From Acrocarpospora corrugata (GTDB lineage Bacteria; Actinomycetota; Actinomycetes; Streptosporangiales; Streptosporangiaceae): a stretch of DNA of 64,000 nucleotides. Positions 1-64,000 of the stretch are shown here, in pieces. A program made the position numbers and the translations under genes. Position 1 is the first letter of the stretch; every line of letters starts with the position of its first letter. The notes below the pieces were generated by a model. That model was given only the letters and a program-made list of their open reading frames with translations, did not search any database and was not told the origin of the DNA. The DNA lies in contig NZ_BLAD01000037.1 in NCBI RefSeq assembly GCF_009687845.1, positions 62,001 through 126,000 on the forward strand. The letters are read 5' to 3'.

Positions 1-189
1 GGGCGACAGCCCGTTGGCGATCATCGGCACGTCGTCGTGGAGGGGGAGCGCGGCCGGTGAATCGGTCCGGCTGAGCGGAACCGCGGAGGCGGCGGACGGT
101 CTTCTGGACCGATCTGATCCGCACGCGGCCGTCACGCTCGCGAGGGCGCTGACCAGCAGAAACTTGCGTCTATCTATCGAGGGGGGCAT
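1..189 (-). CDS. Polyamine-type ABC transporter substrate-binding lipoprotein (N-terminus, cut by window edge)
   Basis: Only the first 63 codons are present because the gene runs off the left edge. The ATG at 189 opens a signal sequence with a twin arginine (DRRKFLL) and a lipobox-like VTAAC, followed by a Ser/Pro/Ala-rich stretch and the segment LPLHDDVPMIANGLSP. That segment resembles the start of the mature domain in PotD/spermidine-type binding proteins (LPLYDDN.PIADGL). It would be an exported, lipid-anchored solute receptor for an ABC importer whose other genes should lie to the left. It is divergent from the oxidoreductase/Rieske/aminotransferase operon starting at 332, which suggests uptake and breakdown of the same amine. 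The ligand cannot be read from this fragment. Confidence 0.7.
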   Translation of the reverse strand, partial: MPPSIDRRKFLLVSALASVTAACGSDRSRRPSAASAVPLSRTDSPAALPLHDDVPMIANGLSP

Positions 190-225
190 GGCGGTCTCTC
201 TTCTGGAACCCAAATCACCTCTTGC

Positions 226-253
226 CAGACTGACTGGTTGCCCAGTTAGTCTG
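226..253. promoter_or_regulatory. 28-bp inverted repeat in the divergent promoter region
   Basis: The arms CAGACTGACTGG (226-237) and CCAGTTAGTCTG (242-253) are inverted copies with one mismatch and a 4-base spacer. The site sits between the lipoprotein start (189) and the oxidoreductase start (332), where a regulator could control both directions. It has no T-tract and is too far from any gene end to be a terminator. The regulator is not identified. Confidence 0.6.
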
Positions 254-331
254 TCGCTGAGGACCAAAGGCCACAAGGCTTGCGGACACAAGTTTTCCGG
301 GTCGTAACGCCGCGCAGAAGGGGTTCCGGCA

Positions 332-1945
332 GTGGACCTGAACCTGAAGCCCACCTACGACGCCATCGTCATCGGCGGAGGCCACAACGGCCTCGTCGCC
401 GCCGCCTATCTCGCCCGCGCGGGCCTCAAGCCGCTCGTGCTCGAATCCCGTCCGGTGACCGGCGGAGCCGCCACCACCGAGACCCCCTGGGGTCCCGACT
501 TCAAGGTGACCGCGCTCTCGTACGTCATGAGCCTGATGCCCCCGACGATCCTCAACGACCTGCGGCTGCCGGAGCACGGCTACCAGGTCATCCCGATGGG
601 CCCGAGTTTCGTGCCGTTCCCCGACGGCAGGTCGCTGCTCACCGAGACCGGCGACCCCGCCCACGAACACGCCCAGCTCGCCTCCTTCAGCAAGAAGGAC
701 GCCGAGAACATGCCGAAATACGAGGCGTGGCTGCGCGGCATCGGCGACGTGCTCTCCCCGCTGCTCATGAAGACCCCGCCGAACGTCGGCTCCACCCGCC
801 CGCGCGACCTGCTGGCCCAGCTCCGGCTGGCCTGGGGCATGCGCGGCCTGTCCACCAGGGGCACCGCCGACGCGGTCCGCCTGTTCACCATGTCGGTCGC
901 CGACCTGCTCGACGAGTGGTTCGAGTCGCCCGAGGTCAAGGGCATGATGGCGATCAACGGCGTGATCGGCACCTGGGCCGGCCCGGCCGAGCCAGGCACC
1001 GCCTACGTGATGATGCACCACACGATCGGCGACGTCGGCGACGGCAAGATGGGCAGCTGGGGTTACCCGGTCGGCGGCATGGGCGCGGTCAGCGCCGCGA
1101 TCCGCCGCTCGGCCGAGGCTTTCGGCGCGACCGTGCTCACCGACGCCCGGGTGGAGCGCATCCTGGTCGCGGACGGCAGGGTCACCGGCGTCGCGCTCCG
1201 GGACGGCCGCGAGTTCAGGGCCGGCACGGTCGTCGCCGCCACCCACCCGAGGATCACCTTCCTGGACCAGCTGGACCGCGCCCACCTCCCGGCCGATTTC
1301 GTCGCCGACATCGAACGATGGCGCTCCCGCAGCGGCGTCGTCAAGATCAATGTGGCTCTTTCCGAACTTCCGAGGTTCACCGCGAACCCGGATCTGACGC
1401 CCGAGCAGCTCAGCGGCTCGGTCGAGCTCTGTCACTCCATCGAATACCTCGAGCAGGCCTTCCAGGACGCCCGCGCCGGCCGCGCCGCCACCGCCCCCTT
1501 CAGCGACAGCGTGATCCCGTCCACCCTGGACCGCACCCTCTGCCCCGACGGCACCCACATCATGTCGATGTTCACCCAGTGGGTCCCGCACACCTGGGCC
1601 GACGAACCGCACACCGAGGAGCTGGACGCCTACGCCGACCGCGTCATCGAGGGCTACGACCAGCTCGCCCCCGGCTTCAAGGCGTCCGTGCTGCACCGCC
1701 AGGTGATCGGCCCGCACCAGATGGCCGAGGAGTACGGCCTGGTCGGCGGCAACATCTTCCACGGCGAACTCTCCCCGGACCAGCTCTTCCACCTGCGGCC
1801 CGCGCCCGGTTTCGCCGACTACACGACCCCCGTCAAGGGGCTCTACCAGTGCTCTTCGGCCACCCACGGCGGTGGCGGCGTGACCGGCATCGCCGGATAT
1901 CTGTGCGGAAAGCGCATCCTCAACGACAGGAAGTGGTGGAGATGA
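332..1945 (+). CDS. FAD/NAD(P)-dependent oxidoreductase, phytoene-desaturase-like / PYROXD2-like
   Basis: This 537-residue protein begins with a dinucleotide-binding fold (IVIGGGHNGLVAAAYLARAG, about residues 11-30). It ends with a flavin-site-like GGGGVTGIAGYLCG, the layout of the large phytoene-desaturase/PYROXD2 amine-oxidase superfamily. No iron-sulfur or membrane segment is seen, so it should be a soluble flavoenzyme. The GTG start at 332 follows an AGAAGGGG ribosome-binding site. The stop overlaps the next ATG (ATGA), so it is translationally coupled to the Rieske oxygenase. Linkage to an amine-type binding protein and an aminotransferase suggests oxidation of an amine or a derived intermediate. 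Substrate is unknown. Confidence 0.8.
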   Translation: MDLNLKPTYDAIVIGGGHNGLVAAAYLARAGLKPLVLESRPVTGGAATTETPWGPDFKVTALSYVMSLMPPTILNDLRLPEHGYQVIPMGPSFVPFPDGRSLLTETGDPAHEHAQLASFSKKDAENMPKYEAWLRGIGDVLSPLLMKTPPNVGSTRPRDLLAQLRLAWGMRGLSTRGTADAVRLFTMSVADLLDEWFESPEVKGMMAINGVIGTWAGPAEPGTAYVMMHHTIGDVGDGKMGSWGYPVGGMGAVSAAIRRSAEAFGATVLTDARVERILVADGRVTGVALRDGREFRAGTVVAATHPRITFLDQLDRAHLPADFVADIERWRSRSGVVKINVALSELPRFTANPDLTPEQLSGSVELCHSIEYLEQAFQDARAGRAATAPFSDSVIPSTLDRTLCPDGTHIMSMFTQWVPHTWADEPHTEELDAYADRVIEGYDQLAPGFKASVLHRQVIGPHQMAEEYGLVGGNIFHGELSPDQLFHLRPAPGFADYTTPVKGLYQCSSATHGGGGVTGIAGYLCGKRILNDRKWWR

Positions 1946-3066
1946 ACACGGCGCCCCTCGACCTCGACGCCGTCCGGGCCTGCCTGGAGCCGCCGGGCAT
2001 GATGCTGCCCAGGGACGCGTACACCAGTGACGACGTGCTGGCCTGGGAGCGGCGGGTCGTCTTCGGCGGCGGCTGGGTCTGCGCCGGCCGGGCGACCACG
2101 CTCGGGCCACGGTCCCGGATGGCGGTGGCCGTCGGCGACGACTCGGTGCTGCTGGTCCGGGACGAGGACGGCACGCTGCGCGGGTTCTACAACGTGTGCC
2201 GGCACCGGGGGCACGAGCTGCTGCCGTGCGGCTCCAGCGCCACCGGCCGGTTCATCGCCTGCCCGTACCACAACTGGGTCTACGACCTGCGCGGCGACCT
2301 GCACCGGATCCCGCGGGCCGAACCGCCGAAGCTCGGCCTGGTGCCGGTGCCGGTGGTCGAATGGCACGGCTTCGTCTTCGTGAACGCGTCCGGCGACGCG
2401 CCGCCGATCGGCGACTACCTGGCCGGTCTTGAGGAGATCGCCGCCCCGTACGGCATGGCGGACCTGGAGGTCGCCGCCTCGCACGACTACGAGCTGAACG
2501 CCAACTGGAAACTGGCCGTGGAGAACTACCACGAGTGCTACCACTGCCCCGCCATCCACCCCGAACTGTGCCGCATTTCCCCGCCCGACAGCGGCGACAA
2601 CTACCGCCCGGCAGGACTCTGGGCCGGCGGCAAGATGGACCTGATCGAAGGCGCCCAGACCATGTCCATGGACGGCGCCTCCGGCGCGGGCCCGCTGCCG
2701 GGCATCACCGGCGACCGGCTGCGCATCGTGGAATACGTGCAGCTCTTCCCCAACCTGCTGCTCAGCATGCACCCCGACTACGTCATGACGCACGTGCTCG
2801 AACCGGTCAGCGCCGACCGGACCAGAGTCACCTGCCAGTGGCTGTTCCCGCCGGGCACCACCGACGTCGCCTACGCCGTCGACTTCTGGGACCTCACCAA
2901 CCGCCAGGACTGGTCGGCCTGCGAGGGCGTGCAGCGCGGGGTCTCCTCGCGCGGCTACCGGCCGGGCCCGTTCTCTGCCGACGAGGACGTCACCTACCAG
3001 TGGATCGCCACCATGGCGACCGCCTATCTCACGGGCCGCGCGCCGGCCCTACCCGAGAGGATCTGA
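1942..3066 (+). CDS. Rieske non-haem iron oxygenase, alpha subunit (glycine-betaine/carnitine oxygenase-like)
   Basis: A 374-residue terminal oxygenase. The N-terminal Rieske [2Fe-2S] domain has ligands C86-x-H88 and C107-x2-H110 (CRHRGH ... CPYHNW). The C-terminal catalytic domain carries ENYHECYHCPAIHPEL, giving mononuclear iron ligands H201 and H206. The ECYHCP..HP form is typical of the family acting on quaternary ammonium compounds (GbcA, CntA, stachydrine demethylase). The ATG at 1942 overlaps the upstream stop by 4 bases. No ferredoxin-type reductase partner is encoded in the operon, so electrons must come from elsewhere or from the flavoprotein next door. Family assignment is firm; the substrate is inferred only from class and context. 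Confidence 0.88.
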   Translation: MNTAPLDLDAVRACLEPPGMMLPRDAYTSDDVLAWERRVVFGGGWVCAGRATTLGPRSRMAVAVGDDSVLLVRDEDGTLRGFYNVCRHRGHELLPCGSSATGRFIACPYHNWVYDLRGDLHRIPRAEPPKLGLVPVPVVEWHGFVFVNASGDAPPIGDYLAGLEEIAAPYGMADLEVAASHDYELNANWKLAVENYHECYHCPAIHPELCRISPPDSGDNYRPAGLWAGGKMDLIEGAQTMSMDGASGAGPLPGITGDRLRIVEYVQLFPNLLLSMHPDYVMTHVLEPVSADRTRVTCQWLFPPGTTDVAYAVDFWDLTNRQDWSACEGVQRGVSSRGYRPGPFSADEDVTYQWIATMATAYLTGRAPALPERI

Positions 3067-3067
3067 A

Positions 3068-4468
3068 ATGTCTGTCGTCAGCGAGCCGATGGTTCGCCCG
3101 GACAGCTTGGCAAGGCTGGACAGCCTGATCGAGGGCCAGGAAGCCGACTTCCTGGCCCGCACCGCCGAATCCCGGCGGATCCGCCGGGACTGCGCCGACG
3201 TGCTGGCCGGAGGCGTCGCCTCCAACTGGCAGGACGCGCCCCCGGGCGCGGTGTGGATCTCGCACGGCTCCGGCTCCCGTGTCGTCGACGTGGACGGCAC
3301 CTCCTACGTGGACCTGCACGGCGGCTTCGGCGTCGGCCTGGTCGGCCACGCCCACCCGGCCATCGTCGCGGCCGTGCACGACCGGGTCCGGCTGGGCACC
3401 CACTTCGCCCAGCCGACCGAGGACGCGGTCGTGGTGGCGCGGGCGCTGGCCCGCCGGTTCGGGCTGCCGATGTGGCGGTTCGGCAACTCCGGCACCGAGG
3501 CCACCATGGACGCGGTGCACCTGATGCGGGTCGCCACCGGCCGCACGAAGATCATCAAGGTGGAGGGCAGCTACCACGGGCACCACGACTCGGTGCAGGT
3601 GTCGGTGTATCCGTCCGCCGAGGACGCCGGGCCCGCGTTCCGGCCGCGTTCGGTGCGGCAGGGCCTGGCCGTACCGCCGGATCTGGCCCGGCTGACGATC
3701 GTGGTGCCGTTCGGCGACCTGGAGGCGGTCGAGCGGGTGCTGATCGAGAACCCGGGCGAGATCGCCGGCATGATCGTCGAACCGGTCATGATGAACATCG
3801 GGCTGATCCCGCCGCCGGACGGATACCTGGGGACGCTGAAGGCCCTGCTCAACCGGTACGGCGCCTACCTGGCCTTCGACGAGGTCAAGACCGGGCTGGC
3901 GGTGGCCCCCGGCGGGGCCAGCGAGCTGCTCGGCGTGACGCCCGACCTGATCTGCCTGGCCAAGGCGCTCGGCGGCGGGCTGCCGTGCGGCGCGATCGGC
4001 GGCACCCCCGAGCTGATGGGGCTGATCGCGGAGGGCGTGTACGAGCAGGTGGGCACCTTCAACGGCAACCCGCTGACGATGGCGGCGGCCAGGACGGTGC
4101 TGCTGGACATCCTGGACGACGCCGCGTACCGGCACTTCGAGCGGCTGCGGGCGATCATGGCGGAGGGCGCGACCGGCATCCTGCGGGCGCACGGCCTGGC
4201 CGGGTACGTGCAGTCGTTCGGCGCGAAGGGCGCGGTCATCTTCCACGACCGGCTGCTCCGCAACTACCGCGACTTCCTGGACTACCCCGACCAGTGGGGG
4301 CAGGCGCACTGGCTCTACCAGCACAACGGCGGGGTGTTCCTGCCGCCGTGGGGCAAGTGCGAGCAGTGGACGGTCTCGGTCCAGCACGGAGAGGACGACG
4401 TCCGCCGATTCCTGGTGAATCTGGAGCGAATGGCCAGAGATTACGCGGGGAGCGCGGCCATCAGATAG
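3068..4468 (+). CDS. Class III PLP-dependent aminotransferase (glutamate-1-semialdehyde aminomutase-like)
   Basis: A 466-residue fold-type I PLP enzyme. The PLP lysine is about K299 in LAKALGGGLP, the ring-nitrogen aspartate lies in AFDEVKTG, and SYHGHHD resembles glutamate-1-semialdehyde aminomutase. It starts one base after the stop of the Rieske gene and completes the operon. Class III enzymes move terminal amino groups to 2-oxo acids, fitting processing of an imported amine. A true haem-biosynthesis HemL role is unlikely in this catabolic setting. The 3' end overlaps the convergent small gene at 4441 by 28 bases. Confidence 0.85.
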   Translation: MSVVSEPMVRPDSLARLDSLIEGQEADFLARTAESRRIRRDCADVLAGGVASNWQDAPPGAVWISHGSGSRVVDVDGTSYVDLHGGFGVGLVGHAHPAIVAAVHDRVRLGTHFAQPTEDAVVVARALARRFGLPMWRFGNSGTEATMDAVHLMRVATGRTKIIKVEGSYHGHHDSVQVSVYPSAEDAGPAFRPRSVRQGLAVPPDLARLTIVVPFGDLEAVERVLIENPGEIAGMIVEPVMMNIGLIPPPDGYLGTLKALLNRYGAYLAFDEVKTGLAVAPGGASELLGVTPDLICLAKALGGGLPCGAIGGTPELMGLIAEGVYEQVGTFNGNPLTMAAARTVLLDILDDAAYRHFERLRAIMAEGATGILRAHGLAGYVQSFGAKGAVIFHDRLLRNYRDFLDYPDQWGQAHWLYQHNGGVFLPPWGKCEQWTVSVQHGEDDVRRFLVNLERMARDYAGSAAIR

Positions 4469-4698
4469 GCGAGCCGCGCCGCGGCGTCTTCGACCGAATC
4501 CACCGTGCCGAGACGGTAGCCCCAGGAGGTGATGAAGGCGCCGTGGTCGGTGCAGGTGACCGTCTCGGTGAGATTGTCGCTGAACCGGTTGCGGACCTGC
4601 ACCCGGGGTGGCGAGGCGGTCATCACCCGGACCGAAAGGTCGATGTGCTCGCGGGTAGCGGCAGCGAACCGCTCAAGGCAGGACATTGTGTCCAGCAT
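4441..4698 (-). CDS. Small hypothetical protein of the Scr1-like module
   Basis: An 85-residue protein of unknown function. The ATG at 4698 was chosen because GGGAGGTGA stands 8 bases before it; longer readings to the right lack such a site. It begins MLDTMSCLERFAAATREHID and ends in a helical, Ala/Leu-rich stretch. There is no signal peptide or membrane segment. It follows the XRE regulator gene on the same strand after about 70 bases, so it may be the effector or partner of that regulator, in the way DUF397-type proteins pair with Scr1-like regulators. I do not recognise the family. Confidence 0.6.
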   Translation of the reverse strand: MLDTMSCLERFAAATREHIDLSVRVMTASPPRVQVRNRFSDNLTETVTCTDHGAFITSWGYRLGTVDSVEDAAARLAYLMAALPA

Positions 4699-4768
4699 TG
4701 CACAATCACCTCCCGGTAAGGGAAAAGGATTGCACGGCTGACTTCTGCTGAGCAAGCAATTGTGGGCG

Positions 4769-5620
4769 TTAATCCACCGATTGTTTCGCGTACTCGTCGG
4801 CGGCCTTGACCAGAATCGACCGGGCGTCCTCCCGGAAGGCGGCGATCTCCACGAACTCCTCGAAGGCGCGGGCGTAAAAGGCGATGTCATCGGGGTCGCG
4901 GAAGAGAATGTCCTTGGTCCGGGTGGGCACTCCCACCAGCGCGTCGTTGTAGATCCAGAAGGCGTTGAGCAGCGCCGAGGGCAGCGGCGCGGTGAACGGC
5001 AGGATGCCGAACTCGACGTTGGGCAGGGTGGTCACGGCGAGTAACCGGTCGATCTGGCCGCGCATCACGTCCACCGGGGCCAGCCGGTAGTAGAGCACCG
5101 ACTCCGGCACGATGAAGCGGAACGTGCGGGTGGGGTCGTAGAGGATCTCCTGGCGCTGCATCCTGACCCGGATCGCCGCGTCCACGTCGTCGGTGGCGTC
5201 GTAGAGGCGGCGGACTTTGGTGAAGATGTGGCGGGCGTACTCGGCGGTCTGGAGGAGGCCGACGACCACCCCCAGCTCGAATGCCCGAAACAGGCGGGTT
5301 CGTGACTCAAGGTCACGAATGTCCTCCTGGAGTGCGGCGAGTCCGCTCTTGTGCCGCCCCCGCCAGGAGTCCTGCCGCTCCAGCAGGCCGACCGCCTGCT
5401 GGATCAGGCCGTCCATCACGGCCGGTTCCGCCGCCACCGCCTGCGCCCAGACCACCACGTCGTCCTCGGTGGCGGTCTGCCGGGCGTTTTCGATCCTGGA
5501 CACCTTGGACGGCTGCCAGTTCAGCCGCTCCGCGAGGTCCTTGCCCGACAGGTGCGCGCTTTCGCGCAATTGCCGAAGCTGCAAGCCGAGATCGATCCGC
5601 GCCTGCTGGAAACCGCTCAC
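4769..5620 (-). CDS. XRE helix-turn-helix regulator with DUF5753 domain (Scr1-like antitoxin/regulator)
   Basis: A protein of about 283 residues. The N-terminal helix-turn-helix (LRESAHLSGKDLAERLNWQPSKVSRIENARQ) spans about residues 18-48. A long C-terminal DUF5753 domain follows, with typical pieces such as LLQTAEYAR, YRLAPVDVMRGQIDRLLA and NAFWIYNDALVGVPTRTKDILFRDPDDI. This architecture is the abundant actinomycete Scr1/BldB-associated type, usually paired with a small partner protein. The GTG at 5620 is preferred because GGAGG lies 6 bases upstream; the TTG one codon earlier is too close. Small genes flank it on both sides on the same strand. Confidence 0.88.
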   Translation of the reverse strand: MSGFQQARIDLGLQLRQLRESAHLSGKDLAERLNWQPSKVSRIENARQTATEDDVVVWAQAVAAEPAVMDGLIQQAVGLLERQDSWRGRHKSGLAALQEDIRDLESRTRLFRAFELGVVVGLLQTAEYARHIFTKVRRLYDATDDVDAAIRVRMQRQEILYDPTRTFRFIVPESVLYYRLAPVDVMRGQIDRLLAVTTLPNVEFGILPFTAPLPSALLNAFWIYNDALVGVPTRTKDILFRDPDDIAFYARAFEEFVEIAAFREDARSILVKAADEYAKQSVD

Positions 5621-5700
5621 CAATAACCTCCGGCCTTAGTGCGCTCAAAGGTAGACGGGTGACCGCCGCTCAGACCATAGGGAACTCCCTAACGGTCCGA

Positions 5701-5907
5701 TCAACTCAGCACCTTCCTGGCGATCTCCACCAGCAGTTCTCTCGGGACTTCCACGGCGGTCTCCCCGTCGAGCACATGGAGCAGATCGGCGCGCGCCTCC
5801 CCGTCCACCAGCTCAAGTCCCTGGACGACGATGGTGCCGCGGTCGGTTTCGTACAGTGACGGGCAGGCGCCCGCCTCGGAGGTCGAGCCAAGAAATCGGA
5901 GTCGCAT
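5701..5907 (-). CDS. Small acidic hypothetical protein upstream of the Scr1-like regulator
   Basis: A 68-residue protein (MRLRFLGSTSEAGACPSLYE...), acidic, with no membrane segment. The ATG at 5907 has GGAAGGA about 7 bases upstream. It precedes the XRE gene on the same strand by 80 bases and is probably the first gene of the three-gene unit. Short proteins with an MRxRFLG start and a CPSLYxTDRGT-like stretch commonly neighbour Scr1-type regulators in actinomycetes, but their role is unknown to me. It is not a DUF397 protein by eye. The upstream region carries a striking CAATTG-rich palindrome. Confidence 0.65.
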   Translation of the reverse strand: MRLRFLGSTSEAGACPSLYETDRGTIVVQGLELVDGEARADLLHVLDGETAVEVPRELLVEIARKVLS

Positions 5908-5925
5908 GACGACGTCCTTCCCCGA

Positions 5926-5952
5926 ACAATTGCCGCAATTGCGGGCAATTGT
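5926..5952. promoter_or_regulatory. CAATTG triple repeat / near-perfect palindrome
   Basis: CAATTG occurs at 5927, 5936 and 5946, forming a palindrome centred on CCGCAATTGCGG (5933-5944) with outer ACAATTGCC / GGCAATTGT arms; one extra G breaks perfect symmetry. It lies about 20-45 bases upstream of the small gene starting at 5907. It is a plausible operator for the XRE regulator. The same 12-bp core recurs at 16819-16830. Confidence 0.5.
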
Positions 5953-6017
5953 AGGGCGGCTCATGTTTCGCCGGTATGTCATTCATAGAACTCATAGCAT
6001 CTCAAACCGGGCAAAAC

Positions 6018-6782
6018 TTACTGCACGGCCCACGCCGGGGGTCGTTTCTGCAGGAACGCGCTCATGCCCTCGCGGGCCTCGTCGGAGGAGAACAGCCGGG
6101 CGGACCTGGCGGCCATCTCGGCGCCGCGCTCGGCCAGCTCCCGCCTGACCTGCTCGGTCACCAGGCGCTTGGATTCGGCCAGCCCCTGCGGGGAGCCCGC
6201 GCGCAGGCCCGCCAGCACGGTCTCCACGGCCGCGTCCAGACCGGCGGCGGGCACCGCCCGGGTGAGCAGGCCGATCCGCTCCGCCTCGGGACCGCCGAAC
6301 GTCTCCCCGGTGATGAAGTAGCGCCCGGCCGCGCGCGGGTCCAGCCGGGGCAGCAGGGTGAGGGAGATCATCGCCGGGCTCAGGCCGAGCCTGGCCTCGG
6401 TGAAGGCGTAGTCGCCCCGCTCGTCGGCGAGCACGATGTCGCACGCGCCCAGCAGGCCGAGCCCGCCCGCGCGGGCCTTGCCCGTCACCTTCGCCACCAC
6501 CGGCTTGGGCAGCTCGACGATCAGGGTGAGCAGCTCGATCAGGCGGCGGCTGCCGGCGTCCATGCCCTCGGCGGCGGCCTCGCCCAGGTCCGCGCCCGCG
6601 CAGAAGACCGGCCCGGTGTGGGTGAGCAGCACCGCCCGGACGTCCTCGTCGGCGGTGGCGGCCTCCAGGTGGCCGGAGAGCTCCTCGATCAGCCGCTGGG
6701 ACAGGGCGTTGCGGTTGCGCGGCGAGTCGAGCGTGACGGTCGCCACCCCCCGGTCGGCCGCCAGGTGAACCACACTCTCCAT
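6018..6782 (-). CDS. Enoyl-CoA hydratase/isomerase family (methylglutaconyl-CoA hydratase-like)
   Basis: A 254-residue crotonase-fold protein with the CoA/oxyanion segments CAGADLGE (about 61-68) and GLGLLGACDIVLADE (about 103-117). It starts 3 bases after the stop of the biotin carboxylase gene, so the two are co-transcribed. Next to a methylcrotonyl-type carboxylase, the expected reaction is hydration of 3-methylglutaconyl-CoA in leucine breakdown. The family also covers other enoyl-CoA hydratases, so substrate specificity is an inference from the operon. Confidence 0.82.
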   Translation of the reverse strand: MESVVHLAADRGVATVTLDSPRNRNALSQRLIEELSGHLEAATADEDVRAVLLTHTGPVFCAGADLGEAAAEGMDAGSRRLIELLTLIVELPKPVVAKVTGKARAGGLGLLGACDIVLADERGDYAFTEARLGLSPAMISLTLLPRLDPRAAGRYFITGETFGGPEAERIGLLTRAVPAAGLDAAVETVLAGLRAGSPQGLAESKRLVTEQVRRELAERGAEMAARSARLFSSDEAREGMSAFLQKRPPAWAVQ

Positions 6783-6785
6783 CAG

Positions 6786-8690
6786 CTATTCGCCCTTCTG
6801 GATGACCGCGAGCACAGCCCCGCCCTCGACATGGTCGCCGACGGCCACGTTCAGCTCCGCCACGACACCCTCGGCCGGCGCCAGGATTCGATGTTCCATC
6901 TTCATGGCCTCCAGCACCACGACCGGCTGGCCTTGGCTGACCGGGTCCCCAGCCTTGACCTCCACCCGCAGGACCGTGCCCGGCATGGGCGCGGGCAGCG
7001 AGCCGGGCGCCACCTGCTCGACCGGTTCCGGCAGCCGGTCCAGCGGGGTGAGCCGGACCGAGCCGAGCGCCGAGTCGACGTAGGTCGCGCCGGGGTAGTC
7101 GGCCACGTCGAAGGCCCGGCGGACACCCCCGACATCGAGGACCACCTGGGCCGGATCGGCGCTGACCAGGGTGACGTCCGGGTAGTCCAGGCCGTCGCGG
7201 GTGAGGCGGTAGGAGACGGTCAGCTCCGCGAACGCGGCCTGCTGGGGCTGGGATGGCACGTTCCGCCAGCCGCTGGGCAGCCCGCCGAGCACCTTCGCCG
7301 CCGCCCGGTTCGCCGCCGCCCGCGCCAGCGCCGCCGCCAGCGCGGACAGCCGGACGGCCGTCTCGTCGGCCAGCGGCTCGGTCGGCGCGTGCCGGTCCAG
7401 GAACCCGGTGTCGGTCGTGCCGGCCCGGAACTCCGGGTGGCGCAGCACGTTCACCAGCAGGTCGCGGTTGGTCGCGGGCCCGTGGATCCTGGCCCCGGCC
7501 AGCGCGGTGGCCAGCCGGCGGGCGGCGGCCTCCCGGTTGGGGGCGTAGCTGATCAGCTTGGCCAGCATCGGGTCGTAGTGGGTGCCGATCTCGGAGCCGT
7601 CCCGCACCCCGGAGTCCAGGCGGAGCGCGCTCACCGTGAACTCCGACTCGACGCCCGGGATCTCGAACCGGTGCAGCGGGCCGCTGCCGGGCCGCCAGTC
7701 CTGGGCGGGATCCTCCGCGTACAGCCGGACTTCGATGGCGTGGCCGACCGGGCTGGGCGGCAGGCCGGGCAGCGCGGCCCCCTCGGCGATCTCGATCTGC
7801 AGCCGGACCAGGTCCACGCCGTACACCGATTCGGTGACCGGGTGCTCGACCTGGAGGCGGGTGTTGGTCTCCAGGAAGTAGAAGCTGCCGTCGGCGAGCA
7901 GGAACTCCACCGTGCCCGCGCCCCGGTAGCCGATCGCGCGGGCCGCGTTCGTCGCCGCCTCGGCCAGCTCCCTGCGCAGCTCCGGGGTGACGGCCGGGGA
8001 GGGGGCCTCCTCGACGACCTTCTGGTGCCTGCGCTGGATCGAGCACTCGCGCTCGCCCAGCGCCCACACGGTGCCGTGGCCGTCGGCCAGGATCTGCACC
8101 TCGATGTGGCGCGCGTCCGGCAGCAGCCGCTCCACGAACACGCTGCCGTCGCCGAACGCGGCCTCGGCCTCCCGCGCGGCCGATTCGAGCGCCTCCGCCA
8201 GCCCGGCCGGGTCGGCCACGATCCGCATGCCGCGCCCGCCGCCCCCGGCCGACGCCTTGACCAGGAAAGGCCCGGCGTCGTCCTCGGACAGAGTGGGCAG
8301 CACGGGCACGCCGGCCTCGGCCATCAGCGCCTTGGCCTCGATCTTGGACCCCATCGCCTCGATCGCCTCAGGCGGCGGGCCGATCCAGGTCAGCCCCGCG
8401 TCCAGGACCGCCGTCGCGAACTCGGCGTTCTCCGACAGGAACCCATACCCCGGATGTACGGCGTCCGCCCCGGAAACCCGGGCCGCCTCGATCACCAGCC
8501 CGATGTCCAGGTACCCCTTCGGCGAACCGTCGCCGAGTCGTACCGCGTGATCGGCCTCGGCCACGTGCGGCGCGGCGGCGTCCGCCGCGGTGAACACCGC
8601 GACGGTCTCGATCCCCAGGTCCCGGCAGGTACGGAAGACCCGGCGCGCGATCTCCCCCCGGTTGGCCACCAGCAGTCTGCGCACGGTCAT
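6786..8690 (-). CDS. Acyl-CoA carboxylase alpha subunit (biotin carboxylase + BCCP), methylcrotonyl-CoA type
   Basis: A 634-residue biotin-dependent carboxylase subunit. The N-terminal biotin carboxylase domain begins LLVANRGEIARRVFRTC and has the ATP-grasp loop KASAGGGGRGM. The C-terminal biotinyl domain carries the modified lysine in VLEAMKMEH, about 40 residues from the end. It carboxylates its own biotin for transfer by the partner subunit at 8696. The ATG at 8690 gives the usual family N-terminus. A GTG at 8699 that overlaps the upstream stop (GTGA) would add three residues and cannot be excluded. The operon order carboxyltransferase, biotin subunit, hydratase matches the leucine-degradation (liu) arrangement. 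Confidence 0.9.
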   Translation of the reverse strand: MTVRRLLVANRGEIARRVFRTCRDLGIETVAVFTAADAAAPHVAEADHAVRLGDGSPKGYLDIGLVIEAARVSGADAVHPGYGFLSENAEFATAVLDAGLTWIGPPPEAIEAMGSKIEAKALMAEAGVPVLPTLSEDDAGPFLVKASAGGGGRGMRIVADPAGLAEALESAAREAEAAFGDGSVFVERLLPDARHIEVQILADGHGTVWALGERECSIQRRHQKVVEEAPSPAVTPELRRELAEAATNAARAIGYRGAGTVEFLLADGSFYFLETNTRLQVEHPVTESVYGVDLVRLQIEIAEGAALPGLPPSPVGHAIEVRLYAEDPAQDWRPGSGPLHRFEIPGVESEFTVSALRLDSGVRDGSEIGTHYDPMLAKLISYAPNREAAARRLATALAGARIHGPATNRDLLVNVLRHPEFRAGTTDTGFLDRHAPTEPLADETAVRLSALAAALARAAANRAAAKVLGGLPSGWRNVPSQPQQAAFAELTVSYRLTRDGLDYPDVTLVSADPAQVVLDVGGVRRAFDVADYPGATYVDSALGSVRLTPLDRLPEPVEQVAPGSLPAPMPGTVLRVEVKAGDPVSQGQPVVVLEAMKMEHRILAPAEGVVAELNVAVGDHVEGGAVLAVIQKGE

Positions 8691-8695
8691 TCGGC

Positions 8696-10291
8696 TCACA
8701 TCCGGAAGACGCCGAACCCGGCGGGCGCGGGCTCGGCGGCGTTGTTGATCGCGGACAGGCACAGCCCCACCACGGTACGGGTGTCGCGCGGGTCGATCAC
8801 CCCGTCGTCGTAGAGGCGGCCGGACAGGAAGAACGGCATCGACTCCGCCTCGATCTGGGCCTCCACCATGGCCCGCATCGCGGCGTCGCCCTCCTCGTCG
8901 TAGACCTGGCCGCGCGCCTCGGCCGCCGCCCGCCCCACGATCGAGAGCACCCCGGCCAGCTGGACCGGGCCCATCACGGCCGACTTCGCGCTCGGCCAGG
9001 CGAACAGGAAGCGGGGATCGTAGGCCCGCCCGCACATGCCGTAGTTGCCCGCGCCGTAGGAGGCCCCCATCACCACGGTGAGGTGCGGGACGGTCGAGTT
9101 GGCCACCGCGTTGATCATCATCGAGCCGTGCTTGATGATGCCGGAGCGCTCGTACTCCTTGCCGACCATGTAGCCGGTGGTGTTCTGCAGGAACAGCAGC
9201 GGCGTCCTGGACTGGTTGGCCAGCTGGATGAACTGCGCCGCCTTCTGCGCCTCGGCGCCGAACAGCACGCCCTGCGCGTTGGCGAGCACCCCGATCGGAT
9301 ACCCGTGCAGATTGGCCCAGCCGGTGACCAGGCTCGCGCCGTAGAGCGGCTTGAACTCGTCGAAATCGCTGCCGTCCACGATCCGGGCGATCACCTCGCG
9401 CGGGTCGAACGGGACGCGCAGATCCTCGGGCACGATGCCGAGCAGCTCGTCCTCGTCGTGGCGGGGGGCCGTGGCGGGCTCCGGCACGCGGCCGAGCTTG
9501 CGCCAGTTGAGGCGGCGGACGATCCGGCGGCCGATGCGGAGCGCGTCGTGCTCGTCGGCGGCCAGGTAGTCGGCCAGTCCGGAGTCACGGGCGTGCATGC
9601 CCGCGCCGCCGAGCGACTCGTCGTCGGCGTCTTCGCCGGTGGCCATCTTGACCAGCGGCGGCCCGCCCAGGAACACCTTGGCACGGTCCCGCACCATGAC
9701 GACGTGATCGCTCATGCCCGGAACGTACGCGCCACCGGCGGTGGAGTTGCCGAAGACCAGCGCGATGGTGGGGATCCCCGCCGCCGACAACCGGGTCAAG
9801 TCCCGGAATATCCGGCCGCCCGGGATGAAGATCTCCTTCTGGGTGGGCAGATCCGCGCCGCCGGACTCGACCAGGTTGATCAGCGGCAGCCGGTTCTCCA
9901 GGGCGATGTCCGCGGCCCGCAGCGTCTTGCGCAGCGTCCACGGATTGGACGCGCCGCCGCGCACGGTCGGGTCGTTGGCCACGATCACGCACTCGACGCC
10001 CTCGACCACGCCGAGGCCCGTCACCACGCTGGCCCCGACCGGGAAGTCGCTGCCCCACGCGGCCAGCGGGGACAGCTCCAGGAACGGCGAGTCGGGGTCG
10101 ACCAGCAGCTCGATCCGCTCCCTGGCCAGCAGTTTGCCCCGGGTGCGGTGGCGGTCCACGTATTTCTGGCCGCCGCCCGCGACCGCCTTGTCCTGCTCGG
10201 CCGTGAGCTCGGCCAGTTTGGCCAGCATGGCCGCCCGGCGCGCCCCGTATTCGGCGGCGGACGTGTCCAACCGGCTGGTGAGCACGCTCAC
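8696..10291 (-). CDS. Acyl-CoA carboxylase beta subunit (carboxyltransferase), methylcrotonyl-CoA type
   Basis: A 531-residue carboxyltransferase. It has the N-terminal RGKLLARERIELLVDP segment and two crotonase-like halves. The first contains NLVESGGADLP and GNSTAGGAYVPGMSDHVVMV; the second contains VLFGAEAQKAAQFIQLANQ and GASYGAGNYGMCGRAYDPRF. These are typical of MccB/LiuB-like rather than propionyl-CoA-type subunits. The GTG at 10291 follows GGGAGGGG. It heads the carboxylase/hydratase operon. Isovaleryl-CoA dehydrogenase and HMG-CoA lyase genes are not adjacent. Confidence 0.88.
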   Translation of the reverse strand: MSVLTSRLDTSAAEYGARRAAMLAKLAELTAEQDKAVAGGGQKYVDRHRTRGKLLARERIELLVDPDSPFLELSPLAAWGSDFPVGASVVTGLGVVEGVECVIVANDPTVRGGASNPWTLRKTLRAADIALENRLPLINLVESGGADLPTQKEIFIPGGRIFRDLTRLSAAGIPTIALVFGNSTAGGAYVPGMSDHVVMVRDRAKVFLGGPPLVKMATGEDADDESLGGAGMHARDSGLADYLAADEHDALRIGRRIVRRLNWRKLGRVPEPATAPRHDEDELLGIVPEDLRVPFDPREVIARIVDGSDFDEFKPLYGASLVTGWANLHGYPIGVLANAQGVLFGAEAQKAAQFIQLANQSRTPLLFLQNTTGYMVGKEYERSGIIKHGSMMINAVANSTVPHLTVVMGASYGAGNYGMCGRAYDPRFLFAWPSAKSAVMGPVQLAGVLSIVGRAAAEARGQVYDEEGDAAMRAMVEAQIEAESMPFFLSGRLYDDGVIDPRDTRTVVGLCLSAINNAAEPAPAGFGVFRM

Positions 10292-10334
10292 GACCCCTCC
10301 CCTCCCATTCGGCCGGCCTCCATTGTGACCGGGG

Positions 10335-11819
10335 TCAGCCGCCGCAGTGCGACGAGCCGCTCGTCCAGGTGGCCTGGCCGTAGCCGCCGCCCCAGATCAG
10401 GCACTTGCCGGCGGCGGGCAGCTTGATCGGGCCGGCGTGGGTGATGTGCCGCCGCCAGTCGCTCCCGTTCTGGCCGCCCTGCACCTGGAGCACCACGCCC
10501 ATCCTGATCTTCTGGGGCATCACGTTCGCGGCCAGCGTCACCACGCAGGCCCGCCCGTTGGACTTGTTGACCAGCAGGTAGGTGGTCGCCTTGCCGTTCC
10601 AGCCGTGCGTGTCCACGACGGTGAAGCCCAGGCCGCAGAGGCCGCGCGGTTTGCGTGGGTTGGGCTGGGGCGGTGCCGGGGGTTCCACGGTCGGGGTCGG
10701 GCTGGGGGACGGGCTCGGCGACGGGGACGGGGAGGGCGAGGCCGGCGGATCCGTACGGATCGGCTGCTTCACCGGGATGACGCCGGGCTTGGTGGGGGCG
10801 GGCTCCTGCCGTACCGACCGGGTGGCCGACGGGCGGCGGGGGGTGGCGGACGCCTCGGGCGTCACGCTCGGAAGCGCGGCGGCGGTCGGCGCGGGGCCGG
10901 CGGACTCGGGTAAACCCGTCACGACCACGGTCGCGGCGGTCACCGCGAGCGCCGCGGTGGCCAGCGCCGCCGCCATGGCGACGGGCCTGCGGGACCGGCG
11001 GCGCTCCGGCGGGCGCAGGTCGATCAGCGGACCGCCGGTGAGATGCGCCACCACCGCCTCGGCCGCGGGACGCCGCTCCGGATCCTTGTCCAGGCAGACC
11101 TTGATCAGGTCGCGCAGCGGCCCCGACAGCTCGCCCAGCTCGGGCGGGCTGGTGAGGATGCGGTGCATCACCTGCGGGATCGAGTCGGCCCCGAACGCGG
11201 GCCGGCCCGTCGCCGCGAAGACGATCGTGACCGCCCAGGCGAACACGTCCGACGCGCCGGTGGCCACTCCGCTGCTCATCAGCTCGGGCGCGAGGTAGGA
11301 CGGCGTGCCCATCGTCGTCCCGGTCCCGGTGGTCTGCGGCGAGTCCAGCGCCTTGGCCACCCCGAAGTCGATCACGACCGGGCCTTCCGGGCCCATCAGC
11401 ACGTTGGCCGGTTTGAAGTCGCGGTGGGTGATCCCGGCCCGGTGGATGGCGGCCAGCGCGGTGGCCGTGCTGATCGCCAGCCGGTCCAGCGCCGCGCCCC
11501 GGCGCGGGCCCTCCTCGTCGACCAGGTCGCGCAGGGACTTGCCGGGCACGTACTCGCTCACGATGTACGGCTGGCTGCCGGCCAGGTCGGCGTGGAGGAC
11601 GGGGGCGGTGCAGAACCTGGCCACCCGCTGGGCCAGCGCGACCTCGTGCAGGAACCGGGCGCGGGCCCCCTCGTCGGCGGTCAGCCGGGTGTGCAGCAGC
11701 TTGATCGCGACCTGCTCGCCGGACGGGCCAGAGCCGAGGAAGACAACCCCCTGCCCGCCCTCGCCCAGCCGCCGGACGATCGCGAACGGCCCCAGCCGCG
11801 TCGGATCGCCTTCCACCAC
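10335..11819 (-). CDS. Membrane Ser/Thr protein kinase with extracellular C-terminal domain
   Basis: A 494-residue Hanks-type kinase. The glycine loop is LGEGGQGVVFLG (about 18-29), the ATP lysine is in VAIKLLH, the catalytic loop is HRDFKPANVL and the metal motif is DFGVAKALD. A single membrane segment (about residues 280-305, MAAALATAALAVTAATVVVTGL) leads to a Ser/Pro-rich linker and a C-terminal domain of about 105 residues. That domain has four cysteines and WGGGYGQATW, resembling secreted DUF4232-like sensor domains, but I cannot name it with certainty. Start is one of two adjacent GTG codons. It lies directly upstream of the carboxylase operon on the same strand (43-base gap). Confidence 0.88.
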   Translation of the reverse strand: MVEGDPTRLGPFAIVRRLGEGGQGVVFLGSGPSGEQVAIKLLHTRLTADEGARARFLHEVALAQRVARFCTAPVLHADLAGSQPYIVSEYVPGKSLRDLVDEEGPRRGAALDRLAISTATALAAIHRAGITHRDFKPANVLMGPEGPVVIDFGVAKALDSPQTTGTGTTMGTPSYLAPELMSSGVATGASDVFAWAVTIVFAATGRPAFGADSIPQVMHRILTSPPELGELSGPLRDLIKVCLDKDPERRPAAEAVVAHLTGGPLIDLRPPERRRSRRPVAMAAALATAALAVTAATVVVTGLPESAGPAPTAAALPSVTPEASATPRRPSATRSVRQEPAPTKPGVIPVKQPIRTDPPASPSPSPSPSPSPSPTPTVEPPAPPQPNPRKPRGLCGLGFTVVDTHGWNGKATTYLLVNKSNGRACVVTLAANVMPQKIRMGVVLQVQGGQNGSDWRRHITHAGPIKLPAAGKCLIWGGGYGQATWTSGSSHCGG

Positions 11820-11859
11820 AACCCCCGAAATATCATGACCAGTGTGGCTGAACGCTACC

Positions 11860-13212
11860 TTAGATGGCTTTGCCGGGGTTCATGATGTTCAGCGGGTCGA
11901 AAACGGCCTTGATCTCCCGCTGCAGATCCTGCGCCACCGGGCCCGACTCCAGCGCCAGCCAGCGCCGCTTGAGCAGGCCCACCCCGTGCTCCCCGGTCAG
12001 CGTGCCGCCCAGCCGCAGCGCGGTCCTGAACACCTCGTCGGCGGCGGCCCACACCTGCGGCGGCGGCTCGGCCAAGCCCCGGTCGAAGATGAAGACCGGA
12101 TGCACGTTCCCGTCACCGGCGTGCGCGACCGTGCAGATCAGCACGTCGTGTTTGGCCCCGGCCGCCTCCACGGCCGTGATCATCTCGGGCAGCTTGGACC
12201 TGGGCACGCACACGTCCTCCACCAGGCACGCGCCCAGCCGCTCCTTGGCCTCATAGGCCAGCCGCCGCACCGCGACCAGCTCCTCGGCCTCCTGCGGCGT
12301 GGTGGACACGGCGGCGAAGGTCGCGCCGTTCGCCTCGCAGAGCTCGCCCATCCTGGCGATGGCCGCGGCCGAGTCGGCGGCGTCGGACTGGCCGATCAGC
12401 ATGGCCATGGTGGCCGGCTCCAGGCCGATGTGCTTCCAGTCGTCGATGGCCTTCAGGGTGGCCCGGTCGATGAGCTCCAGCATGGACGGCTGGCAGCCGG
12501 CCGCGATGATCGCGGACACCGCGGCGGCGGCGTCCCGGAAGGTGGCGAACTCGGCGGCGAGGGTGGCGGGCGGTTCGGCGGGGGCGCGGCGCAGCCGCAG
12601 GGTGGCCTCGGTGATCACGCCCAGGGTGCCCTCGGAGCCGACGAACAGGCCGGTCAGGTCGTAGCCGGTGACGCCCTTCATGGTGCGGCGGCCGGTGTTC
12701 AGGATCCGCCCGTCGGCGAGCACGACCTCCAGGCCGAGGGTGGAGTCCCGGGTGACGCCGTATTTGACGCAGCGCAGGCCGCCCGCGTTGGTGGCCAGGT
12801 TGCCGCCGATGGTGGAAATTTCATAGGAGGACGGGTCAGGGGCGTACATCAAGCCATGGGCGCGGGCGGCCCGATCCAGGTCCGCGGTGATCACGCCCGG
12901 CTGCACGACCGCGATCTCGTCGGCCGGGGAGAGCTCGGTGATGGCGGTCATCCGGTGCAGCGACAGGATCAGGCCGCCCTCGATGGCCGTCGCCGCGCCC
13001 GCCAGGCCTGAGCCCGCGCCGCGCGGCACCACCGGCACCCGGTGCGCGCTCGCCCACTTCAGCGTGGTCACGACCTCGTCCCGGGATCGCGCCAGCACCG
13101 CGCCGACGGCCTGGCCGGGGCCGAGGAACGTGCGGTCGCGGGCGTAGGAGTCGATCACGTCCGGGTCGGTGACGACCCGGCCTTCCGGCAGCGCGGCGAT
13201 GAGATCTTTCAC
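11860..13212 (-). CDS. FAD-linked oxidase, GlcD/D-lactate dehydrogenase type
   Basis: A 450-residue flavoprotein. The N-terminal FAD-binding domain has VVPRGAGSGLAGAATAIEGGLILSL (about 60-84) and the nucleotide site SSYEISTIGGNLATNAGGLRCVKYG. The C-terminal oxidase domain ends with GGTLTGEHGVGLLKRRWL, the signature of glycolate oxidase GlcD / D-lactate dehydrogenase / D-2-hydroxyglutarate dehydrogenases. It would oxidise a 2-hydroxy acid to the 2-oxo acid. The GTG at 13212 is chosen by fit to the family N-terminus (MKDLIAALPEGRVVTD). No GlcE/GlcF partner is adjacent, favouring a single-subunit enzyme. Confidence 0.85.
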   Translation of the reverse strand: MKDLIAALPEGRVVTDPDVIDSYARDRTFLGPGQAVGAVLARSRDEVVTTLKWASAHRVPVVPRGAGSGLAGAATAIEGGLILSLHRMTAITELSPADEIAVVQPGVITADLDRAARAHGLMYAPDPSSYEISTIGGNLATNAGGLRCVKYGVTRDSTLGLEVVLADGRILNTGRRTMKGVTGYDLTGLFVGSEGTLGVITEATLRLRRAPAEPPATLAAEFATFRDAAAAVSAIIAAGCQPSMLELIDRATLKAIDDWKHIGLEPATMAMLIGQSDAADSAAAIARMGELCEANGATFAAVSTTPQEAEELVAVRRLAYEAKERLGACLVEDVCVPRSKLPEMITAVEAAGAKHDVLICTVAHAGDGNVHPVFIFDRGLAEPPPQVWAAADEVFRTALRLGGTLTGEHGVGLLKRRWLALESGPVAQDLQREIKAVFDPLNIMNPGKAI

Positions 13213-13334
13213 GATTCGGACCCTACGGCCGGCACCCCGCCCAGTGCGAACACCCCGAAAGGATGTTCTGGCCTTTCCGAGCGTCCATAGCGGTGCTTGT
13301 GTGGAAAGCACCCTTGATCTCGGAAGGAGGGGCG

Positions 13335-13568
13335 ATGACCGGAACGCGTACGGCCTTCACCGATTTACTCGCACCCTGCGGACGGAAGGGTGGTGGTGAG
13401 CACTTCGTCGAAGAGGACGGCGACGGGTTGCTGATCCGGGACGACTACTTCGACTGCGGCTGCCGCCGGATCCGCCACGAGTACCACGACGGCAGCATCC
13501 ACGTGCACGCCACGCGGCACGACGGGCGCCGGGCCACCGACGAGTTCGGCCCGGACCATGGCTGCTGA
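13335..13568 (+). CDS. Small Cys/His-rich protein leading the frd operon
   Basis: A 77-residue protein of unknown function. The ATG at 13335 has an excellent GGAAGGAGGGG site. It is acidic and rich in His, Asp and Arg, with cysteines in [15 protein letters not shown] and a final HGC. That set of residues could bind a metal. Its last 11 bases overlap the start of frdA, so expression is coupled to the fumarate reductase/succinate dehydrogenase operon. Involvement in cofactor insertion or activity control is only a guess from position and residues. No signal peptide or membrane segment is seen. Confidence 0.7.
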
Positions 13569-15303
13569 GGCGATCGACGTCTTGATCGTGGGTGGCGGCG
13601 CGGCCGGCCTGCGGGCCGCGATCGCGGTCGCCGAGACCTCGCCGGACGCCACCGTGGCCGTGCTGTCCAAGGTCTACCCGATGCGCAGCCACACCGTGAG
13701 CGCAGAAGGCGGCGCCGCCGCCGTGATCGGCCTGGCCGACAGCCCGGACGAGCACGCCTACGACACCGTCTCCGGCGGCGACTGGCTCTGCGACCAGGAC
13801 GCCGTGGAGGCGTTCGTCCGGGAGGCCCCCCGAGAGCTGATCCGGCTCGAACACTGGGGCTGCCCGTGGAGCCGGGAACCCGACGGCCGGGTCGCGGTCC
13901 GGCCGTTCGGCGGGATGAAGCAGCTGCGCACCTGGTACGCGGCCGACAAGACCGGCTTCCACCTGCTGCACACCCTCTTCCAGACCAGCCTCAAACACCC
14001 CGGCATCCGGCGCTTCGACGAGTGGTACGCCACCCGCCTGGTCACCGACGGCGAACGGGTGCACGGCGTCACCGCCATCGACATCAGGACCGGCCGGATC
14101 GACACCATCGCCGCCCGCTCCGTCATCCTGGCCACCGGCGGCTGCGGCCAGGTCTTCCCGTTCACCACCAACGCCGCCATCAAGACCGGCGACGGCATGG
14201 CTCTGGCCTACCGGGCCGGCGCCCCGCTGAAGGACATGGAGTTCGTCCAGTACCACCCGACCGGCCTGCCGTTCACCGGCATCCTCATCACCGAGGCGGC
14301 GCGCGCGGAAGGCGGCTGGCTGATCAACAAGGACGGCTACCGCTACCTGCAGGACTACGACCTCGGCGTGCCCACCGACACGCCCCGGCTGCGCAGCATG
14401 GAACTCGGGCCCCGGGACCGGCTGTCCCAGGCGTTCGTGCACGAGATGCGGCGCGGGCGCACCGCGGAGACCCCGTACGGGCAGGTCACCTACCTGGACC
14501 TGCGCCACCTCGGGGAGGCCAGGATCAACGCGCGGATCCCGTTCGTCCGGGAGCTGTGCCTGAGCTACGAGAAGATCGACCCGGTCACCGACCTGATCCC
14601 GGTCCGCCCGGTGGTCCACTACATGATGGGCGGCGTGCACACCGGCACGGACGGCGCCACCCCCCTGCCCGGTCTGTACGCGGCGGGCGAGACGGCCTGC
14701 GTGAGCATCAACGGCGCCAACCGGCTGGGCTCCAACTCACTGCCCGAGTGCCTGGTGTTCGGGGCGCGGGCGGGGCTGGCGGCGGCGCGGTACGCCGCGA
14801 CGGCCGGGCCGCCGGACGGCGCCGCGGTCCGGGCCCAGGGCGCCGACGAGCGGCGGCGGCTGGAACGGGAGCGGGACGGGCGGGACGGCGGCCGGGAGCG
14901 GGTCTCCGAGGTGCGCGAGCTGATGCGCCGCACCCTGGAGGAGGCGGCCGGCATCTACCGCGACCGCGACTCCCTGGAGAAAGCCGTCGCCACCCTGGCC
15001 GACCTGCGGGAACGCGCCGCCGTCGCGCGGCTGGAGGACCACAGCGCGGCCTTCAACACCGAGCTGCTGGCCGGGCTCGAACTCGGTTCCATGCTGGACG
15101 TGGCCGAGGCGATCGTGGCCTCCGCGCTCAACCGGGAGGAGTCGCGCGGCGCGCATCAGCGCACCGACTTCCCGGATCGCGACGACGCCGGTTTCCTGGC
15201 GCACACCCTGGCCCATCGGGGCCCCGACGGGACGCCTCGGCTCAGCCTGCTGCCCGTCACGATCACACGCTGGCCCCCGGGCGAGAGGGTCTACGGACGA
15301 TGA
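13558..15303 (+). CDS. frdA: Fumarate reductase / succinate dehydrogenase flavoprotein subunit
   Basis: A 581-residue flavoprotein. The N-terminal fold is [15 protein letters not shown], and the covalent FAD histidine is predicted at H45 in [23 protein letters not shown] matches FrdA-like enzymes. The active-site region includes [21 protein letters not shown] and [13 protein letters not shown]. It interconverts succinate and fumarate with electrons passing to the FrdB clusters. Four subunit genes overlap by four bases each, the FrdABCD layout with two separate small membrane anchors. Whether it runs mainly as fumarate reductase or succinate dehydrogenase cannot be read from sequence. Confidence 0.93.
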
Positions 15304-16010
15304 TCCTGCGAGTGAGCCGCTACCGGCCGGGCGTGGACGCCGAGCCGGTCTTCCAGGACTACGAGGTCCCCGACCGGGACGACTGGGCGATCCTGGACGC
15401 ACTCAACCACATCAAGGACACCGTGGACGGCACGCTGTCGTTCCGCTGGTCCTGCCGGATGGGGATCTGCGGATCCTGCGGCATGACCGTGAACGGCGAG
15501 CCCAAGCTGACCTGCGGCACGTTCCTGACCGACTTCACCGGGCCGGTGACGGTCGAGCCGCTGCGCGGGTTCGCGGTGATCAGGGACCTCGTGGTGGACA
15601 TCGATCCGTTCCTGGCGAACCTGTCGAAGGTGACGCCGTGGCTGGTCCGGGAGGGAGAGGAGCCGGCGTCGGAGTTCGCGCAGACGCCGGAGCAGCTGGA
15701 GGCGTACAAGCAGTACTCGATGTGCATCAACTGCATGCTGTGCTACTCGGCCTGCCCGGTGTACGTGCTCAACCCGGACTTCCTCGGGCCGGCCGCGATC
15801 GCGCTGGCGCAGCGCTACAACCTGGACTCGCGGGACATGGGGGACCGGTTCGACGTGCTCTCCAGCGAGGAGGGCGTGTGGGGGTGCACGTTCGTCGGCG
15901 AGTGCACCTCGGCCTGCCCGAAGCACGTGGATCCGGCCGAGGCCATCCAGCGGTACAAGCTGACCGCCGCGCTGCGCAGCGTGCTGCCGTTCTCGCGGAG
16001 GCGGTCGTGA
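15300..16010 (+). CDS. frdB: Fumarate reductase / succinate dehydrogenase iron-sulfur subunit
   Basis: A 236-residue subunit. The N-terminal [2Fe-2S] ligands are C52, C57, C60 and C72 ([12 protein letters not shown] ... LTCG). The C-terminal ferredoxin-like domain carries [14 protein letters not shown] and [17 protein letters not shown] for the [4Fe-4S] and [3Fe-4S] clusters. It transfers electrons between FrdA and the quinone site in FrdCD. The ATG overlaps the frdA stop (ATGA) and its stop overlaps the frdC start (GTGA). Confidence 0.95.
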
Positions 16011-16375
16011 GCTACTCGCCGCCCCGGGACCGGCTCTGGTTCCTGCGCCGCCGCGCCTACCTGGTGTTCGTGCTGCGCGAGCTGACCAGCCTGTTCGTGG
16101 CCTGGTCGGCGGTCTACCTGATCCTGCTGCTTGACGCCTTCGCGGACGGCGCGCTGCCCGCGTTCTGGGACTGGGCGGGCACGCCCTGGGTGCTCGCGCT
16201 GAACGTGGTCGCGCTGGCCGCGGTCACCTTCCACGCGGTCACCTTCCTCAACCTGGCGCCGAAGGCGACCGTGATCAGGCTGGACGGCTGGCGGGTGCCG
16301 GACTTCATGATCGTGGGCGGCAACTTCTCGGCCTGGCTGGCGGTCTCCGCGCTGATCCTTTGGGTGCTCTGGTGA
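16007..16375 (+). CDS. frdC: Fumarate reductase membrane anchor subunit C
   Basis: A 122-residue membrane protein with three hydrophobic helices (about 22-45, 61-85 and 97-121). It contains [18 protein letters not shown], a conserved FrdC-type segment with a histidine near the quinone/haem region. The GTG start overlaps the frdB stop. With FrdD it anchors the complex and provides the quinone site. Length and topology match FrdC. Confidence 0.9.
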
Positions 16376-16713
16376 GCCCGCTGCGGCGCAGGGCCGAGCC
16401 GTACCTGTGGCTGCTGTTCGGGGGCGGCGGCGTGGTGTCCGCGCTGACGCTTCCGGCGCTGGTGCTGATCCTCGGCGTGCTGGTGCCCGCCGGGGTCCTG
16501 TCAAGGCCGGACCTGACTGCGCTGTTGTCAAATGCGGTGGTCCGGCTGGCCCTGGTGGGCCTGGTCATGCTGGCACTTTTCCATGCCGCGCACCGGATCA
16601 GGTTCACCGCCGAGGAGCTGCTCGGGGTGGCCCGCTGGGACCGGTTCATCGCGCTCACCTGCTACGGCCTGGCCCTGACCGGGACCGTCGTCACCGCATC
16701 GATCTTGTTCTGA
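16372..16713 (+). CDS. frdD: Fumarate reductase membrane anchor subunit D
   Basis: A 113-residue membrane protein with three helices. It contains LFHAAHRIRFTAEELLG in the middle, typical of FrdD. The GTG at 16372 overlaps the frdC stop (GTGA), which excludes the longer upstream reading. It is the last gene of the operon. The 200 bases that follow hold an A/T-richer stretch (16710-16800) and a perfect 20-bp palindrome, with no gene seen. Confidence 0.88.
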   Translation: MSPLRRRAEPYLWLLFGGGGVVSALTLPALVLILGVLVPAGVLSRPDLTALLSNAVVRLALVGLVMLALFHAAHRIRFTAEELLGVARWDRFIALTCYGLALTGTVVTASILF

Positions 16714-16814
16714 CACAAAGTGTGACAAAACGGGATCGATTACGGTTTAGCAACATCCATCCCTGACTTTACCTTTCCATTACTGGTTCATCTAACGTCC
16801 GGCTTGCGGCGTGT

Positions 16815-16834
16815 GGGACCGCAATTGCGGTCCC
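16815..16834. promoter_or_regulatory. Perfect 20-bp palindrome GGGACCGCAATTGCGGTCCC
   Basis: The sequence is fully self-complementary with no spacer. It stands about 80 bases before the TTG start of the M6 protease and 100 bases after frdD. A zero-loop palindrome without T-tract suits a dimeric DNA-binding protein better than an intrinsic terminator. Its centre CCGCAATTGCGG is identical to the core of the palindrome at 5933-5944. Confidence 0.5.
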
Positions 16835-16915
16835 GTGTGACAGGCCGTGGCGCGCGACATCCCTAGCGCGCCGTTCGGATGTCGCCCGGTAACCCCGGGC
16901 AGGGAGGGACATACC

Positions 16916-19765
16916 TTGTCAGGCAGAACATCCTCAGGACGGGCCCGGCGTCTGGCCGCCATCGTGCCCGCCCTCGGCCTCGCGGCAGCGGGGCTGACGG
17001 CCATTCCCGGGGCGGCGGTGACCGCGGCCGCGGCCGACACCTCGGTGGCCACCTACATCCCGTCTCCCAGCGACCACTACATCAACTACGCGCCCCCGAT
17101 GGTGCAGGCCGACACCACCGCGGCCGGCGCGGAGCGGTTAACCGCCGGTTCGCAGAGCCGGTCGGGCCGTTCCGGCCAGGACGTCGCGCAGACCACCGCG
17201 CAGACCACCGCGCAGACCATCGACCGCAAGTACGCCGGCGGCAACCCGGTGGCCGCCCGCAGGCTCGCCGACAACGAGCGGCGCGCGGTCAGGACCGGCA
17301 AGAACCCGTTCGAGTTCATCTTCAAGAAGGCCGGCGCCAAGCAGACCGCGAAGCTGCTGACGCTGCTGGTGGAGTTCAACGAGAACGCCAACGACGACTT
17401 CTCCGGCTTCAGCCGGCAGGCGTCCACGGCCGACCCGAACACCTGCGTGGTCGAGTCGGCCGGCACCAAGGTCAACGGCCCGCTGCACAACAAGATCCCG
17501 AACCCGGCGACCCTGCCGGGACCGGGCAAGGACAACAACTCGATGTGGGTGCCGGACTTCAGCGGCGACCACTTCAACAAGATGCTCTACACCGACAAGG
17601 GGATCACCTCGCGGGTCCGTACGGACCTGACCGACCCCCGCGACGGCAAAAAGGGCATCGACATCTCCGGCTTCACCATGAAGAAGATGTACGAGGAGAT
17701 GTCCAAGGGCGCCTACACCGTCACCGGTGCGGCGGTGGGCTGGCTGAAGGTCCCCCACTCCGAGGGCTGGTACGGCGCGGCCGAGTGCAACCCCGCCGGC
17801 GGCAACGCCCCGCAGAACCAGAACGGCCACCCCGACAACCCGGCCGGCCCCGCCCAGCTCGGCGTCGACGCGGTGAACGCGCTCCGCGCCCAGCAGCCGA
17901 ACTTCCCGTGGGCCGACTACGACGTCGAGGACGTCAGCGACGCGGACGGCGACGGCAACCTGCTGGAGCCGGACGGCGTCATCGACCACCTGGTCCTGGT
18001 GCACGCCGGCAAGGACAAGTCCGGCGGCGGCGGCGCCGAGGGCACGTACGCCATCTGGGCGCACTCCGCCACCATCCCGGGCGGCTACACCATCCCGGGC
18101 ACCGGCAAGCGGATCTCCAACTACATCGTGCAGCCCGAGGACTCCGGCGTCGGCGTCTTCGCCCACGAGTACGGCCACGACCTGGGCCTGCCCGACCTGT
18201 ACGACTCCACCGGCGCGGGCGACTCCAGCGTCGAGTTCTGGGACCTGATGTCGACCGGCTCGCACTCCGGGCCGATCTTCCAGTCGATGCCCGCCCACAT
18301 GGGCATCTGGGACAAGTGGGTCCTGGGCTGGGTGAACCCGAAGGCGCTCAACCCGGGTGACGGCACCAAGCTGGTCACCGTCGGCCAGGCGTCCCGTACG
18401 CCGAAGCTGACCGAGGACGGCGTCCGGATCAACCTGCCGGACAAGTCGGTCACCATGACGACGCCGCACAGCGGCGCCAACGCCTGGTGGACCGGCAACG
18501 ACCAGAACTGGGCCGACGTGCGGCTGACCCGCACGGTCCAGGTCCCGGGCGGCTCGGACGTGAAGTTCTGGATGTGGAACGACTACGTCATCGAAGCGGA
18601 CTGGGACTACGGCTTCGTCGAGGTCTCCACCGACGGCGGCGCCACCTGGAACGAGCAGAAGGTCTACACCGAGGGCGGCGCGCTCGTCTCCACCGACGAC
18701 GGCTACGCCGACCCGAACAACCGCATGCAGGACTTCGGCGGCAAGAAGTACGGCCTGACCGACCACACCGACTCCTGGCGGCACGACTACATCGACCTCG
18801 CCCCGTTCGCGGGCCAGACCGTCCAGGTCCGGCTGCGGTACGCGACGGACGAGGCGTTCCTCGAGCGCGGCTGGTTCGCGGACGACTTCTCGGTCACGGC
18901 CGGCGGCGTCACCGTGTGGAGCGACGACGTGGAGGCCGGGGCGAACGGCTGGACCGCCGCCACGGGCACCTTCACCGACACCCGCGGCGCCGGCTGGACG
19001 CGGCACGGCGGCAACATCGTCACCGAGCTGTTCTACCTGGCCGAGTGGCGTAACCTCGACGGCTTCGACCAGGGCCTGGCGTACACCTACGACACCAACT
19101 ACCAGCGCAACGGCGTCTGGAAGGTGGACAAGGTCAAGTACAACGCGCCCGGTCTGCTGGTCTGGCTGCGGGACGGCTCGTTCAGCGGCAACAGCCCGGC
19201 GACGAACGTGCTCTCGCTGCCGTCGCTCGGCTCGAAGGGGCAGCTGCTCCTGGTGGACTCGCACTTCGACCCGCTGCGCAGGACCGGCGTCGCGGCCACG
19301 AAGGACCCGAGCGTGCTGAAGAACATCCCGATGCGCCCGCAGGCCTCCAACGCGGCCTTCGGCTTCGAGAAGACCTACCCGTTCCGGGAGTGCTTCGAGG
19401 CGGCCGGCGAGCCGTTCAGCGAGTACTGCACCTCGTTCCCTGCGCAGAACCCGGTCAAGGCGTTCACCGACGCCAAGACCTGGTACCCGGGCATCGAGGA
19501 CCGCGGCGCCCAAGGGCTCTTCGCCCGTAACCGGGACGCCTCGGCGGTCGTGCCCTCGCGCGACGACCAGCAGTACAGCGTCCGCGTCGTCAACCCGGAC
19601 GGAACCCCCGCCACCGGTCTGTACGGCGAGGACTTCCTCGGCTTCACCCTCGGCTCCGGCAACCCCGGCGATGAGGGCGTGGCCCTGGGCGCGCAGATCA
19701 AGCTGATCACCCCGCTCCCGCTCAACCTCGGAGTCATCCTCCAGGTGACGGCGGCCAAGAAGTAG
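16916..19765 (+). CDS. Secreted immune-inhibitor-A-type metalloprotease (peptidase M6)
   Basis: A protein of about 949 residues. The TTG at 16916 is chosen because AGGGAGGGA sits about 6 bases upstream; it gives an Arg-rich N-terminus, a hydrophobic core (LAAIVPALGLAAAGLTAIPGA) and Ala-rich cleavage region, a clear export signal. A pro-region follows, then the M6 domain with the zinc motif HEYGHDLGLPD at residues 417-427. C-terminal carbohydrate-binding-like beta domains carry two WNEQKVYTEGG / VEVSTDGG-type segments. It should be an extracellular protease. A strong terminator lies at 19779 and a degraded second copy follows directly. Confidence 0.9.
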   Translation: MSGRTSSGRARRLAAIVPALGLAAAGLTAIPGAAVTAAAADTSVATYIPSPSDHYINYAPPMVQADTTAAGAERLTAGSQSRSGRSGQDVAQTTAQTTAQTIDRKYAGGNPVAARRLADNERRAVRTGKNPFEFIFKKAGAKQTAKLLTLLVEFNENANDDFSGFSRQASTADPNTCVVESAGTKVNGPLHNKIPNPATLPGPGKDNNSMWVPDFSGDHFNKMLYTDKGITSRVRTDLTDPRDGKKGIDISGFTMKKMYEEMSKGAYTVTGAAVGWLKVPHSEGWYGAAECNPAGGNAPQNQNGHPDNPAGPAQLGVDAVNALRAQQPNFPWADYDVEDVSDADGDGNLLEPDGVIDHLVLVHAGKDKSGGGGAEGTYAIWAHSATIPGGYTIPGTGKRISNYIVQPEDSGVGVFAHEYGHDLGLPDLYDSTGAGDSSVEFWDLMSTGSHSGPIFQSMPAHMGIWDKWVLGWVNPKALNPGDGTKLVTVGQASRTPKLTEDGVRINLPDKSVTMTTPHSGANAWWTGNDQNWADVRLTRTVQVPGGSDVKFWMWNDYVIEADWDYGFVEVSTDGGATWNEQKVYTEGGALVSTDDGYADPNNRMQDFGGKKYGLTDHTDSWRHDYIDLAPFAGQTVQVRLRYATDEAFLERGWFADDFSVTAGGVTVWSDDVEAGANGWTAATGTFTDTRGAGWTRHGGNIVTELFYLAEWRNLDGFDQGLAYTYDTNYQRNGVWKVDKVKYNAPGLLVWLRDGSFSGNSPATNVLSLPSLGSKGQLLLVDSHFDPLRRTGVAATKDPSVLKNIPMRPQASNAAFGFEKTYPFRECFEAAGEPFSEYCTSFPAQNPVKAFTDAKTWYPGIEDRGAQGLFARNRDASAVVPSRDDQQYSVRVVNPDGTPATGLYGEDFLGFTLGSGNPGDEGVALGAQIKLITPLPLNLGVILQVTAAKK

Positions 19766-19778
19766 CAACGACCGAATC

Positions 19779-19810
19779 GGCGGCCTCCGGGAAACCGGGG
19801 GCCGCCTTTT
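19779..19810 (+). terminator. Intrinsic terminator after the M6 protease
   Basis: A 12-bp GC-rich stem (GGCGGCCTCCGG / CCGGGGGCCGCC, with one T-G pair) closes a GAAA tetraloop and is followed by TTTT. It starts 13 bases after the protease stop codon. Confidence 0.85.
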
Positions 19811-19839
19811 GCCGTCCGCCGTTTGACTTACCGTGTGAC

Positions 19840-21888
19840 AAGTTCATCTACAAGAAGGTCAGGACCAAGCAGACCGCGAAGCTGCTGACCCTGCTGGTGG
19901 AGTTCAACGAGAACGCCAACGACGACTTCTCCGGCTTCAGCCGCCAGTCCTCCACGGCCGACCCGAACACCTGCGTGGTCGAACCGCCCGGCACCAAGAT
20001 CAACGGCCCGCTGCACAACAAGATCCCGAACCCGGCGACCCTGCCGGGACCGGGCAGGGACAACCAGACCCTCTGGGTGCCCGACTTCAGCGCCGCCCAC
20101 TTCAACAAGATGCTCTACACCGACGCCGGCATCACCACCCGCGTCCGCCCCGACCTGACCGACCCCAGGGACGGTAAGAAGGGCATCGACATCTCCGGCT
20201 TCACCATGAAGAAGATGTACGAGGAGATGTCCAAGGGCGCCTACACCGTCGCCGGCGCGGCCATCGGCTGGCTCAAGGTGCCCCACTCGGAAGGCTGGTA
20301 CGGCGCCGCCGCCTGCGACCCCGAGAACGACAACGCCCCGCAGAACACCAACGGCCACCCCGACAACCCGCTCGGCGCGGCCGCGCTCGGCATCGGCGCG
20401 GTCAACGTGCTGGCCGCCCAGCAGCCGAACTTCCCGTGGGCCGACTACGACATCGAGGACACCGCGGACGCCGACAACGACGGCAACCGCCTGGAGCCGG
20501 ACGGCGTGATCGACCACCTCTTCCTGGTGCACGCCGGCGAGGACAAGTCCGGCGGCGGCGGCGCGGAGGGCACGTACGCCATCTGGGCGCACGCCTCCAC
20601 CATCACCGGCGGCTACAGCATCCCCGGCACCACCAAGAAGATCGCCAACTACATCGTCCAGCCGGAGGACTCCGGCGTCGGCGTCTTCGCCCACGAGTAC
20701 GGCCACGACCTCGGCCTGCCCGACCTCTACGACGTCACCGTCGCCGGCGACACCAGCGTCGAGTTCTGGTCGCTGATGTCCACCGGCTCGCACTCCGGGC
20801 CGATCTTCCAGTCGATGCCCGCCCACATGGGCATCTGGGACAAGTGGGTGCTGGGCTGGGCGAACCCGAAGATCGTCGATCCGGGCAGCGGCACCAAGCT
20901 GATCACCGTCGGCCAGTCCTCGAACACCCCCAAGCTGACCGAGGACGGCGTCCGGATCAACCTGCCGGACAAGTCCACCCAGCTGACCGTGCCGCACAGC
21001 GGCGCCAACGCCTGGTGGTCCAGCCCCGACCAGAACTGGGCCGACTCGCGGCTGACCCGCACCATCCAGGTCCCGGCCGGCGCCGACGTCAAGTTCTGGA
21101 TGTGGAACGACTACATCATCGAAGAGGACTGGGACTACGGCTTCGTCGAGGTCTCCACCGGCGGCGGCGCCACCTGGAACGAGCAGAACGTCTACGCCGA
21201 GGGCGGCACGCTCGTCTCCACCGACAACGACCCCAACAAGCGGCTGAAGGACTTCGGGAACAAGAAGCACGGCCTGACCGGCCACACCGACGGCTGGCGG
21301 CACGACTACATCGACCTGACGCCGTTCGCCGGCGCCACCGTCCAGGTCAGGCTCCGCTACGCCACCGACGCCGCCTACATGGAGCGCGGCTGGTTCTCCG
21401 ACGACTTCTCGGTGACCAACGGCGCGGCCACCGTCTTCACCGACGACGTGGAGGGCGGCGCGAACGGCTGGACCGCGACCACCGGCACCTTCACCAACAC
21501 CCGCGGCCAGGGCTGGATCAGGCACAGCGGCACCGAGGTCACCGACCAGTTCTACCTGGCCGAGTGGCGCAACCTGGACGGCTTCGACAAGGGCCTGGCC
21601 TACACCTACGACACCAACTACCAGCGCGACGGCGTCTGGTTCGCCTCCCGGAGCAGGGACGCCTCCGCGGTGGTCCCCTCCAAGGGCAACCAGCTCTACT
21701 CGGTCCGGGTGGTCAACCCCGACGGCACCCCGGCGACCTCGGTCTACGGGCAGCAGTTCAACGGCTTCACCCTGGGCACCGGCAATCCCGGCGACGAGGG
21801 CAAGGCGCTGGGCGCGCAGCTCAAGCTGATCAGCCCCCTTCCCCTTAACCTCGGCGTCATCCTCCAGGTGACGGCAGCGAAGAAGTAA
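19840..21888 (+). pseudogene. Headless, internally deleted second copy of the M6 protease
   Basis: Similarity to the upstream gene begins abruptly at about 19840 (KFIYKKVRTKQTAKLL, matching residues from about 133 of the first copy) and runs to the same C-terminus (VILQVTAAKK). The signal peptide and pro-region are absent. The only usable in-frame start is the internal GTG at 19897, giving 663 residues. HEYGH is kept. Near the end, GVW is joined directly to FASRSRD, removing about 133 residues that the first copy has between GVW (about 19120) and FARNRD (about 19520). The reading frame is otherwise open. Export is impossible as it stands, so it is probably non-functional or a source for recombination. 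Confidence 0.8.
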
Positions 21889-21905
21889 AGCACTAGCATG
21901 TGATC

Positions 21906-22835
21906 ATGCGCAGCAAGGCGGACCACACGGCGGCCGTCCGGGATGACCGGAAGGCCGCCGTTGTGGTGAACACCAAGTCCCGGCGTGGCCGCAGGCACTA
22001 CGCCGAGGTGCTGCGGCTGATCCGGGCCGCCGGCTTCGCGCCGCTCGGGGTGTTCCCGGTGGACGAGCCGAAGCGGCTGCGGGCCACCCTGGACGAGGCG
22101 CTCGGCCTCGAACCCGACCTGCTCATCGTGGGCGGCGGCGACGGCACGCTGAGCGCGGCGGTCAAGCACCTGGTGCACCGGGACGTGGCGCTGGGCGTGC
22201 TCCCGCTGGGCACCACCAACAACTTCGCCCGCAGTCTCGGCCTGCCGCTGACCCGCACCGGCGCGGTCCGGGTCTTCACCGAGGGCAAGGTCGCCGACAT
22301 CGACCTGGGCTTGTGCGGCGACCGCCCGTTCGCCAACCTGGCCAGCTTCGGCGTCTCCGTCGAGGTGGCCGGCACGGTGAAACCGTGGCTGAAGCGGGTG
22401 CTCGGCCGGGCCGCCTACCCGCTCACCGCGCTGACCATCCTGCCGGGCCACCACGCGTTCCGGGCCTACGTCACGGTGGACGGGGTGCGGCACGAGCTGC
22501 TCACCCACCAGCTCAACATCGCCAACGGCCGGTTCCACGGCGGCTGGCAGATCGCCAGGGACATCAGCATCGACAACCGGCGGCTGGTCGCCTACCAGCT
22601 GGGGTCGGGCAAACGGCTGCGGCTGCTGGTGGAGACCATGGGCCGGGCCACCACCGGCAAGTGGCGCAGCCTGGCCGGAGGGCCTTTCGTGATCGGCAGG
22701 GAGATGCTGATCGAGACGGATCCGCCGATGGCGGCCGACATCGACGGCGAGGTGCGGCTGCGCACGCCGCTCACGCTGACCACGATTCCGAACGGCGTGC
22801 GGGTGATGGTCGGGCAGGACTTCGTCGACACCTGA
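21906..22835 (+). CDS. Diacylglycerol kinase family lipid kinase
   Basis: A 309-residue protein with the DagK catalytic domain. VVVNTKSRRGR is near the N-terminus, the nucleotide motif is IVGGGDGTLS (about residues 75-84), and LGVLPLGTTNNFARSLGLPL follows, all typical of YegS/DagK-like kinases. It phosphorylates diacylglycerol, sphingoid or related lipids at the membrane. The ATG at 21906 is used; a GTG two codons earlier is equally possible and no clear ribosome-binding site decides. It follows the protease relic by 17 bases. Confidence 0.88.
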   Translation: MRSKADHTAAVRDDRKAAVVVNTKSRRGRRHYAEVLRLIRAAGFAPLGVFPVDEPKRLRATLDEALGLEPDLLIVGGGDGTLSAAVKHLVHRDVALGVLPLGTTNNFARSLGLPLTRTGAVRVFTEGKVADIDLGLCGDRPFANLASFGVSVEVAGTVKPWLKRVLGRAAYPLTALTILPGHHAFRAYVTVDGVRHELLTHQLNIANGRFHGGWQIARDISIDNRRLVAYQLGSGKRLRLLVETMGRATTGKWRSLAGGPFVIGREMLIETDPPMAADIDGEVRLRTPLTLTTIPNGVRVMVGQDFVDT

Positions 22836-22841
22836 TCGAAC

Positions 22842-22881
22842 CAAGCAAGTGCTTGACCGCCTTTCGGGTGCGGCGTATAAA
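22842..22881 (+). promoter_or_regulatory. Sigma-70-type promoter with overlapping KstR2-like operator
   Basis: TTGACC (22853-22858), a 17-base spacer and TATAAA (22876-22881) make a near-consensus promoter pointing at the cholesterol oxidase. Overlapping its -35 box is CAAGCA-AG-TGCTTG (22842-22855), which contains AGCAAGTGCTTGAC. This fits the published KstR2 motif AnCAAGnnCTTGnT except for the last base. A TetR-type repressor bound here would block RNA polymerase. The mRNA would have a leader of about 90 bases. Confidence 0.75.
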
Positions 22882-22979
22882 GCAGGTGATCCTGCTTCGG
22901 TAGGCGGGGCTAGGCGCGAACCCGTCCCCGCATCCCTCGATGGATGCCTCATTCGTGCCTGCTGCTCCGGAGGTCTCCC

Positions 22980-24668
22980 TTGGACATCCCCCGTACCGGC
23001 CTGTCCCGTCGCGCGCTGCTCGGAGCCCTTTCCTGGACTCCCGTCTTCCATCTGCTGCCCGCCCGCGGCGCCACCCTCGCCGCGCCGCCCGCCTTCCCCG
23101 GCGGCATCTCCATCTATCAGCAGGCGTACGAGAACTGGTCCGGTGAGATCGAGGTCGACGGCGTCTGGACCTGCGCCCCCGCCACCCCCGCCGACGTGGT
23201 CACGCTGGCCAACTGGGCCCGCGCCAACGGCTGGAAGCTGCGCGCCAAGGGCAAGTCGCACAACTGGTCGCCGCTGGTCATCCCGGCCGGCGCGGCCGGA
23301 AACACCGTCCTGGTGGACACCACCCAGCACCTGACCGCCGTCAGCGTCGGCAGCGGCACCGTCACCGCCCAGACCGGCGTCACCATGGAATCCCTGCTCG
23401 GCACCCTGGAAGGCGCCGGCTACGGCCTGACCGCCACCCCCGCCCCCGGCGACCTGACCCTCGGCGGCGTGCTCGCCATCGACGGCCACGGCACCGCCGT
23501 CCCCAAGACCGGCGAGACCCTCACCCCCGGCCACACCTTCGGCTCGGTCAGCAACCTGGTCGTCTCGCTCAAGGCCGTCACCTGGAACGGCTCCGCCTAC
23601 GCGCTGCGCACCTTCCAGCGCGGCGACGCGCAGATCGCCGCCCTGCTGGTCAACCTGGGCCGCTCGTTCATCACCGAGGTGACGTTGCGGGTCGGCGCGA
23701 ACAAGCGGCTTCGCTGCCAGAGCTTCTACCACATCAACGTCAACGACATGTTCGCGCCGCCCGCCAGCGCCGGCTCCAGCTCGTTCGCCGGCTACGTCAA
23801 CTCCACCGGCCGGGTCGAGGCCATCTGGTTCCCGTTCACCACCGTGCCCTGGCTGAAGGTGTGGAGCGTCGCGCCCAGCAAGCCGCTGTTCGCCAAACAG
23901 GTCAACTCCCCCTACAACTACCCGTTCTCCGACTTCCTCTCCGAGGCCGCCTCCGACCTGCTGTCCCAGATCGTGGCGGGCAACGCCGGGCTGACGCCGA
24001 CGTTCGAGAACACCCAGATGGCGGTGGTCGGCTCCGGGCTGATCCTGACCGGGACGTGGGACATCTGGGGCTGGTCCAAGAACACCCTGCTGTACGTGCG
24101 GCCGACCACGCTGCGGGTCACCGCCAACGGGTACGCCATCCTGACCACCCGGGCCAACATCCAGCGGGTGGTGAGCGAGTTCTACACCTACTACAAGAAC
24201 GCGCTCAACGCGTACGCGGCGCTGGGGCGCTATCCGATGAACGGGCCGCTGGAGATCCGGGTGACCGGGCTGGACAACCCCGCCGACGCGCAGGTGGCCG
24301 GGGCGGTGTCGCCGCAGCTGTCGGCGCTGCGGCCGAGGCCGGATCATCCGGACTGGAACGTGGCGGTGTGGCTGGACATCCTCACCGTGCCGGGGACGCC
24401 GTACGCGCAGCAGTTCTACCGGGAGACCGAGCAGTGGATCCTGGCCAACTACACCTACGCGGGGGTGCGCCCCGAGTGGTCGAAGGGGTGGGGGTACTCG
24501 GGCACGGCGACCTGGGCGGACGCGGGGTTCCGGGACACGGTGATCCCCGCGGCGTACCGGGCCGGGCAGCCGGTGGGCGACAACTGGGACACCGCGGTGG
24601 GCACGCTGAACGCGCTGGACCCGCACCGGGTGTTCAGCAACTCATTCCTGGACGCGCTTCTCGATTGA
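22980..24668 (+). CDS. Secreted cholesterol oxidase, type II (FAD-binding, covalent-flavin family)
   Basis: About 562 residues from a TTG start at 22980, chosen because CGGAGG lies 6 bases before it. The N-terminus SRRALLGALSWTPVFHLLPA is a Tat-type signal. An FAD-binding (PCMH) domain follows, with LRAKGKSHNWSPLVI (the His is the likely flavin link) and TLGGVLAIDGHGTAVP. The large C-terminal half matches the cholesterol-oxidase substrate-binding domain (KTLLYVRPTT-like NTLLYVRPTTLR, LEIRVTGLD, NVAVWLDILTVPGTPYAQQFYRETEQWI). It would oxidise sterols with O2 outside the cell, releasing H2O2. It has its own promoter and operator. Confidence 0.85.
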   Translation: MDIPRTGLSRRALLGALSWTPVFHLLPARGATLAAPPAFPGGISIYQQAYENWSGEIEVDGVWTCAPATPADVVTLANWARANGWKLRAKGKSHNWSPLVIPAGAAGNTVLVDTTQHLTAVSVGSGTVTAQTGVTMESLLGTLEGAGYGLTATPAPGDLTLGGVLAIDGHGTAVPKTGETLTPGHTFGSVSNLVVSLKAVTWNGSAYALRTFQRGDAQIAALLVNLGRSFITEVTLRVGANKRLRCQSFYHINVNDMFAPPASAGSSSFAGYVNSTGRVEAIWFPFTTVPWLKVWSVAPSKPLFAKQVNSPYNYPFSDFLSEAASDLLSQIVAGNAGLTPTFENTQMAVVGSGLILTGTWDIWGWSKNTLLYVRPTTLRVTANGYAILTTRANIQRVVSEFYTYYKNALNAYAALGRYPMNGPLEIRVTGLDNPADAQVAGAVSPQLSALRPRPDHPDWNVAVWLDILTVPGTPYAQQFYRETEQWILANYTYAGVRPEWSKGWGYSGTATWADAGFRDTVIPAAYRAGQPVGDNWDTAVGTLNALDPHRVFSNSFLDALLD

Positions 24669-24881
24669 GGCCAGCCGCCGGTAGGCCGGGCGGAGCAGGT
24701 CCAGCAGCGGGATGTGCCTGATCTTGATGGGTGGTGGTTCCAGCGCGCGCAGCAGCAGGTCGGCGGGGGAGCTGACGTCCGGGTGGGCCTTCAGCCGGGC
24801 CAGCGACACCGAGGGCGCGTAGAAGTCGTCGAGCCGGTCGGCGAACGGCACGTCCTCGACGTCGAGCGGATCTCCGGTCAT
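24642..24881 (-). CDS. Small hypothetical protein coupled to the SNF2 helicase
   Basis: A 79-residue protein (MTGDPLDVEDVPFADRLDDFYAPS ... IEKRVQE) without membrane segments. Its ATG at 24881 overlaps the stop of the helicase by one base (TGATG), so the two are translated together. The N-terminal half is acidic and the C-terminal half basic and helical. The last 27 bases overlap the convergent cholesterol oxidase gene. I do not recognise the family; a role as helicase partner is inferred from the coupling only. Confidence 0.65.
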   Translation of the reverse strand: MTGDPLDVEDVPFADRLDDFYAPSVSLARLKAHPDVSSPADLLLRALEPPPIKIRHIPLLDLLRPAYRRLASIEKRVQE

Positions 24882-27760
24882 CAGCGCACCGCCTCTGGGC
24901 TGAGCCGGAACAGGTCGCGCAGCTGGTCGGCGGACAGGTCGGCGAGCCAGTCCTCGCCGCCGCCGACCACGCTCTCGGCCAGCGCCAGCTTGCGTTCGAT
25001 CATCTCGTCCACCCGCTCCTCCAGCGTGCCCACACAGATGAACTTCCTGACCTGCACGTTCCGGGTCTGCCCGATCCGGAACGCGCGGTCGGTGGCCTGG
25101 TTCTCCACCGCCGGGTTCCACCAGCGGTCGATGTGCACGACGTGGTTGGCGGCGGTCAGGTTCAGCCCGACCCCGGCCGCCTTCAACGACAGCAGGAAGA
25201 TCATCGGCTCGTCGTCCCGCTGGAAGCGCTCGACCAGCTCGTCCCGCCGCCGCTTGCTCAGGCCGCCGTGCAGCCAGAGCACCGGCCGGTCCAGCTTGGA
25301 CTCCAGGTACGGCTGGAGCATCGTGCCGAACTCCGCGTACTGCGTGAAGACCAGCGCCTTGTCGCCCTCTTCCAGGATCTCCTCGGCCATCTCCTCCAGC
25401 CGGGCCAGCTTGCCGGAGCGGCCGTCCAGCCGGGAGCCGTCCTTCAGCAGGTGGGCGGGATGGTTGCAGACCTGTTTGAGGCGGGTCATGGTGGCCAGCA
25501 CGTTGCCGCGCCGCTCGATGCCCTCGCTGCTCTCGATCCGGCCCATCATGTCGGCCACCACCGCCTGGTAGAGGCGGGCCTGCTCGGGGGTGAGCGTGCA
25601 CCAGACCTTCATCTCCAGCTTGTCCGGCAGGTCGGAGATGATCGTCTTGTCGGTCTTGAGGCGGCGCAGCACGAACGGCCCGGTGGCCCGGCGCAGCCCC
25701 CGCATCGCGTTGTCGTCCCGGCGGGACTCGATCGGGTCCTGGTAGCGGGTCCGGAACGCCCGCGCCGGGCCGAGCAGCCCCGGATTGCAGAACTCCATGA
25801 TCGACCACAGCTCGGACAGGTGGTTCTCGACCGGGGTGCCGGTCAGCGCCAGTTTGGTCCTGGCCCGGATCTGCCGGACCGCCTGGGCCTGCCTGGTCGC
25901 ACTGTTCTTGATCGCCTGGGCTTCGTCGCAGACGACCCGCTCCCAGCCCTGCCGGGCCAGCGACGGCAGGTCGCGCAGGGCGGTGCCGTAGGTGGTGATC
26001 ACCAGGTCGGCGGCCCGGATCGCGTCTGCCAGCTCGGCGTTTCTGTGGCGGGAACCGCCGTGATGGATGTAGACGCGCAGGCTGGGCGCGAACCTGGCGG
26101 CCTCCTTCTGCCAGTTGTTGATCAGCGACATCGGGCAGACCAGCAGGGTGGCCGGCGGGGTCGCGCCGTCCTCCCGCTCGGCCAGCATCAGCGAGAGCGT
26201 GATGATCGTCTTGCCCAGGCCCATGTCGTCGGCGAGGATCCCGCCGAGGCCGAGCCCCGACAGGAACCCCAGCCAGGCCAGCCCGCGCTCCTGGTAGGGC
26301 CGGAGCACGCCGTTCAGGGTGGCCGGGGTGGGCACGGGGCGCAGCCGGCGTTCGGTCTCGCCGGAGAGCAGGTCGCCGAGCAGGCCGTCGGCGTCCACCT
26401 CGACCAGCGGCAGCTCCTCCGCGCCGCCGAGCACGACCTCGCGGATGACGTCGCCCACGGTCAGCTCGACGACCCGCCGATCCTCGACCGCGCGCAGCGC
26501 GGCCTTCAGCTGGCGGTCGTCCAGCTCCACCCACTCGCCGCGGACCCGGACCAGCGGCACCTTGAGCCGGGCCAGCTCGGCCAGTTCGGCCTCGTCGATG
26601 ACCTGGTCGCCGACGGCCAGGTCCATCCGGAAGTCGACCAGCTCGCGGAGCCCGAGGTTGGGCGGCCCCGGGCGGGATCGGGTGGTCATCTTCAGGCCCA
26701 GCCGGGTCCTGCCCACCCAGGAGGGCAGCACCACGCCGTACCCAGCCGCCTCCAGCAGGGGCGCGGAGTGGCGCAGGAACGCGAACGCGCCCCTGGTGTC
26801 CACGGCCAGCCTGTCCGGGCGTCGCATCCGCAGGGCCCGGTCCAGGTCCGGGTAGAGCCGGACCGCGCGGCGCAGCCCGGCCCGCAGCAGCTCCTGCGGG
26901 TCCGACACGCCGGGGAACTCCGCGCCCGCCCACACTTCCGCCGCCGTGGCCCGCAGATCCGGTTCGTCGGCGGAGCGCAGCCCGAACTCCACCAGCCACT
27001 GGCCGTCCGCCTCCGGCTCAACCAGCCGGAACTCGACCACTACCGGACCGCCGAGCCCTTGCGCCGCCTCAAACCACCCGTTCAGCGCCCGCGACAGGTA
27101 GAAGGCCTCGACCGGCTCCACCTCGTCCAGCCGCGGGTTCGCGTCGGTGAGCGCCAGCAGCCACCGATCCGCCAGCGCGCTCTTCCGCCCCGGCCGGTAC
27201 GCCCCGATCAGCCGCTCAGGAAACGCCTTACGCGCGGTCGAATCCACCAGCTCCGTCAGCGCCCCCAGCAGCACCTCACTGGACCGCCCCTCCTCCTCCA
27301 CGGCCCGGCACACCGGCGGCATCGCCTCCGCCAGCTCCCGGAACCGCGCCGCGTCCGCCCCGGTCAGCACCGGCCGCCAGCGCGCCTCGTCGGTCGCCAG
27401 CCACGGCAGGATGCGCCCCCGCCGGACCAGATCACGCGCGAAATCCCCAACAATCCCGAAATATCGCACCGAAGGCCCAGGAATCGCGTCGATCCCCTCC
27501 GGCGCGTACGGCATGATCGGCACCCGCCACCGCGCCAGCCGCGGATTCCGCACCGTGACATCGGCCCCGAGCTCCGGCGACGGCACCGGCCCCCGCGCCG
27601 AACTGGGCAGCAGCAGCACGACGGATTCGGCCGCCGGCACCGCGAACGGATGGTCCCGGACCTCGGCGCGGGAGTGCGTGATGAACGGGAGCGTCCCGTC
27701 CTCGGCCCACGACGCCAGCCGCCCCCCGGCCCAGATCGCGTGCAGCACCCTCGTCACCAC
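24881..27760 (-). CDS. SNF2-family DNA-dependent ATPase/helicase
   Basis: About 959 residues. The N-terminal half (SNF2 helicase-associated region) is followed by the RecA-like core. Motif I is ADDMGLGKT, motif II is DEAQAIKN, then LTGTPVENHLSELWSI, ALVFTQYAEF and the C-terminal RIGQTRNVQVRKFI (motif VI). It should be a cytosolic ATP-driven DNA translocase. The GTG at 27760 (VVTRVLHAIWAGGRLASW) is the usual N-terminus of actinobacterial members; a GTG at 27850 would add 30 poorly fitting residues. No SWIM zinc-finger gene, often next door in other genomes, is present. Confidence 0.88.
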   Translation of the reverse strand: MVTRVLHAIWAGGRLASWAEDGTLPFITHSRAEVRDHPFAVPAAESVVLLLPSSARGPVPSPELGADVTVRNPRLARWRVPIMPYAPEGIDAIPGPSVRYFGIVGDFARDLVRRGRILPWLATDEARWRPVLTGADAARFRELAEAMPPVCRAVEEEGRSSEVLLGALTELVDSTARKAFPERLIGAYRPGRKSALADRWLLALTDANPRLDEVEPVEAFYLSRALNGWFEAAQGLGGPVVVEFRLVEPEADGQWLVEFGLRSADEPDLRATAAEVWAGAEFPGVSDPQELLRAGLRRAVRLYPDLDRALRMRRPDRLAVDTRGAFAFLRHSAPLLEAAGYGVVLPSWVGRTRLGLKMTTRSRPGPPNLGLRELVDFRMDLAVGDQVIDEAELAELARLKVPLVRVRGEWVELDDRQLKAALRAVEDRRVVELTVGDVIREVVLGGAEELPLVEVDADGLLGDLLSGETERRLRPVPTPATLNGVLRPYQERGLAWLGFLSGLGLGGILADDMGLGKTIITLSLMLAEREDGATPPATLLVCPMSLINNWQKEAARFAPSLRVYIHHGGSRHRNAELADAIRAADLVITTYGTALRDLPSLARQGWERVVCDEAQAIKNSATRQAQAVRQIRARTKLALTGTPVENHLSELWSIMEFCNPGLLGPARAFRTRYQDPIESRRDDNAMRGLRRATGPFVLRRLKTDKTIISDLPDKLEMKVWCTLTPEQARLYQAVVADMMGRIESSEGIERRGNVLATMTRLKQVCNHPAHLLKDGSRLDGRSGKLARLEEMAEEILEEGDKALVFTQYAEFGTMLQPYLESKLDRPVLWLHGGLSKRRRDELVERFQRDDEPMIFLLSLKAAGVGLNLTAANHVVHIDRWWNPAVENQATDRAFRIGQTRNVQVRKFICVGTLEERVDEMIERKLALAESVVGGGEDWLADLSADQLRDLFRLSPEAVR

Positions 27761-27888
27761 AGCGTTCAAGCTAGCAGCGACGGCGGAGTGCCCCGGAACC
27801 TCCCACCCACCCTCGGTCGTTCCCCTGTTGGCAGTTCGTAGCCAGATCACCCTGGCGGGCCATGTCGGCTATTGAAAGGATCCGCCCT

Positions 27889-29673
27889 GTGATCCAGTTC
27901 TCCCTGGTGCCGATGTCGCTGCGCCGGCGGTTCAAGATAGAGGCGCTCCTCGCCCAAGATGAGGAGAGCGACCTCTACCTCGCCCAGCCCAGAAACGGCG
28001 AGCTGCTCGGACCGGTGGCGCTCCGCGTCTACCAGGCGGGCCGCTGGCTCGACGAGGACCTGCTGGCGAAGCTGACCGGGCAGCCGCCGGCCGGTCTGAT
28101 CGCCTACGGGCGGGCGGGTTCCGGCGACGGCGACGTGCCGTGGCTGGTCCAGACGCACCTGCCCGGGGGCTCGCTGCGCTCCCTGATGACCGGCGAGCCG
28201 TGGAACGAGGAACGGACCAGGGAGGTCGTCGCCTCGATCGCCGCGCTGGCCGCCGAATGGCGGGCCGTCACCGGCCAGGAACTCCCCGACGTCCGCCCCG
28301 AGGACCTGCTGGCCGGCGGCTTCGAGCCGCTCACCCTCGTCCTCGGCCTGATCCCGCGCCCCGTCCGGTACGGCTGGTCCCAGCCGCCGCCCCCGGACAG
28401 CGTCGCCGGCGGCCAGGACCTCTGGTGGTCGCTCGGCGTCATCGTGCACGAACTCCTCACCGGGCGGCCGCCCCGGTTCGAGCCGGGCGACCCGGCCGTC
28501 GACCTCGGGGACACCGACCTCGACGCCGGACTCGGGCGCTGGCAGCACCTGCTGGGCGGCCTGCTCACCGTCGACCCGGCCGCCCGCTGGACGGGCCGCG
28601 AAGTCGCCGTCTGGCTGGCCGGCGGCACCCCCGCCGTGACCCCCGACCGGGTGCCGGGCCCGATCACCTTCGAAGGCCGCGAGCACCGCACCCCGGCCGC
28701 CCTGATCACCCACATGACCGCGCACCCCGCCGACACCGAACGCTGGTGGCTGAACGGCGGCGACGTGCTGCTGGTCAACTGGCTCGACCTGGACGTCGCC
28801 GACAGGACCCTGGACCGGTCGCTGCTGGACGCCACGCCCCCGCTCGTCCTGACCGGCCTGGCCGCCACTCACATCCCGGCCAGGCGGCCCAGGTACCGCG
28901 GCTTCGCGGTGGACGCCGACGGGCTGATCGAGCTGGCCGGCGGCGACTCGACCGGGCACCTCGTGCTGGCCGAGGTCGTCTCCACCGGGGCGCTGGCGCA
29001 CGCCGCCCGGCACCGCTGCGAACATCGGGCCTGCCACGCGGGCGGCTTCGACGGGTGCCGGGAACTGACCCGGGTGCTCACCGACCTGCCGATCATCCTG
29101 GCCCAGGCCCGCGACGTGCTCGACCAGATGCGCGAGCGGACCGGCGAGATCGCCGCCAGGGAGTGGAACCGCGGCGTCGCGGTCGCCGTGCAGACCACCC
29201 TCGACCCGGCCAGCGTCCGCGCCCACCGGCGCAGGCTCAGGCTGGCCGGGATCTCCTCGCTGGGCCGGGGCGGGCCCGCCTGGGTCGGCTGGTGGCGGGA
29301 GCAGCGCAGGTACGCCCTGGACGGCCGGGTCGACGAGCTCGCCACCCGGGTCGCGCTGATGATCGTCGTGCTGCTCACGGCCGGAGCCGAGACGCTCGGC
29401 AAGCAGCTGGCCGACGAGAACAAGCAGGAGATGCTCCGCCGCCGTGACCAGGCCACCGACCAGGGCCGCGCGCTGCTGGCCCGGGGGCGGGAAGGCGCGC
29501 TCACCCTGCTCGGCGAGGTGCGGGTGCGGGGGCCGATCCTGTTCCGGCGGCTCATGCTGCTGCTGATGGACGGGGGAGACAAGGCCCGCGCGGGCTCCAA
29601 GGTCCTCAGGTCCCGGCTGCGGAACCGGTACGCGCGCTACCAGCACGACCGCCGTACCAAGATCAGGTCTTGA
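27889..29673 (+). CDS. Membrane pseudokinase-like protein
   Basis: About 594 residues from a GTG with GAAAGGA 8 bases upstream; an ATG at 27862 has no such site. The first 250 residues follow a protein-kinase plan but key residues are changed. There is no glycine loop (LLAQDEESDLYLA), the ATP lysine position reads VALRVY, the catalytic loop reads LPDVRPEDLL and no DFG is seen, while DLWWSLGVIVHELLTGRPP is well kept. A middle region has a CEHRACHAGGFDGC cysteine/histidine cluster. A hydrophobic helix (VALMIVVLLTAG) is followed by a basic tail of about 90 residues. It is divergent from the SNF2 gene. Function is unknown. Confidence 0.7.
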   Translation: MIQFSLVPMSLRRRFKIEALLAQDEESDLYLAQPRNGELLGPVALRVYQAGRWLDEDLLAKLTGQPPAGLIAYGRAGSGDGDVPWLVQTHLPGGSLRSLMTGEPWNEERTREVVASIAALAAEWRAVTGQELPDVRPEDLLAGGFEPLTLVLGLIPRPVRYGWSQPPPPDSVAGGQDLWWSLGVIVHELLTGRPPRFEPGDPAVDLGDTDLDAGLGRWQHLLGGLLTVDPAARWTGREVAVWLAGGTPAVTPDRVPGPITFEGREHRTPAALITHMTAHPADTERWWLNGGDVLLVNWLDLDVADRTLDRSLLDATPPLVLTGLAATHIPARRPRYRGFAVDADGLIELAGGDSTGHLVLAEVVSTGALAHAARHRCEHRACHAGGFDGCRELTRVLTDLPIILAQARDVLDQMRERTGEIAAREWNRGVAVAVQTTLDPASVRAHRRRLRLAGISSLGRGGPAWVGWWREQRRYALDGRVDELATRVALMIVVLLTAGAETLGKQLADENKQEMLRRRDQATDQGRALLARGREGALTLLGEVRVRGPILFRRLMLLLMDGGDKARAGSKVLRSRLRNRYARYQHDRRTKIRS

Positions 29674-30514
29674 CGCCGACGGCGCCCAGCATCGGGACGT
29701 CGGGGTCGCACGGCAGGGTCAGCTCGTCCGGCCGCCACCGGCGGACGCCCACCAGGCCGGGTTCGGCCAGGGTGAGCCCGGCGAAGAACTCCGCGATCGC
29801 GGCGGGGGAGCGGGGCACGGCGGGGGCGCTGGCGCGTTCGTAGATGAACTCCAGCGGCAGCAGCGACGGCTCCCGCCGGGCGTGCGAGATCACCAGGCAG
29901 GAGCCGGGCGGCAGGCCCGCCATCAGGGCGGCCACCGCCTGGTGCGGCTCGGCCGAGTCCGGCAGGTGGTGCAGCAGCGAGGTCAGCAGCACCGCCACCG
30001 GCTGGGACAGGTCGAACAGGTCCCTGACCTGCTCGTCGGCCAGCAGGTCGCCCGGTTTGCGGATGTCCCCGGCGATCGCCCTGGTCCGCGGGTCCCTGGC
30101 CAGCAGGGCGCGGGCGTGCGCCAGCACCACCGGGTCGTTGTCGGCGTAGATCACCCGAGCGTCCGGGCCGGCCCGGCGCGCCATCTCGTGCGTGTTGTCC
30201 CGGGACGGCAGGCCGACGCCGACGTCCAGGAACTGGCGGATGCCGCGCTCCCCGGCCAGGAAGGCGATCGCGCGGGCCGCGAACCGGCGGTTGGCCCAGG
30301 CGGTCTCCCGGGTCAGCGGCACCCGGCGGAGCACCTCGTCGGCGCAGGCCCGGTCGATCAGGGTGTTGTCCTTGCCGCCGAGATAGTAGTCGTGCATCCG
30401 GGCCACGTTCGGCCTTCTGACGTCGATTCCCCCAGGCAGCGGCGGAAGTGGGGGCATCCGGAATTTCACGTCCCTAGAAAAGGGGATTCCCCCTGATTCA
30501 GGGGTAGCCCGCAC
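29663..30514 (-). CDS. SAM-dependent methyltransferase, DUF574 (PF04672) type
   Basis: Up to 283 residues. The start of the conserved domain is IDVRRPNVARMHDYYLGGKDNTLIDRACAD, followed by FLDVGVGLPSRDNTHE (SAM motif I variant), VIYADNDPVVLAHARALL and PVAVLLTSLLHHLPD. This is the common actinomycete S-adenosyl methyltransferase family of unknown substrate. Several starts are possible (GTG 30514, GTG 30469, ATG 30457) and none has a convincing ribosome-binding site, so the N-terminus is uncertain. Its last 11 bases overlap the convergent pseudokinase gene. Confidence 0.82.
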   Translation of the reverse strand: MRATPESGGIPFSRDVKFRMPPLPPLPGGIDVRRPNVARMHDYYLGGKDNTLIDRACADEVLRRVPLTRETAWANRRFAARAIAFLAGERGIRQFLDVGVGLPSRDNTHEMARRAGPDARVIYADNDPVVLAHARALLARDPRTRAIAGDIRKPGDLLADEQVRDLFDLSQPVAVLLTSLLHHLPDSAEPHQAVAALMAGLPPGSCLVISHARREPSLLPLEFIYERASAPAVPRSPAAIAEFFAGLTLAEPGLVGVRRWRPDELTLPCDPDVPMLGAVGVKT

Positions 30515-30534
30515 GGGTGGCCACTCAGGGACGT

Positions 30535-30870
30535 TCAGGTATCAAGCGGAACCACATAGACATTCGCGAACCAGGTCCGTACCGACGCGGCGTGCAGATG
30601 CCCGGAAATGCCGCGATCGCCTTCCACGGCCATCACCGCGTGAATATGCGGATCGCCGCCGACGATCTCCCCGGTGCCGGTCATCTCCGCCGGAAAGTCA
30701 TAGTCGGTAACGATGTCCTTGGTCGCGTCGTGCGCCGGCATGGTGGAGATGCGGAACGAATCCACGCCGCCGATCAGGGAGACGATCGCGCCGCGGGTGA
30801 CGCCCAGTTCGGCCAGCCTGGCGCGCAGGGTCGCCACCAGTTCGCCGTTCTTGATTTCGATCAGATGCAA
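30535..30870 (-). CDS. PPC/DUF296 domain protein
   Basis: A 111-residue single-domain protein. ELVATLRARLAELGVTRGAIVSLIGGVDSFRIS opens it, and EIVGGDPHIHAVMAVEGDRGISGHLHAASVRTWFANVYVV contains the GxPHxHA ... GHL histidine set of PPC (plant and prokaryote conserved, DUF296) proteins. These form trimers and in bacteria are of unclear function. The TTG at 30870 has GGAG about 7 bases upstream and lies inside the end of the XRE gene (10-base overlap), so the pair is translationally coupled. Confidence 0.78.
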   Translation of the reverse strand: MHLIEIKNGELVATLRARLAELGVTRGAIVSLIGGVDSFRISTMPAHDATKDIVTDYDFPAEMTGTGEIVGGDPHIHAVMAVEGDRGISGHLHAASVRTWFANVYVVPLDT

Positions 30871-31640
30871 GGGTCCACTCCGTTGAGGATCATGCCGATG
30901 GTGCGGATGTTCTCCGGGATCGGTTCGGAACGCAGCGCGGCCCGCAGCGCCGAGGTGGTCTCCTCGGCCGGGTGGTCGCGCAGCAGCAGCGCGGAACACC
31001 AGCGCGCGCCCGCGTCCCGGGGGTTGTAGAGCTCCCTGATCAGGGCCTGCGGGCTGGTGCCGACCCGGCCGCCGACCGCGCTCAGGTAGAGGTCGCGGAC
31101 CTCGCGGTCGCGGCGCAGGGCGTGCGCCGCGGAGTCGATCAGGTCGGGCTTCGCCGACTTGGCGACGATGCCGCAGGCGTTCACCCGGAGCACCGCCGGG
31201 CCGTCGTCCAGCCAGCGCGCCAGCTGCCGCTCGCTGCCCGCGTCGGAGGCGGCGAAGTGTGAGATGAGCAGGTCGGTCTCGTGCGAGGTCTGCACGGTGG
31301 CCAGCACCCCCGCGTCGCCCCCCGCGATCGACGACACGATCTCGGCGGCCGAATCCCGGTTCAGCGCCGGCCCCAGCGGGGCGAGCGCGCCGATGGCCGC
31401 GGAGACCACGAACGTGCGCCGCTTCAATTGCCCGGACTCCAGCACACTCACATCCACGCCCAGCGCGCGCGCCAGATGCGGAAGCCAGAAGGTGGGATAA
31501 CGCTTCCCGTTCTCCCAGCGCGACACCATCTCACGAGTAACCGTAGAACGTCCGGAAATATCACAACAAAGGCGTGCAAGCTCGGCTTGCGATATTCCGG
31601 CGGCTTCCCGGAGGTCTTTGAGCAGGGGACCGATCGCCAC
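30861..31640 (-). CDS. XRE-family helix-turn-helix regulator
   Basis: A 259-residue protein from a GTG start. The N-terminal helix-turn-helix is LREAAGISQAELARLCCDISGRSTVTREMVSRWENGKRYPT (about 10-50). A hydrophobic RRTFVVSAAIGALAPLG stretch follows, then a helical C-terminal domain of about 150 residues like those in actinomycete regulators whose C-terminus senses an unknown signal. It is the first gene of a two-gene unit with the PPC protein. The 170 bases upstream hold the GH9 terminator hairpin and otherwise nothing I recognise. Confidence 0.8.
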   Translation of the reverse strand: MAIGPLLKDLREAAGISQAELARLCCDISGRSTVTREMVSRWENGKRYPTFWLPHLARALGVDVSVLESGQLKRRTFVVSAAIGALAPLGPALNRDSAAEIVSSIAGGDAGVLATVQTSHETDLLISHFAASDAGSERQLARWLDDGPAVLRVNACGIVAKSAKPDLIDSAAHALRRDREVRDLYLSAVGGRVGTSPQALIRELYNPRDAGARWCSALLLRDHPAEETTSALRAALRSEPIPENIRTIGMILNGVDPCI

Positions 31641-31762
31641 AAATCAGATCGTACGCCGCAAGGGCTGCCGGTGGCTTTGGAAAAAGAAAGGGTCCGGGGA
31701 GGACATGGGTCAGGCATGCCCGCCCCGGACCGGGAGGGTCGGGCCCGGAGGGACCCAGGGGG

Positions 31763-31801
31763 CCCGCCTCCCCCAGAGGGGTCCTTCTGGGGGAAGGCGG
31801 G
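31763..31801 (-). terminator. Strong hairpin downstream of the GH9 gene
   Basis: CCCGCCTCCCCCAGA (31763-31777) pairs with TCTGGGGG-A-AGGCGGG (31786-31801), a 15-bp stem with one bulged A. It lies 12 bases beyond the GH9 stop. There is no T-tract on either strand, so termination may be inefficient or it may mainly protect the 3' end. Confidence 0.6.
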
Positions 31802-31812
31802 CGGCTCGGAGG

Positions 31813-34296
<2,484 letters not shown>

Positions 34297-35157
34297 CTAG
34301 CCGTTCTGGTCGAGCGCGGTGACTCGCCGCGCGGCCTCGTCGTCGGCCTCGGTGGCGTTGAGGGAGCTGGAGAAGTAGAAGACGCCGCCGCCGGTGGCCG
34401 AGAGGGTGAACCTGGCGGCGCCGCCGGCGTTGTCGGCGTCCTGGGCCGCCGAGACGGCGACGTTCTGGGCGATGTTCCAGGTGGCGGGGGTGAACGTCAG
34501 CGTGGTCGGGGACGCGGACAGGTCGGCGTCACCCCCGCTCGTCTTGGTGACCGTCACCGTCACGTTGGAGTTGGGCCGCAGGGACAGCTTCACCCCGGCG
34601 GTGGCGCTGCCGCCCTCCGGCACCGCCAGCGACGTCGGGGTCACCGCGACGTAACCGTCCGGCTGGAGCGTGGGGGTGGGGGTCGGCGACGGGCTGGGCG
34701 ACGGCGTTCCGCCGCAGGTCACGCCGTTCACCTTGAAGCCGGCCGGCTTCGGGTTGCTCCCGGTCCAGGTGCCGTTGAAGCCGAGGCCGGCCGTCGCGTT
34801 CGTGCCCAGGGCGCCGTTCCACGGCATGTTGGTGGCGGTCACGCCGGCGCCGGACTGCGTCCAGTTGGCGGCCCAGCCCTGGGTCAGCCGCTGGCTGCCC
34901 GGGAAGGCGAAGGTGAGCGACCAGGCGGAGATCGGGTCTCCGGTGTTCCGTATCGTGACAGCGGCGCTGAACCCACCCTGACCTGGGCCGGAAGTCCAGT
35001 CGGTGGAGGTGTAGGCGACGTCGCAGGCGACGGCGGCGGACGCGGGCGACTGGGCCAGGCCGGTCATGGCACCGGCGCACAACGTGATCACGGCAGCCCA
35101 CACCGCGCGTCTCCGCCGACGTGGGAGCGCTCCCGTAGCAAGAGCTCTTTTGTGCAT
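34297..35157 (-). CDS. Secreted CBM2 protein lacking a catalytic domain
   Basis: About 286 residues from the ATG at 35157 (GGAG about 10 bases upstream). An Arg-rich start and hydrophobic stretch form the export signal ending SPASAA. A CBM2 domain follows (ACDVAYTSTDWTSGPGQGGFSAAVTIRNTG ... GFNGTWTGSNPKP), then a short Ser/Pro/Thr linker. The last domain of about 105 residues (VAVTPTSLAVPEGGSATAGVKLSL ... FTPATWNIAQNVAVSAAQDAD ... NATEADDE) usually joins a CBM to an enzyme module. The protein stops just after it, so the catalytic domain is missing, and no remnant is seen in the 140 bases before GH9. It could serve as a cellulose-binding accessory protein or be a truncated enzyme. Confidence 0.82.
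   Translation of the reverse strand: MHKRALATGALPRRRRRAVWAAVITLCAGAMTGLAQSPASAAVACDVAYTSTDWTSGPGQGGFSAAVTIRNTGDPISAWSLTFAFPGSQRLTQGWAANWTQSGAGVTATNMPWNGALGTNATAGLGFNGTWTGSNPKPAGFKVNGVTCGGTPSPSPSPTPTPTLQPDGYVAVTPTSLAVPEGGSATAGVKLSLRPNSNVTVTVTKTSGGDADLSASPTTLTFTPATWNIAQNVAVSAAQDADNAGGAARFTLSATGGGVFYFSSSLNATEADDEAARRVTALDQNG
35122..35135. promoter_or_regulatory. Second CebR/CelR box (inside the CBM2 signal peptide codons)
   Basis: TGGGAGCGCTCCCG differs from the CebR/CelR consensus TGGGAGCGCTCCCA only in the last base. It lies within codons 8-12 of the CBM2 gene, so a bound repressor would act as a downstream roadblock together with the upstream box 129 bases away. Confidence 0.75.
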
Positions 35158-35250
35158 CAGAGAAGGTTCTCCAAAGTGCGTCGGGGCGCATCGGACGGGA
35201 AAACCCTCTTCGCGCCGACGCTGATCGAAGTCCAACTGGCCTTGCTAACA

Positions 35251-35264
35251 TGGGAGCGCTCCCA
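35251..35264. promoter_or_regulatory. Perfect CebR/CelR box
   Basis: TGGGAGCGCTCCCA matches exactly the 14-bp operator of the cellobiose-responsive LacI-family repressors CebR (Streptomyces) and CelR (Thermobifida). It stands 94 bases upstream of the CBM2 start and should make the cellulose locus cellobiose-inducible. No cebR gene is in this window. Confidence 0.9.
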
Positions 35265-35446
35265 CATATGAATTGTCGGGAGTGCCTCAGTGATGTCAAT
35301 CGATCGCCGCCGAACATTCCCGCCGCCGACCGGGCGGCGTACCCCGGACTGGTCTTTTACCGGGAGCCCCGGCAGACCGGCTTTTTGCGGGACTGAAACT
35401 TTCAGTTGTTACCCATGGGTTTCGCCTCTGTGAACGGATCGACACC

Positions 35447-36610
35447 ATGGCTGTCATGGACTTCGAACTCGATGACGATCAGCGACTGTTCCGGCGCACC
35501 CTGCGCACGTTCGTGGACAAGGAGATCATCCCGGTCGCCCCCGAATGGGAAAGGACCGGCCGCCACCCGGCCGAGATCATCGCCCGCTTCGCGGAGCTCG
35601 GCCTGTTCGGCATCACCATCCCCGAGCAGTACGGCGGCCTGGATCTGGACCGGGTCTCCTTCGCCCTGGTCTTCGAGGAGATCGCCCGCGGCTGGATGGG
35701 CGTGGCGGGCGTGCTCGGCTCGCACACCCTGGCCGCCTGGATGATCGCCCGGTACGGCACCGAGGCGCAGAAGGACGAATTCCTGCCCGACCTCGCGACC
35801 GGCGCGCGCCGTACCGGCATCGCGCTGACGGAGCCCGGCGCGGGCACCGACCTGCAGGGGATCGCGACCCGCGCGGTCCGGGACGGCGAGCACTACGTCG
35901 TGTCCGGCACCAAGACCTGGATCACCAACGCCAGGCACGCCGACCCCCTCCCGGTCCTGGTGAAGACCTCCGTCGAGGAGCCCGCGCATCGCGGCATGTC
36001 GGTGCTGCTGATCGACCGGGACCAGCTCACCGTCAGCAGGGACCTGCCCAAGCTCGGCTACAAGGGCACCGAGACCTGCGAGGTCGTGCTGGACGGCGCC
36101 AGGGTGCCGGTGTCCCGGCTGCTGGGCGGGACCGAGGGGAGGGGCATGCAGCAGGTCCTGTCCGCGCTGGAGCTCGGCCGGATCAACATCGCGGCCCGCG
36201 CGGTCGGGGTGGCGCAGTGCGCGTACGACGCGGCGCTCGGCTACGCCAAGGAGCGGCACGCGTTCGGGCAGCCGATCGCCGAGTTCCAGGCGATCCAGCT
36301 CAAACTCGCCGACATGGCGACCGAGCTCCAGGCGGCCCGTCTGATGACCTACTGGGCGGCGACCCGGTCGGCGGCCGGGCCGGTCACCAGCGAGGCGGCG
36401 ATGGCCAAGTACTTCGCCTCCGAGGTCGCGCTGCGGGCGACGATGGAGGCGATGCGCGTGCACGGCGGCTACGGCTACTCGCCGGAGTTCGTGGTCGAGC
36501 GCCTCTACCGGGACGCGCCCCTGATGGCCATCGGCGAGGGCACCAACGACGTCCAGCGGCTGGTCATCGCCCGGTCGCTGCTCTCCGGAGCGGCTAAGGT
36601 CGGCTGGTGA
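35447..36610 (+). CDS. Acyl-CoA dehydrogenase
   Basis: A 387-residue flavoenzyme. It has the N-terminal helical domain (FELDDDQRLFRRTLRTFVDKEIIPVAPEWE), middle beta domain (IALTEPGAGTDLQGI, GTKTWITNA) and C-terminal helical domain (GRINIAARAVGVAQ, ERHAFGQPI, VHGGYGYSPEF). The catalytic glutamate is expected in AIGEGTNDVQR near the end, as in short-chain and branched-chain enzymes. It introduces a double bond into acyl-CoA thioesters using FAD. Isovaleryl-CoA could be the substrate, given the distant leucine-type operon, but that is a guess. The start is ATG 35447 or ATG 35456. The stop overlaps the HIT gene start. Confidence 0.9.
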   Translation: MAVMDFELDDDQRLFRRTLRTFVDKEIIPVAPEWERTGRHPAEIIARFAELGLFGITIPEQYGGLDLDRVSFALVFEEIARGWMGVAGVLGSHTLAAWMIARYGTEAQKDEFLPDLATGARRTGIALTEPGAGTDLQGIATRAVRDGEHYVVSGTKTWITNARHADPLPVLVKTSVEEPAHRGMSVLLIDRDQLTVSRDLPKLGYKGTETCEVVLDGARVPVSRLLGGTEGRGMQQVLSALELGRINIAARAVGVAQCAYDAALGYAKERHAFGQPIAEFQAIQLKLADMATELQAARLMTYWAATRSAAGPVTSEAAMAKYFASEVALRATMEAMRVHGGYGYSPEFVVERLYRDAPLMAIGEGTNDVQRLVIARSLLSGAAKVGW

Positions 36611-37032
36611 CCGATTGCTTGTTCTGCGCGATCGCCAACGGCGACAAACCCGGATATATCGTGTTCCAGGATGATTCGGTGGCGGCGTTTCTCGACACCC
36701 GCCCGGTCTTCAAGGGGCACGTCCTCGTGGTCCCGCGCCAGCACACAGAAACCCTGACCGACCTGCCCGCCGACCTGGTCGGGCCGTTCTTCCTGCGGGT
36801 GCAGGCGATCACCGGCGCGGTCGAGGGCGGCCTGGCCGCGCGGGGCTCGTTCGTCGCGATGAACAACCGGATCAGCCAGAGCGTCCCGCACCTGCACGTG
36901 CACGTCGTGCCGCGCAATCCGAAGGACGGGCTGCGCGGGTTCTTCTGGCCCCGGATGAAGTACGCGGACGAGTCCGAACTGGAGGAGTACGCCAAGCGCA
37001 TCAGGGCCGCCCTCCCGGAAACGGTCGCTTAA
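36607..37032 (+). CDS. HIT-family nucleotide hydrolase/transferase
   Basis: A 141-residue histidine-triad protein. It contains CLFCAIANGDKPGYIVFQDD at the N-terminus, FKGHVLVVPRQH in the middle and the triad HLHVHVVP (about residues 98-105). HIT proteins cleave nucleoside phosphoramidates or dinucleotide polyphosphates. The GTG start overlaps the acyl-CoA dehydrogenase stop (GTGA), indicating coupling. Confidence 0.92.
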   Translation: MTDCLFCAIANGDKPGYIVFQDDSVAAFLDTRPVFKGHVLVVPRQHTETLTDLPADLVGPFFLRVQAITGAVEGGLAARGSFVAMNNRISQSVPHLHVHVVPRNPKDGLRGFFWPRMKYADESELEEYAKRIRAALPETVA

Positions 37033-37076
37033 ACACACGTATCGGAAATGTCGGGTCCGCGAGTAGGCTCCGCGAC

Positions 37077-38252
37077 GTGGAACCCCTGGTGGCCGTGCTG
37101 GTGCTGCTCGCGCTGGTCGGCGTCCCCGCCACCGTGCTCTGGCACATCCTGCGCGGCCGCCGCGAACTCGGCAGCGGCCCGGCCGAGCGCGCCACCTTCG
37201 AGACCCTGCACACCGCCTCCCTGGCCGCCCCCTTGCTCCGCGCCGGGCTGAGCCAGGCGGGCGTGCTCAAAGCCTCCCGCCACCTGCGCCAGCTCCTCGG
37301 CACCCCCGCCATCGCCGTCACCAACGCCGAAGAACTCCTCGTCTACGACGGCACCGGCGACCACCACGCCAGGGACGCCTTCGAGCACGCCATCGCCACC
37401 CTCAAGGACGGCCGCACCCAGGTCCTGCAACTCGACTGCGACCTGCCGGAATGCCCGATCCGGCATGCCATCGTGGTCCCCCTCACCACCGAGGACCGGG
37501 TCGTCGGCTCCCTCGCCGCCTACGGCGACCACGCCTCCGCCGGCCTGGTGCGCGCCGTCCAGGAGGTCGCCCGCTGGGTCGACTCCCAGCTGGAACTCGC
37601 CGAACTCGACCGCTCCCGCACCATGCTCATCGAAGCCGAGGTCCGCGCGCTGCGCGCCCAGATCTCCCCGCACTTCATCTACAACTCCCTCACCACCATC
37701 GCCTCCTTCGTCCGCACCGACCCGGAACGCGCCCGCGAACTCCTGATCGACTTCGCCGACTTCACCCGCTACAGCTTCCGCCGCCACGGCGAGTTCACCA
37801 CCCTCTCCGAGGAACTCCACTCCATCGACCACTACCTCACCCTCGAACGCGCCCGCTTCGGCGACCAGCTCCAGGTCACCCTCCGCATCGCCCCCGAGGT
37901 CCTGGCCGTCGCCGTCCCCTTCCTCTGCCTGCAACCCCTGGTCGAGAACGCCGTACGGCACGGCCTGGAGAGCAAACCCGGCGTCGGCCGGATCACGATC
38001 ATCGCCGAGGACGCCGGCGCCGACTGCGGCATCACCGTCGAGGACGACGGCCTCGGCATGGACCCGGAACGCCTGCGCCGCGTCCTGGCCGGCGAGGACC
38101 GCGCCACCGGCGTCGGCCTGGCCAACGTCGACGAACGCCTCCGCCAGGTCTACGGCAACGAATACGGCCTCATCGTGGAGACCGGCGAGGGCGCCGGCAC
38201 CAAGGTCACCGTCCGCCTCCCCAAGTACCGCCCCGGCGTCAGCGCCCGTTAG
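37077..38252 (+). CDS. LytS-type sensor histidine kinase
   Basis: A 391-residue kinase. One N-terminal membrane helix (about 3-22) is followed by a GAF-like sensor region (about 60-180, with PIRHAIVVPLTTEDRVVGSLAAYG). The His_kinase domain has the phospho-acceptor H199 in RAQISPHFIYNSLTTIASFVR, N-box FLCLQPLVENAVRHGLE and G-box EDDGLGMDPER ... GVGLANVDERLRQVYG. LytS-type kinases of the Bts/Ypd group sense small metabolites such as pyruvate. It starts the cluster leading to a LytTR regulator and two symporters. The GTG at 37077 is used. Confidence 0.9.
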   Translation: MEPLVAVLVLLALVGVPATVLWHILRGRRELGSGPAERATFETLHTASLAAPLLRAGLSQAGVLKASRHLRQLLGTPAIAVTNAEELLVYDGTGDHHARDAFEHAIATLKDGRTQVLQLDCDLPECPIRHAIVVPLTTEDRVVGSLAAYGDHASAGLVRAVQEVARWVDSQLELAELDRSRTMLIEAEVRALRAQISPHFIYNSLTTIASFVRTDPERARELLIDFADFTRYSFRRHGEFTTLSEELHSIDHYLTLERARFGDQLQVTLRIAPEVLAVAVPFLCLQPLVENAVRHGLESKPGVGRITIIAEDAGADCGITVEDDGLGMDPERLRRVLAGEDRATGVGLANVDERLRQVYGNEYGLIVETGEGAGTKVTVRLPKYRPGVSAR

Positions 38253-38357
38253 CCGAGCCCGCGATCTCCCTGGGGCATACTCTCTGCTCCGTACGGGCGT
38301 TGACTTACGTAGACCGTTTCATCACTCTCTATGGAACTAAGTCATGAGGAGGCGGAC

Positions 38358-39116
38358 ATGACCGGGCTGCGGGTCATGGCGGTCGACGATGAGCAGCCCG
38401 CGCTGGAGGACCTGGCGTATCTGCTCCGCGCCGATCCGCGGATCGGTGACGTGCTCACGGCGCGGGACGGGGCGGCGGCGCTGAAGCTGCTGGACCGGGC
38501 GATGGCCGACGGGCGGCCGGTGGACGCGGTCTTCCTCGACATCCGGATGCGCGGGCTGGACGGGGTGGTGCTCGGCCGGCTGCTCACCCAGTTCTCCCGG
38601 CCGCCGAAGGTCGTGTTCGTCACCGCGTACGAAGACCACGCCGTGGACGCCTTCGAGCTGAAGGCCGAGGACTACCTGCTGAAGCCGGTGCGGCCTGACC
38701 GGCTGGCGGAGGCGATCCGGCGGGTCTGCGCCGGCAGCACCGGGGCCGTCGATCCCCGGGCCGAGCACGACGCCGACACGATTCCGGTCGAATTGGGGGG
38801 CGTGACCCGCTTCGTGACCAGCAACGAGGTCCGGTACGTGGAGGCGCGCGGCGACTATGCCCGGCTGCACACCGCGACCGGCAGCCATCTGGTCCGGATC
38901 CCGCTGGCCGCGCTGGAGGAGCGGTGGGCCTCGGCCGGGTTCCTGCGGGTGCACCGCAGCCACCTGGTCGCGGTGCGGCACATCGACGAGCTGCACATCG
39001 ACTCCGGCAAGTGCGTGGTGCGGATCGGCGACACCGAGATCCCGGTCAGCCGGCGGCACACCAGGGAACTACGGGATCTGCTGGTCCGCCGGGCCCGCAA
39101 GGCCAAGTCCGAATGA
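38358..39116 (+). CDS. LytTR-family response regulator
   Basis: A 252-residue regulator. The receiver domain has acidic pocket VDDEQPALED, phospho-acceptor D61 in VFLDIRMRGLDG, T in FVTAYEDHAVDAF and K in YLLKPVRPDRL. A C-terminal LytTR DNA-binding domain (about 148-250) contains YVEARGDYARLHT, FLRVHRSHLVAVRHI and IPVSRRHTRELRDLL. The ATG at 38358 follows GAGGAGG; an ATG 27 bases earlier lacks this. It is separated from the kinase by 105 bases and overlaps the following membrane gene (ATGA). It is the likely regulator of the symporters. Confidence 0.92.
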   Translation: MTGLRVMAVDDEQPALEDLAYLLRADPRIGDVLTARDGAAALKLLDRAMADGRPVDAVFLDIRMRGLDGVVLGRLLTQFSRPPKVVFVTAYEDHAVDAFELKAEDYLLKPVRPDRLAEAIRRVCAGSTGAVDPRAEHDADTIPVELGGVTRFVTSNEVRYVEARGDYARLHTATGSHLVRIPLAALEERWASAGFLRVHRSHLVAVRHIDELHIDSGKCVVRIGDTEIPVSRRHTRELRDLLVRRARKAKSE

Positions 39117-39484
39117 GCGCCAAACCCCGGCGGGTGGTCGTCACCAGCCCGCGCACCGCCGCCGCCCGCCGGCCGCGCTACCCGGTGACGCGCGAGATCG
39201 ACGAGCAGACCCAGCTCGGCGAGGTCTACATGCGCTCCCTGATCCGCACCCAGTTCCGGCTGGCGCTGTTCGTCTGCACCGTGCTGGCCTGCGTGATCGG
39301 CGGCCTGCCGCTGCTGTTCCTGCTCGTGCCCGACCTGCGCGCGGTCGAGATCGCGGGGCTGCCGCTGCCGTGGGTGGTCCTCGCCGGGCTGATATATCCG
39401 GCTTTCGTGGTCGGCGCCTGGCTCTATGTACGGCAGGCCGAAAGCAACGAACGGCACTTCGCCGAACTCGTGGAACGCGAGTGA
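39113..39484 (+). CDS. Small two-helix membrane protein, symporter partner
   Basis: A 123-residue protein. A cytosolic basic N-terminus (about 1-45) is followed by two hydrophobic helices (FRLALFVCTVLACVIGGLPLLFLLV and LPWVVLAGLIYPAFVVGAWLYV) and a short charged tail. It overlaps the response regulator stop (ATGA) and the symporter start (GTGA). The position and topology parallel YjcH/DUF485 proteins that pair with ActP, but its sequence is divergent from the DUF485 protein at 41136. Confidence 0.78.
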   Translation: MSAKPRRVVVTSPRTAAARRPRYPVTREIDEQTQLGEVYMRSLIRTQFRLALFVCTVLACVIGGLPLLFLLVPDLRAVEIAGLPLPWVVLAGLIYPAFVVGAWLYVRQAESNERHFAELVERE

Positions 39485-40965
39485 GCGTCGCCGCGATTGC
39501 CCTGGTCGTGCTGGCGGCGGTGCTGATCGGCGCGTTCGGGATCCGGGTGTCGCGCACCACGTCGGACTTCTACGTGGCCTCGCGTACGGTGACGCCGCTC
39601 TGGAACGCCTCCGCGATCGGCGGCGAGTACCTGTCGGCGGCCTCGTTCCTGGGGATCGCGGGGCTGATCCTCACCTTCGGCGCGGACATGCTGTGGCTGC
39701 CGGTCGGCTGGACGGGCGGCTACCTGGTGCTGCTGGTGCTGGTGTCGGCGCCGCTGCGCCGGTCGGGGGCGTACACGCTGCCGGACTTCGCCGAGGCGCG
39801 GCTGGAGTCGATGGCCGTGCGGCGGATGTCCAGCGTGCTGGTGGTGCTGATCGGGTGGCTCTACCTGATGCCGCAGTTCCAGAGCGCTGGGCTGGTGTTC
39901 CGTACCATCACGGGCGCGCCCACCTGGGCGGGCGGGCTGCTGGTCGCGGTGGTGGTGGCGGTGAACGTGCTGTCGGGCGGGATGCGGTCGATCACGTTCG
40001 TGCAGGCGTTCCAGTACTGGCTGAAGCTGACCGCGCTGGCGGTGCCGCTGGTGTTCATGCTGATGGCCTGGCGGGCGAACGGCGCGCCGGGGCTGGCGGC
40101 GTCGGACCCGTGGGCGCTGCCGCTGCACGGGCGGGAGTATCCGGTCTACTCCACCTATTCGCTGATTCTGGCCACTTTCCTGGGGACGATGGGGTTGCCG
40201 CACGTGCTGGTGCGGTTCTATACGAATCCGGATGGGCGGGCGGCTCGCCGTACCACCCTGGTCGTGCTCTCGCTGCTGGGCGCCTTCTATCTGATGCCCG
40301 CCATCTACGGCTATCTGGGCCGGGTCTACCTGCCGGGCATCGACCGGCCGGACGCGATCGTGCTCACCCTGCCGAGCCATCTGGTCCCGGGCGTGGCGGG
40401 GGACCTGCTGACGGCGCTGGTGAGCGGGGGCGCGTTCGCGGCCTTCCTGTCCACCTCGTCGGGGCTGACCGTGTCCGTCGCGGGTGTGGTCGGCCAGGAC
40501 ATGCTGAAGATCAAGGACGGGGTGCGCGCCTTCCGGTTCGCCACCGTGCTCGCGGTGTTCGTGCCCTTCGCGCTGGCCGGGATGGCCCGCGCGCTCCCGG
40601 TCGCCGACGTGGTCGGCCTGGCGTTCGCGGTGGCCGCCTCGTCGTTCTGCCCGCTGCTGGTGCTGGGCATCTGGTGGCGGCGGCTGACCACCACCGGCGC
40701 GGTGGCGGGGCTGCTGGCCGGGGGCGGCATGGCCTGCGCCGCCGTGATGGTGACGATCATCGGCGGCCCGCACGGCGGCTGGAGCGGCGCGCTGCTGGCC
40801 CAGCCGGCCGCCTGGACGGTGCCCATCTCGTTCACCGTCATGATCGTCGTCTCGCTGCTGACCCCGTCCCGGGTGCCGCCCAACGTGGCCAGGACCATGG
40901 TCCGGCTGCACACCCCGGAGACCCTGGACGTCGATCGCGGCGACTGGCGGCCCCGCTCGTCCTGA
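39481..40965 (+). CDS. Sodium:solute symporter family transporter (ActP-like), copy 1
   Basis: A 494-residue protein with about 13 hydrophobic helices and SSS-family segments: TTSDFYVASRTVTPLWNASAIGGEYLSAASFLGIAG, YTLPDFAEARL, GTMGLPHVLVRFYTNPDGRAARR and AFLSTSSGLTVSVAGVVGQD. ActP-like members take up acetate, pyruvate or other short monocarboxylates with Na+. The GTG start overlaps the small partner gene. With copy 2 it gives two tandem transporter modules under one two-component system. Confidence 0.88.
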   Translation: MSVAAIALVVLAAVLIGAFGIRVSRTTSDFYVASRTVTPLWNASAIGGEYLSAASFLGIAGLILTFGADMLWLPVGWTGGYLVLLVLVSAPLRRSGAYTLPDFAEARLESMAVRRMSSVLVVLIGWLYLMPQFQSAGLVFRTITGAPTWAGGLLVAVVVAVNVLSGGMRSITFVQAFQYWLKLTALAVPLVFMLMAWRANGAPGLAASDPWALPLHGREYPVYSTYSLILATFLGTMGLPHVLVRFYTNPDGRAARRTTLVVLSLLGAFYLMPAIYGYLGRVYLPGIDRPDAIVLTLPSHLVPGVAGDLLTALVSGGAFAAFLSTSSGLTVSVAGVVGQDMLKIKDGVRAFRFATVLAVFVPFALAGMARALPVADVVGLAFAVAASSFCPLLVLGIWWRRLTTTGAVAGLLAGGGMACAAVMVTIIGGPHGGWSGALLAQPAAWTVPISFTVMIVVSLLTPSRVPPNVARTMVRLHTPETLDVDRGDWRPRSS

Positions 40966-41106
40966 CCCGTTTTTCTGGGACCGTTCGTCGCGCATAGCGG
41001 ACCATTCGGCGCAACCCGGACCCAGCTGAGCGCCACTTGGCGGCGGCTCGGCGAAGAACGCGCTCGCGCCTCTCCTCGCCGGGTACGGTCCCCTCCTACG
41101 TTGTGG

Positions 41107-41120
41107 GTGATCCAGATCAC
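41107..41120. promoter_or_regulatory. CRP/GlxR-like site
   Basis: GTGATCCAGATCAC is a perfect inverted repeat that fits GTGA-N6-TCAC, the half-sites recognised by CRP-family regulators of actinobacteria. It lies 16-29 bases before the GTG start of the DUF485 gene. Such proximity suggests either repression or a leader shorter than usual. Confidence 0.6.
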
Positions 41121-41135
41121 AGCGTTGGAGGCATC

Positions 41136-41489
41136 GTGACGACGCAACAACATGATTCGTCGGTATACGAAGAGATAGGAGGCTCCGAACGGTTCCAGGA
41201 ACTGAAGCGCCGGTACCGCTCGTGGGCGTTCCCGATGACGGTCGCCTTCCTCGCCTGGTACCTGCTCTACGTGGTGCTGTCGGGCTTCGCCCGCGACTTC
41301 ATGGGCACCAAGGTGTGGGGCAACATCAACATCGCGTTGATCTTCGGGTTGCTCCAGTTCGTGTCGACGTTCCTGATCGCCTGGGCGTACGCGCGCCACT
41401 CGGCGGCCAAGCTCGACCCGCTCGCCGACGAGCTCCGGCATGAGATCGAGGGCAACCCCGCCGCCGCGGACGGCGAGGTCAAGGCATGA
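41136..41489 (+). CDS. DUF485 membrane protein
   Basis: A 117-residue protein. A cytosolic N-terminus holds SERFQELKRRYRSWAFPMTVAFLAWYLLYVVLSGFA, the DUF485 signature region, with helix 1 at about 32-50. A second helix is NIALIFGLLQFVSTFLIAWAYA, and the charged tail follows. The GTG at 41136 has GGAGG 4-5 bases upstream. It overlaps the symporter start by four bases, as yjcH-actP genes do. A 170-base gap with a CRP-like site separates it from symporter copy 1. Confidence 0.92.
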   Translation: MTTQQHDSSVYEEIGGSERFQELKRRYRSWAFPMTVAFLAWYLLYVVLSGFARDFMGTKVWGNINIALIFGLLQFVSTFLIAWAYARHSAAKLDPLADELRHEIEGNPAAADGEVKA

Positions 41490-43096
41490 GCGAGACCACC
41501 CTCTCCACGATCCTGTTCCTGCTCTTCGTGGCGGGCACGCTGGCCATCACCTTCTGGGCCAGCCGGCACACCAAGACCGCCGCGGACTACTACGCGGGCG
41601 GCCGCTCGTTCAGCGCGGCCCAGAACGGCCTGGCCATCGGCGGCGACTACATGTCGGCCGCCAGCTTCCTCGGCATCGCGGGCATCATCGCGCTGTCCGG
41701 CTACGACGGCTTCCTCTACTCGATCGGGTTCCTGGTCGCCTGGCTGGTGGCGCTGCTGCTGGTCGCCGAGCTGATGCGGAACTCCGGCAAGTTCACCATG
41801 GCCGACGTGCTCGCCTTCCGGATGAGCCCCCGGCCGGTGCGGACCGCGGCCGGCGTCTCCACCATCGTGGTGAGCATCTTCTACCTGCTCGCCCAGATGG
41901 TCGGCGCGGGCGCCCTGGTCGGCCTGCTGCTCGGCATCACCTCCCCGGCGGGCAAGGCCCTCACCATCGTCGGCGTCGGCCTCCTCATGATCGTGTACGT
42001 GGTCGTCGGCGGCATGAAGGGCACCACCTGGGTCCAGATCGTCAAGGCGATCCTGCTCATGGGCGGCGCCACCCTGGTCACCCTGCTGGTGCTGGGGCAC
42101 TACGGCTTCAATCTGTCCGGCCTGCTCGGCGACGCCGCCACGCAGAGCGGCAAGGGCGCCTCGTTCCTGGAGCCCGGCCTCAAGTACGGCACCGAGGCCC
42201 AGGGCCTGGCCGGCAAGATCGACCTGATCAGCCTCGGCCTCGCCCTCGTGCTCGGCACCGCCGGACTCCCGCACATCCTGATCCGCTTCTACACGGTTCC
42301 CACCGCGAAGGACGCCCGCAAGTCGGTCCTCTGGGGCATCGGCATCATCGGCACCTTCTACCTGCTCACGCTCGTGCTGGGCTTCGGCGCCGCGGCCCTC
42401 GTCGGAAGCAAGGCCATCTCCGAGCAGAACGCGGCGGGCAATACGGCCGCGCCACAGCTCGCGAAGGCGGTCGGCAACCTGATCTTCGGCGATGTCGGCG
42501 GCACGATCCTGCTCGCGGTGATCGCCGCGGTCGCGTTCGCCACCATCCTCGCGGTGGTCGCGGGCCTCACGCTGGCCTCCTCGTCGAGCTTCGCGCACGA
42601 CCTGTACGCCCACGTGTTCCGGCGCGGCAACGCGACAGAGAAGGAGGAGCTCCTGATGGCCAGGGTCGCCGCCTTCGCGATCGGCGCGGTCGCCATCGGC
42701 CTCGGCATCCTGGCGCAGAGCCTCAACGTGGCCTTCCTGGTCGCGCTGGCCTTCGCGGTCGCCGCCTCGGGCAACCTGCCCGCGATCCTCTACAGCCTGT
42801 TCTGGAAGAGGTTCAACACGGCCGGCGCGGTCTCGGCGATCTACGGCGGCCTGGTCTCCGCGGTCGTCCTGGTCATCTTCTCGCCGGTGGTGTCGGGTTC
42901 CGCGACCGCCATGTTCCCGGACGCGAACTTCGCCTGGTTCCCGCTGCAGAACCCGGGCATCGTCTCCATCCCGATCGGCTTCCTGGCCGGCTGGCTGGGC
43001 ACGGTGCTCAGCGAGGAGCACAACGCGGCCAAGTTCGCCGAGATCGAGGTCCGCTCGCTGACCGGCGTCGGCGCCGAGAAGGCGACCGACCACTGA
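41486..43096 (+). CDS. Cation acetate-type symporter (ActP-like), copy 2
   Basis: A 536-residue sodium:solute symporter with about 13 helices. TAADYYAGGRSFSAAQNGLAIGGDYMSAASFLGIAGIIALSGYDGFLYSIGFLVAW near the N-terminus is very close to ActP/MctC-type monocarboxylate carriers; GTAGLPHILIRFYTVPTAKDARKSV and ASSSSFAHDLYAHVFRRG are further family marks. It is longer and closer to canonical ActP than copy 1. Expected substrates are acetate, propionate or pyruvate. It forms a unit with the DUF485 gene, and a strong hairpin follows. Confidence 0.92.
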   Translation: MSETTLSTILFLLFVAGTLAITFWASRHTKTAADYYAGGRSFSAAQNGLAIGGDYMSAASFLGIAGIIALSGYDGFLYSIGFLVAWLVALLLVAELMRNSGKFTMADVLAFRMSPRPVRTAAGVSTIVVSIFYLLAQMVGAGALVGLLLGITSPAGKALTIVGVGLLMIVYVVVGGMKGTTWVQIVKAILLMGGATLVTLLVLGHYGFNLSGLLGDAATQSGKGASFLEPGLKYGTEAQGLAGKIDLISLGLALVLGTAGLPHILIRFYTVPTAKDARKSVLWGIGIIGTFYLLTLVLGFGAAALVGSKAISEQNAAGNTAAPQLAKAVGNLIFGDVGGTILLAVIAAVAFATILAVVAGLTLASSSSFAHDLYAHVFRRGNATEKEELLMARVAAFAIGAVAIGLGILAQSLNVAFLVALAFAVAASGNLPAILYSLFWKRFNTAGAVSAIYGGLVSAVVLVIFSPVVSGSATAMFPDANFAWFPLQNPGIVSIPIGFLAGWLGTVLSEEHNAAKFAEIEVRSLTGVGAEKATDH

Positions 43097-43115
43097 TCGA
43101 GGTCTAGCTGACCCA

Positions 43116-43155
43116 AGGCGCCGTGCGGATGGCCGATTTCATCCGCACGGCGCCT
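43116..43155. terminator. 16-bp perfect stem hairpin between convergent genes
   Basis: AGGCGCCGTGCGGATG (43116-43131) pairs perfectly with CATCCGCACGGCGCCT (43140-43155) around an 8-base loop. It serves the symporter operon on the plus strand and overlaps the last codons of the wax synthase gene on the minus strand, so it is probably bidirectional. T-tracts are weak. Confidence 0.75.
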
Positions 43156-44578
43156 CGCTCTTGTTCTCGACGTCGGCCAGCTTGACCAGCTCTGTCACAC
43201 CTTCGCGGAGATGGTCCATGATCTGCCACACGTCCGGCACCCGCGCCGGGCAGGCGACGACGCCGAAGCCGAGGCTCCCGTCGTAGGACAGGCAGGTGAT
43301 GCTCAGCCCGCCGGTCAGGTCCGACAGCACGGACATCGGGTAGTACGCCAGCAGCCGCGCCCCGCCCAGGTAGAGCGGCACCTGCGGCCCCGGCACGTTG
43401 GAGACGATCAGGTTGACCCCGGGCGCGACCCTCCCGGCCAGCCGGAACACCGCGGGCGTGGCCCTGGCCAGCGCCGCGGGCATCATCGTGCAGAGGTCGT
43501 TCAGCCAGGTCGTGCGGGACACCGCGAAGCGCCGCTTGGCGGCGCTCATGGTCGTCCGGACGGCCGCCAGCCGGGCCCTGGGGTCGGCCACGTCGGTGGC
43601 CAGCGGGGTGATCATCGCCGAGATCTGGTTGCCGATTCCGTCCACGGCCGCGGGCGTGCGGATGGAGACCGGGACGGCCGCGATCAGCGGCTGCGCCGGC
43701 AGCGCCCCGCGCTCGTCCAGCCAGCTCCGCAGCGCCGACGCGCACACCGTCATGACCACGTCGTTGACGCTCATCCCGAACGTCTTGGCGACGTACTTGA
43801 GGTCGGTCAGCGCGACGGAACCGTAGGCGAAGCCGCGGCGGCTGGACACCGGGCCGTTCAGGGGCGTGCGCGGCGCGGCCAGGGAAGGCAGGTCGGGGAC
43901 TGGTTTGTCCCCCATCAGCGAGCGGGCGGCGCGGGCGATCCGGCGGGCCCCCGGCAGCGTGGACGCCACCGGGATCGCGTCCAGGTCGGCGATCGCCCTG
44001 GTCAGCGAGCGCAGCGAGGCCATCGGCTGGGCCAGCGTGCGGTTGAACGCGTTGCCCAGCATCTCCCTCACGTCGGGCGCGGTGGTCGGGGCGGTGGGCG
44101 GCGCCGGTTCGACCCGGCGCGGTTCCGGCGAGACGTCCAGGAACGAGCCCATGATCTCCGTGCCGGAGATCCCGTCCACGGCGGCGTGATGCACCTTCGT
44201 GTAGACCGCGACCCGGCCCTCGCCGAGGCCGTGGATCAGGTGCATCTCCCACAGCGGCCGCGACCGGTCCAGCAGCCGCGCGTGGATCTCCGCCACATGC
44301 GCCGCCAGGTCGTCCGCGCCGGGCACCGTGGACTCGTACACGTGGTCGGCCACATCGAAGTCCGGATCCTCGGTCCAGTACGGCCGATCCAGCCCGAACG
44401 GCACATCGGCCAGCCGCATCCGCAGCGGCGGGGCCAGATGCAGCCGCTCCCGCAGCAGTTCGATCAGGCTCGCCCGGGTGATGGTCCCGTCCAGCACGGC
44501 CAGTCCCGCGACATGCGCCGCCGTGGTGGCCGACTCTCCGCTCAGGAACTGCGCGTCGAGCGCCGTCAGCTGACGCAT
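43139..44578 (-). CDS. Wax ester synthase / diacylglycerol O-acyltransferase (WS/DGAT)
   Basis: A 479-residue acyltransferase. The N-terminus MRQLTALDAQFL is typical, the catalytic motif HHAAVDG is at about residue 130, and the C-terminal half has NDVVMTVCASALRSWL and LIVSNVPGPQVPLYLGGARLL. It transfers acyl groups from acyl-CoA to diacylglycerol or fatty alcohols to make storage lipid. The ATG at 44578 is decided by GGGAGG about 9 bases upstream. The 217 bases before it hold no gene and no clear promoter motif. Confidence 0.92.
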   Translation of the reverse strand: MRQLTALDAQFLSGESATTAAHVAGLAVLDGTITRASLIELLRERLHLAPPLRMRLADVPFGLDRPYWTEDPDFDVADHVYESTVPGADDLAAHVAEIHARLLDRSRPLWEMHLIHGLGEGRVAVYTKVHHAAVDGISGTEIMGSFLDVSPEPRRVEPAPPTAPTTAPDVREMLGNAFNRTLAQPMASLRSLTRAIADLDAIPVASTLPGARRIARAARSLMGDKPVPDLPSLAAPRTPLNGPVSSRRGFAYGSVALTDLKYVAKTFGMSVNDVVMTVCASALRSWLDERGALPAQPLIAAVPVSIRTPAAVDGIGNQISAMITPLATDVADPRARLAAVRTTMSAAKRRFAVSRTTWLNDLCTMMPAALARATPAVFRLAGRVAPGVNLIVSNVPGPQVPLYLGGARLLAYYPMSVLSDLTGGLSITCLSYDGSLGFGVVACPARVPDVWQIMDHLREGVTELVKLADVENKSEAPCG

Positions 44579-44795
44579 GGGCTTTTCCTCCCTGTTGACC
44601 CTGGTGGCTCTACCCAGAGTGACCATCTTCCTCGTGATCGGTTACCAGGGCATTTCCCCGACGTCTCCGGGAGATTCTGGCAGCAGCCAGACAATGGACA
44701 TGCCGTTGCCAGTCGTTGACAAGAACCCCCCGGCACCCCCTACCTGGCGATTCACCACAGACCTGCCCGGATGGTGACATTTCGCTATTCGATGA

Positions 44796-46484
44796 TCACG
44801 GGCGTCCGAGGAAAGTCAGCAGCCGCTCCAGCGGCCAGGTGTTGATGACGTCGTCGGTGGTCAGCCAGGCGCGCTGGGCGATGCCGACGCCGAAACGCTG
44901 GTGGGCCAGGTGCGGGATGGCGTGCGAGTCGCTGTCGATGGAGAACTTGACGCCGTGGTGGCGGGCCAGCCGGACCAGGTCGGAGGGGAGGTCGGCGCGG
45001 TCGGGGTAGGAGTCGATCTCCATGGCGGTGCCGGTGCGGGCGGCGGCGCGGAAGACGGCCTCCCAGTCGGCGTCCACGGGCTCCCGTTTGCCGATCTTGC
45101 GGGTGGTGGGGTGGCCGATGATGTGCACGCCCGGGTTCTCGCAGGCCGCGATGAAGCGGCGGGTCATCTCCTCGCGAGACTGGCCGAAGTGCGAGTGCAC
45201 GGAGGCGACCCGCACGTCGAAGCCCTCCAGCACGTCCAGCGGCCAGTCCACGGAGCCGTCGGGGGCGATGTTCAACTCCGTCCCCTGCAACAGCCGCATG
45301 TCCGGATATTTCGCCTGAAGGGCGGCTATTTGGGCGCGCTGTTCGAGGGCCTTGTCCAGGGTCATCCGCTGCATGACCAGGTCGGGGGCGTGGTCGGTGA
45401 TCGCGTAGTAGGCGTAGCCGCGGGCCGCGGCGGCGGCGACCATGTCCTCCAGCGAGGCGATTCCGTCGGTCAGGTTGGTGTGGGTGTGCAGGTCGCCCTT
45501 GAGGTCGTCCAGGGTGACCAGCTCGGGCAGCTCGCCGCGCAGGGCCGCCTTGATCTCGCCGCCGTCCTCGCGCAATGGAGGCGGCACCCACCGCATGCCC
45601 AGCGCCGCGTAGATGTCCTCCTCGGACGCCGCCGCGATCACCTGGTCGTCGGCGTCGAAGAGGCCGTATTCGGAGAGCTTCCAGCCCTTCTTCACGGCCA
45701 TCTCGCGGATGTGGACGTTGTGCTCCTTCGACCCGGTGAAGTAGACGAGCGCCGCGCCCCACGACTCGGCCGGGACCACCCGGAGATCCACCTGAATGCC
45801 GCGATCGGTGCGGACCGAGGTCTTCCGCTCCCCGGCGGCGATCACCTCCGTCACGTACGGCTGGCCGCTGAACACCTCCATCAGCGAGACCGGGCCGACG
45901 GCCAGGATGTCGATGTCGCCGATCGTCTCGCGCATCCGCCGCAGCGACCCCGCGTACGCGATCCGCTCGGCCGGCAGCGACGCGATGACCTTCTCGGCCA
46001 GGTCCGTCGCCACCCCGAGATGCACCCGCCGCCCGGACTGCTCCATCTGCTCGATGCCCTTGAGCAGGTTCTCCTCGGTCTTCGCGCCGAACCCGCGGAC
46101 GCCGGTCAGCCGGTCGGACCTGATCGCCTCCGCCAGCGCCTCAGGCGAGTCGACGCCCAGCTCCTGGAACAGGAACAGCGCCTTCTTCGGGCCGAGCGAA
46201 GGGATTCTGGTGAGTCGGCGCACGCCGTCCGGCACCTTGCCGCGCAGGTCGTCGAGCTGCCGGAAACTGCCACGGGCCAGGAACTCCTCGACCTTCTTCG
46301 CGATCGCCTCACCGACGCCCGGGATCTGCCGCACCGGCGTGGTGCGCAGGTCCTCCGGGTGCCCGGCGATCGACTTCGCGGCTTTCTGGTAGCTGCGCAC
46401 CCGGAACGCGTCCCCGCCGTTCAGCGCGAACAGCTCCGCGTATTCCTCCAGCGCCGCCGCGGCCTCATCATTCGCCCGTGCCAT
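44796..46484 (-). CDS. polX: DNA polymerase X with PHP domain (PolX)
   Basis: A 562-residue repair polymerase. The N-terminal 8-kDa-like and helix-hairpin-helix region contains IPGVGEAIAKKVEEFL, IPSLGPKKAL and VRGFGAKTEENLL. The palm has ERIAYAGSLRRMRETIGDIDILAVG, with the two metal-binding aspartates. The C-terminal PHP nuclease domain starts with KGDLHTHTNLTDG and includes GTELNIAPDG, VASVHSHFGQ and EIDSYPDRADLP. It fills gaps and trims 3' ends in base excision repair. The ATG at 46484 is 6 bases downstream of the ligase stop, so the two minus-strand genes are likely co-transcribed. Confidence 0.93.
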   Translation of the reverse strand: MARANDEAAAALEEYAELFALNGGDAFRVRSYQKAAKSIAGHPEDLRTTPVRQIPGVGEAIAKKVEEFLARGSFRQLDDLRGKVPDGVRRLTRIPSLGPKKALFLFQELGVDSPEALAEAIRSDRLTGVRGFGAKTEENLLKGIEQMEQSGRRVHLGVATDLAEKVIASLPAERIAYAGSLRRMRETIGDIDILAVGPVSLMEVFSGQPYVTEVIAAGERKTSVRTDRGIQVDLRVVPAESWGAALVYFTGSKEHNVHIREMAVKKGWKLSEYGLFDADDQVIAAASEEDIYAALGMRWVPPPLREDGGEIKAALRGELPELVTLDDLKGDLHTHTNLTDGIASLEDMVAAAAARGYAYYAITDHAPDLVMQRMTLDKALEQRAQIAALQAKYPDMRLLQGTELNIAPDGSVDWPLDVLEGFDVRVASVHSHFGQSREEMTRRFIAACENPGVHIIGHPTTRKIGKREPVDADWEAVFRAAARTGTAMEIDSYPDRADLPSDLVRLARHHGVKFSIDSDSHAIPHLAHQRFGVGIAQRAWLTTDDVINTWPLERLLTFLGRP

Positions 46485-46489
46485 GCCGA

Positions 46490-47830
46490 TCAGCGTACAT
46501 ACCTGTGCTTCACCCCGGGCGGGAAGTGCGCCGGGTCGCCGTACGGGCGGAGCGTGACCATCGGCGCCTGCCGGTCCGGGGGGACATAATTGGCGAACTC
46601 GCTGTTGAGCCGCTTGAGGGCGGTCAGCACCGACCGGGACACGCGCGCCGCGAGTTCGGGGGTGCCGGCCACTCCCGACGCGAGTTCCACGGTCACCTGG
46701 AGGCCCTTCGCGCCCTCCGGGGCGGCGAGCACGAACTTGCCCGTCACGGCGTCGCACACCTCCGGCTGTTCCAGGCCGACGATGACGTTCTCCGGGAACA
46801 CGTTCGCGCCGTAGTAGGAGACCACGAACAGGCTGCGGCCGAAGACGTACACGAAGGGCAGTTCCGGGCCTTGCGCCGCCGGGCGGAAGCCGAAGCGGGC
46901 CAGGTAGCCGAGCATGCCCTTGTGCGAGATCAGGCCGCCCTCGTCGGCGATGTGGTAGCGGATGAGCGGGATGCCGTTGTCGCCGGTGAACAGGAGGGTG
47001 CCCTCGTGCTCCTCGAAGAAGCGGACGTCCGGGTCGTACTGGACCAGGGTGGGGAGGCGGGACGCGCCGAACAGCTCCTTGGCGGCGTCCGGGCGTCCGG
47101 CCAGGAAACGGCGGATCTCGATGGAGAGGGGGGTTTCGTTCCCCAGCACGCCCGCGTCGGCGGTGCCGTACAGCGAGGCGGTGCCGGTCAGCGGATCGGC
47201 GATCCCCGCCCGTGCGGCCACCAGGGTCCGCCACTCCTCGCTGAACACCTCGCCGGCGGTGACGATCTTGATCTGGTACGAGGGCCACGGCACGCCCGGC
47301 GTGTCGATCACGTCCTTCAGGAACGGCGGGTAGCCCAGCAGGACGACCTGCTCGAAGTGGGGCGCCAGCTTCGGGAGCACCCGCAGGATCTCGCCCTTGT
47401 TGTTCCCCGGTGCGACCACCGTGACCGGAAAGCCCCGATCGGCCAGCTGCCGTACGCACGCGAGCGTGAACAGCCCGCCCACCCAGGTCCCCAGCGAGAA
47501 GCACACCACCGCCAGCGTGCGCCGCCGATCCGCCCCGAACGCCCGGAAGACCTCAGCGAAGCGCTCCGCGATGACCTGCTCGTCCGAGGTCGACCGCGCC
47601 CAGAACGCGGGCTCCCCGCTGGACCCCGACGACACCGCGATCATGTCCCCGACCACGCCGTCCCGGCACAACTCCGGCAGCGGATAACGCAGCACGTAGT
47701 TGTCCTTGTCCGTCATGGGCACATCGCGGAAATCCCGCACCGCCGCCGCGTCCACCCCGCGCTCGCCCAGGAACGCCGCGTACGCCGGAACCCGCTCGGC
47801 AACCTGCCGAAACAACTCAATAGGCACCAC
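46490..47830 (-). CDS. PaaK-like adenylate-forming ligase (phenylacetate-CoA ligase family)
   Basis: A protein of about 446 residues. The phosphate-binding loop is IAVSSGSSGEPAFW, followed by LYGTADAGVLGNETPL (motif A5-like), LVQYDPDVRFFEEHEGTLLFT and GRSLFVVSYYGANVFPENV. It adenylates a carboxylic acid, usually an aryl acid, and transfers it to CoA or a carrier. The start is one of two adjacent GTG codons. No aryl-acid catabolic genes are near, and the substrate is unknown. It overlaps the end of the pseudogene at 47817 by 14 bases. Confidence 0.8.
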   Translation of the reverse strand: MVPIELFRQVAERVPAYAAFLGERGVDAAAVRDFRDVPMTDKDNYVLRYPLPELCRDGVVGDMIAVSSGSSGEPAFWARSTSDEQVIAERFAEVFRAFGADRRRTLAVVCFSLGTWVGGLFTLACVRQLADRGFPVTVVAPGNNKGEILRVLPKLAPHFEQVVLLGYPPFLKDVIDTPGVPWPSYQIKIVTAGEVFSEEWRTLVAARAGIADPLTGTASLYGTADAGVLGNETPLSIEIRRFLAGRPDAAKELFGASRLPTLVQYDPDVRFFEEHEGTLLFTGDNGIPLIRYHIADEGGLISHKGMLGYLARFGFRPAAQGPELPFVYVFGRSLFVVSYYGANVFPENVIVGLEQPEVCDAVTGKFVLAAPEGAKGLQVTVELASGVAGTPELAARVSRSVLTALKRLNSEFANYVPPDRQAPMVTLRPYGDPAHFPPGVKHRYVR

Positions 47831-48755
47831 GCGCCGACTTTACGGCCATCACCCCGGTAACGGGGACACCCGGGCTCGTGTGAGTTCTCCGGGTCATGAC
47901 GATCTCGGCTGGTATTCGATCGTCCGGGGGTGCCGTCACGCAGATGTCGAAGTCGGAGTGGCTGAGGATGATCAGATGCCCCGGCCCGCTGGCGACCAGT
48001 CCGTTCTGCTGCGCCTGCTCCAGGAGGCCGTCCTCGAACGGGTCCGGCTGGTCGTCGCTGATGTACTCGTAGGACTCCATCGGCGACGTTCGCGAACCGG
48101 TCGCCCTGGCGGGCCGCGCAGAAGAAGGCGTCGGTTCCGGTGTGGGCCTTCGGCTCGTCGCACTGCCTGGGGGCGACGAAGCCCGACAGCAGGTCGGCGG
48201 AGGGCAGCGCCACCAGCAGGGCGAACGTCACCAGGCCCGCTCTGCCCCGCCGGAAGCCGCGGGAGAGCAGGACGCGCCTGATCCGGTGTCTCGGGCGCCG
48301 GACCGCCGCGAAGACGCACAGCGCGGCCAGCGTCGGGGCGAGGTCCGGGCCGAGGAAGAAGACCAGGCCCTCGAACCCGCCCCACGATTCGACGCAGCCC
48401 CGGTCGTACGCCATGTCCACCGCGAAGGCCGCCAGGGTCTGGCCGTACACGACCAGAAGGAGCGCGCCCAGCACGCGGGCGACGATCCGGCCGATTCTCG
48501 GGCGTCCCAGTCGCGTGGTGAGCCAGTGCGCGAGGAACGCGAGGATGACGGCCGGCGCTCCGGCGTACCAGGTGATCGGCAGCCAGGGGTTGATCGTCCA
48601 CCACAGTTCCATCGTCGCGAAGGAGAACTCGCGTCCCGGGCAGAGCCCGAAACTGAACAGGGCGATGCCGTTTCCGGCAGGGAGAGCAGGTAGGCCTGAC
48701 CTGCGGAGCAGACGGCCAGGGCGGCAGCCCACCATAAACGTGATCTCCATGACAT
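47817..48755 (-). pseudogene. Frameshifted multi-pass membrane protein
   Basis: Three reading frames must be joined to make a sensible protein. The ATG at 48755 gives a signal-anchor (MSWRSRLWWAAALAVCSAG...AYLLSLP). About 30 codons in, near 48678, the coding moves to another frame (GNGIALFSFGLCPGREFSF, then hydrophobic helices as far as FFCAARQGDRFANV). Near 48085 it returns to the first frame (MESYEYISDDQPDPFEDGLLEQAQQ...). A one-base loss and a one-base gain explain both. The C-terminal piece (87 residues from ATG 48080) has an open frame and might still be made. The family is unknown. Confidence 0.65.
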
Positions 48756-48807
48756 GAGGCGACAACTTAGCCGCCTCCTCCAACAGACTCGCCAAAGATG
48801 AACTCGG

Positions 48808-48833
48808 TTTGCTTTTGAACCGGATTTGCTTTT
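48808..48833. promoter_or_regulatory. Direct repeat TTTGCTTTT upstream of the TetR gene
   Basis: TTTGCTTTT occurs at 48808 and 48825, 17 bases apart, the first inside GGTTTGCTTTTGAACC with GGTT/AACC ends. The repeats lie within 40 bases of the TetR GTG start, in the divergent region with the pseudogene. They may be the autoregulatory operator. Confidence 0.4.
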
Positions 48834-48844
48834 AGGCTGCGCGG

Positions 48845-49471
48845 GTGACCGGACTGAGGGAACGCAAGAAGGAGCAGACCAGGCGGCGGATCGCCGAGGT
48901 GGCGCTGCGCCTGTTCGCCGAGCGTGGCTACGACGCCGTCACGGTCAACGAGATCGCGGCCACCGCCGAGGTGGCCAAGGTGACCTTGTTCAAGTACTTC
49001 CCGACCAAGGAGTCGCTTGTTCTCGAAGGGGTGGCCGAAGAAGATCTCGCCCAGATCGTGTCCGCCCGCCCGGCCGGGCAGTCTCCGCTCGCCGCCCTGC
49101 GCGCCCACTACCTGGCGACCGCTCCCGATGATTGTCCCGATGAGGAGCCCCGGGATGAGCAGGCCCGGGAGGCGCTCATCACGCGAATGGGCGTGATCTT
49201 CGACAATCCCGCGCTCTCCGCCGCCGCCGGCGAACTGCTCCACCGCCAGCGCCAGGAACTGGCCCGAGTGCTCGCCCACGACCACGACGAGCTGACCGCC
49301 GCCCTGATGGCGGCCCAGATCACCGCCACCATCCTGACCGTCCAGGAGACGTTCTACCGCCGCCTGGTGGCGGGCGCCTCGCTCGCCGACGCCGGGCTCC
49401 GGCTCGGCTCCGATGTTCGGCTCGCCTTCGACCTGCTGGAAAACGGCATAGACCCATCGAAAGGACGGTGA
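48845..49471 (+). CDS. TetR/AcrR-family transcriptional regulator
   Basis: A 208-residue repressor. The N-terminal helix-turn-helix is RRRIAEVALRLFAERGYDAVTVNEIAATAEVAKVTLFKYFPTKESLV (about 13-60), followed by a helical ligand-binding domain. The VAKVTLFKYF recognition helix is well kept. The GTG at 48845 is used. Its stop is next to the ATG of the TIM-barrel gene, so the two are co-expressed. The signal is unknown. Confidence 0.9.
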   Translation: MTGLRERKKEQTRRRIAEVALRLFAERGYDAVTVNEIAATAEVAKVTLFKYFPTKESLVLEGVAEEDLAQIVSARPAGQSPLAALRAHYLATAPDDCPDEEPRDEQAREALITRMGVIFDNPALSAAAGELLHRQRQELARVLAHDHDELTAALMAAQITATILTVQETFYRRLVAGASLADAGLRLGSDVRLAFDLLENGIDPSKGR

Positions 49472-49473
49472 CC

Positions 49474-50421
49474 ATGCGCTCCCGGGGGATCAACTACGAC
49501 ACCGGCTTCCTGCCCGGCGACCGGACCAGCCGCAGGCACTTCGACCGGCGGACCGTGCGGCGCGACATCGACGCCATCGCGGGCGAACTCCACTGCGACG
49601 CCGTCCGCATCTCCGGCGGCGACCCCGACCGCCTCACCATCGCCGCCGAAATCGCGGCCGCCGCGGGCCTCGAAATCTGGTTCGCCCCGTTCCCCGTGGA
49701 CCTCGGGCCCGGCGAGATGCTGTCCCTGTTCGCGGACTGCGCCCAGCGCGCCGAATCCCTCAGCCGGTCCGGGGCCACGATCTCCTTCGTCACCGGCTGC
49801 GAGATCAGCGCCTTCGGCAGCGGCTTCATCCCCGGCACGACCTTCATGGATCGCATGGAGATCATGGCCGGCGCCGACATCGCCTGGTGGCAGTCGTTAG
49901 GCCCGATCATGGAAACCCTCAACACGTTCCTGGCCCAGGCCGCCGCGACCGCCCGCTCCCACTTCAACGGGCCTATCACGTACGCGTCGGCTCCCTGGGA
50001 GTTCGTCGACTGGACGCACTATGACGTGGTGGGCCTGGACGCGTACCGAGCCGCCTACAACGCAGAAACCTTCGCGGCCGACCTGCGCGCCCAGCACGAG
50101 CACGGCAAGCCGATCGCCGTCCTGGAATTCGGCACCTGCGCCTACCAGGGCGCCTCCCAGCTGGGCGGCATGGCCTGGCAGCCCCCCGCCGACGCCGTCC
50201 CCGACGAGTCGGAACAGGTCACCTACTACACCGACCTCATGACCATCTTCGACCAGGAATCCATCGACACGGCCCTGTGGTTCACCTTCGCGGCCTTCAC
50301 CCGCCCCAACGAAGCCGACCTCGCCTCCTACGGCGTCGTCAAAATGCTCAACGAAACCGAATGGCACCCCAAGGCCCTGTTCCACGCGATGTCCAAGTAC
50401 AACAAGTCCCGCCAAACCTGA
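49474..50421 (+). CDS. Cytosolic glycoside-hydrolase-like TIM-barrel protein of unknown function
   Basis: A 315-residue protein with no signal peptide. RGINYDTGFLPGDRTSRRHFD at the start, DAVRISGGDPDRL, EIWFAPFPVDL, TGCEISAFGSGFIPG, ITYASAPWEFVDWTHYDVVGLDAYR and IAVLEFGTCAYQGA follow the strand pattern of GH-A TIM barrels. The glutamates in GCEIS and LEFG are candidate catalytic residues. Relatives are often labelled hypothetical or abortive-infection protein; no activity is established to my knowledge. The ATG at 49474 has AAAGGACGG upstream. It is coupled to the TetR gene. Confidence 0.65.
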   Translation: MRSRGINYDTGFLPGDRTSRRHFDRRTVRRDIDAIAGELHCDAVRISGGDPDRLTIAAEIAAAAGLEIWFAPFPVDLGPGEMLSLFADCAQRAESLSRSGATISFVTGCEISAFGSGFIPGTTFMDRMEIMAGADIAWWQSLGPIMETLNTFLAQAAATARSHFNGPITYASAPWEFVDWTHYDVVGLDAYRAAYNAETFAADLRAQHEHGKPIAVLEFGTCAYQGASQLGGMAWQPPADAVPDESEQVTYYTDLMTIFDQESIDTALWFTFAAFTRPNEADLASYGVVKMLNETEWHPKALFHAMSKYNKSRQT

Positions 50422-50529
50422 CCAACCGGTTACGGCGAGCGAATGGAACAGATGTTTGCGATGATGAACGCGGACGGATCAGCTCAGGGGAGGTGAAGCG
50501 GTGTCTACAGCCCGAAGCTCGCGGCGGCG

Positions 50530-51150
50530 TTGTCGGGTGCCACGCTTCGGCAACTCGCCCACTGGCGCAAGGCCACGAATCGGGGCGCCGTGCTGGCGCC
50601 GGAGGTTTCCGCGACCAGGCCGGTGCTGTACTTCTTCCGGGACCTGATCGCGCTGCGCACCTGCGTGAAACTCCGCAGCGACACGTCGCTGCAGAAGATC
50701 CGGCGCGCACTGGACACACTCCGGGACGATCTGGGGGAGCGCGAGCATCTGTCGGAGTACCAGTTCGTGACCGACGAATCGACGATCTATCTGGTCGAGC
50801 CGGAGCAGGCGGCCGACCTGGTCCGAAACAGGAGCAACCTCGTCATCTACCAACTGGTGGATGTCCTGCGGCCGTTCTACCGTGACGGGCGGCACATCCC
50901 CGACCTGCTCCGTCCGCGCGACCATGTCACCGTCGATCCCGGGGTCAGGGGTGGCATCCCCGTGATCGAGGGCGCCCGCGTCCCGTACGACGACGTCGCG
51001 GCCCTACTACGAGACGGCGTGCCACCCGAGCGGGTCTCCGATTACTACCCCAGCGTGTCGGGGAAGGCCGCGCTCGACGCCGCGGATTTCGCTGACTACG
51101 TCGACAGCTACGAACCCCGCAAGGAGCAGCGTGAGGCTGCTGCTGGATGA
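50530..51150 (+). CDS. DUF433-domain antitoxin (VapB45-like), probably with a damaged 5' end
   Basis: The readable part is 206 residues from a TTG at 50530. The C-terminal DUF433 domain has VTVDPGVRGGIPVIEGARVPYDDVAALLRDGVPPERVSDYYPSVS, and the N-terminal region (LRQLAHWRK ... ALRTCVKLRSDTSLQKIRRALDTL) is the longer form found in VapB45-type antitoxins. Codon-for-codon the protein seems to begin earlier: YSPKLAAALSG is encoded in frame from 50506, but no start codon precedes it. A perfect GGGGAGGTGA site stands before a GTG at 50501 that is out of frame. A one-base loss just after that GTG would explain this. It overlaps the toxin gene by 20 bases. Confidence 0.7.
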   Translation: MSGATLRQLAHWRKATNRGAVLAPEVSATRPVLYFFRDLIALRTCVKLRSDTSLQKIRRALDTLRDDLGEREHLSEYQFVTDESTIYLVEPEQAADLVRNRSNLVIYQLVDVLRPFYRDGRHIPDLLRPRDHVTVDPGVRGGIPVIEGARVPYDDVAALLRDGVPPERVSDYYPSVSGKAALDAADFADYVDSYEPRKEQREAAAG

Positions 51151-51586
51151 GAATGTCCCCCGGCCACTGCACCAGATACTGACCACCTTCATCCTGGACC
51201 AGGAGATCGTGCACCTGCTGGACATGCCCGGTTGGTCGGGAACCCGGGATGAGAAGCTCTACCCGCGAGCCGCGGCTGACGGTTTCCATGCGGTGCTCAC
51301 CAACGATGGCCGCCAGATGGAGCGTCCACGCGAGGTGGCCGCTATCGCCGCATTCGGGCTCCATCGGATCGAGTACCCGCACAAACACCCCGGTCTCGTC
51401 GGAATGGGAATCGCGATCGCCACGGTGGCCGCCGCCCTGCCCGCCGCCTTGGCGCTCCTCGAAACCGCGGACCGCCAGCGGTTGATCACCCTGCGGGCCG
51501 TCGATCCGACTGCGGCGGCCCGATTGCGGGTCGTTGATCCGGCGTGCGCTCCGCCGAAACACTGGCCAGACACATCGCAGCCCTGA
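51131..51586 (+). CDS. DUF5615 PIN-like toxin
   Basis: A 151-residue protein with a Mut7-C/PIN-like fold. RLLLDENVPRPL at the N-terminus holds the first acidic residues. ADGFHAVLTNDGRQ carries the second acidic cluster and HRIEYPHKHPGL follows. DUF5615 proteins are ribonuclease-type toxins paired with DUF433 antitoxins. The GTG at 51131 lies within the antitoxin gene. An intact toxin beside a damaged antitoxin 5' end is notable. Confidence 0.8.
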   Translation: MRLLLDENVPRPLHQILTTFILDQEIVHLLDMPGWSGTRDEKLYPRAAADGFHAVLTNDGRQMERPREVAAIAAFGLHRIEYPHKHPGLVGMGIAIATVAAALPAALALLETADRQRLITLRAVDPTAAARLRVVDPACAPPKHWPDTSQP

Positions 51587-51622
51587 GGGGGCTCATGCGC
51601 CGCCAGCGGAACCGGACGCCGG

Positions 51623-52597
51623 TCAGAAGGAGAGCGGACGCGGCTGGTACGGCTCCGCCAGTGCGCTCAGTTCCCCTTCCGACAAGTCGAGGTTCACGGC
51701 GGCGACTGCGTCGTCGACGTGGTGGCCCTTGGTCGCGCCAATGATGGGAGCTGTCATGCCCGGCTGGTGGAGCAGCCACGCGAGGGACAGCGTCGCCGGG
51801 GTCACCCCGCGTTCGGCCGCGAGTTCGGCCACCTTGGCGAGGATCTCGGCGTCGGCCGGGCCGCCGTAGAGTTGCTGCTGGCGTGGGCCGTCGCCGACCT
51901 GGCGGGTGGTGTCCTGCTCGGTGCCCGCGCGGGCGAGCAGGCCACGCGCCAGCGGGCTCCACGGGATGAGACCGACGCCCTGATCGAGGCAGAGCGGGTT
52001 CATCTCCCGTTCGTCCTCGCGGTAGAGCAGGTTGTAGTGACCCTGCATGCTGACGAACTTCGTCCACCCGTGCTTCTCGGCGACATGCTGGGCCTTCGCG
52101 AAGCGCCATGCCGTCATCGACGAAGCTCCGATGTAACGGGCCTTGCCGGACTTGACGACGTCGTGCAGCGCTTCCATGGTCTCTTCGATGGGCGTCTCCT
52201 CATCCCACCGGTGGATCTGGTAGAGGTCGACATAGTCGGTCCCGAGACGACCGAGCGAGGCGTCGATCGCGGCCATGATGTGCTTCCGCGAAAGCCCGCT
52301 GTCGTTGATCCCCTTCTCCACCGGGAAAAAGACCTTCGTCGCCAGGACGTAGTCCTCCCGCCGGGCGAAGATCTTCCGCAGCAGGTTCCCGGTCACCACC
52401 TCACTCGCCCCGGCGCTGTACACATCGGCGGTGTCGAAGAACGTCACCCCTCCATCAGCGGCCTTCCGAACGATGGGCTCAGCCTGCCCCTCCGGCAAGA
52501 CCCACCCGTCGTTCTTGCCGGGCTCCCCGTAACTCATCATCCCAAGACAGATCTTGCTGACTTTCAGGCCTGTACGACCAAGCCGGGCGTGTTCCAT
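51623..52597 (-). CDS. Aldo/keto reductase
   Basis: A 324-residue NADPH-dependent TIM-barrel oxidoreductase. Strand 1 reads ARLGRTGLKVSKICLGMMSYG. The catalytic set D-Y-K-H lies in FFDTADVYSAGASE, VLATKVF and DLYQIHRWD; SMQGHYNLLYREDEREMNPLC and GLIPWSPLARGLLA complete the AKR pattern. The ATG at 52597 matches the usual family N-terminus. It reduces aldehydes or ketones of unknown identity and stands alone on the minus strand between two toxin-antitoxin modules. Confidence 0.92.
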   Translation of the reverse strand: MEHARLGRTGLKVSKICLGMMSYGEPGKNDGWVLPEGQAEPIVRKAADGGVTFFDTADVYSAGASEVVTGNLLRKIFARREDYVLATKVFFPVEKGINDSGLSRKHIMAAIDASLGRLGTDYVDLYQIHRWDEETPIEETMEALHDVVKSGKARYIGASSMTAWRFAKAQHVAEKHGWTKFVSMQGHYNLLYREDEREMNPLCLDQGVGLIPWSPLARGLLARAGTEQDTTRQVGDGPRQQQLYGGPADAEILAKVAELAAERGVTPATLSLAWLLHQPGMTAPIIGATKGHHVDDAVAAVNLDLSEGELSALAEPYQPRPLSF

Positions 52598-52672
52598 GCA
52601 TCCGACCCTATCGAGAGCCAGATTGGGCATGAGGCGGGTTCAGGCGGTCGGGCCGGCCGTCGTGTAATCTCA

Positions 52673-52699
52673 GTCTAGACAGACTAGACAGGTTAGACG
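52673..52699. promoter_or_regulatory. Three 9-bp repeats with (C/T)TAGAC core before the Phd/PIN module
   Basis: TCTAGACAG, ACTAGACAG and GTTAGACGT run in tandem with a 9-base period, and the first is part of a GTCTAGAC palindrome. They end about 28 bases before the antitoxin ATG, where Phd-type antitoxins bind to repress their own operons. Confidence 0.6.
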
Positions 52700-52727
52700 T
52701 GGGGGCAAGGCCGACAGGGTGGGACTT

Positions 52728-52979
52728 ATGGGTGGGTGGCAGGTCCAGGAGGCCAAGCAGCGGTTCAGCGAGGTTGTTCGCCGCGCGGTCAGTGAAGGCC
52801 CACAGGTGGTGACGCGACACGGGGAGGAGGTCGCCGTGGTAGTCGACATCGCCGAATATCGGCGGCTCACGGGGGGTGCGCCCGATTTTCGGAGGTTTCT
52901 TCTCGCGGAGCCTGACTGGGCGGATGATGTCGAGTTTCCGCGGGATCGGGATCTTCCCCGAGAGGTGGATTTCGACTGA
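52728..52979 (+). CDS. Phd/YefM-family antitoxin
   Basis: An 83-residue antitoxin. The N-terminal DNA-binding fold is WQVQEAKQRFSEVVRRAVSEGPQVVTRHGEEVAVVVDIAEYRRL. The C-terminal tail is acidic (EPDWADDVEFPRDRDLPREVDFD), which typically wraps the toxin. ATG 52728 is used; a GTG three codons earlier is possible. Its stop overlaps the toxin ATG by one base (TGATG). Confidence 0.9.
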   Translation: MGGWQVQEAKQRFSEVVRRAVSEGPQVVTRHGEEVAVVVDIAEYRRLTGGAPDFRRFLLAEPDWADDVEFPRDRDLPREVDFD

Positions 52980-53401
52980 TGAGCGTGGGCTATTTGCTTG
53001 ACACGAACGTAGTGTCCGAGGTGAGGAAGCGAAACGGCAATCTCTTTGTCAGGGAGTGGTTGGATCTGGTGCCCGGGCCGATCCTCTACCTCAGTAGCCT
53101 GACGGTTGGTGAGATCCGCCGCGGGGTGGAGCTTCGTCGTCGAAAGGACCCGGCACAGGCCATGGTCCTGGAGACCTGGCTGCACATGCTTCGCCGGGAG
53201 TTCAGCGACCGCATCATTCCCCTCACGTCAGATGTCGCGGAGGAGTGGGGGAGACTAAGCGCCATCCGGCCGCTGCCCACGGTGGACGGCATGATCGCGG
53301 CGACCGCCAGGGTGAACGGCTGGACCCTGGTGAGCAGAAACACCAAAGACTTCGAGGGGATAGGACTGTCCGTCCTCAATCCATTCGAACCGTTGCGATA
53401 G
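52979..53401 (+). CDS. PIN-domain ribonuclease toxin (VapC/FitB-like)
   Basis: A 140-residue PIN protein. The acidic residues are in YLLDTNVVSE, LTVGEIRRG, TVDGMIAATA and SRNTKDF, matching VapC/FitB nucleases that cut RNA with Mg2+ or Mn2+. It is kept in check by the coupled Phd-type antitoxin. The last 26 bases overlap the MarR relic on the other strand. Confidence 0.92.
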   Translation: MSVGYLLDTNVVSEVRKRNGNLFVREWLDLVPGPILYLSSLTVGEIRRGVELRRRKDPAQAMVLETWLHMLRREFSDRIIPLTSDVAEEWGRLSAIRPLPTVDGMIAATARVNGWTLVSRNTKDFEGIGLSVLNPFEPLR

Positions 53402-53672
53402 CGGAATCGGTTTCGACTGTTCGGGCCAATGTGCTGGCGGCGGCTCGCTCGGTGCCGGCGGCAGTGAGGGAGACCAGCATCACGCGGCTGTGGTCGGGGG
53501 AGGCACGGCGCTGGACCAGGCCTTTGCTTTCGAGGTTTTTGACGATGCCGGTCATGGTCTGAGAGGTGACGAGGGCTTCGCGGGAGAGCTGGGTGCACGA
53601 CTTGGCGGAGCCGTCCGAGAGGTAGCGACGCTGACGAAAATGTTCGCGCAGGAAGGCCGCCGAGAGGAGGCG
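53376..53672 (-). pseudogene. MarR-family regulator, N-terminally truncated fragment
   Basis: Minus-strand reading gives SAAFLREHFRQRRYLSDGSAKSC ... LSREALVTSQTMTGIVKNLESKGLVQRRASPDHSRVMLVSLTAAGTERAAAST and a stop at 53376-53378. The TSQTMTGIVKNLESKGLVQR helix-turn-helix and the following wing are clearly MarR. The upstream end stops at a TGA near 53675 where the IS66 fragment begins, and the first half of the gene and its start are missing. It is probably a relic cut by the insertion. Confidence 0.7.
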
Positions 53673-54101
53673 TCAGCTTAGCGATAACCGCCGCAGTGTC
53701 CCATTTGACTTGACACATACCGGCCCGAGGGTCAGCAGCGCGCGGATCAGCTTCAGGCTGCCGCTCACCAGGTCCGCCGCCTGGCCGAGCACGCCCGCCA
53801 CCCAGCCGGTGGAGACACTCGCGCCGGTCACATCCGCGATCAGCCGTGCACATCGCTCAACCGGGATGTGCTGGAAGACCAGGAGGTAAACCGCCAGCGC
53901 GCGCAAGTTGGGCCCGCAGGAAGTCGGCGAGCCGGCCACCCGCGCGGGCATCGCCGCCCGGCTCGTCGTTCCGCACACGCACCGGCACCGATGCGCCCGA
54001 TGTTCGGTCACCGTCACGCTGACCAGGGGAATGTCCCACACCTGGCGGCGCTCGAACCCGGCACTGTCGGCCAGGCCCAACCCGGCCCCGCACCCATCAC
54101 A
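53673..54101 (-). mobile_element. IS66-family transposase fragment
   Basis: The minus-strand frame shows an internal piece of an IS66 transposase: CDGCGAG ... FERRQVWDIPLVSVTVTEHRAHRCRCVCG (zinc-binding part), then GPNLRALAVYLLVFQHIPVERCARLIADVTGASVSTGWVAGVLG. The catalytic DDE domain and the N-terminal part are absent. After about ALLTLGP the sequence is unrelated to the family. No inverted repeats or target duplication were found, so this is a remnant rather than an active element. Confidence 0.75.
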
Positions 54102-54198
54102 CGATACGACGGACGCCCGTCACCGGCCTGCACCCGAAGATCATCCCACGGCCAGCGAACCGCTCACGCCTTACGCAATCTTGGACCCTGATGAATGC

Positions 54199-54371
54199 TT
54201 ACAGGTTGGGGGTGTTGTCGTAGTGGAGCCAGATCTTGCCCTGCAGGTTCTGGTGCTCGCCGATTTGCAGGGTGCCACCGCTCGCCTGCGCCGGAGCGGC
54301 GGTCAGGCCGGCAGCACGGTCATCGCGGCAAGGGCAAATCCGATCGCGGCGCGCCGCAGATTGCTCGACAT
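54199..54371 (-). pseudogene. Small secreted protein with a frameshift in the signal peptide
   Basis: The ATG at 54371 follows ACGGAGGAAG and encodes MSSNLRRAAIGFALAAMTVLPA before a TGA. In the next frame the protein continues without a break: GLTAAPAQA (cleavage region), then SGGTLQIGEHQNLQGKIWLHYDNTPNL and a stop at 54199. Joining the frames gives an exported protein of about 57 residues, with about 27 residues mature. A one-base change near 54307 explains it. The family is unknown to me. Confidence 0.6.
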
Positions 54372-54480
54372 GGTCTTCCTCCGTATGAGATCGCTCCGGG
54401 CGTGCCGCCCAGGCATCTCTACGGCGTGACATCGCGTTCCAGGCGAACTGGAACACCCAGGTACACCATGGAACAAGCGT

Positions 54481-54903
54481 TCAGGAGTTCTTCCAGAACT
54501 GGAACAAATAGTCTTCTGGGTAGTTGGGGTCTTCGGTTGGGCGGCGGTGGGCGAGGACGTTCCAGACGGTGTCGGCCTCGCCGAGGAGCAGGTGGGCGGC
54601 CTGGGTGCCGAACAAGGCGTCGCTGACGCAGATTTCGCCGAATTCGGAGAGTAGCTGGGTGGCGATGGGGTCGTCGTTCCAGTCGTCGGGGTCCACCGGG
54701 TCGGGAGGTTCGGTCCAGAGTTCCAGTTTTACTGTCGCGTACATGCCGGAGGTGAATCCGAGGATGAGGGCGCAGTTGTCCATCGTCTCGAGCCACGTGT
54801 CGCCGGGGAACTCGCTGACGTCGAAATAGGTGCCGACGTCGTGGATGAAGAACTGGCCGTAGTCCAGCGCGACGCTGTCCTCGGCGCTCTCTTGTAGCGG
54901 CAT
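54481..54903 (-). CDS. Hypothetical protein
   Basis: A 140-residue acidic, Trp-rich protein without membrane segments. ATG 54903 is chosen because GAGGAA lies 7 bases upstream. ALDYGQFFIHDVGTYFDVSEFPGDTW and TVKLELWTEPPDPVDPDDWNDD suggest an all-beta or alpha/beta fold such as those of immunity-type proteins, but no family is recognised. By eye its base composition is less GC-rich than its neighbours, and it lies beside the insertion-sequence relic, so it may be acquired. No partner gene is identified. Confidence 0.6.
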   Translation of the reverse strand: MPLQESAEDSVALDYGQFFIHDVGTYFDVSEFPGDTWLETMDNCALILGFTSGMYATVKLELWTEPPDPVDPDDWNDDPIATQLLSEFGEICVSDALFGTQAAHLLLGEADTVWNVLAHRRPTEDPNYPEDYLFQFWKNS

Positions 54904-55003
54904 GGCGTTCCTCGGGGTGAAGTCCGAAGGCCCACAGAACTGGACTTGGGGGACGATCGTGCCGCATTGCGTGATCAATTGCGTAACTTCGCGGGACATG
55001 GCG

Positions 55004-55037
55004 AGGGTGCAGGTCCCCCCCGAGGGACCTGCACCCT
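55004..55037 (-). terminator. 14-bp perfect stem hairpin after GH30
   Basis: AGGGTGCAGGTCCC (55004-55017) and GGGACCTGCACCCT (55024-55037) pair perfectly around a 6-base loop, 10 bases beyond the GH30 stop codon. No T-tract is present on the minus strand. Confidence 0.7.
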
Positions 55038-55047
55038 GGTTCGTGGG

Positions 55048-56931
55048 TCAGGAGAGGTTCCACTGCTGGTTGGCGGCGCCGGTGCAGGTCCAGATCTGCA
55101 GGCGGGCGCCGTCGGCGCTGGAGTTGCCGGTGACGTCGAGGCACTTGCCGGAGGCGGGGTTGGTCAGGTCGCGGCCCGCGGTGTAGGTCCACTGCTGGTT
55201 CGCCGCGCCGGTGCAGGTCCAGAGCTGGGCCTGGGTGCCGTTGGCGGTGCCGTGGGCGGTCAGGTCGAGGCACTTGCCGAGGGCGCGCAGGGTGCCGTCG
55301 CCGGGGCGGGTCCACTGCTGGGCGGCGGTGCCGTTGCAGGTGTAGAGCTGCACGGCCGCGCCGTCGGCGCTGCTGGCGCCCGCGATGTCGACGCACTTGC
55401 CGGCCAGGCCGGTGATGGGGGTGCCGCCTCCGCCGGGGTTGCCGGAGCCGGGCGTGCCGGACCAGGTGAAGGTCGCGGTGGTACGGCCGGGCAAGCTGTA
55501 GACGAAGGACTGGTTGCCCCAGTTCACTCGTACCGACTGGGCTGAGGTGCCGCCGTTGTGGGCGATCAGCGCCTTGGAGCCGTCGGGGTTGCGCCAGGCG
55601 AGGTTCTGGACGGTGCCGTTGGCGGTGGAGTCGATCCGGAACGCGCCGGGTTTGACGAACTTGGAGAGGTGGCCGGTGGTGTAGTACTCGATCGTGTAGT
55701 CGATCTGGCCGGCCCGGGCGCCGCCCTCCTGGACGGTGATGAGGCCGGTGCAGGTGTCGCAGCCGCCGTTGTGCGGGCCGCGGGACTGGTTCAGGGCCAG
55801 GCTCCACTTGACCAGGCTGCCGCTCCAGTTGCGGGCGTAGTTGACGATGTCGTTCAGGTCCTCGTTGTGCTGGTTGCCGACCCAGGTCCCGCCGGAGTGC
55901 TCGGTGCTGAACTGTTTCACGGCGGGGAACTGGTTGTGGACCTGGGTGCCGACGGCGGGGTCGCCGAAGTAGCCGTGCCAGGCGATGCCGCCGAAGAGCG
56001 GGTCGTTGCGTACGGCGGCGTCGTTGAGCACGCCCGAGCCCATGCTGGCGTAGTCGCCGTAGTTCCAGTCGTGGATGAGCACCTTGGTGGTGATGCCGGC
56101 CGCCCGGAACGCGGGGTAGACGTGGTTCTTGGTGAACTCGGCCAGGCCGGAGGAGTTCCAGCTCATGCCGGGGTAGTTCATCGCGGTGGGGTTGCCCGAC
56201 TGGCAGCAGTTGGGCTCGTTCTGCACGGAGATGTAGTTCACCGGCACCCCGGCGGCCTGGTAGCTCTGGATGTACTTGACCAGGTACTGGGCGTACATGG
56301 GGTAGTACTCGAACTTGAGCCAGCCCATCTGGTCCATCCGGCCGTTGTCCTTCATCCAACCCGGAGCGCTCCACGGCACGCCCTTGACCCGGAGCGCCGG
56401 GTTGAGCGACCTGGCCTGCGCGGTCAGCAGCCGGACGTTCGTGTCGTACCCGTTGGCGCCGAAGTCGTTGAGGTTGCAGCAGGTGTCGTCGAGGGACACG
56501 TTGCCGGGCCTGGACAGGTCGGACGCGCCGATCGGGTTGCGGACGAAGGACAGCCCGATGCCGTCGGTGGGGGAGAACAGCTTGCGCATCGCATCGTCGC
56601 GGGTGGCGGCGCTCACCGGGCCGCCGCGCAGCAGGTAGGCGGTGGTGTCGGTGATCGACGCGCCGGCGCCCTCGAACTGCTGGTAGGTGGTGGCCTCGTT
56701 GACGGTGATGGTGTGGTTCGCGCTGCCGCCCGCGGGGCCGAAGGCGATGGCGGTCTGCTGCTGCAGGCCGCGGGTGACGGTCCGGCCGCCGGAGTCGGAG
56801 GTGGTGGTGAGCCAGATGTTCACCTGCTCATTGGCGGCGAAGGCGGGCGAGGCGGTCACAGGCCCGGCGACCCAGACGGCGCAGGCGAGGGCGACGCCGA
56901 GCGTGACGGCCCTGCGAGAGGGACGGGACAC
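55048..56931 (-). CDS. Secreted GH30 glycosidase with ricin-type (CBM13) domain
   Basis: About 627 residues. The GTG at 56931 has AAAGGA about 8 bases upstream and begins SRPSRRAVTLGVALACAVWVAGPVTASPAFA, a clear signal peptide. The GH30 domain (about 45-490) has FEGAGASITDTTAYLL at the start, the acid/base glutamate in YISVQNEPNCC and the nucleophile in FSTEHSGGTW. A Gly/Pro linker leads to a beta-trefoil with three QxW repeats (AAQQW, ANQQW, ANQQW). Family members cleave beta-1,6-glucan, glucosylceramide or xylan. The adjacent LacI regulator supports sugar-controlled expression. Confidence 0.92.
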   Translation of the reverse strand: MSRPSRRAVTLGVALACAVWVAGPVTASPAFAANEQVNIWLTTTSDSGGRTVTRGLQQQTAIAFGPAGGSANHTITVNEATTYQQFEGAGASITDTTAYLLRGGPVSAATRDDAMRKLFSPTDGIGLSFVRNPIGASDLSRPGNVSLDDTCCNLNDFGANGYDTNVRLLTAQARSLNPALRVKGVPWSAPGWMKDNGRMDQMGWLKFEYYPMYAQYLVKYIQSYQAAGVPVNYISVQNEPNCCQSGNPTAMNYPGMSWNSSGLAEFTKNHVYPAFRAAGITTKVLIHDWNYGDYASMGSGVLNDAAVRNDPLFGGIAWHGYFGDPAVGTQVHNQFPAVKQFSTEHSGGTWVGNQHNEDLNDIVNYARNWSGSLVKWSLALNQSRGPHNGGCDTCTGLITVQEGGARAGQIDYTIEYYTTGHLSKFVKPGAFRIDSTANGTVQNLAWRNPDGSKALIAHNGGTSAQSVRVNWGNQSFVYSLPGRTTATFTWSGTPGSGNPGGGGTPITGLAGKCVDIAGASSADGAAVQLYTCNGTAAQQWTRPGDGTLRALGKCLDLTAHGTANGTQAQLWTCTGAANQQWTYTAGRDLTNPASGKCLDVTGNSSADGARLQIWTCTGAANQQWNLS

Positions 56932-56987
56932 AGGAGGAATCCTTTCGCGACAGGCTCCGACAGGCCGGGAACTGTCGGCGTAACAAA

Positions 56988-57116
56988 TGAAACAAGGCTT
57001 GAAACATGTCTTGTTGGAGAAGGACAACATGTGTGGAACGTGGTGTCAAGGCCCGCAAATGTCGCATTCAACCGGCCCGCGGAAGCCGCGGCGCCGGGTG
57101 AAACAAAATGAAACAA
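56988..57116. promoter_or_regulatory. TGAAACAA octamer repeats in the GH30 promoter region
   Basis: TGAAACAA occurs at 56988-56995, 57099-57106 and 57109-57116, with the variant TTGAAACAT at 56999-57007. The last two are exactly 10 bases apart, one helical turn. Between the clusters a TTGACA (minus strand, 57044-57049) could be a -35 box. The region separates the LacI stop from the GH30 start by 185 bases and is a good candidate for the LacI-type operator. Confidence 0.55.
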
Positions 57117-58136
57117 CTAGGCGGCGGGGCCGGTGGAGCCGCGGATGATGAGCTCGGTTCCCAGCGAGACGTGCAGGGCTTCCAGGGTGTGCCGGTCCAG
57201 CAGCCGCATCAGCAGCGTGACCGCCATCCGGCCCATCTCCTGGAGCGGCTGCCGCACGGTGGTCAGCATCGGGCGGCTGGCGCGGCTCACGTCGATGTCG
57301 TCGAAACCCGCCACCGAGAGGTCGCCGGGGACGCTGAGGCCGCGCTCGGCCGCCGCCCACAGCGCGCCGACGGCCATCTTGTCGTTGAACCCGACCAGCG
57401 CGGTCGGCCGCTCGGGCAGGTCCAGCAGGTCGCAGGCGGCCCGGTAGCCGTTCTCGGTGTTCGGCTCCACCACGCTGCGGAGCAGCCCGCTGGCCGGGAG
57501 GACCCCCGCGTCGGCCAGCGAGGCGGCGTATCCGGCCAGCCGGGCGTCGCTGGCCAGCCAGTCCCGGGGGCCGCCGATGACGCCGACCCGGCGATGCCCG
57601 AGCTCCACCAGGTGGGACATGAGCTTGCGCGCCCCGGCGAAGTGGGCGGCGGAGACGGCGACGATGTCCTTGGGCGGGGAGGTGCGCGGGTCGATCACCA
57701 CGAACGGGAACTGGCGGTCGCGGAGCCGGACGAGTTCTTCGGTGGGCTCCGGCGGCAGGATGAGGATCGCGCCCGCGATGTCGGGCCGGTCGCCGAGCGT
57801 CGGCAGCACGGCCGTGCGCTGCGCCGCCTCGCCCGCGCCGAGGATCACCTGGCGGCCGTGCAGCTCCACCGTCTCGGCGACCGAGGAGACGATCAGGCCG
57901 AAGTAGTCGGTCAGCAGATACGGGCAGCGGACGTAGATCCCGCCCGGGACGGCGCTGCGCCGCCGGGGCGCCTGGTCGCCGAGCCGGCCCACCGCGCGGA
58001 GCACGAGTTCCCGGGTGTGCGGGGCGACGTTGGCCTGCCCGTTGAGCACCCGGGAGACGGTCGCGATGGACAGGCCCGTCTCGGCCGCGACGTCCCGGAC
58101 CGTCGCCCGCGTCCCCGCCGATCTGGCCACCGCCAC
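57117..58136 (-). CDS. LacI-family transcriptional regulator
   Basis: A 339-residue repressor. The N-terminal helix-turn-helix is ATVRDVAAETGLSIATVSRVLNGQANVAPHTRELV (about 11-45). The sugar-binding domain contains DIAGAILILPPEPTEE, RRVGVIGGPRDWLASDARLAGY, LVGFNDKMAVGALWAAAERGLSVPGDLSVAGFDDIDVS and LTTVRQPLQEMGRMA. The GTG at 58136 is used. It lies just upstream of the GH30 gene on the same strand and probably senses the sugar that GH30 releases. It starts 7 bases after the hydrolase stop, so the hydrolase, lacI and GH30 may form one unit. Confidence 0.93.
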   Translation of the reverse strand: MAVARSAGTRATVRDVAAETGLSIATVSRVLNGQANVAPHTRELVLRAVGRLGDQAPRRRSAVPGGIYVRCPYLLTDYFGLIVSSVAETVELHGRQVILGAGEAAQRTAVLPTLGDRPDIAGAILILPPEPTEELVRLRDRQFPFVVIDPRTSPPKDIVAVSAAHFAGARKLMSHLVELGHRRVGVIGGPRDWLASDARLAGYAASLADAGVLPASGLLRSVVEPNTENGYRAACDLLDLPERPTALVGFNDKMAVGALWAAAERGLSVPGDLSVAGFDDIDVSRASRPMLTTVRQPLQEMGRMAVTLLMRLLDRHTLEALHVSLGTELIIRGSTGPAA

Positions 58137-58143
58137 AGCATAG

Positions 58144-58962
58144 TCACTGCCCCGCCGAGACCCTGATCAGGAACTCGGTCACGGCGGTACGGAACTCGGC
58201 CGGCTTCTCCATCCACGGCAGGTGCCCGGCGTCCGCCAGCACCACCCGGGAGACGTCGGGCAGCGCCTCCGCCAGCGAGTCCACCGCCCAGCGCGGCCGG
58301 ATGTCGCGCGCGCCGTCCACGATGAGGGCGGGCACCGCGCAGGCCCGGCACCGCTCGCCCAGTTCGGCGGTGCCCCAGGTGCGCCGGTCCTCGGCGTTGA
58401 GCGCGCTGTTGCAGGCGAAGTTGACGCCGAACCACGGCTTGGCCATCCGTCGCGCGTACGCCATCCCGTTGCCGGCGAATTCCACCGACCACTGCAGGAC
58501 GCACAGTTCCCGTTCCTCGGCCGCGGAGCGCGCCCGCCCCTCCAGCTCCGACCACCTGGCCATCCGCCCGCCCATCCGGGCCCGGAAATTCCGCCGGTAC
58601 GGCTCACGCCAGGTGGCCGCGGGATCGATTCCGGTCCCCGACACGTACACCAGCCCGCTGACCCGCTCGGGATGGTCGAGGGTGTACCGCAGCGCGAGCT
58701 GCGCCCCCCACGAGTGCCCGAGCAGCACCATCCGCTCCAGCCCGAAATGCCGCCGCACCGATTCGAGGTCGGCGAGCGTGCGCTCCCACGTGTACGGCCC
58801 TTCCCGCACCGAACGCCCGCAGCCGCGCTGATCCCAGCGGTGCAGGGCGGCCGAGTCCCGCAGCAGCTCGGCCAGGTCGCCGAACATGTCCCACAGGCCG
58901 GGACCACCGTGACAGAGGACCACGGGAACCCCCGCACCGATCCGTGTCGCCCAAAGCCGCAT
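58144..58962 (-). CDS. Alpha/beta hydrolase (proline iminopeptidase-like)
   Basis: A 272-residue hydrolase. VLCHGGPGLWD provides the oxyanion hole of the proline iminopeptidase group, the nucleophile elbow is GHSWGAQL, the acid is probably in IVDGARDIR, and the histidine in ADAGHLPWMEKP. RWDQRGCGRS is also typical. It may release N-terminal proline or hydrolyse small esters or amides. The ATG at 58962 fits, although an upstream in-frame start cannot be excluded. Confidence 0.88.
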   Translation of the reverse strand: MRLWATRIGAGVPVVLCHGGPGLWDMFGDLAELLRDSAALHRWDQRGCGRSVREGPYTWERTLADLESVRRHFGLERMVLLGHSWGAQLALRYTLDHPERVSGLVYVSGTGIDPAATWREPYRRNFRARMGGRMARWSELEGRARSAAEERELCVLQWSVEFAGNGMAYARRMAKPWFGVNFACNSALNAEDRRTWGTAELGERCRACAVPALIVDGARDIRPRWAVDSLAEALPDVSRVVLADAGHLPWMEKPAEFRTAVTEFLIRVSAGQ

Positions 58963-59068
58963 GCCGTCCGCCGTTCCAACGCGTCAGGGGCCGCTGAGTC
59001 CGGTCCTGAAGAATGTCCCCCAATTCCATGGCAAGTTCCCGCCAAGTGGCTGAGCGTACAACTGAGCC

Positions 59069-59962
59069 ATGGAAATCAGGCACCCCAAACCCGCGGACGC
59101 GGACGCGATCTACGAACTGGTGGCCGAGCACGACACGCGCGTGCTGGGGCGGCCGGACCTGACCCCGGCGGACGTGCGGGACCAGCTCGCCGAGCCCGAC
59201 TTCGACCCGGCCGCGGACGGCTGGCTCGCCTACGACGGCGACCGCCTGGTCGGCTGGGCGTCGGCCCGCCGCAGGGGCGGCAGCGACCGGGTGGACCTCG
59301 ACGTCAGAACCCGCACCGCCGAGGCCGGGACGGCGCTCTGGGAGCTGGCGCTGGCCCGGTTCACCGGCGTCACCGCCGACATCGGCGTCTACGCCGGGGA
59401 CACCGCCCAGCGGGAGGCGGTCAGGTCCCGCGGCTTCGAGCCCGCCACCAGCTTCCACCGGATGCGGATCGACCACGAGGGCGTGGCCTCGGACGCGTTC
59501 CTGCCCGGCGTGACCGTCGAGACCGGTTCCGGCGACGACGAGGAGCTGCTGCGCGCGGCCCACGCCGTCAAGGAGGAGGGCTTCGCCGCGCACTTCGGGA
59601 ACGTTCCGCAGACCTTCGAGGAGTGGGCCGACGCCCGGGAGTCCTCCAGCGCACATGACTGGGGCCAGGTGCTGGTCGCGAAGGTGCACGGAGTCCCGGC
59701 GGCGGTGCTGGTCGGCACGAACCAGTTCGTCCCCGACGAGAACTGCGGCTACGTGCTGACCCTCGCGGTCCGGCCCGCCTTCCGCGGCCGGGGCCTGGGC
59801 AAGCTGCTGCTCCGGCGCGCGTTCGCGGCCGACCGGCGGCGCGGCAGGACCGGCACGATCCTGCAGGTCGACTCCAACAACACCACCCCCGCCCTGGGCC
59901 TCTACCTGTCGGCCGGGATGCGGCGGGTCCTGTCCATCGACATCTGGCAGAAGCAGCTCTGA
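59069..59962 (+). CDS. GNAT N-acetyltransferase with two tandem domains
   Basis: A 297-residue protein. The first GNAT half (about 1-125, HPKPADADAIYELVAEHD) is degenerate. The second half (about 150-295) has the acetyl-CoA site LTLAVRPAFRGRGLGKLLLRRAF and the closing DSNNTTPALGLYLSAGMRR. Two-domain members include mycothiol acetyltransferase MshD, but the sequence does not settle that. ATG 59069 is used. It is divergent from the hydrolase gene. Confidence 0.85.
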   Translation: MEIRHPKPADADAIYELVAEHDTRVLGRPDLTPADVRDQLAEPDFDPAADGWLAYDGDRLVGWASARRRGGSDRVDLDVRTRTAEAGTALWELALARFTGVTADIGVYAGDTAQREAVRSRGFEPATSFHRMRIDHEGVASDAFLPGVTVETGSGDDEELLRAAHAVKEEGFAAHFGNVPQTFEEWADARESSSAHDWGQVLVAKVHGVPAAVLVGTNQFVPDENCGYVLTLAVRPAFRGRGLGKLLLRRAFAADRRRGRTGTILQVDSNNTTPALGLYLSAGMRRVLSIDIWQKQL

Positions 59963-59963
59963 G

Positions 59964-60815
59964 TCAGGTCGCCCGCTGGATCTCGGCCGGGGCGGCGACC
60001 GGGAACCGGGTGCGCTCGTCGTGGCGGGCCACCAGGAAGACGGCGAAGGCGACCAGCAGCAGCGGGAAGCCCTTGACCAGGAACGCGCCGGGCAGGGCCG
60101 GGGAGTCCCACCAGGCGTGCATGGCCATCCCCAGCAGCAGGCCGCCGAGCCCGACCAGGGCCCGGCGGCGCATCGGCCGGTCGGCCCGGCCCGCGAAGTA
60201 GCCGAGGCCGGCCCCGGCGACGGCGGTCATCGCCCAGTGGCTCCACCAGGCCGACAGGGCGACCCGGACGAACAGCGTGCTCAGGGTGTCGCCGACCTCC
60301 TGGATCCCGCCCGCGGCGATGATCGAGTTGAACACGTAGAGGAAGTCCTCGACGACCTGGAAGCCGAGGCCGATCAGCGCGCCGTACCCGAATCCGGCGA
60401 GCGGGCCGGTGATCAGCCAGGGGATCATCAGGGCGAGCAGCGCCACCCCGGCCACCTTGGCGAGCTCCTCGTCGATCGGGGCCACGATGGCGTCGCCCCA
60501 CTGGTCCACGAACTCCAGGCCCGCGACCTTGCCCACCAGGCCGAGGAACGCGGTGTTGGCCGCGAACGCCACCCCGAAGGCGCCGAAGCAGCCCCAGGCC
60601 ACCGCCATCAGCGCGTACCCCACCGGATTCGTACGGACCGGGCGGATGTGATGGAACAGCCAGAAGCCCACCAGCAGCACGGGGATGAGCACCACCAGGC
60701 CGATCAGCGCCCCGGAACTGAAGACGTTCGCCTGCGGCACGATGGTGATCAGCGTCGTGTACGCCCCGAGCGCGCACCCCGTCGCCCACACCCAGAACGC
60801 CGGACGCCCGATCAT
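59964..60815 (-). CDS. PrsW-family intramembrane metalloprotease
   Basis: A 283-residue protein with about eight membrane helices. The family glutamates are in APIDEELAKVAG (EExxK), the second motif in GLGFQVVEDFLYV, and histidines in WWSHWAMT and GMAMHAWWD. PrsW-type enzymes cut membrane substrates such as anti-sigma factors; no sigma factor is adjacent here. The ATG overlaps the stop of the upstream secreted-protein gene by four bases. Confidence 0.88.
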   Translation of the reverse strand: MIGRPAFWVWATGCALGAYTTLITIVPQANVFSSGALIGLVVLIPVLLVGFWLFHHIRPVRTNPVGYALMAVAWGCFGAFGVAFAANTAFLGLVGKVAGLEFVDQWGDAIVAPIDEELAKVAGVALLALMIPWLITGPLAGFGYGALIGLGFQVVEDFLYVFNSIIAAGGIQEVGDTLSTLFVRVALSAWWSHWAMTAVAGAGLGYFAGRADRPMRRRALVGLGGLLLGMAMHAWWDSPALPGAFLVKGFPLLLVAFAVFLVARHDERTRFPVAAPAEIQRAT

Positions 60816-61372
60816 GCCCCGGCCCCGTCGAACCTGATCGAGCTCAGCATCCCCGAGATGTCCGAGCCCATCACCTCCTCGGGCGGCCCGGTCACCACCA
60901 CGTCGGCCCCCAGCGAGGGCGCCGCGAACACCGCGACCGCGGCCGTGTGATCCTGCACGGTGATCGGCCCGGCCAGCCCCGGCACCCCCTGCGCGGTCTT
61001 GATCGGCATGGTCGCCCCCAGCCGCGGCACGACGCCGCCGGCCTGCTCGATCTCGCCCAGCCCGTGCCAGAGCTGCTCAGGCGTGGCCCCCTGCGCCAGG
61101 ATGACGCTCAGCTGGAACGAGGTCGAGCCGTTGTACAGCGCCACCGACTCCGACAGCGCGGTGGCGTCGGTGTTCAGCGCCCACCCGTCCGGGACCTGGA
61201 CCGACAGCGGCCGGCTGTGGTCGTCCGACAACGGCCCGACCTGCACCCGCGACCCGGCGGGCAGCGGCACGTCGGCCGCGGCGATCCCCCGGTTGGCCAT
61301 CGGAAGCCCGATGGCCAGCACGATCAGCACGGCGGCCACCGCCAGCGTTCCCGGCCATCCCTTCCGGTCCAT
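60812..61372 (-). CDS. Membrane-anchored or secreted hypothetical protein
   Basis: A 186-residue protein. Residues about 8-26 (GTLAVAAVLIVLAIGLPMA) form an N-terminal anchor or signal. The extracytoplasmic part has VPLPAGSRVQVGPL, LSVQVPDGWALNTDATALSESVALY and AVFAAPSLGADVVVTGP. I see no catalytic motif. Its stop overlaps the PrsW start (ATGA), so the product may be a substrate or partner of PrsW, which is an inference from coupling only. Confidence 0.75.
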   Translation of the reverse strand: MDRKGWPGTLAVAAVLIVLAIGLPMANRGIAAADVPLPAGSRVQVGPLSDDHSRPLSVQVPDGWALNTDATALSESVALYNGSTSFQLSVILAQGATPEQLWHGLGEIEQAGGVVPRLGATMPIKTAQGVPGLAGPITVQDHTAAVAVFAAPSLGADVVVTGPPEEVMGSDISGMLSSIRFDGAGA

Positions 61373-61437
61373 AAGCCCCCTCGATCCTTCGGGGGGATGA
61401 CCCAGTCATAGCCTGCCTGTTGCGGATCAAACGTGCG

Positions 61438-61626
61438 TCAAGTCTTTCGCCGGGCGGCCCACACCGCCAGCGCCACTCCGGCGATCACCACGATCGGGCC
61501 GATGATCGCCCAGGTGAGTTCGCCGCTCATCACACTGCCGCCGAGGACGCCGACGCCCTGCAGGGTCCAGACGGCCCCCATGAGCCCGAGGAGCGCGCCG
61601 AGACCGATCAAGAATGGTTTTGCCAT
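61438..61626 (-). CDS. Small two-helix membrane protein
   Basis: A 62-residue protein with helices FLIGLGALLGLMGAVWTLQGVGVL and LTWAIIGPIVVIAGVALAVWAA joined by a short loop and ending in RRKT. Small proteins of this plan are widespread in actinomycetes with no known role. It stands alone on the minus strand. Confidence 0.75.
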   Translation of the reverse strand: MAKPFLIGLGALLGLMGAVWTLQGVGVLGGSVMSGELTWAIIGPIVVIAGVALAVWAARRKT

Positions 61627-61703
61627 ACCCCCAGTATTAGCGGCTCAGAGGCGATCTTGGCCAGCGGCCGGGGCGGCCCGCCGGGCGCGATAACCTCCTG
61701 AGA

Positions 61704-62063
61704 ATGGAGAGGATCTTCAGTGTCGAGGGCGCCCGCTCCCTCATGCCCGAGGCGCGCGAACTGGTCGGCCAGCTGATCGAGCTCCGGGCCGACCTCGCCG
61801 AACTCGGCTACGACCTGAAACAGTCCGGCAGCTCGGCGCGCGGCGGCCTGGCCGAGGCCAAGGGCCTGGAGGCCAGGCTGGCCGAGATCGTCGGCTGGTT
61901 CGCCGAGCAGGGCGTCGAGCTCAAGGGCATCGCCCCCGTCCTGATCGACTTCCCGGCCGTCCTGGACGGCGTGTCGGTCCGGCTGTGCTGGATCGAGGGC
62001 GAGGGCGAACTCGGCTGGTACCACCGCAGCGAGCTGGGCTTCGCCGGGCGGCGGCCACTCTAA
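61704..62063 (+). CDS. DUF2203 protein
   Basis: A 119-residue protein. IFSVEGARSLMPEARELVGQLIELRADLAEL forms a long N-terminal helix. VGWFAEQGVELKGIAPVLIDFPAVLDGVSVRLCWIEGEGELGWYHRSELGFAGR is the DUF2203 hallmark (LIDFPA, LCW..GE..+.+WH-like end). Function is unknown. The ATG at 61704 is preceded by ACCTCCTGAGA rather than a good Shine-Dalgarno sequence. It is convergent with the chelatase gene. Confidence 0.85.
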   Translation: MERIFSVEGARSLMPEARELVGQLIELRADLAELGYDLKQSGSSARGGLAEAKGLEARLAEIVGWFAEQGVELKGIAPVLIDFPAVLDGVSVRLCWIEGEGELGWYHRSELGFAGRRPL

Positions 62064-62076
62064 GGGCCGCTCTGGG

Positions 62077-62982
62077 TCACTCCCCTTCGGGGAATTCCTC
62101 GAACTCCTCGTAGTCCTCCAGCAGGTTGCCCAGGATCGCGCCGTACCGGACGGTCACCATGCGGGCGACCGCCTCGTGCGCGCCCAGCGGCGACGCGCAG
62201 CCCATGCAGTCCACCGCGGCGGCCGCGATCTTGTCAGGGTCCACCTCGGGCCCGATCACGTACGGCGCCAGCGCGATCCTGGACGCGCCGATGTTGCGCA
62301 GCCGCTCGGCCGCGTCGGCCACGGTGGGGCGGCCGTCGAAGGCGGCGGGGACGACCGGCAGCGCCAGCCGGGCGGCCAGCAGGACGGCGGTGGCGTCGGC
62401 CGCGCGGGCGGACTCGTCGCCGCCGACGGTGGCCACGATGATGCCGTCCACCGGCGAGGTCACGTTGAACAGGCGGATCCGGTCGGCGCGGGCCAGGCCG
62501 CGCTCCGACAGGCGTACGTGCAGGGCCTCGGCCAGGAACGGGTGCGGGCCGAGCGGGTCGGTGACGGTCACCGGGGCCTCGCTCTCGGCGACCGCGTCGC
62601 GGACCGAGCGCATCACCCGCGGGTGCGAGCCGGTGATCAGCGGGACCACCACGGCGGCGCGGGGCCGCGGCTCGCCGTCCAGTTCGGCGGGCAGGCCGCG
62701 GGCGACCCGTTCGGCGGCGATGGAGGAGAACTCCTTGGCGAGGTCTGCGCCGCCGTCGGTGAGCGAGATGAGCCGGAGGTCGAGTTGCGGGTTGTCCACC
62801 CGGATGATCGACGCCAGCTCGGTCACGACGTCGTCGACCGCCCCGGGGATCGCCAGCACCAGAGTCGGCGCGTCCGAGGGCAGCGTGACGGGCAGCGGCC
62901 TGCGATGCCGACCGCCTCCGCCGGGGCGCGACGAGCGTTCCCGGATGGGTAGCTTCGCCGGAACGTCTTGACCTTCGTTCAC
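62077..62982 (-). CDS. Sirohydrochlorin chelatase / CbiX-like protein
   Basis: A 301-residue protein from a GTG start. A basic N-terminal tail (about 1-35) precedes two CbiX-like halves. The first contains VVVPLITGSHPRVMRSVRDAVAES and PLGPHPFLAEALHVRLSERGLA; the second contains RLRNIGASRIALAPYVIGPEVDPDKI. A CMGCASPLGAHEAVARMV stretch near the C-terminus could bind a metal or cluster. Members insert Co, Ni or Fe into tetrapyrroles. The usual catalytic histidines are only partly recognisable, so the exact reaction is open. Confidence 0.75.
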   Translation of the reverse strand: MNEGQDVPAKLPIRERSSRPGGGGRHRRPLPVTLPSDAPTLVLAIPGAVDDVVTELASIIRVDNPQLDLRLISLTDGGADLAKEFSSIAAERVARGLPAELDGEPRPRAAVVVPLITGSHPRVMRSVRDAVAESEAPVTVTDPLGPHPFLAEALHVRLSERGLARADRIRLFNVTSPVDGIIVATVGGDESARAADATAVLLAARLALPVVPAAFDGRPTVADAAERLRNIGASRIALAPYVIGPEVDPDKIAAAAVDCMGCASPLGAHEAVARMVTVRYGAILGNLLEDYEEFEEFPEGE

Positions 62983-63052
62983 ACCGGCGGATTCTAGGAC
63001 TAATCAGCCGAATTAGTGGAGTCGACGGGCCGATGCGTTCCCTGGGAGGAAC

Positions 63053-63958
63053 ATGGGAGGCGTGATCACGGTATTCGGCAGCGCCAACATGGACCTCGTC
63101 GCCTACGTCCCGCGAGCCCCTCACCTGGGGGAAACGGTGACCGGGACCGAGTTTCGCACGGTTCCCGGCGGAAAAGGAGCAAACCAAGCGATCGCTGCGG
63201 CGCGGGCCGGCGCGGAGGTCGCCTTCGTCGGCGCGGTGGGCTCGGACGCGTTCGGCCCGGCCCTGCGGGCGGCACTTGACCAAGCGGGTGTCAACACCGA
63301 CGGGCTCCGGGTGACGGACGGTCCTTCGGGGATCGCGCACATCGTCGTCGAGGAGGGCGGCGGGAATTCGATCATCGTGGTGCCGGGCGCGAACGGGACG
63401 GTCGACGGCCCGTCGGCGGAGGATCTGGCCGTGATCGAGCGGTCGGACGCGCTCCTGCTCCAGCTGGAACTGCCGATGGCGGCGGTGGTCGCGGCGGCGG
63501 TCGCGTCGCCGGCGCCGGTGATCCTGACGCCCGCTCCGGTGGTGGCGCTGCCGGACGAACTCCTGGACGCGGTCACCCTGCTCGTCTGCAACGAGCACGA
63601 GGCCGCCGCGATCACCGGCCTGGGAGAGCCCGATATGGCCCTGGAAGCCCTTCTGGCGCGCGTTCCGGAGCTTGTGGTCACTCTGGGGTCCAAAGGCGCC
63701 CTGTACGGCTCACGCGACGGCTCACGCCTCTGGGCGCCCGCCGTCCCCGCCCGCGCGGTCGACACCACGGCGGCCGGCGACACCTTCGTCGGCGCGCTGG
63801 CGGTGGCGCGGGCCGAGGGCCGCCGCCCGGCGCAGTTCCTGCGGTTCGCCTCGACGGCGGCGGCGCTGTCGGTGCAGCGGCCCGGCGCGTCCACGTCCAT
63901 GCCCTACCGGCGCGAGATCGACCGGGCGCTGGAGGCGCAGCCGCTCGCCGGCCCGTAG
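63053..63958 (+). CDS. PfkB-family sugar kinase (ribokinase-like)
   Basis: A 301-residue kinase. FGSANMDLVAYVPRAPHLGET opens it. The first PfkB signature is VPGGKGANQAIAAARAGAEVAFVGAVG (about 36-62), and the second is DTTAAGDTFVGALAVA with the catalytic aspartate. VCNEHEAAAITG is also typical. It phosphorylates ribose or a related sugar with ATP. ATG 63053 follows CTGGGAGGAAC; a GTG at 63062 is an alternative. It starts 70 bases from the divergent chelatase gene. Confidence 0.9.
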   Translation: MGGVITVFGSANMDLVAYVPRAPHLGETVTGTEFRTVPGGKGANQAIAAARAGAEVAFVGAVGSDAFGPALRAALDQAGVNTDGLRVTDGPSGIAHIVVEEGGGNSIIVVPGANGTVDGPSAEDLAVIERSDALLLQLELPMAAVVAAAVASPAPVILTPAPVVALPDELLDAVTLLVCNEHEAAAITGLGEPDMALEALLARVPELVVTLGSKGALYGSRDGSRLWAPAVPARAVDTTAAGDTFVGALAVARAEGRRPAQFLRFASTAAALSVQRPGASTSMPYRREIDRALEAQPLAGP

Positions 63959-63975
63959 GTCGTATCGTGGGCGTT

Positions 63976-64000
63976 ATGTCCGATGCGGAGATCATCGAGG
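63976..64000 (+). CDS. Start of a gene cut by the right window edge
   Basis: An ATG at 63976 opens MSDAEIIE and runs to the end of the window. It begins 17 bases after the stop of the sugar kinase, consistent with an operon. Eight codons are too few to identify it. Confidence 0.4.

Follow-up and report, generated by a model that had tools for sequence, protein, structure and literature searches.

The window analysed here, a 64-kb stretch from the genome of a high-GC actinomycete (G000; 9.27 Mb in 170 contigs), carries on its forward strand a gene (positions 22980–24668, with TTG at 22980 as start codon) for a type II (VAO/BCO2-like) cholesterol oxidase, CHOX, of 562 aa, behind GGAGG at 22969–22973, its likely ribosome-binding site. 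A domain scan, run from an upstream ATG in the same frame (22944), found PF09129 (Chol_subst-bind) at 482.4 bits and PF01565 (FAD_binding_4) at 48.7 bits, the domain pair of the type II/VAO class; the best PDB match is 3js8 (chain A, E 3e-214, residues 34–560 of 562 aligned), and 1i19 also matched. These two structures are type II cholesterol oxidases of the same enzyme family, and hold no information on regulation. The N-terminus, MDIPRTGLSRRALLG, includes SRRALLG and resembles a Tat signal. The domain score, the 3js8 match and this N-terminus bear out the first-pass annotation in calling the product a secreted-type type II cholesterol oxidase. Its closest named relatives come from Sphaerisporangium, Thermocatellispora, and Streptosporangium, which makes Streptosporangiaceae, as delimited in GTDB, the probable family of the host. 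The CHOX family acts on intact sterols, and the gene does not belong to late ring (HIP) catabolism; the neighbours that were scanned encode a lipid kinase, a peptidase of family M6, and an SNF2 helicase. The lipid kinase, of YegS/DAGK type, lies directly upstream on the same strand (21900–22835; PF00781 above cut-off, NCBIfam matches below cut-off). Further upstream, the adjacent genes at 16847–19765 and 19897–21888 encode proteins of one similarity cluster, possibly a tandem duplication; the product of the former is an M6 immune-inhibitor-A-type peptidase.

Only 5 bp separate the lipid-kinase stop codon from an 18-bp block, CCAAGCAARTGCTTGACC (22841–22858, forward strand), which reads CCAAGCAAGTGCTTGACC here and is followed by 17 nt and TATAAA. 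The block ends in the −35 hexamer TTGACC (22853–22858), which with the −10 hexamer TATAAA (22876–22881, 17-nt spacer) forms the near-consensus promoter upstream of CHOX that the first-pass annotation had pointed out. Matches of at least 10 of 12 promoter bases number two in the 64-kb window and zero in 10 first-order Markov simulations; the second one is TTGACA-16-GACAAT at 35299 on the reverse strand. A promoter scan that demanded T at the last −10 position listed none in 13000–32900. Within the block lies a 14-bp palindrome, CAAGCA-NN-TGCTTG (22842–22855, forward strand, reading CAAGCAAGTGCTTG here), whose right arm runs into the −35 hexamer; this is the arrangement of a TetR-type operator, a palindrome of ∼14–20 bp on promoter elements, and it is kept across orthologues (13/13 places, see below). 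The site had been described as covering the −35 box: the overlap is real, and, since the 14-mer shares three bases with the hexamer, the cover is partial. The exact sequence CAAGCANNTGCTTG has a single copy, at 22842–22855, in the window and in the whole genome; with up to three mismatches it matches 32 times in the window against 14.9 expected, and with up to one mismatch it has 30 matches in the whole genome where the reversed control has 51, which speaks against any genome-wide enrichment of the loose motif. Directly where the −10 box ends there is a perfect inverted repeat, AAGCAGG-TGAT-CCTGCTT (22880–22897), which is absent there in the relatives inspected.

CCAAGCAARTGCTTGACC, followed by 17–18 nt and TATAA, recurs at 13 places in 12 genomes of the family, representing nine genera, and each time it stands upstream of CHOX (11 whole genes, one cut by a contig end in G091, and one remnant in G051). 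Seventeen of the 18 operator columns are invariant, the sole exception being position 7 (G in 10 places, A in three). The hexamer TTGACC is unchanged and TATA is kept at all 13 places, at a spacing of 17 nt in nine and 18 nt in four, whereas little more than background similarity remains in the left flank and over most of the spacer. A looser form, CCAAGCANNTGCTTGAC, matched 18 places in 17 of 295 family genomes and gave 21 matches with its reversed control, so the total count alone proves nothing. The centre of the motif separates these places: 13 of the 18, in 12 genomes, have the centre AR, and all 12 genomes carry a CHOX match, while the other five places have other centres and lie in genomes lacking a CHOX match. 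With a CHOX match defined by E at most 1e-50, such matches occur in 16 of 297 genomes, one of which (G208) has only a 39% partial match. The strict form CCAAGCAARTGCTTGAC is found in 12 of the 16 CHOX genomes and in 0 of 279 others (Fisher p 2.5e-18, not corrected for kinship). Chance is excluded chiefly by this conservation in 12 genomes; the 18 bp and the TATAA downstream of them are a selected operator–promoter block, and we regard the role of the 18 bp as an operator as very likely.

The block is patchily distributed among CHOX genes. It lies within 500 bp of CHOX in five of 27 loci from named genomes (L054, L055, L056, L067, and L069, which appear identical to genomes G202, G031, G067, G116, and G055) and is absent from the 500 bp upstream in 22 of the 27 (L079 has no upstream sequence); CHOX loci of Yinghuangia, Streptacidiphilus, Frankia, Pseudofrankia, Crossiella, Embleya, and Mycetohabitans all lack it. 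One CHOX genome without the strict block, G017, has ACCAAGC-N4-GCTTG upstream of the gene on the other strand. In G051, the operator and TATAA are intact on one contig (C310, L119:9870–10403) with a CHOX remnant (residues 489–561) directly downstream, and a second CHOX elsewhere in the genome stands without the strict operator. Among 394 genomes of the class, CCAAGCAARTGCTTGAC occurs only in G000 and in G426, a member of another family, where this 17-mer has a TetR gene on one side and on the other an mce-type (YrbE/Mce) operon, named from sequence rather than by family scan (L162:7930–7946, contig C39 of G426).

Two bases downstream of the palindromic register, the block can also be read against the published KstR2 motif AnCAAGnnCTTGnT (PMC3068626). 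At 22844–22857 on the forward strand it departs from that motif by a single mismatch, as the first-pass annotation had stated; the final base is C where the motif has T. The last T is C in all 13 operator places, and three sites (in G116, G179, and G234) read CAAGCAAATGCTTG, in which the CAAG of the published motif is broken and the mismatches number two. One single-mismatch match is no evidence by itself, because AnCAAGnnCTTGnT with up to one mismatch is about as frequent genome-wide as its reversed control (240 and 230 places). Exact copies of AnCAAGnnCTTGnT elsewhere in the genome number 11, of which nine are CAAGCGCTTG. Similarity to sites shown to bind KstR2 comes instead from ACCAAGCAAGTGCTTG, 16 nt of the CHOX site that are identical to a stretch of the EMSA-positive Mycobacterium tuberculosis Rv3549c/Rv3550 KstR2 probe (PMC3068626, Tables 2 and 3).

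The genome's own KstR2 orthologue (C43:20628–21320) matches the PDB entries 4w97 (KstR2; E 3e-50) and 2ibd (2e-52), and shares the stretch ILSGSLYHHF with the latter, which is labelled only ‘possible transcriptional regulator’. It is the single strong match of the KstR2 search, the next having 28% identity and E 1.4e-14, and an absence of KstR2 that would have spoken against the earlier proposal thus did not materialize. The gene is divergent from one for a FadA6-type thiolase (PRK07801, 683 bits, cut-off 591), the only gene near kstR2 that looks pathway-related, with an exact KstR2-motif site between the two. At a threshold of E at most 1e-70, KstR2 orthologues are present in 12/12 operator genomes (63–100% identity) as compared to 189 of 295 family genomes (p 0.004), whereas of the four CHOX genomes that lack the strict operator one has KstR2 (p 0.007 versus 12/12); four relatives from the genus have KstR2 and no CHOX match. 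This co-occurrence, which is confounded by kinship and by sterol catabolism in general, fits KstR2 but also any regulator linked to sterol catabolism. Nine of 17 kstR2 upstream regions contain the exact CG-centred CAAGCGCTTG, a form other than that at CHOX, which counts against KstR2 there; the other eight, six of them from operator genomes, have no exact CG-centred site within 300 bp. A second element, GAnCAAGCnRTTG, lies near the gene in 14 of the 17 regions (L081, L132–L147), followed by CATAAT in several that were inspected.

On the contig of the KstR2 orthologue there is also a gene cluster that we call HIP-like, and a putative HIP regulon, from its content of two CoA-transferase-type genes, an enoyl-CoA hydratase, SDRs, an acyl-CoA dehydrogenase, a flavin reductase, and a lipid-transfer gene (three of its proteins, scanned against NCBIfam, scored below cut-off). 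The cluster carries CCAAGCAAGCGCTTG, in the same register as the CHOX site and one base different; at a clearly intergenic promoter (L012:8030–8047) the other strand reads CCAAGCAAGCGCTTGG, in which 15 nt differ from the CHOX block by one base. The exact KstR2-motif sites of the cluster are two, this intergenic one and a second (C43:61121) that overlaps the GTG called as the start of the lipid-transfer gene and may be a coding coincidence. The pattern ACCAAGC-N4-GCTTG, with varied N4, is common to the intergenic sites at CHOX, C43:61033, C57:72710, C70:79927, and C73:2321, against about 0.9 expected in this genome from base composition; the excess is not a clean test, because the sites surfaced through searches for related patterns. 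The same pattern fits a KstR2 site predicted for Rhodococcus jostii ro04652/04653, a sequence that deviates from the published consensus as well and has no EMSA in that report (PMC3068626).

Weight matrices, whose training and comparison sets are small and partly circular, give mixed evidence. In an 18-column matrix of nine kstR2-promoter sites of the family, the CHOX site scores 6.5 bits (A variant 1.8) as compared to 11.4–29.3 for nine KstR2-like sites of the same genome; in an 18-column matrix of seven distinct published sites it scores 17.0 (A variant 12.8) versus 17.4–27.0. Although both scores are low, the 22-column matrix of published sites puts CHOX (15.6) within the range of the nine family kstR2-promoter sites (7.5–17.9), the genome's own kstR2 site scoring 11.7. 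The description of the site as a KstR2-like operator stands in so far as an orthologue is present and 16 nt equal an EMSA-positive site; what weakens it is the symmetry in another register, the consensus broken at three of 13 sites, and, over 18 columns, the matrix scores.

The genome-wide list of KstR2-like sites is impure, because it includes chance-like matches, start-codon overlaps, and sites whose downstream genes show no clear link to sterols. C61:15777 and two exact consensus sites with non-CG centres (on C41 and at C43:202951) look like chance matches, and C70:82246, on the called start of an F420-type gene, may be another coding coincidence. Sites at C70, C42, C81, C57, and C73 precede genes without a clear sterol role; the C62 site adjoins EchA19-type, FadD-type, and ChsH2-domain genes. 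On C70 there is also a palindrome with perfect 9-bp arms, CAACCAAGC-ACTC-GCTTGGTTG (L014:7924–7945), before a gene for a 253-aa protein without Pfam or NCBIfam match, in a neighbourhood of F420 oxidoreductase, dioxygenase-like, and P450 genes.

We propose that the 18 bp serve as a repressor operator superimposed on the −35 box of a strong promoter of housekeeping type. Its occupant would be a sterol repressor of the TetR family, most likely the organism's own KstR2, which as a bound dimer would block RNA polymerase; sterol breakdown would then yield a ligand, the repressor would leave, and the secreted CHOX would be made. The site is best read as one of steric repression that a sterol metabolite relieves, because the palindrome overlaps the −35 box of a near-consensus promoter and KstR2 represses as a homodimer (PMC3068626; PMC11667970). 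HIP-CoA, the reported KstR2 effector (PMC7807495), would be the signal at the CHOX promoter. That the promoter is repressed rather than activated seems highly likely, and the protein on the operator is probably, though not certainly, KstR2.

A challenge to KstR2 comes from the two symmetries of the block. Position 7, the variable one, is central in the CAAGCA-NN-TGCTTG register, whereas in the KstR2 register, two bases further downstream, it coincides with a base that the motif requires; conservation therefore favours the former. Another dimeric repressor, of TetR or a similar type and with its gene at some other locus, that reads this 6-2-6 palindrome and controls CHOX almost alone would explain why all 12 arm positions are invariant with the variable base central, which the published KstR2 register does not; it would also agree with the uniqueness of the exact site in the genome, with the low 18-column KstR2 scores, and with the position of the G426 block beside another TetR gene. 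We hold such a repressor to be a serious but less probable possibility. A site nearly identical to that of CHOX occurs at the genome's own HIP-like promoter, and it would be unusual for a trans regulator to have one target and no autoregulatory copy of its site. CHOX also lacks a conserved TetR neighbour: apart from lineage-specific genes, nothing recurs next to it in most of the 13 regions. A home-made TetR profile found TetR genes in these regions ∼3.5 kb from CHOX in the three genomes of genus g52 (Actinoallomurus type), and one each in L121 and L128 at ∼7.5–8 kb. The TetR protein of G426 has no orthologue in this genome (best match E 1e-6 over 55 residues). A KstR2 paralogue (42–44% identity), found in seven of 12 operator genomes, cannot be the general regulator, because it is absent from the other five (G000, G005, G051, G091, and G202) at E 1e-20. 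Tentatively, the operator that travels with the patchily distributed CHOX might define a second binding mode, CCAAGC-N4-GCTTG, read either by KstR2 with half-sites four base pairs further apart than published (perhaps as overlapping dimers) or by a new sterol repressor through which extracellular sterol attack would be coupled to ring catabolism. The register question also bears on how strictly KstR2 reads half-site spacing.

An activator site is an improbable alternative to the repressor operator. With transcription inferred to start near 22888, the palindrome would be centred near −40, a class II position; yet the −35 and −10 hexamers, near consensus and at ideal spacing, need no activator, and the −10 box lies 17 nt from the operator in some of the 13 places and 18 nt in the others. 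The notion that the promoter alone is conserved and the palindrome incidental is scarcely credible, since promoter constraint accounts for part of the conservation, through the right arm that overlaps the −35 box, but not for the left arm CCAAGCAA, which lies outside the hexamer and is invariant at 13/13 places, whereas conservation drops almost to background in the flanks and over most of the spacer.

Among known systems, the CHOX operator is close to the KstR2 regulon described for Mycobacterium smegmatis, M. tuberculosis, and R. jostii (Kendall 2010, PMC3068626), with which it shares the 16 nt of the EMSA-positive operator, a TetR-type palindrome on the promoter of a sterol gene, and a KstR2 orthologue. 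It differs from the sites published there in being fused to the −35 box, in a right arm that ends CTTGACC rather than CTTGCTT, and in its symmetry in another register; moreover, the 15-gene regulon of Table 4 in that paper lists no cholesterol oxidase. A cholesterol oxidase of Nocardioides simplex, KR76_09550, is predicted to be under a TetR-type sterol repressor and marked as induced by phytosterol, which likens it to CHOX, but the repressor predicted is KstR rather than KstR2 (PMC7807495). Our literature search, covering titles and the beginnings of abstracts, found no cholesterol oxidase under KstR2, and nothing on sterol regulation in Streptosporangiaceae and their kin. KstR also has a different motif. 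If KstR2 does control CHOX, the first, extracellular step of sterol attack would be switched on by a late product of ring breakdown, a feed-forward link that is not described in the passages on KstR2 of PMC3068626, PMC7807495, PMC7593942, and PMC11667970. As a candidate sterol-responsive promoter of Streptosporangiaceae and kin, the block is compact and testable. The CHOX genes of Yinghuangia (L057, L058, and L059) have a different upstream block in common, roughly CGGAAC-GATC-TTCCG as judged by eye, which suggests another regulator there.
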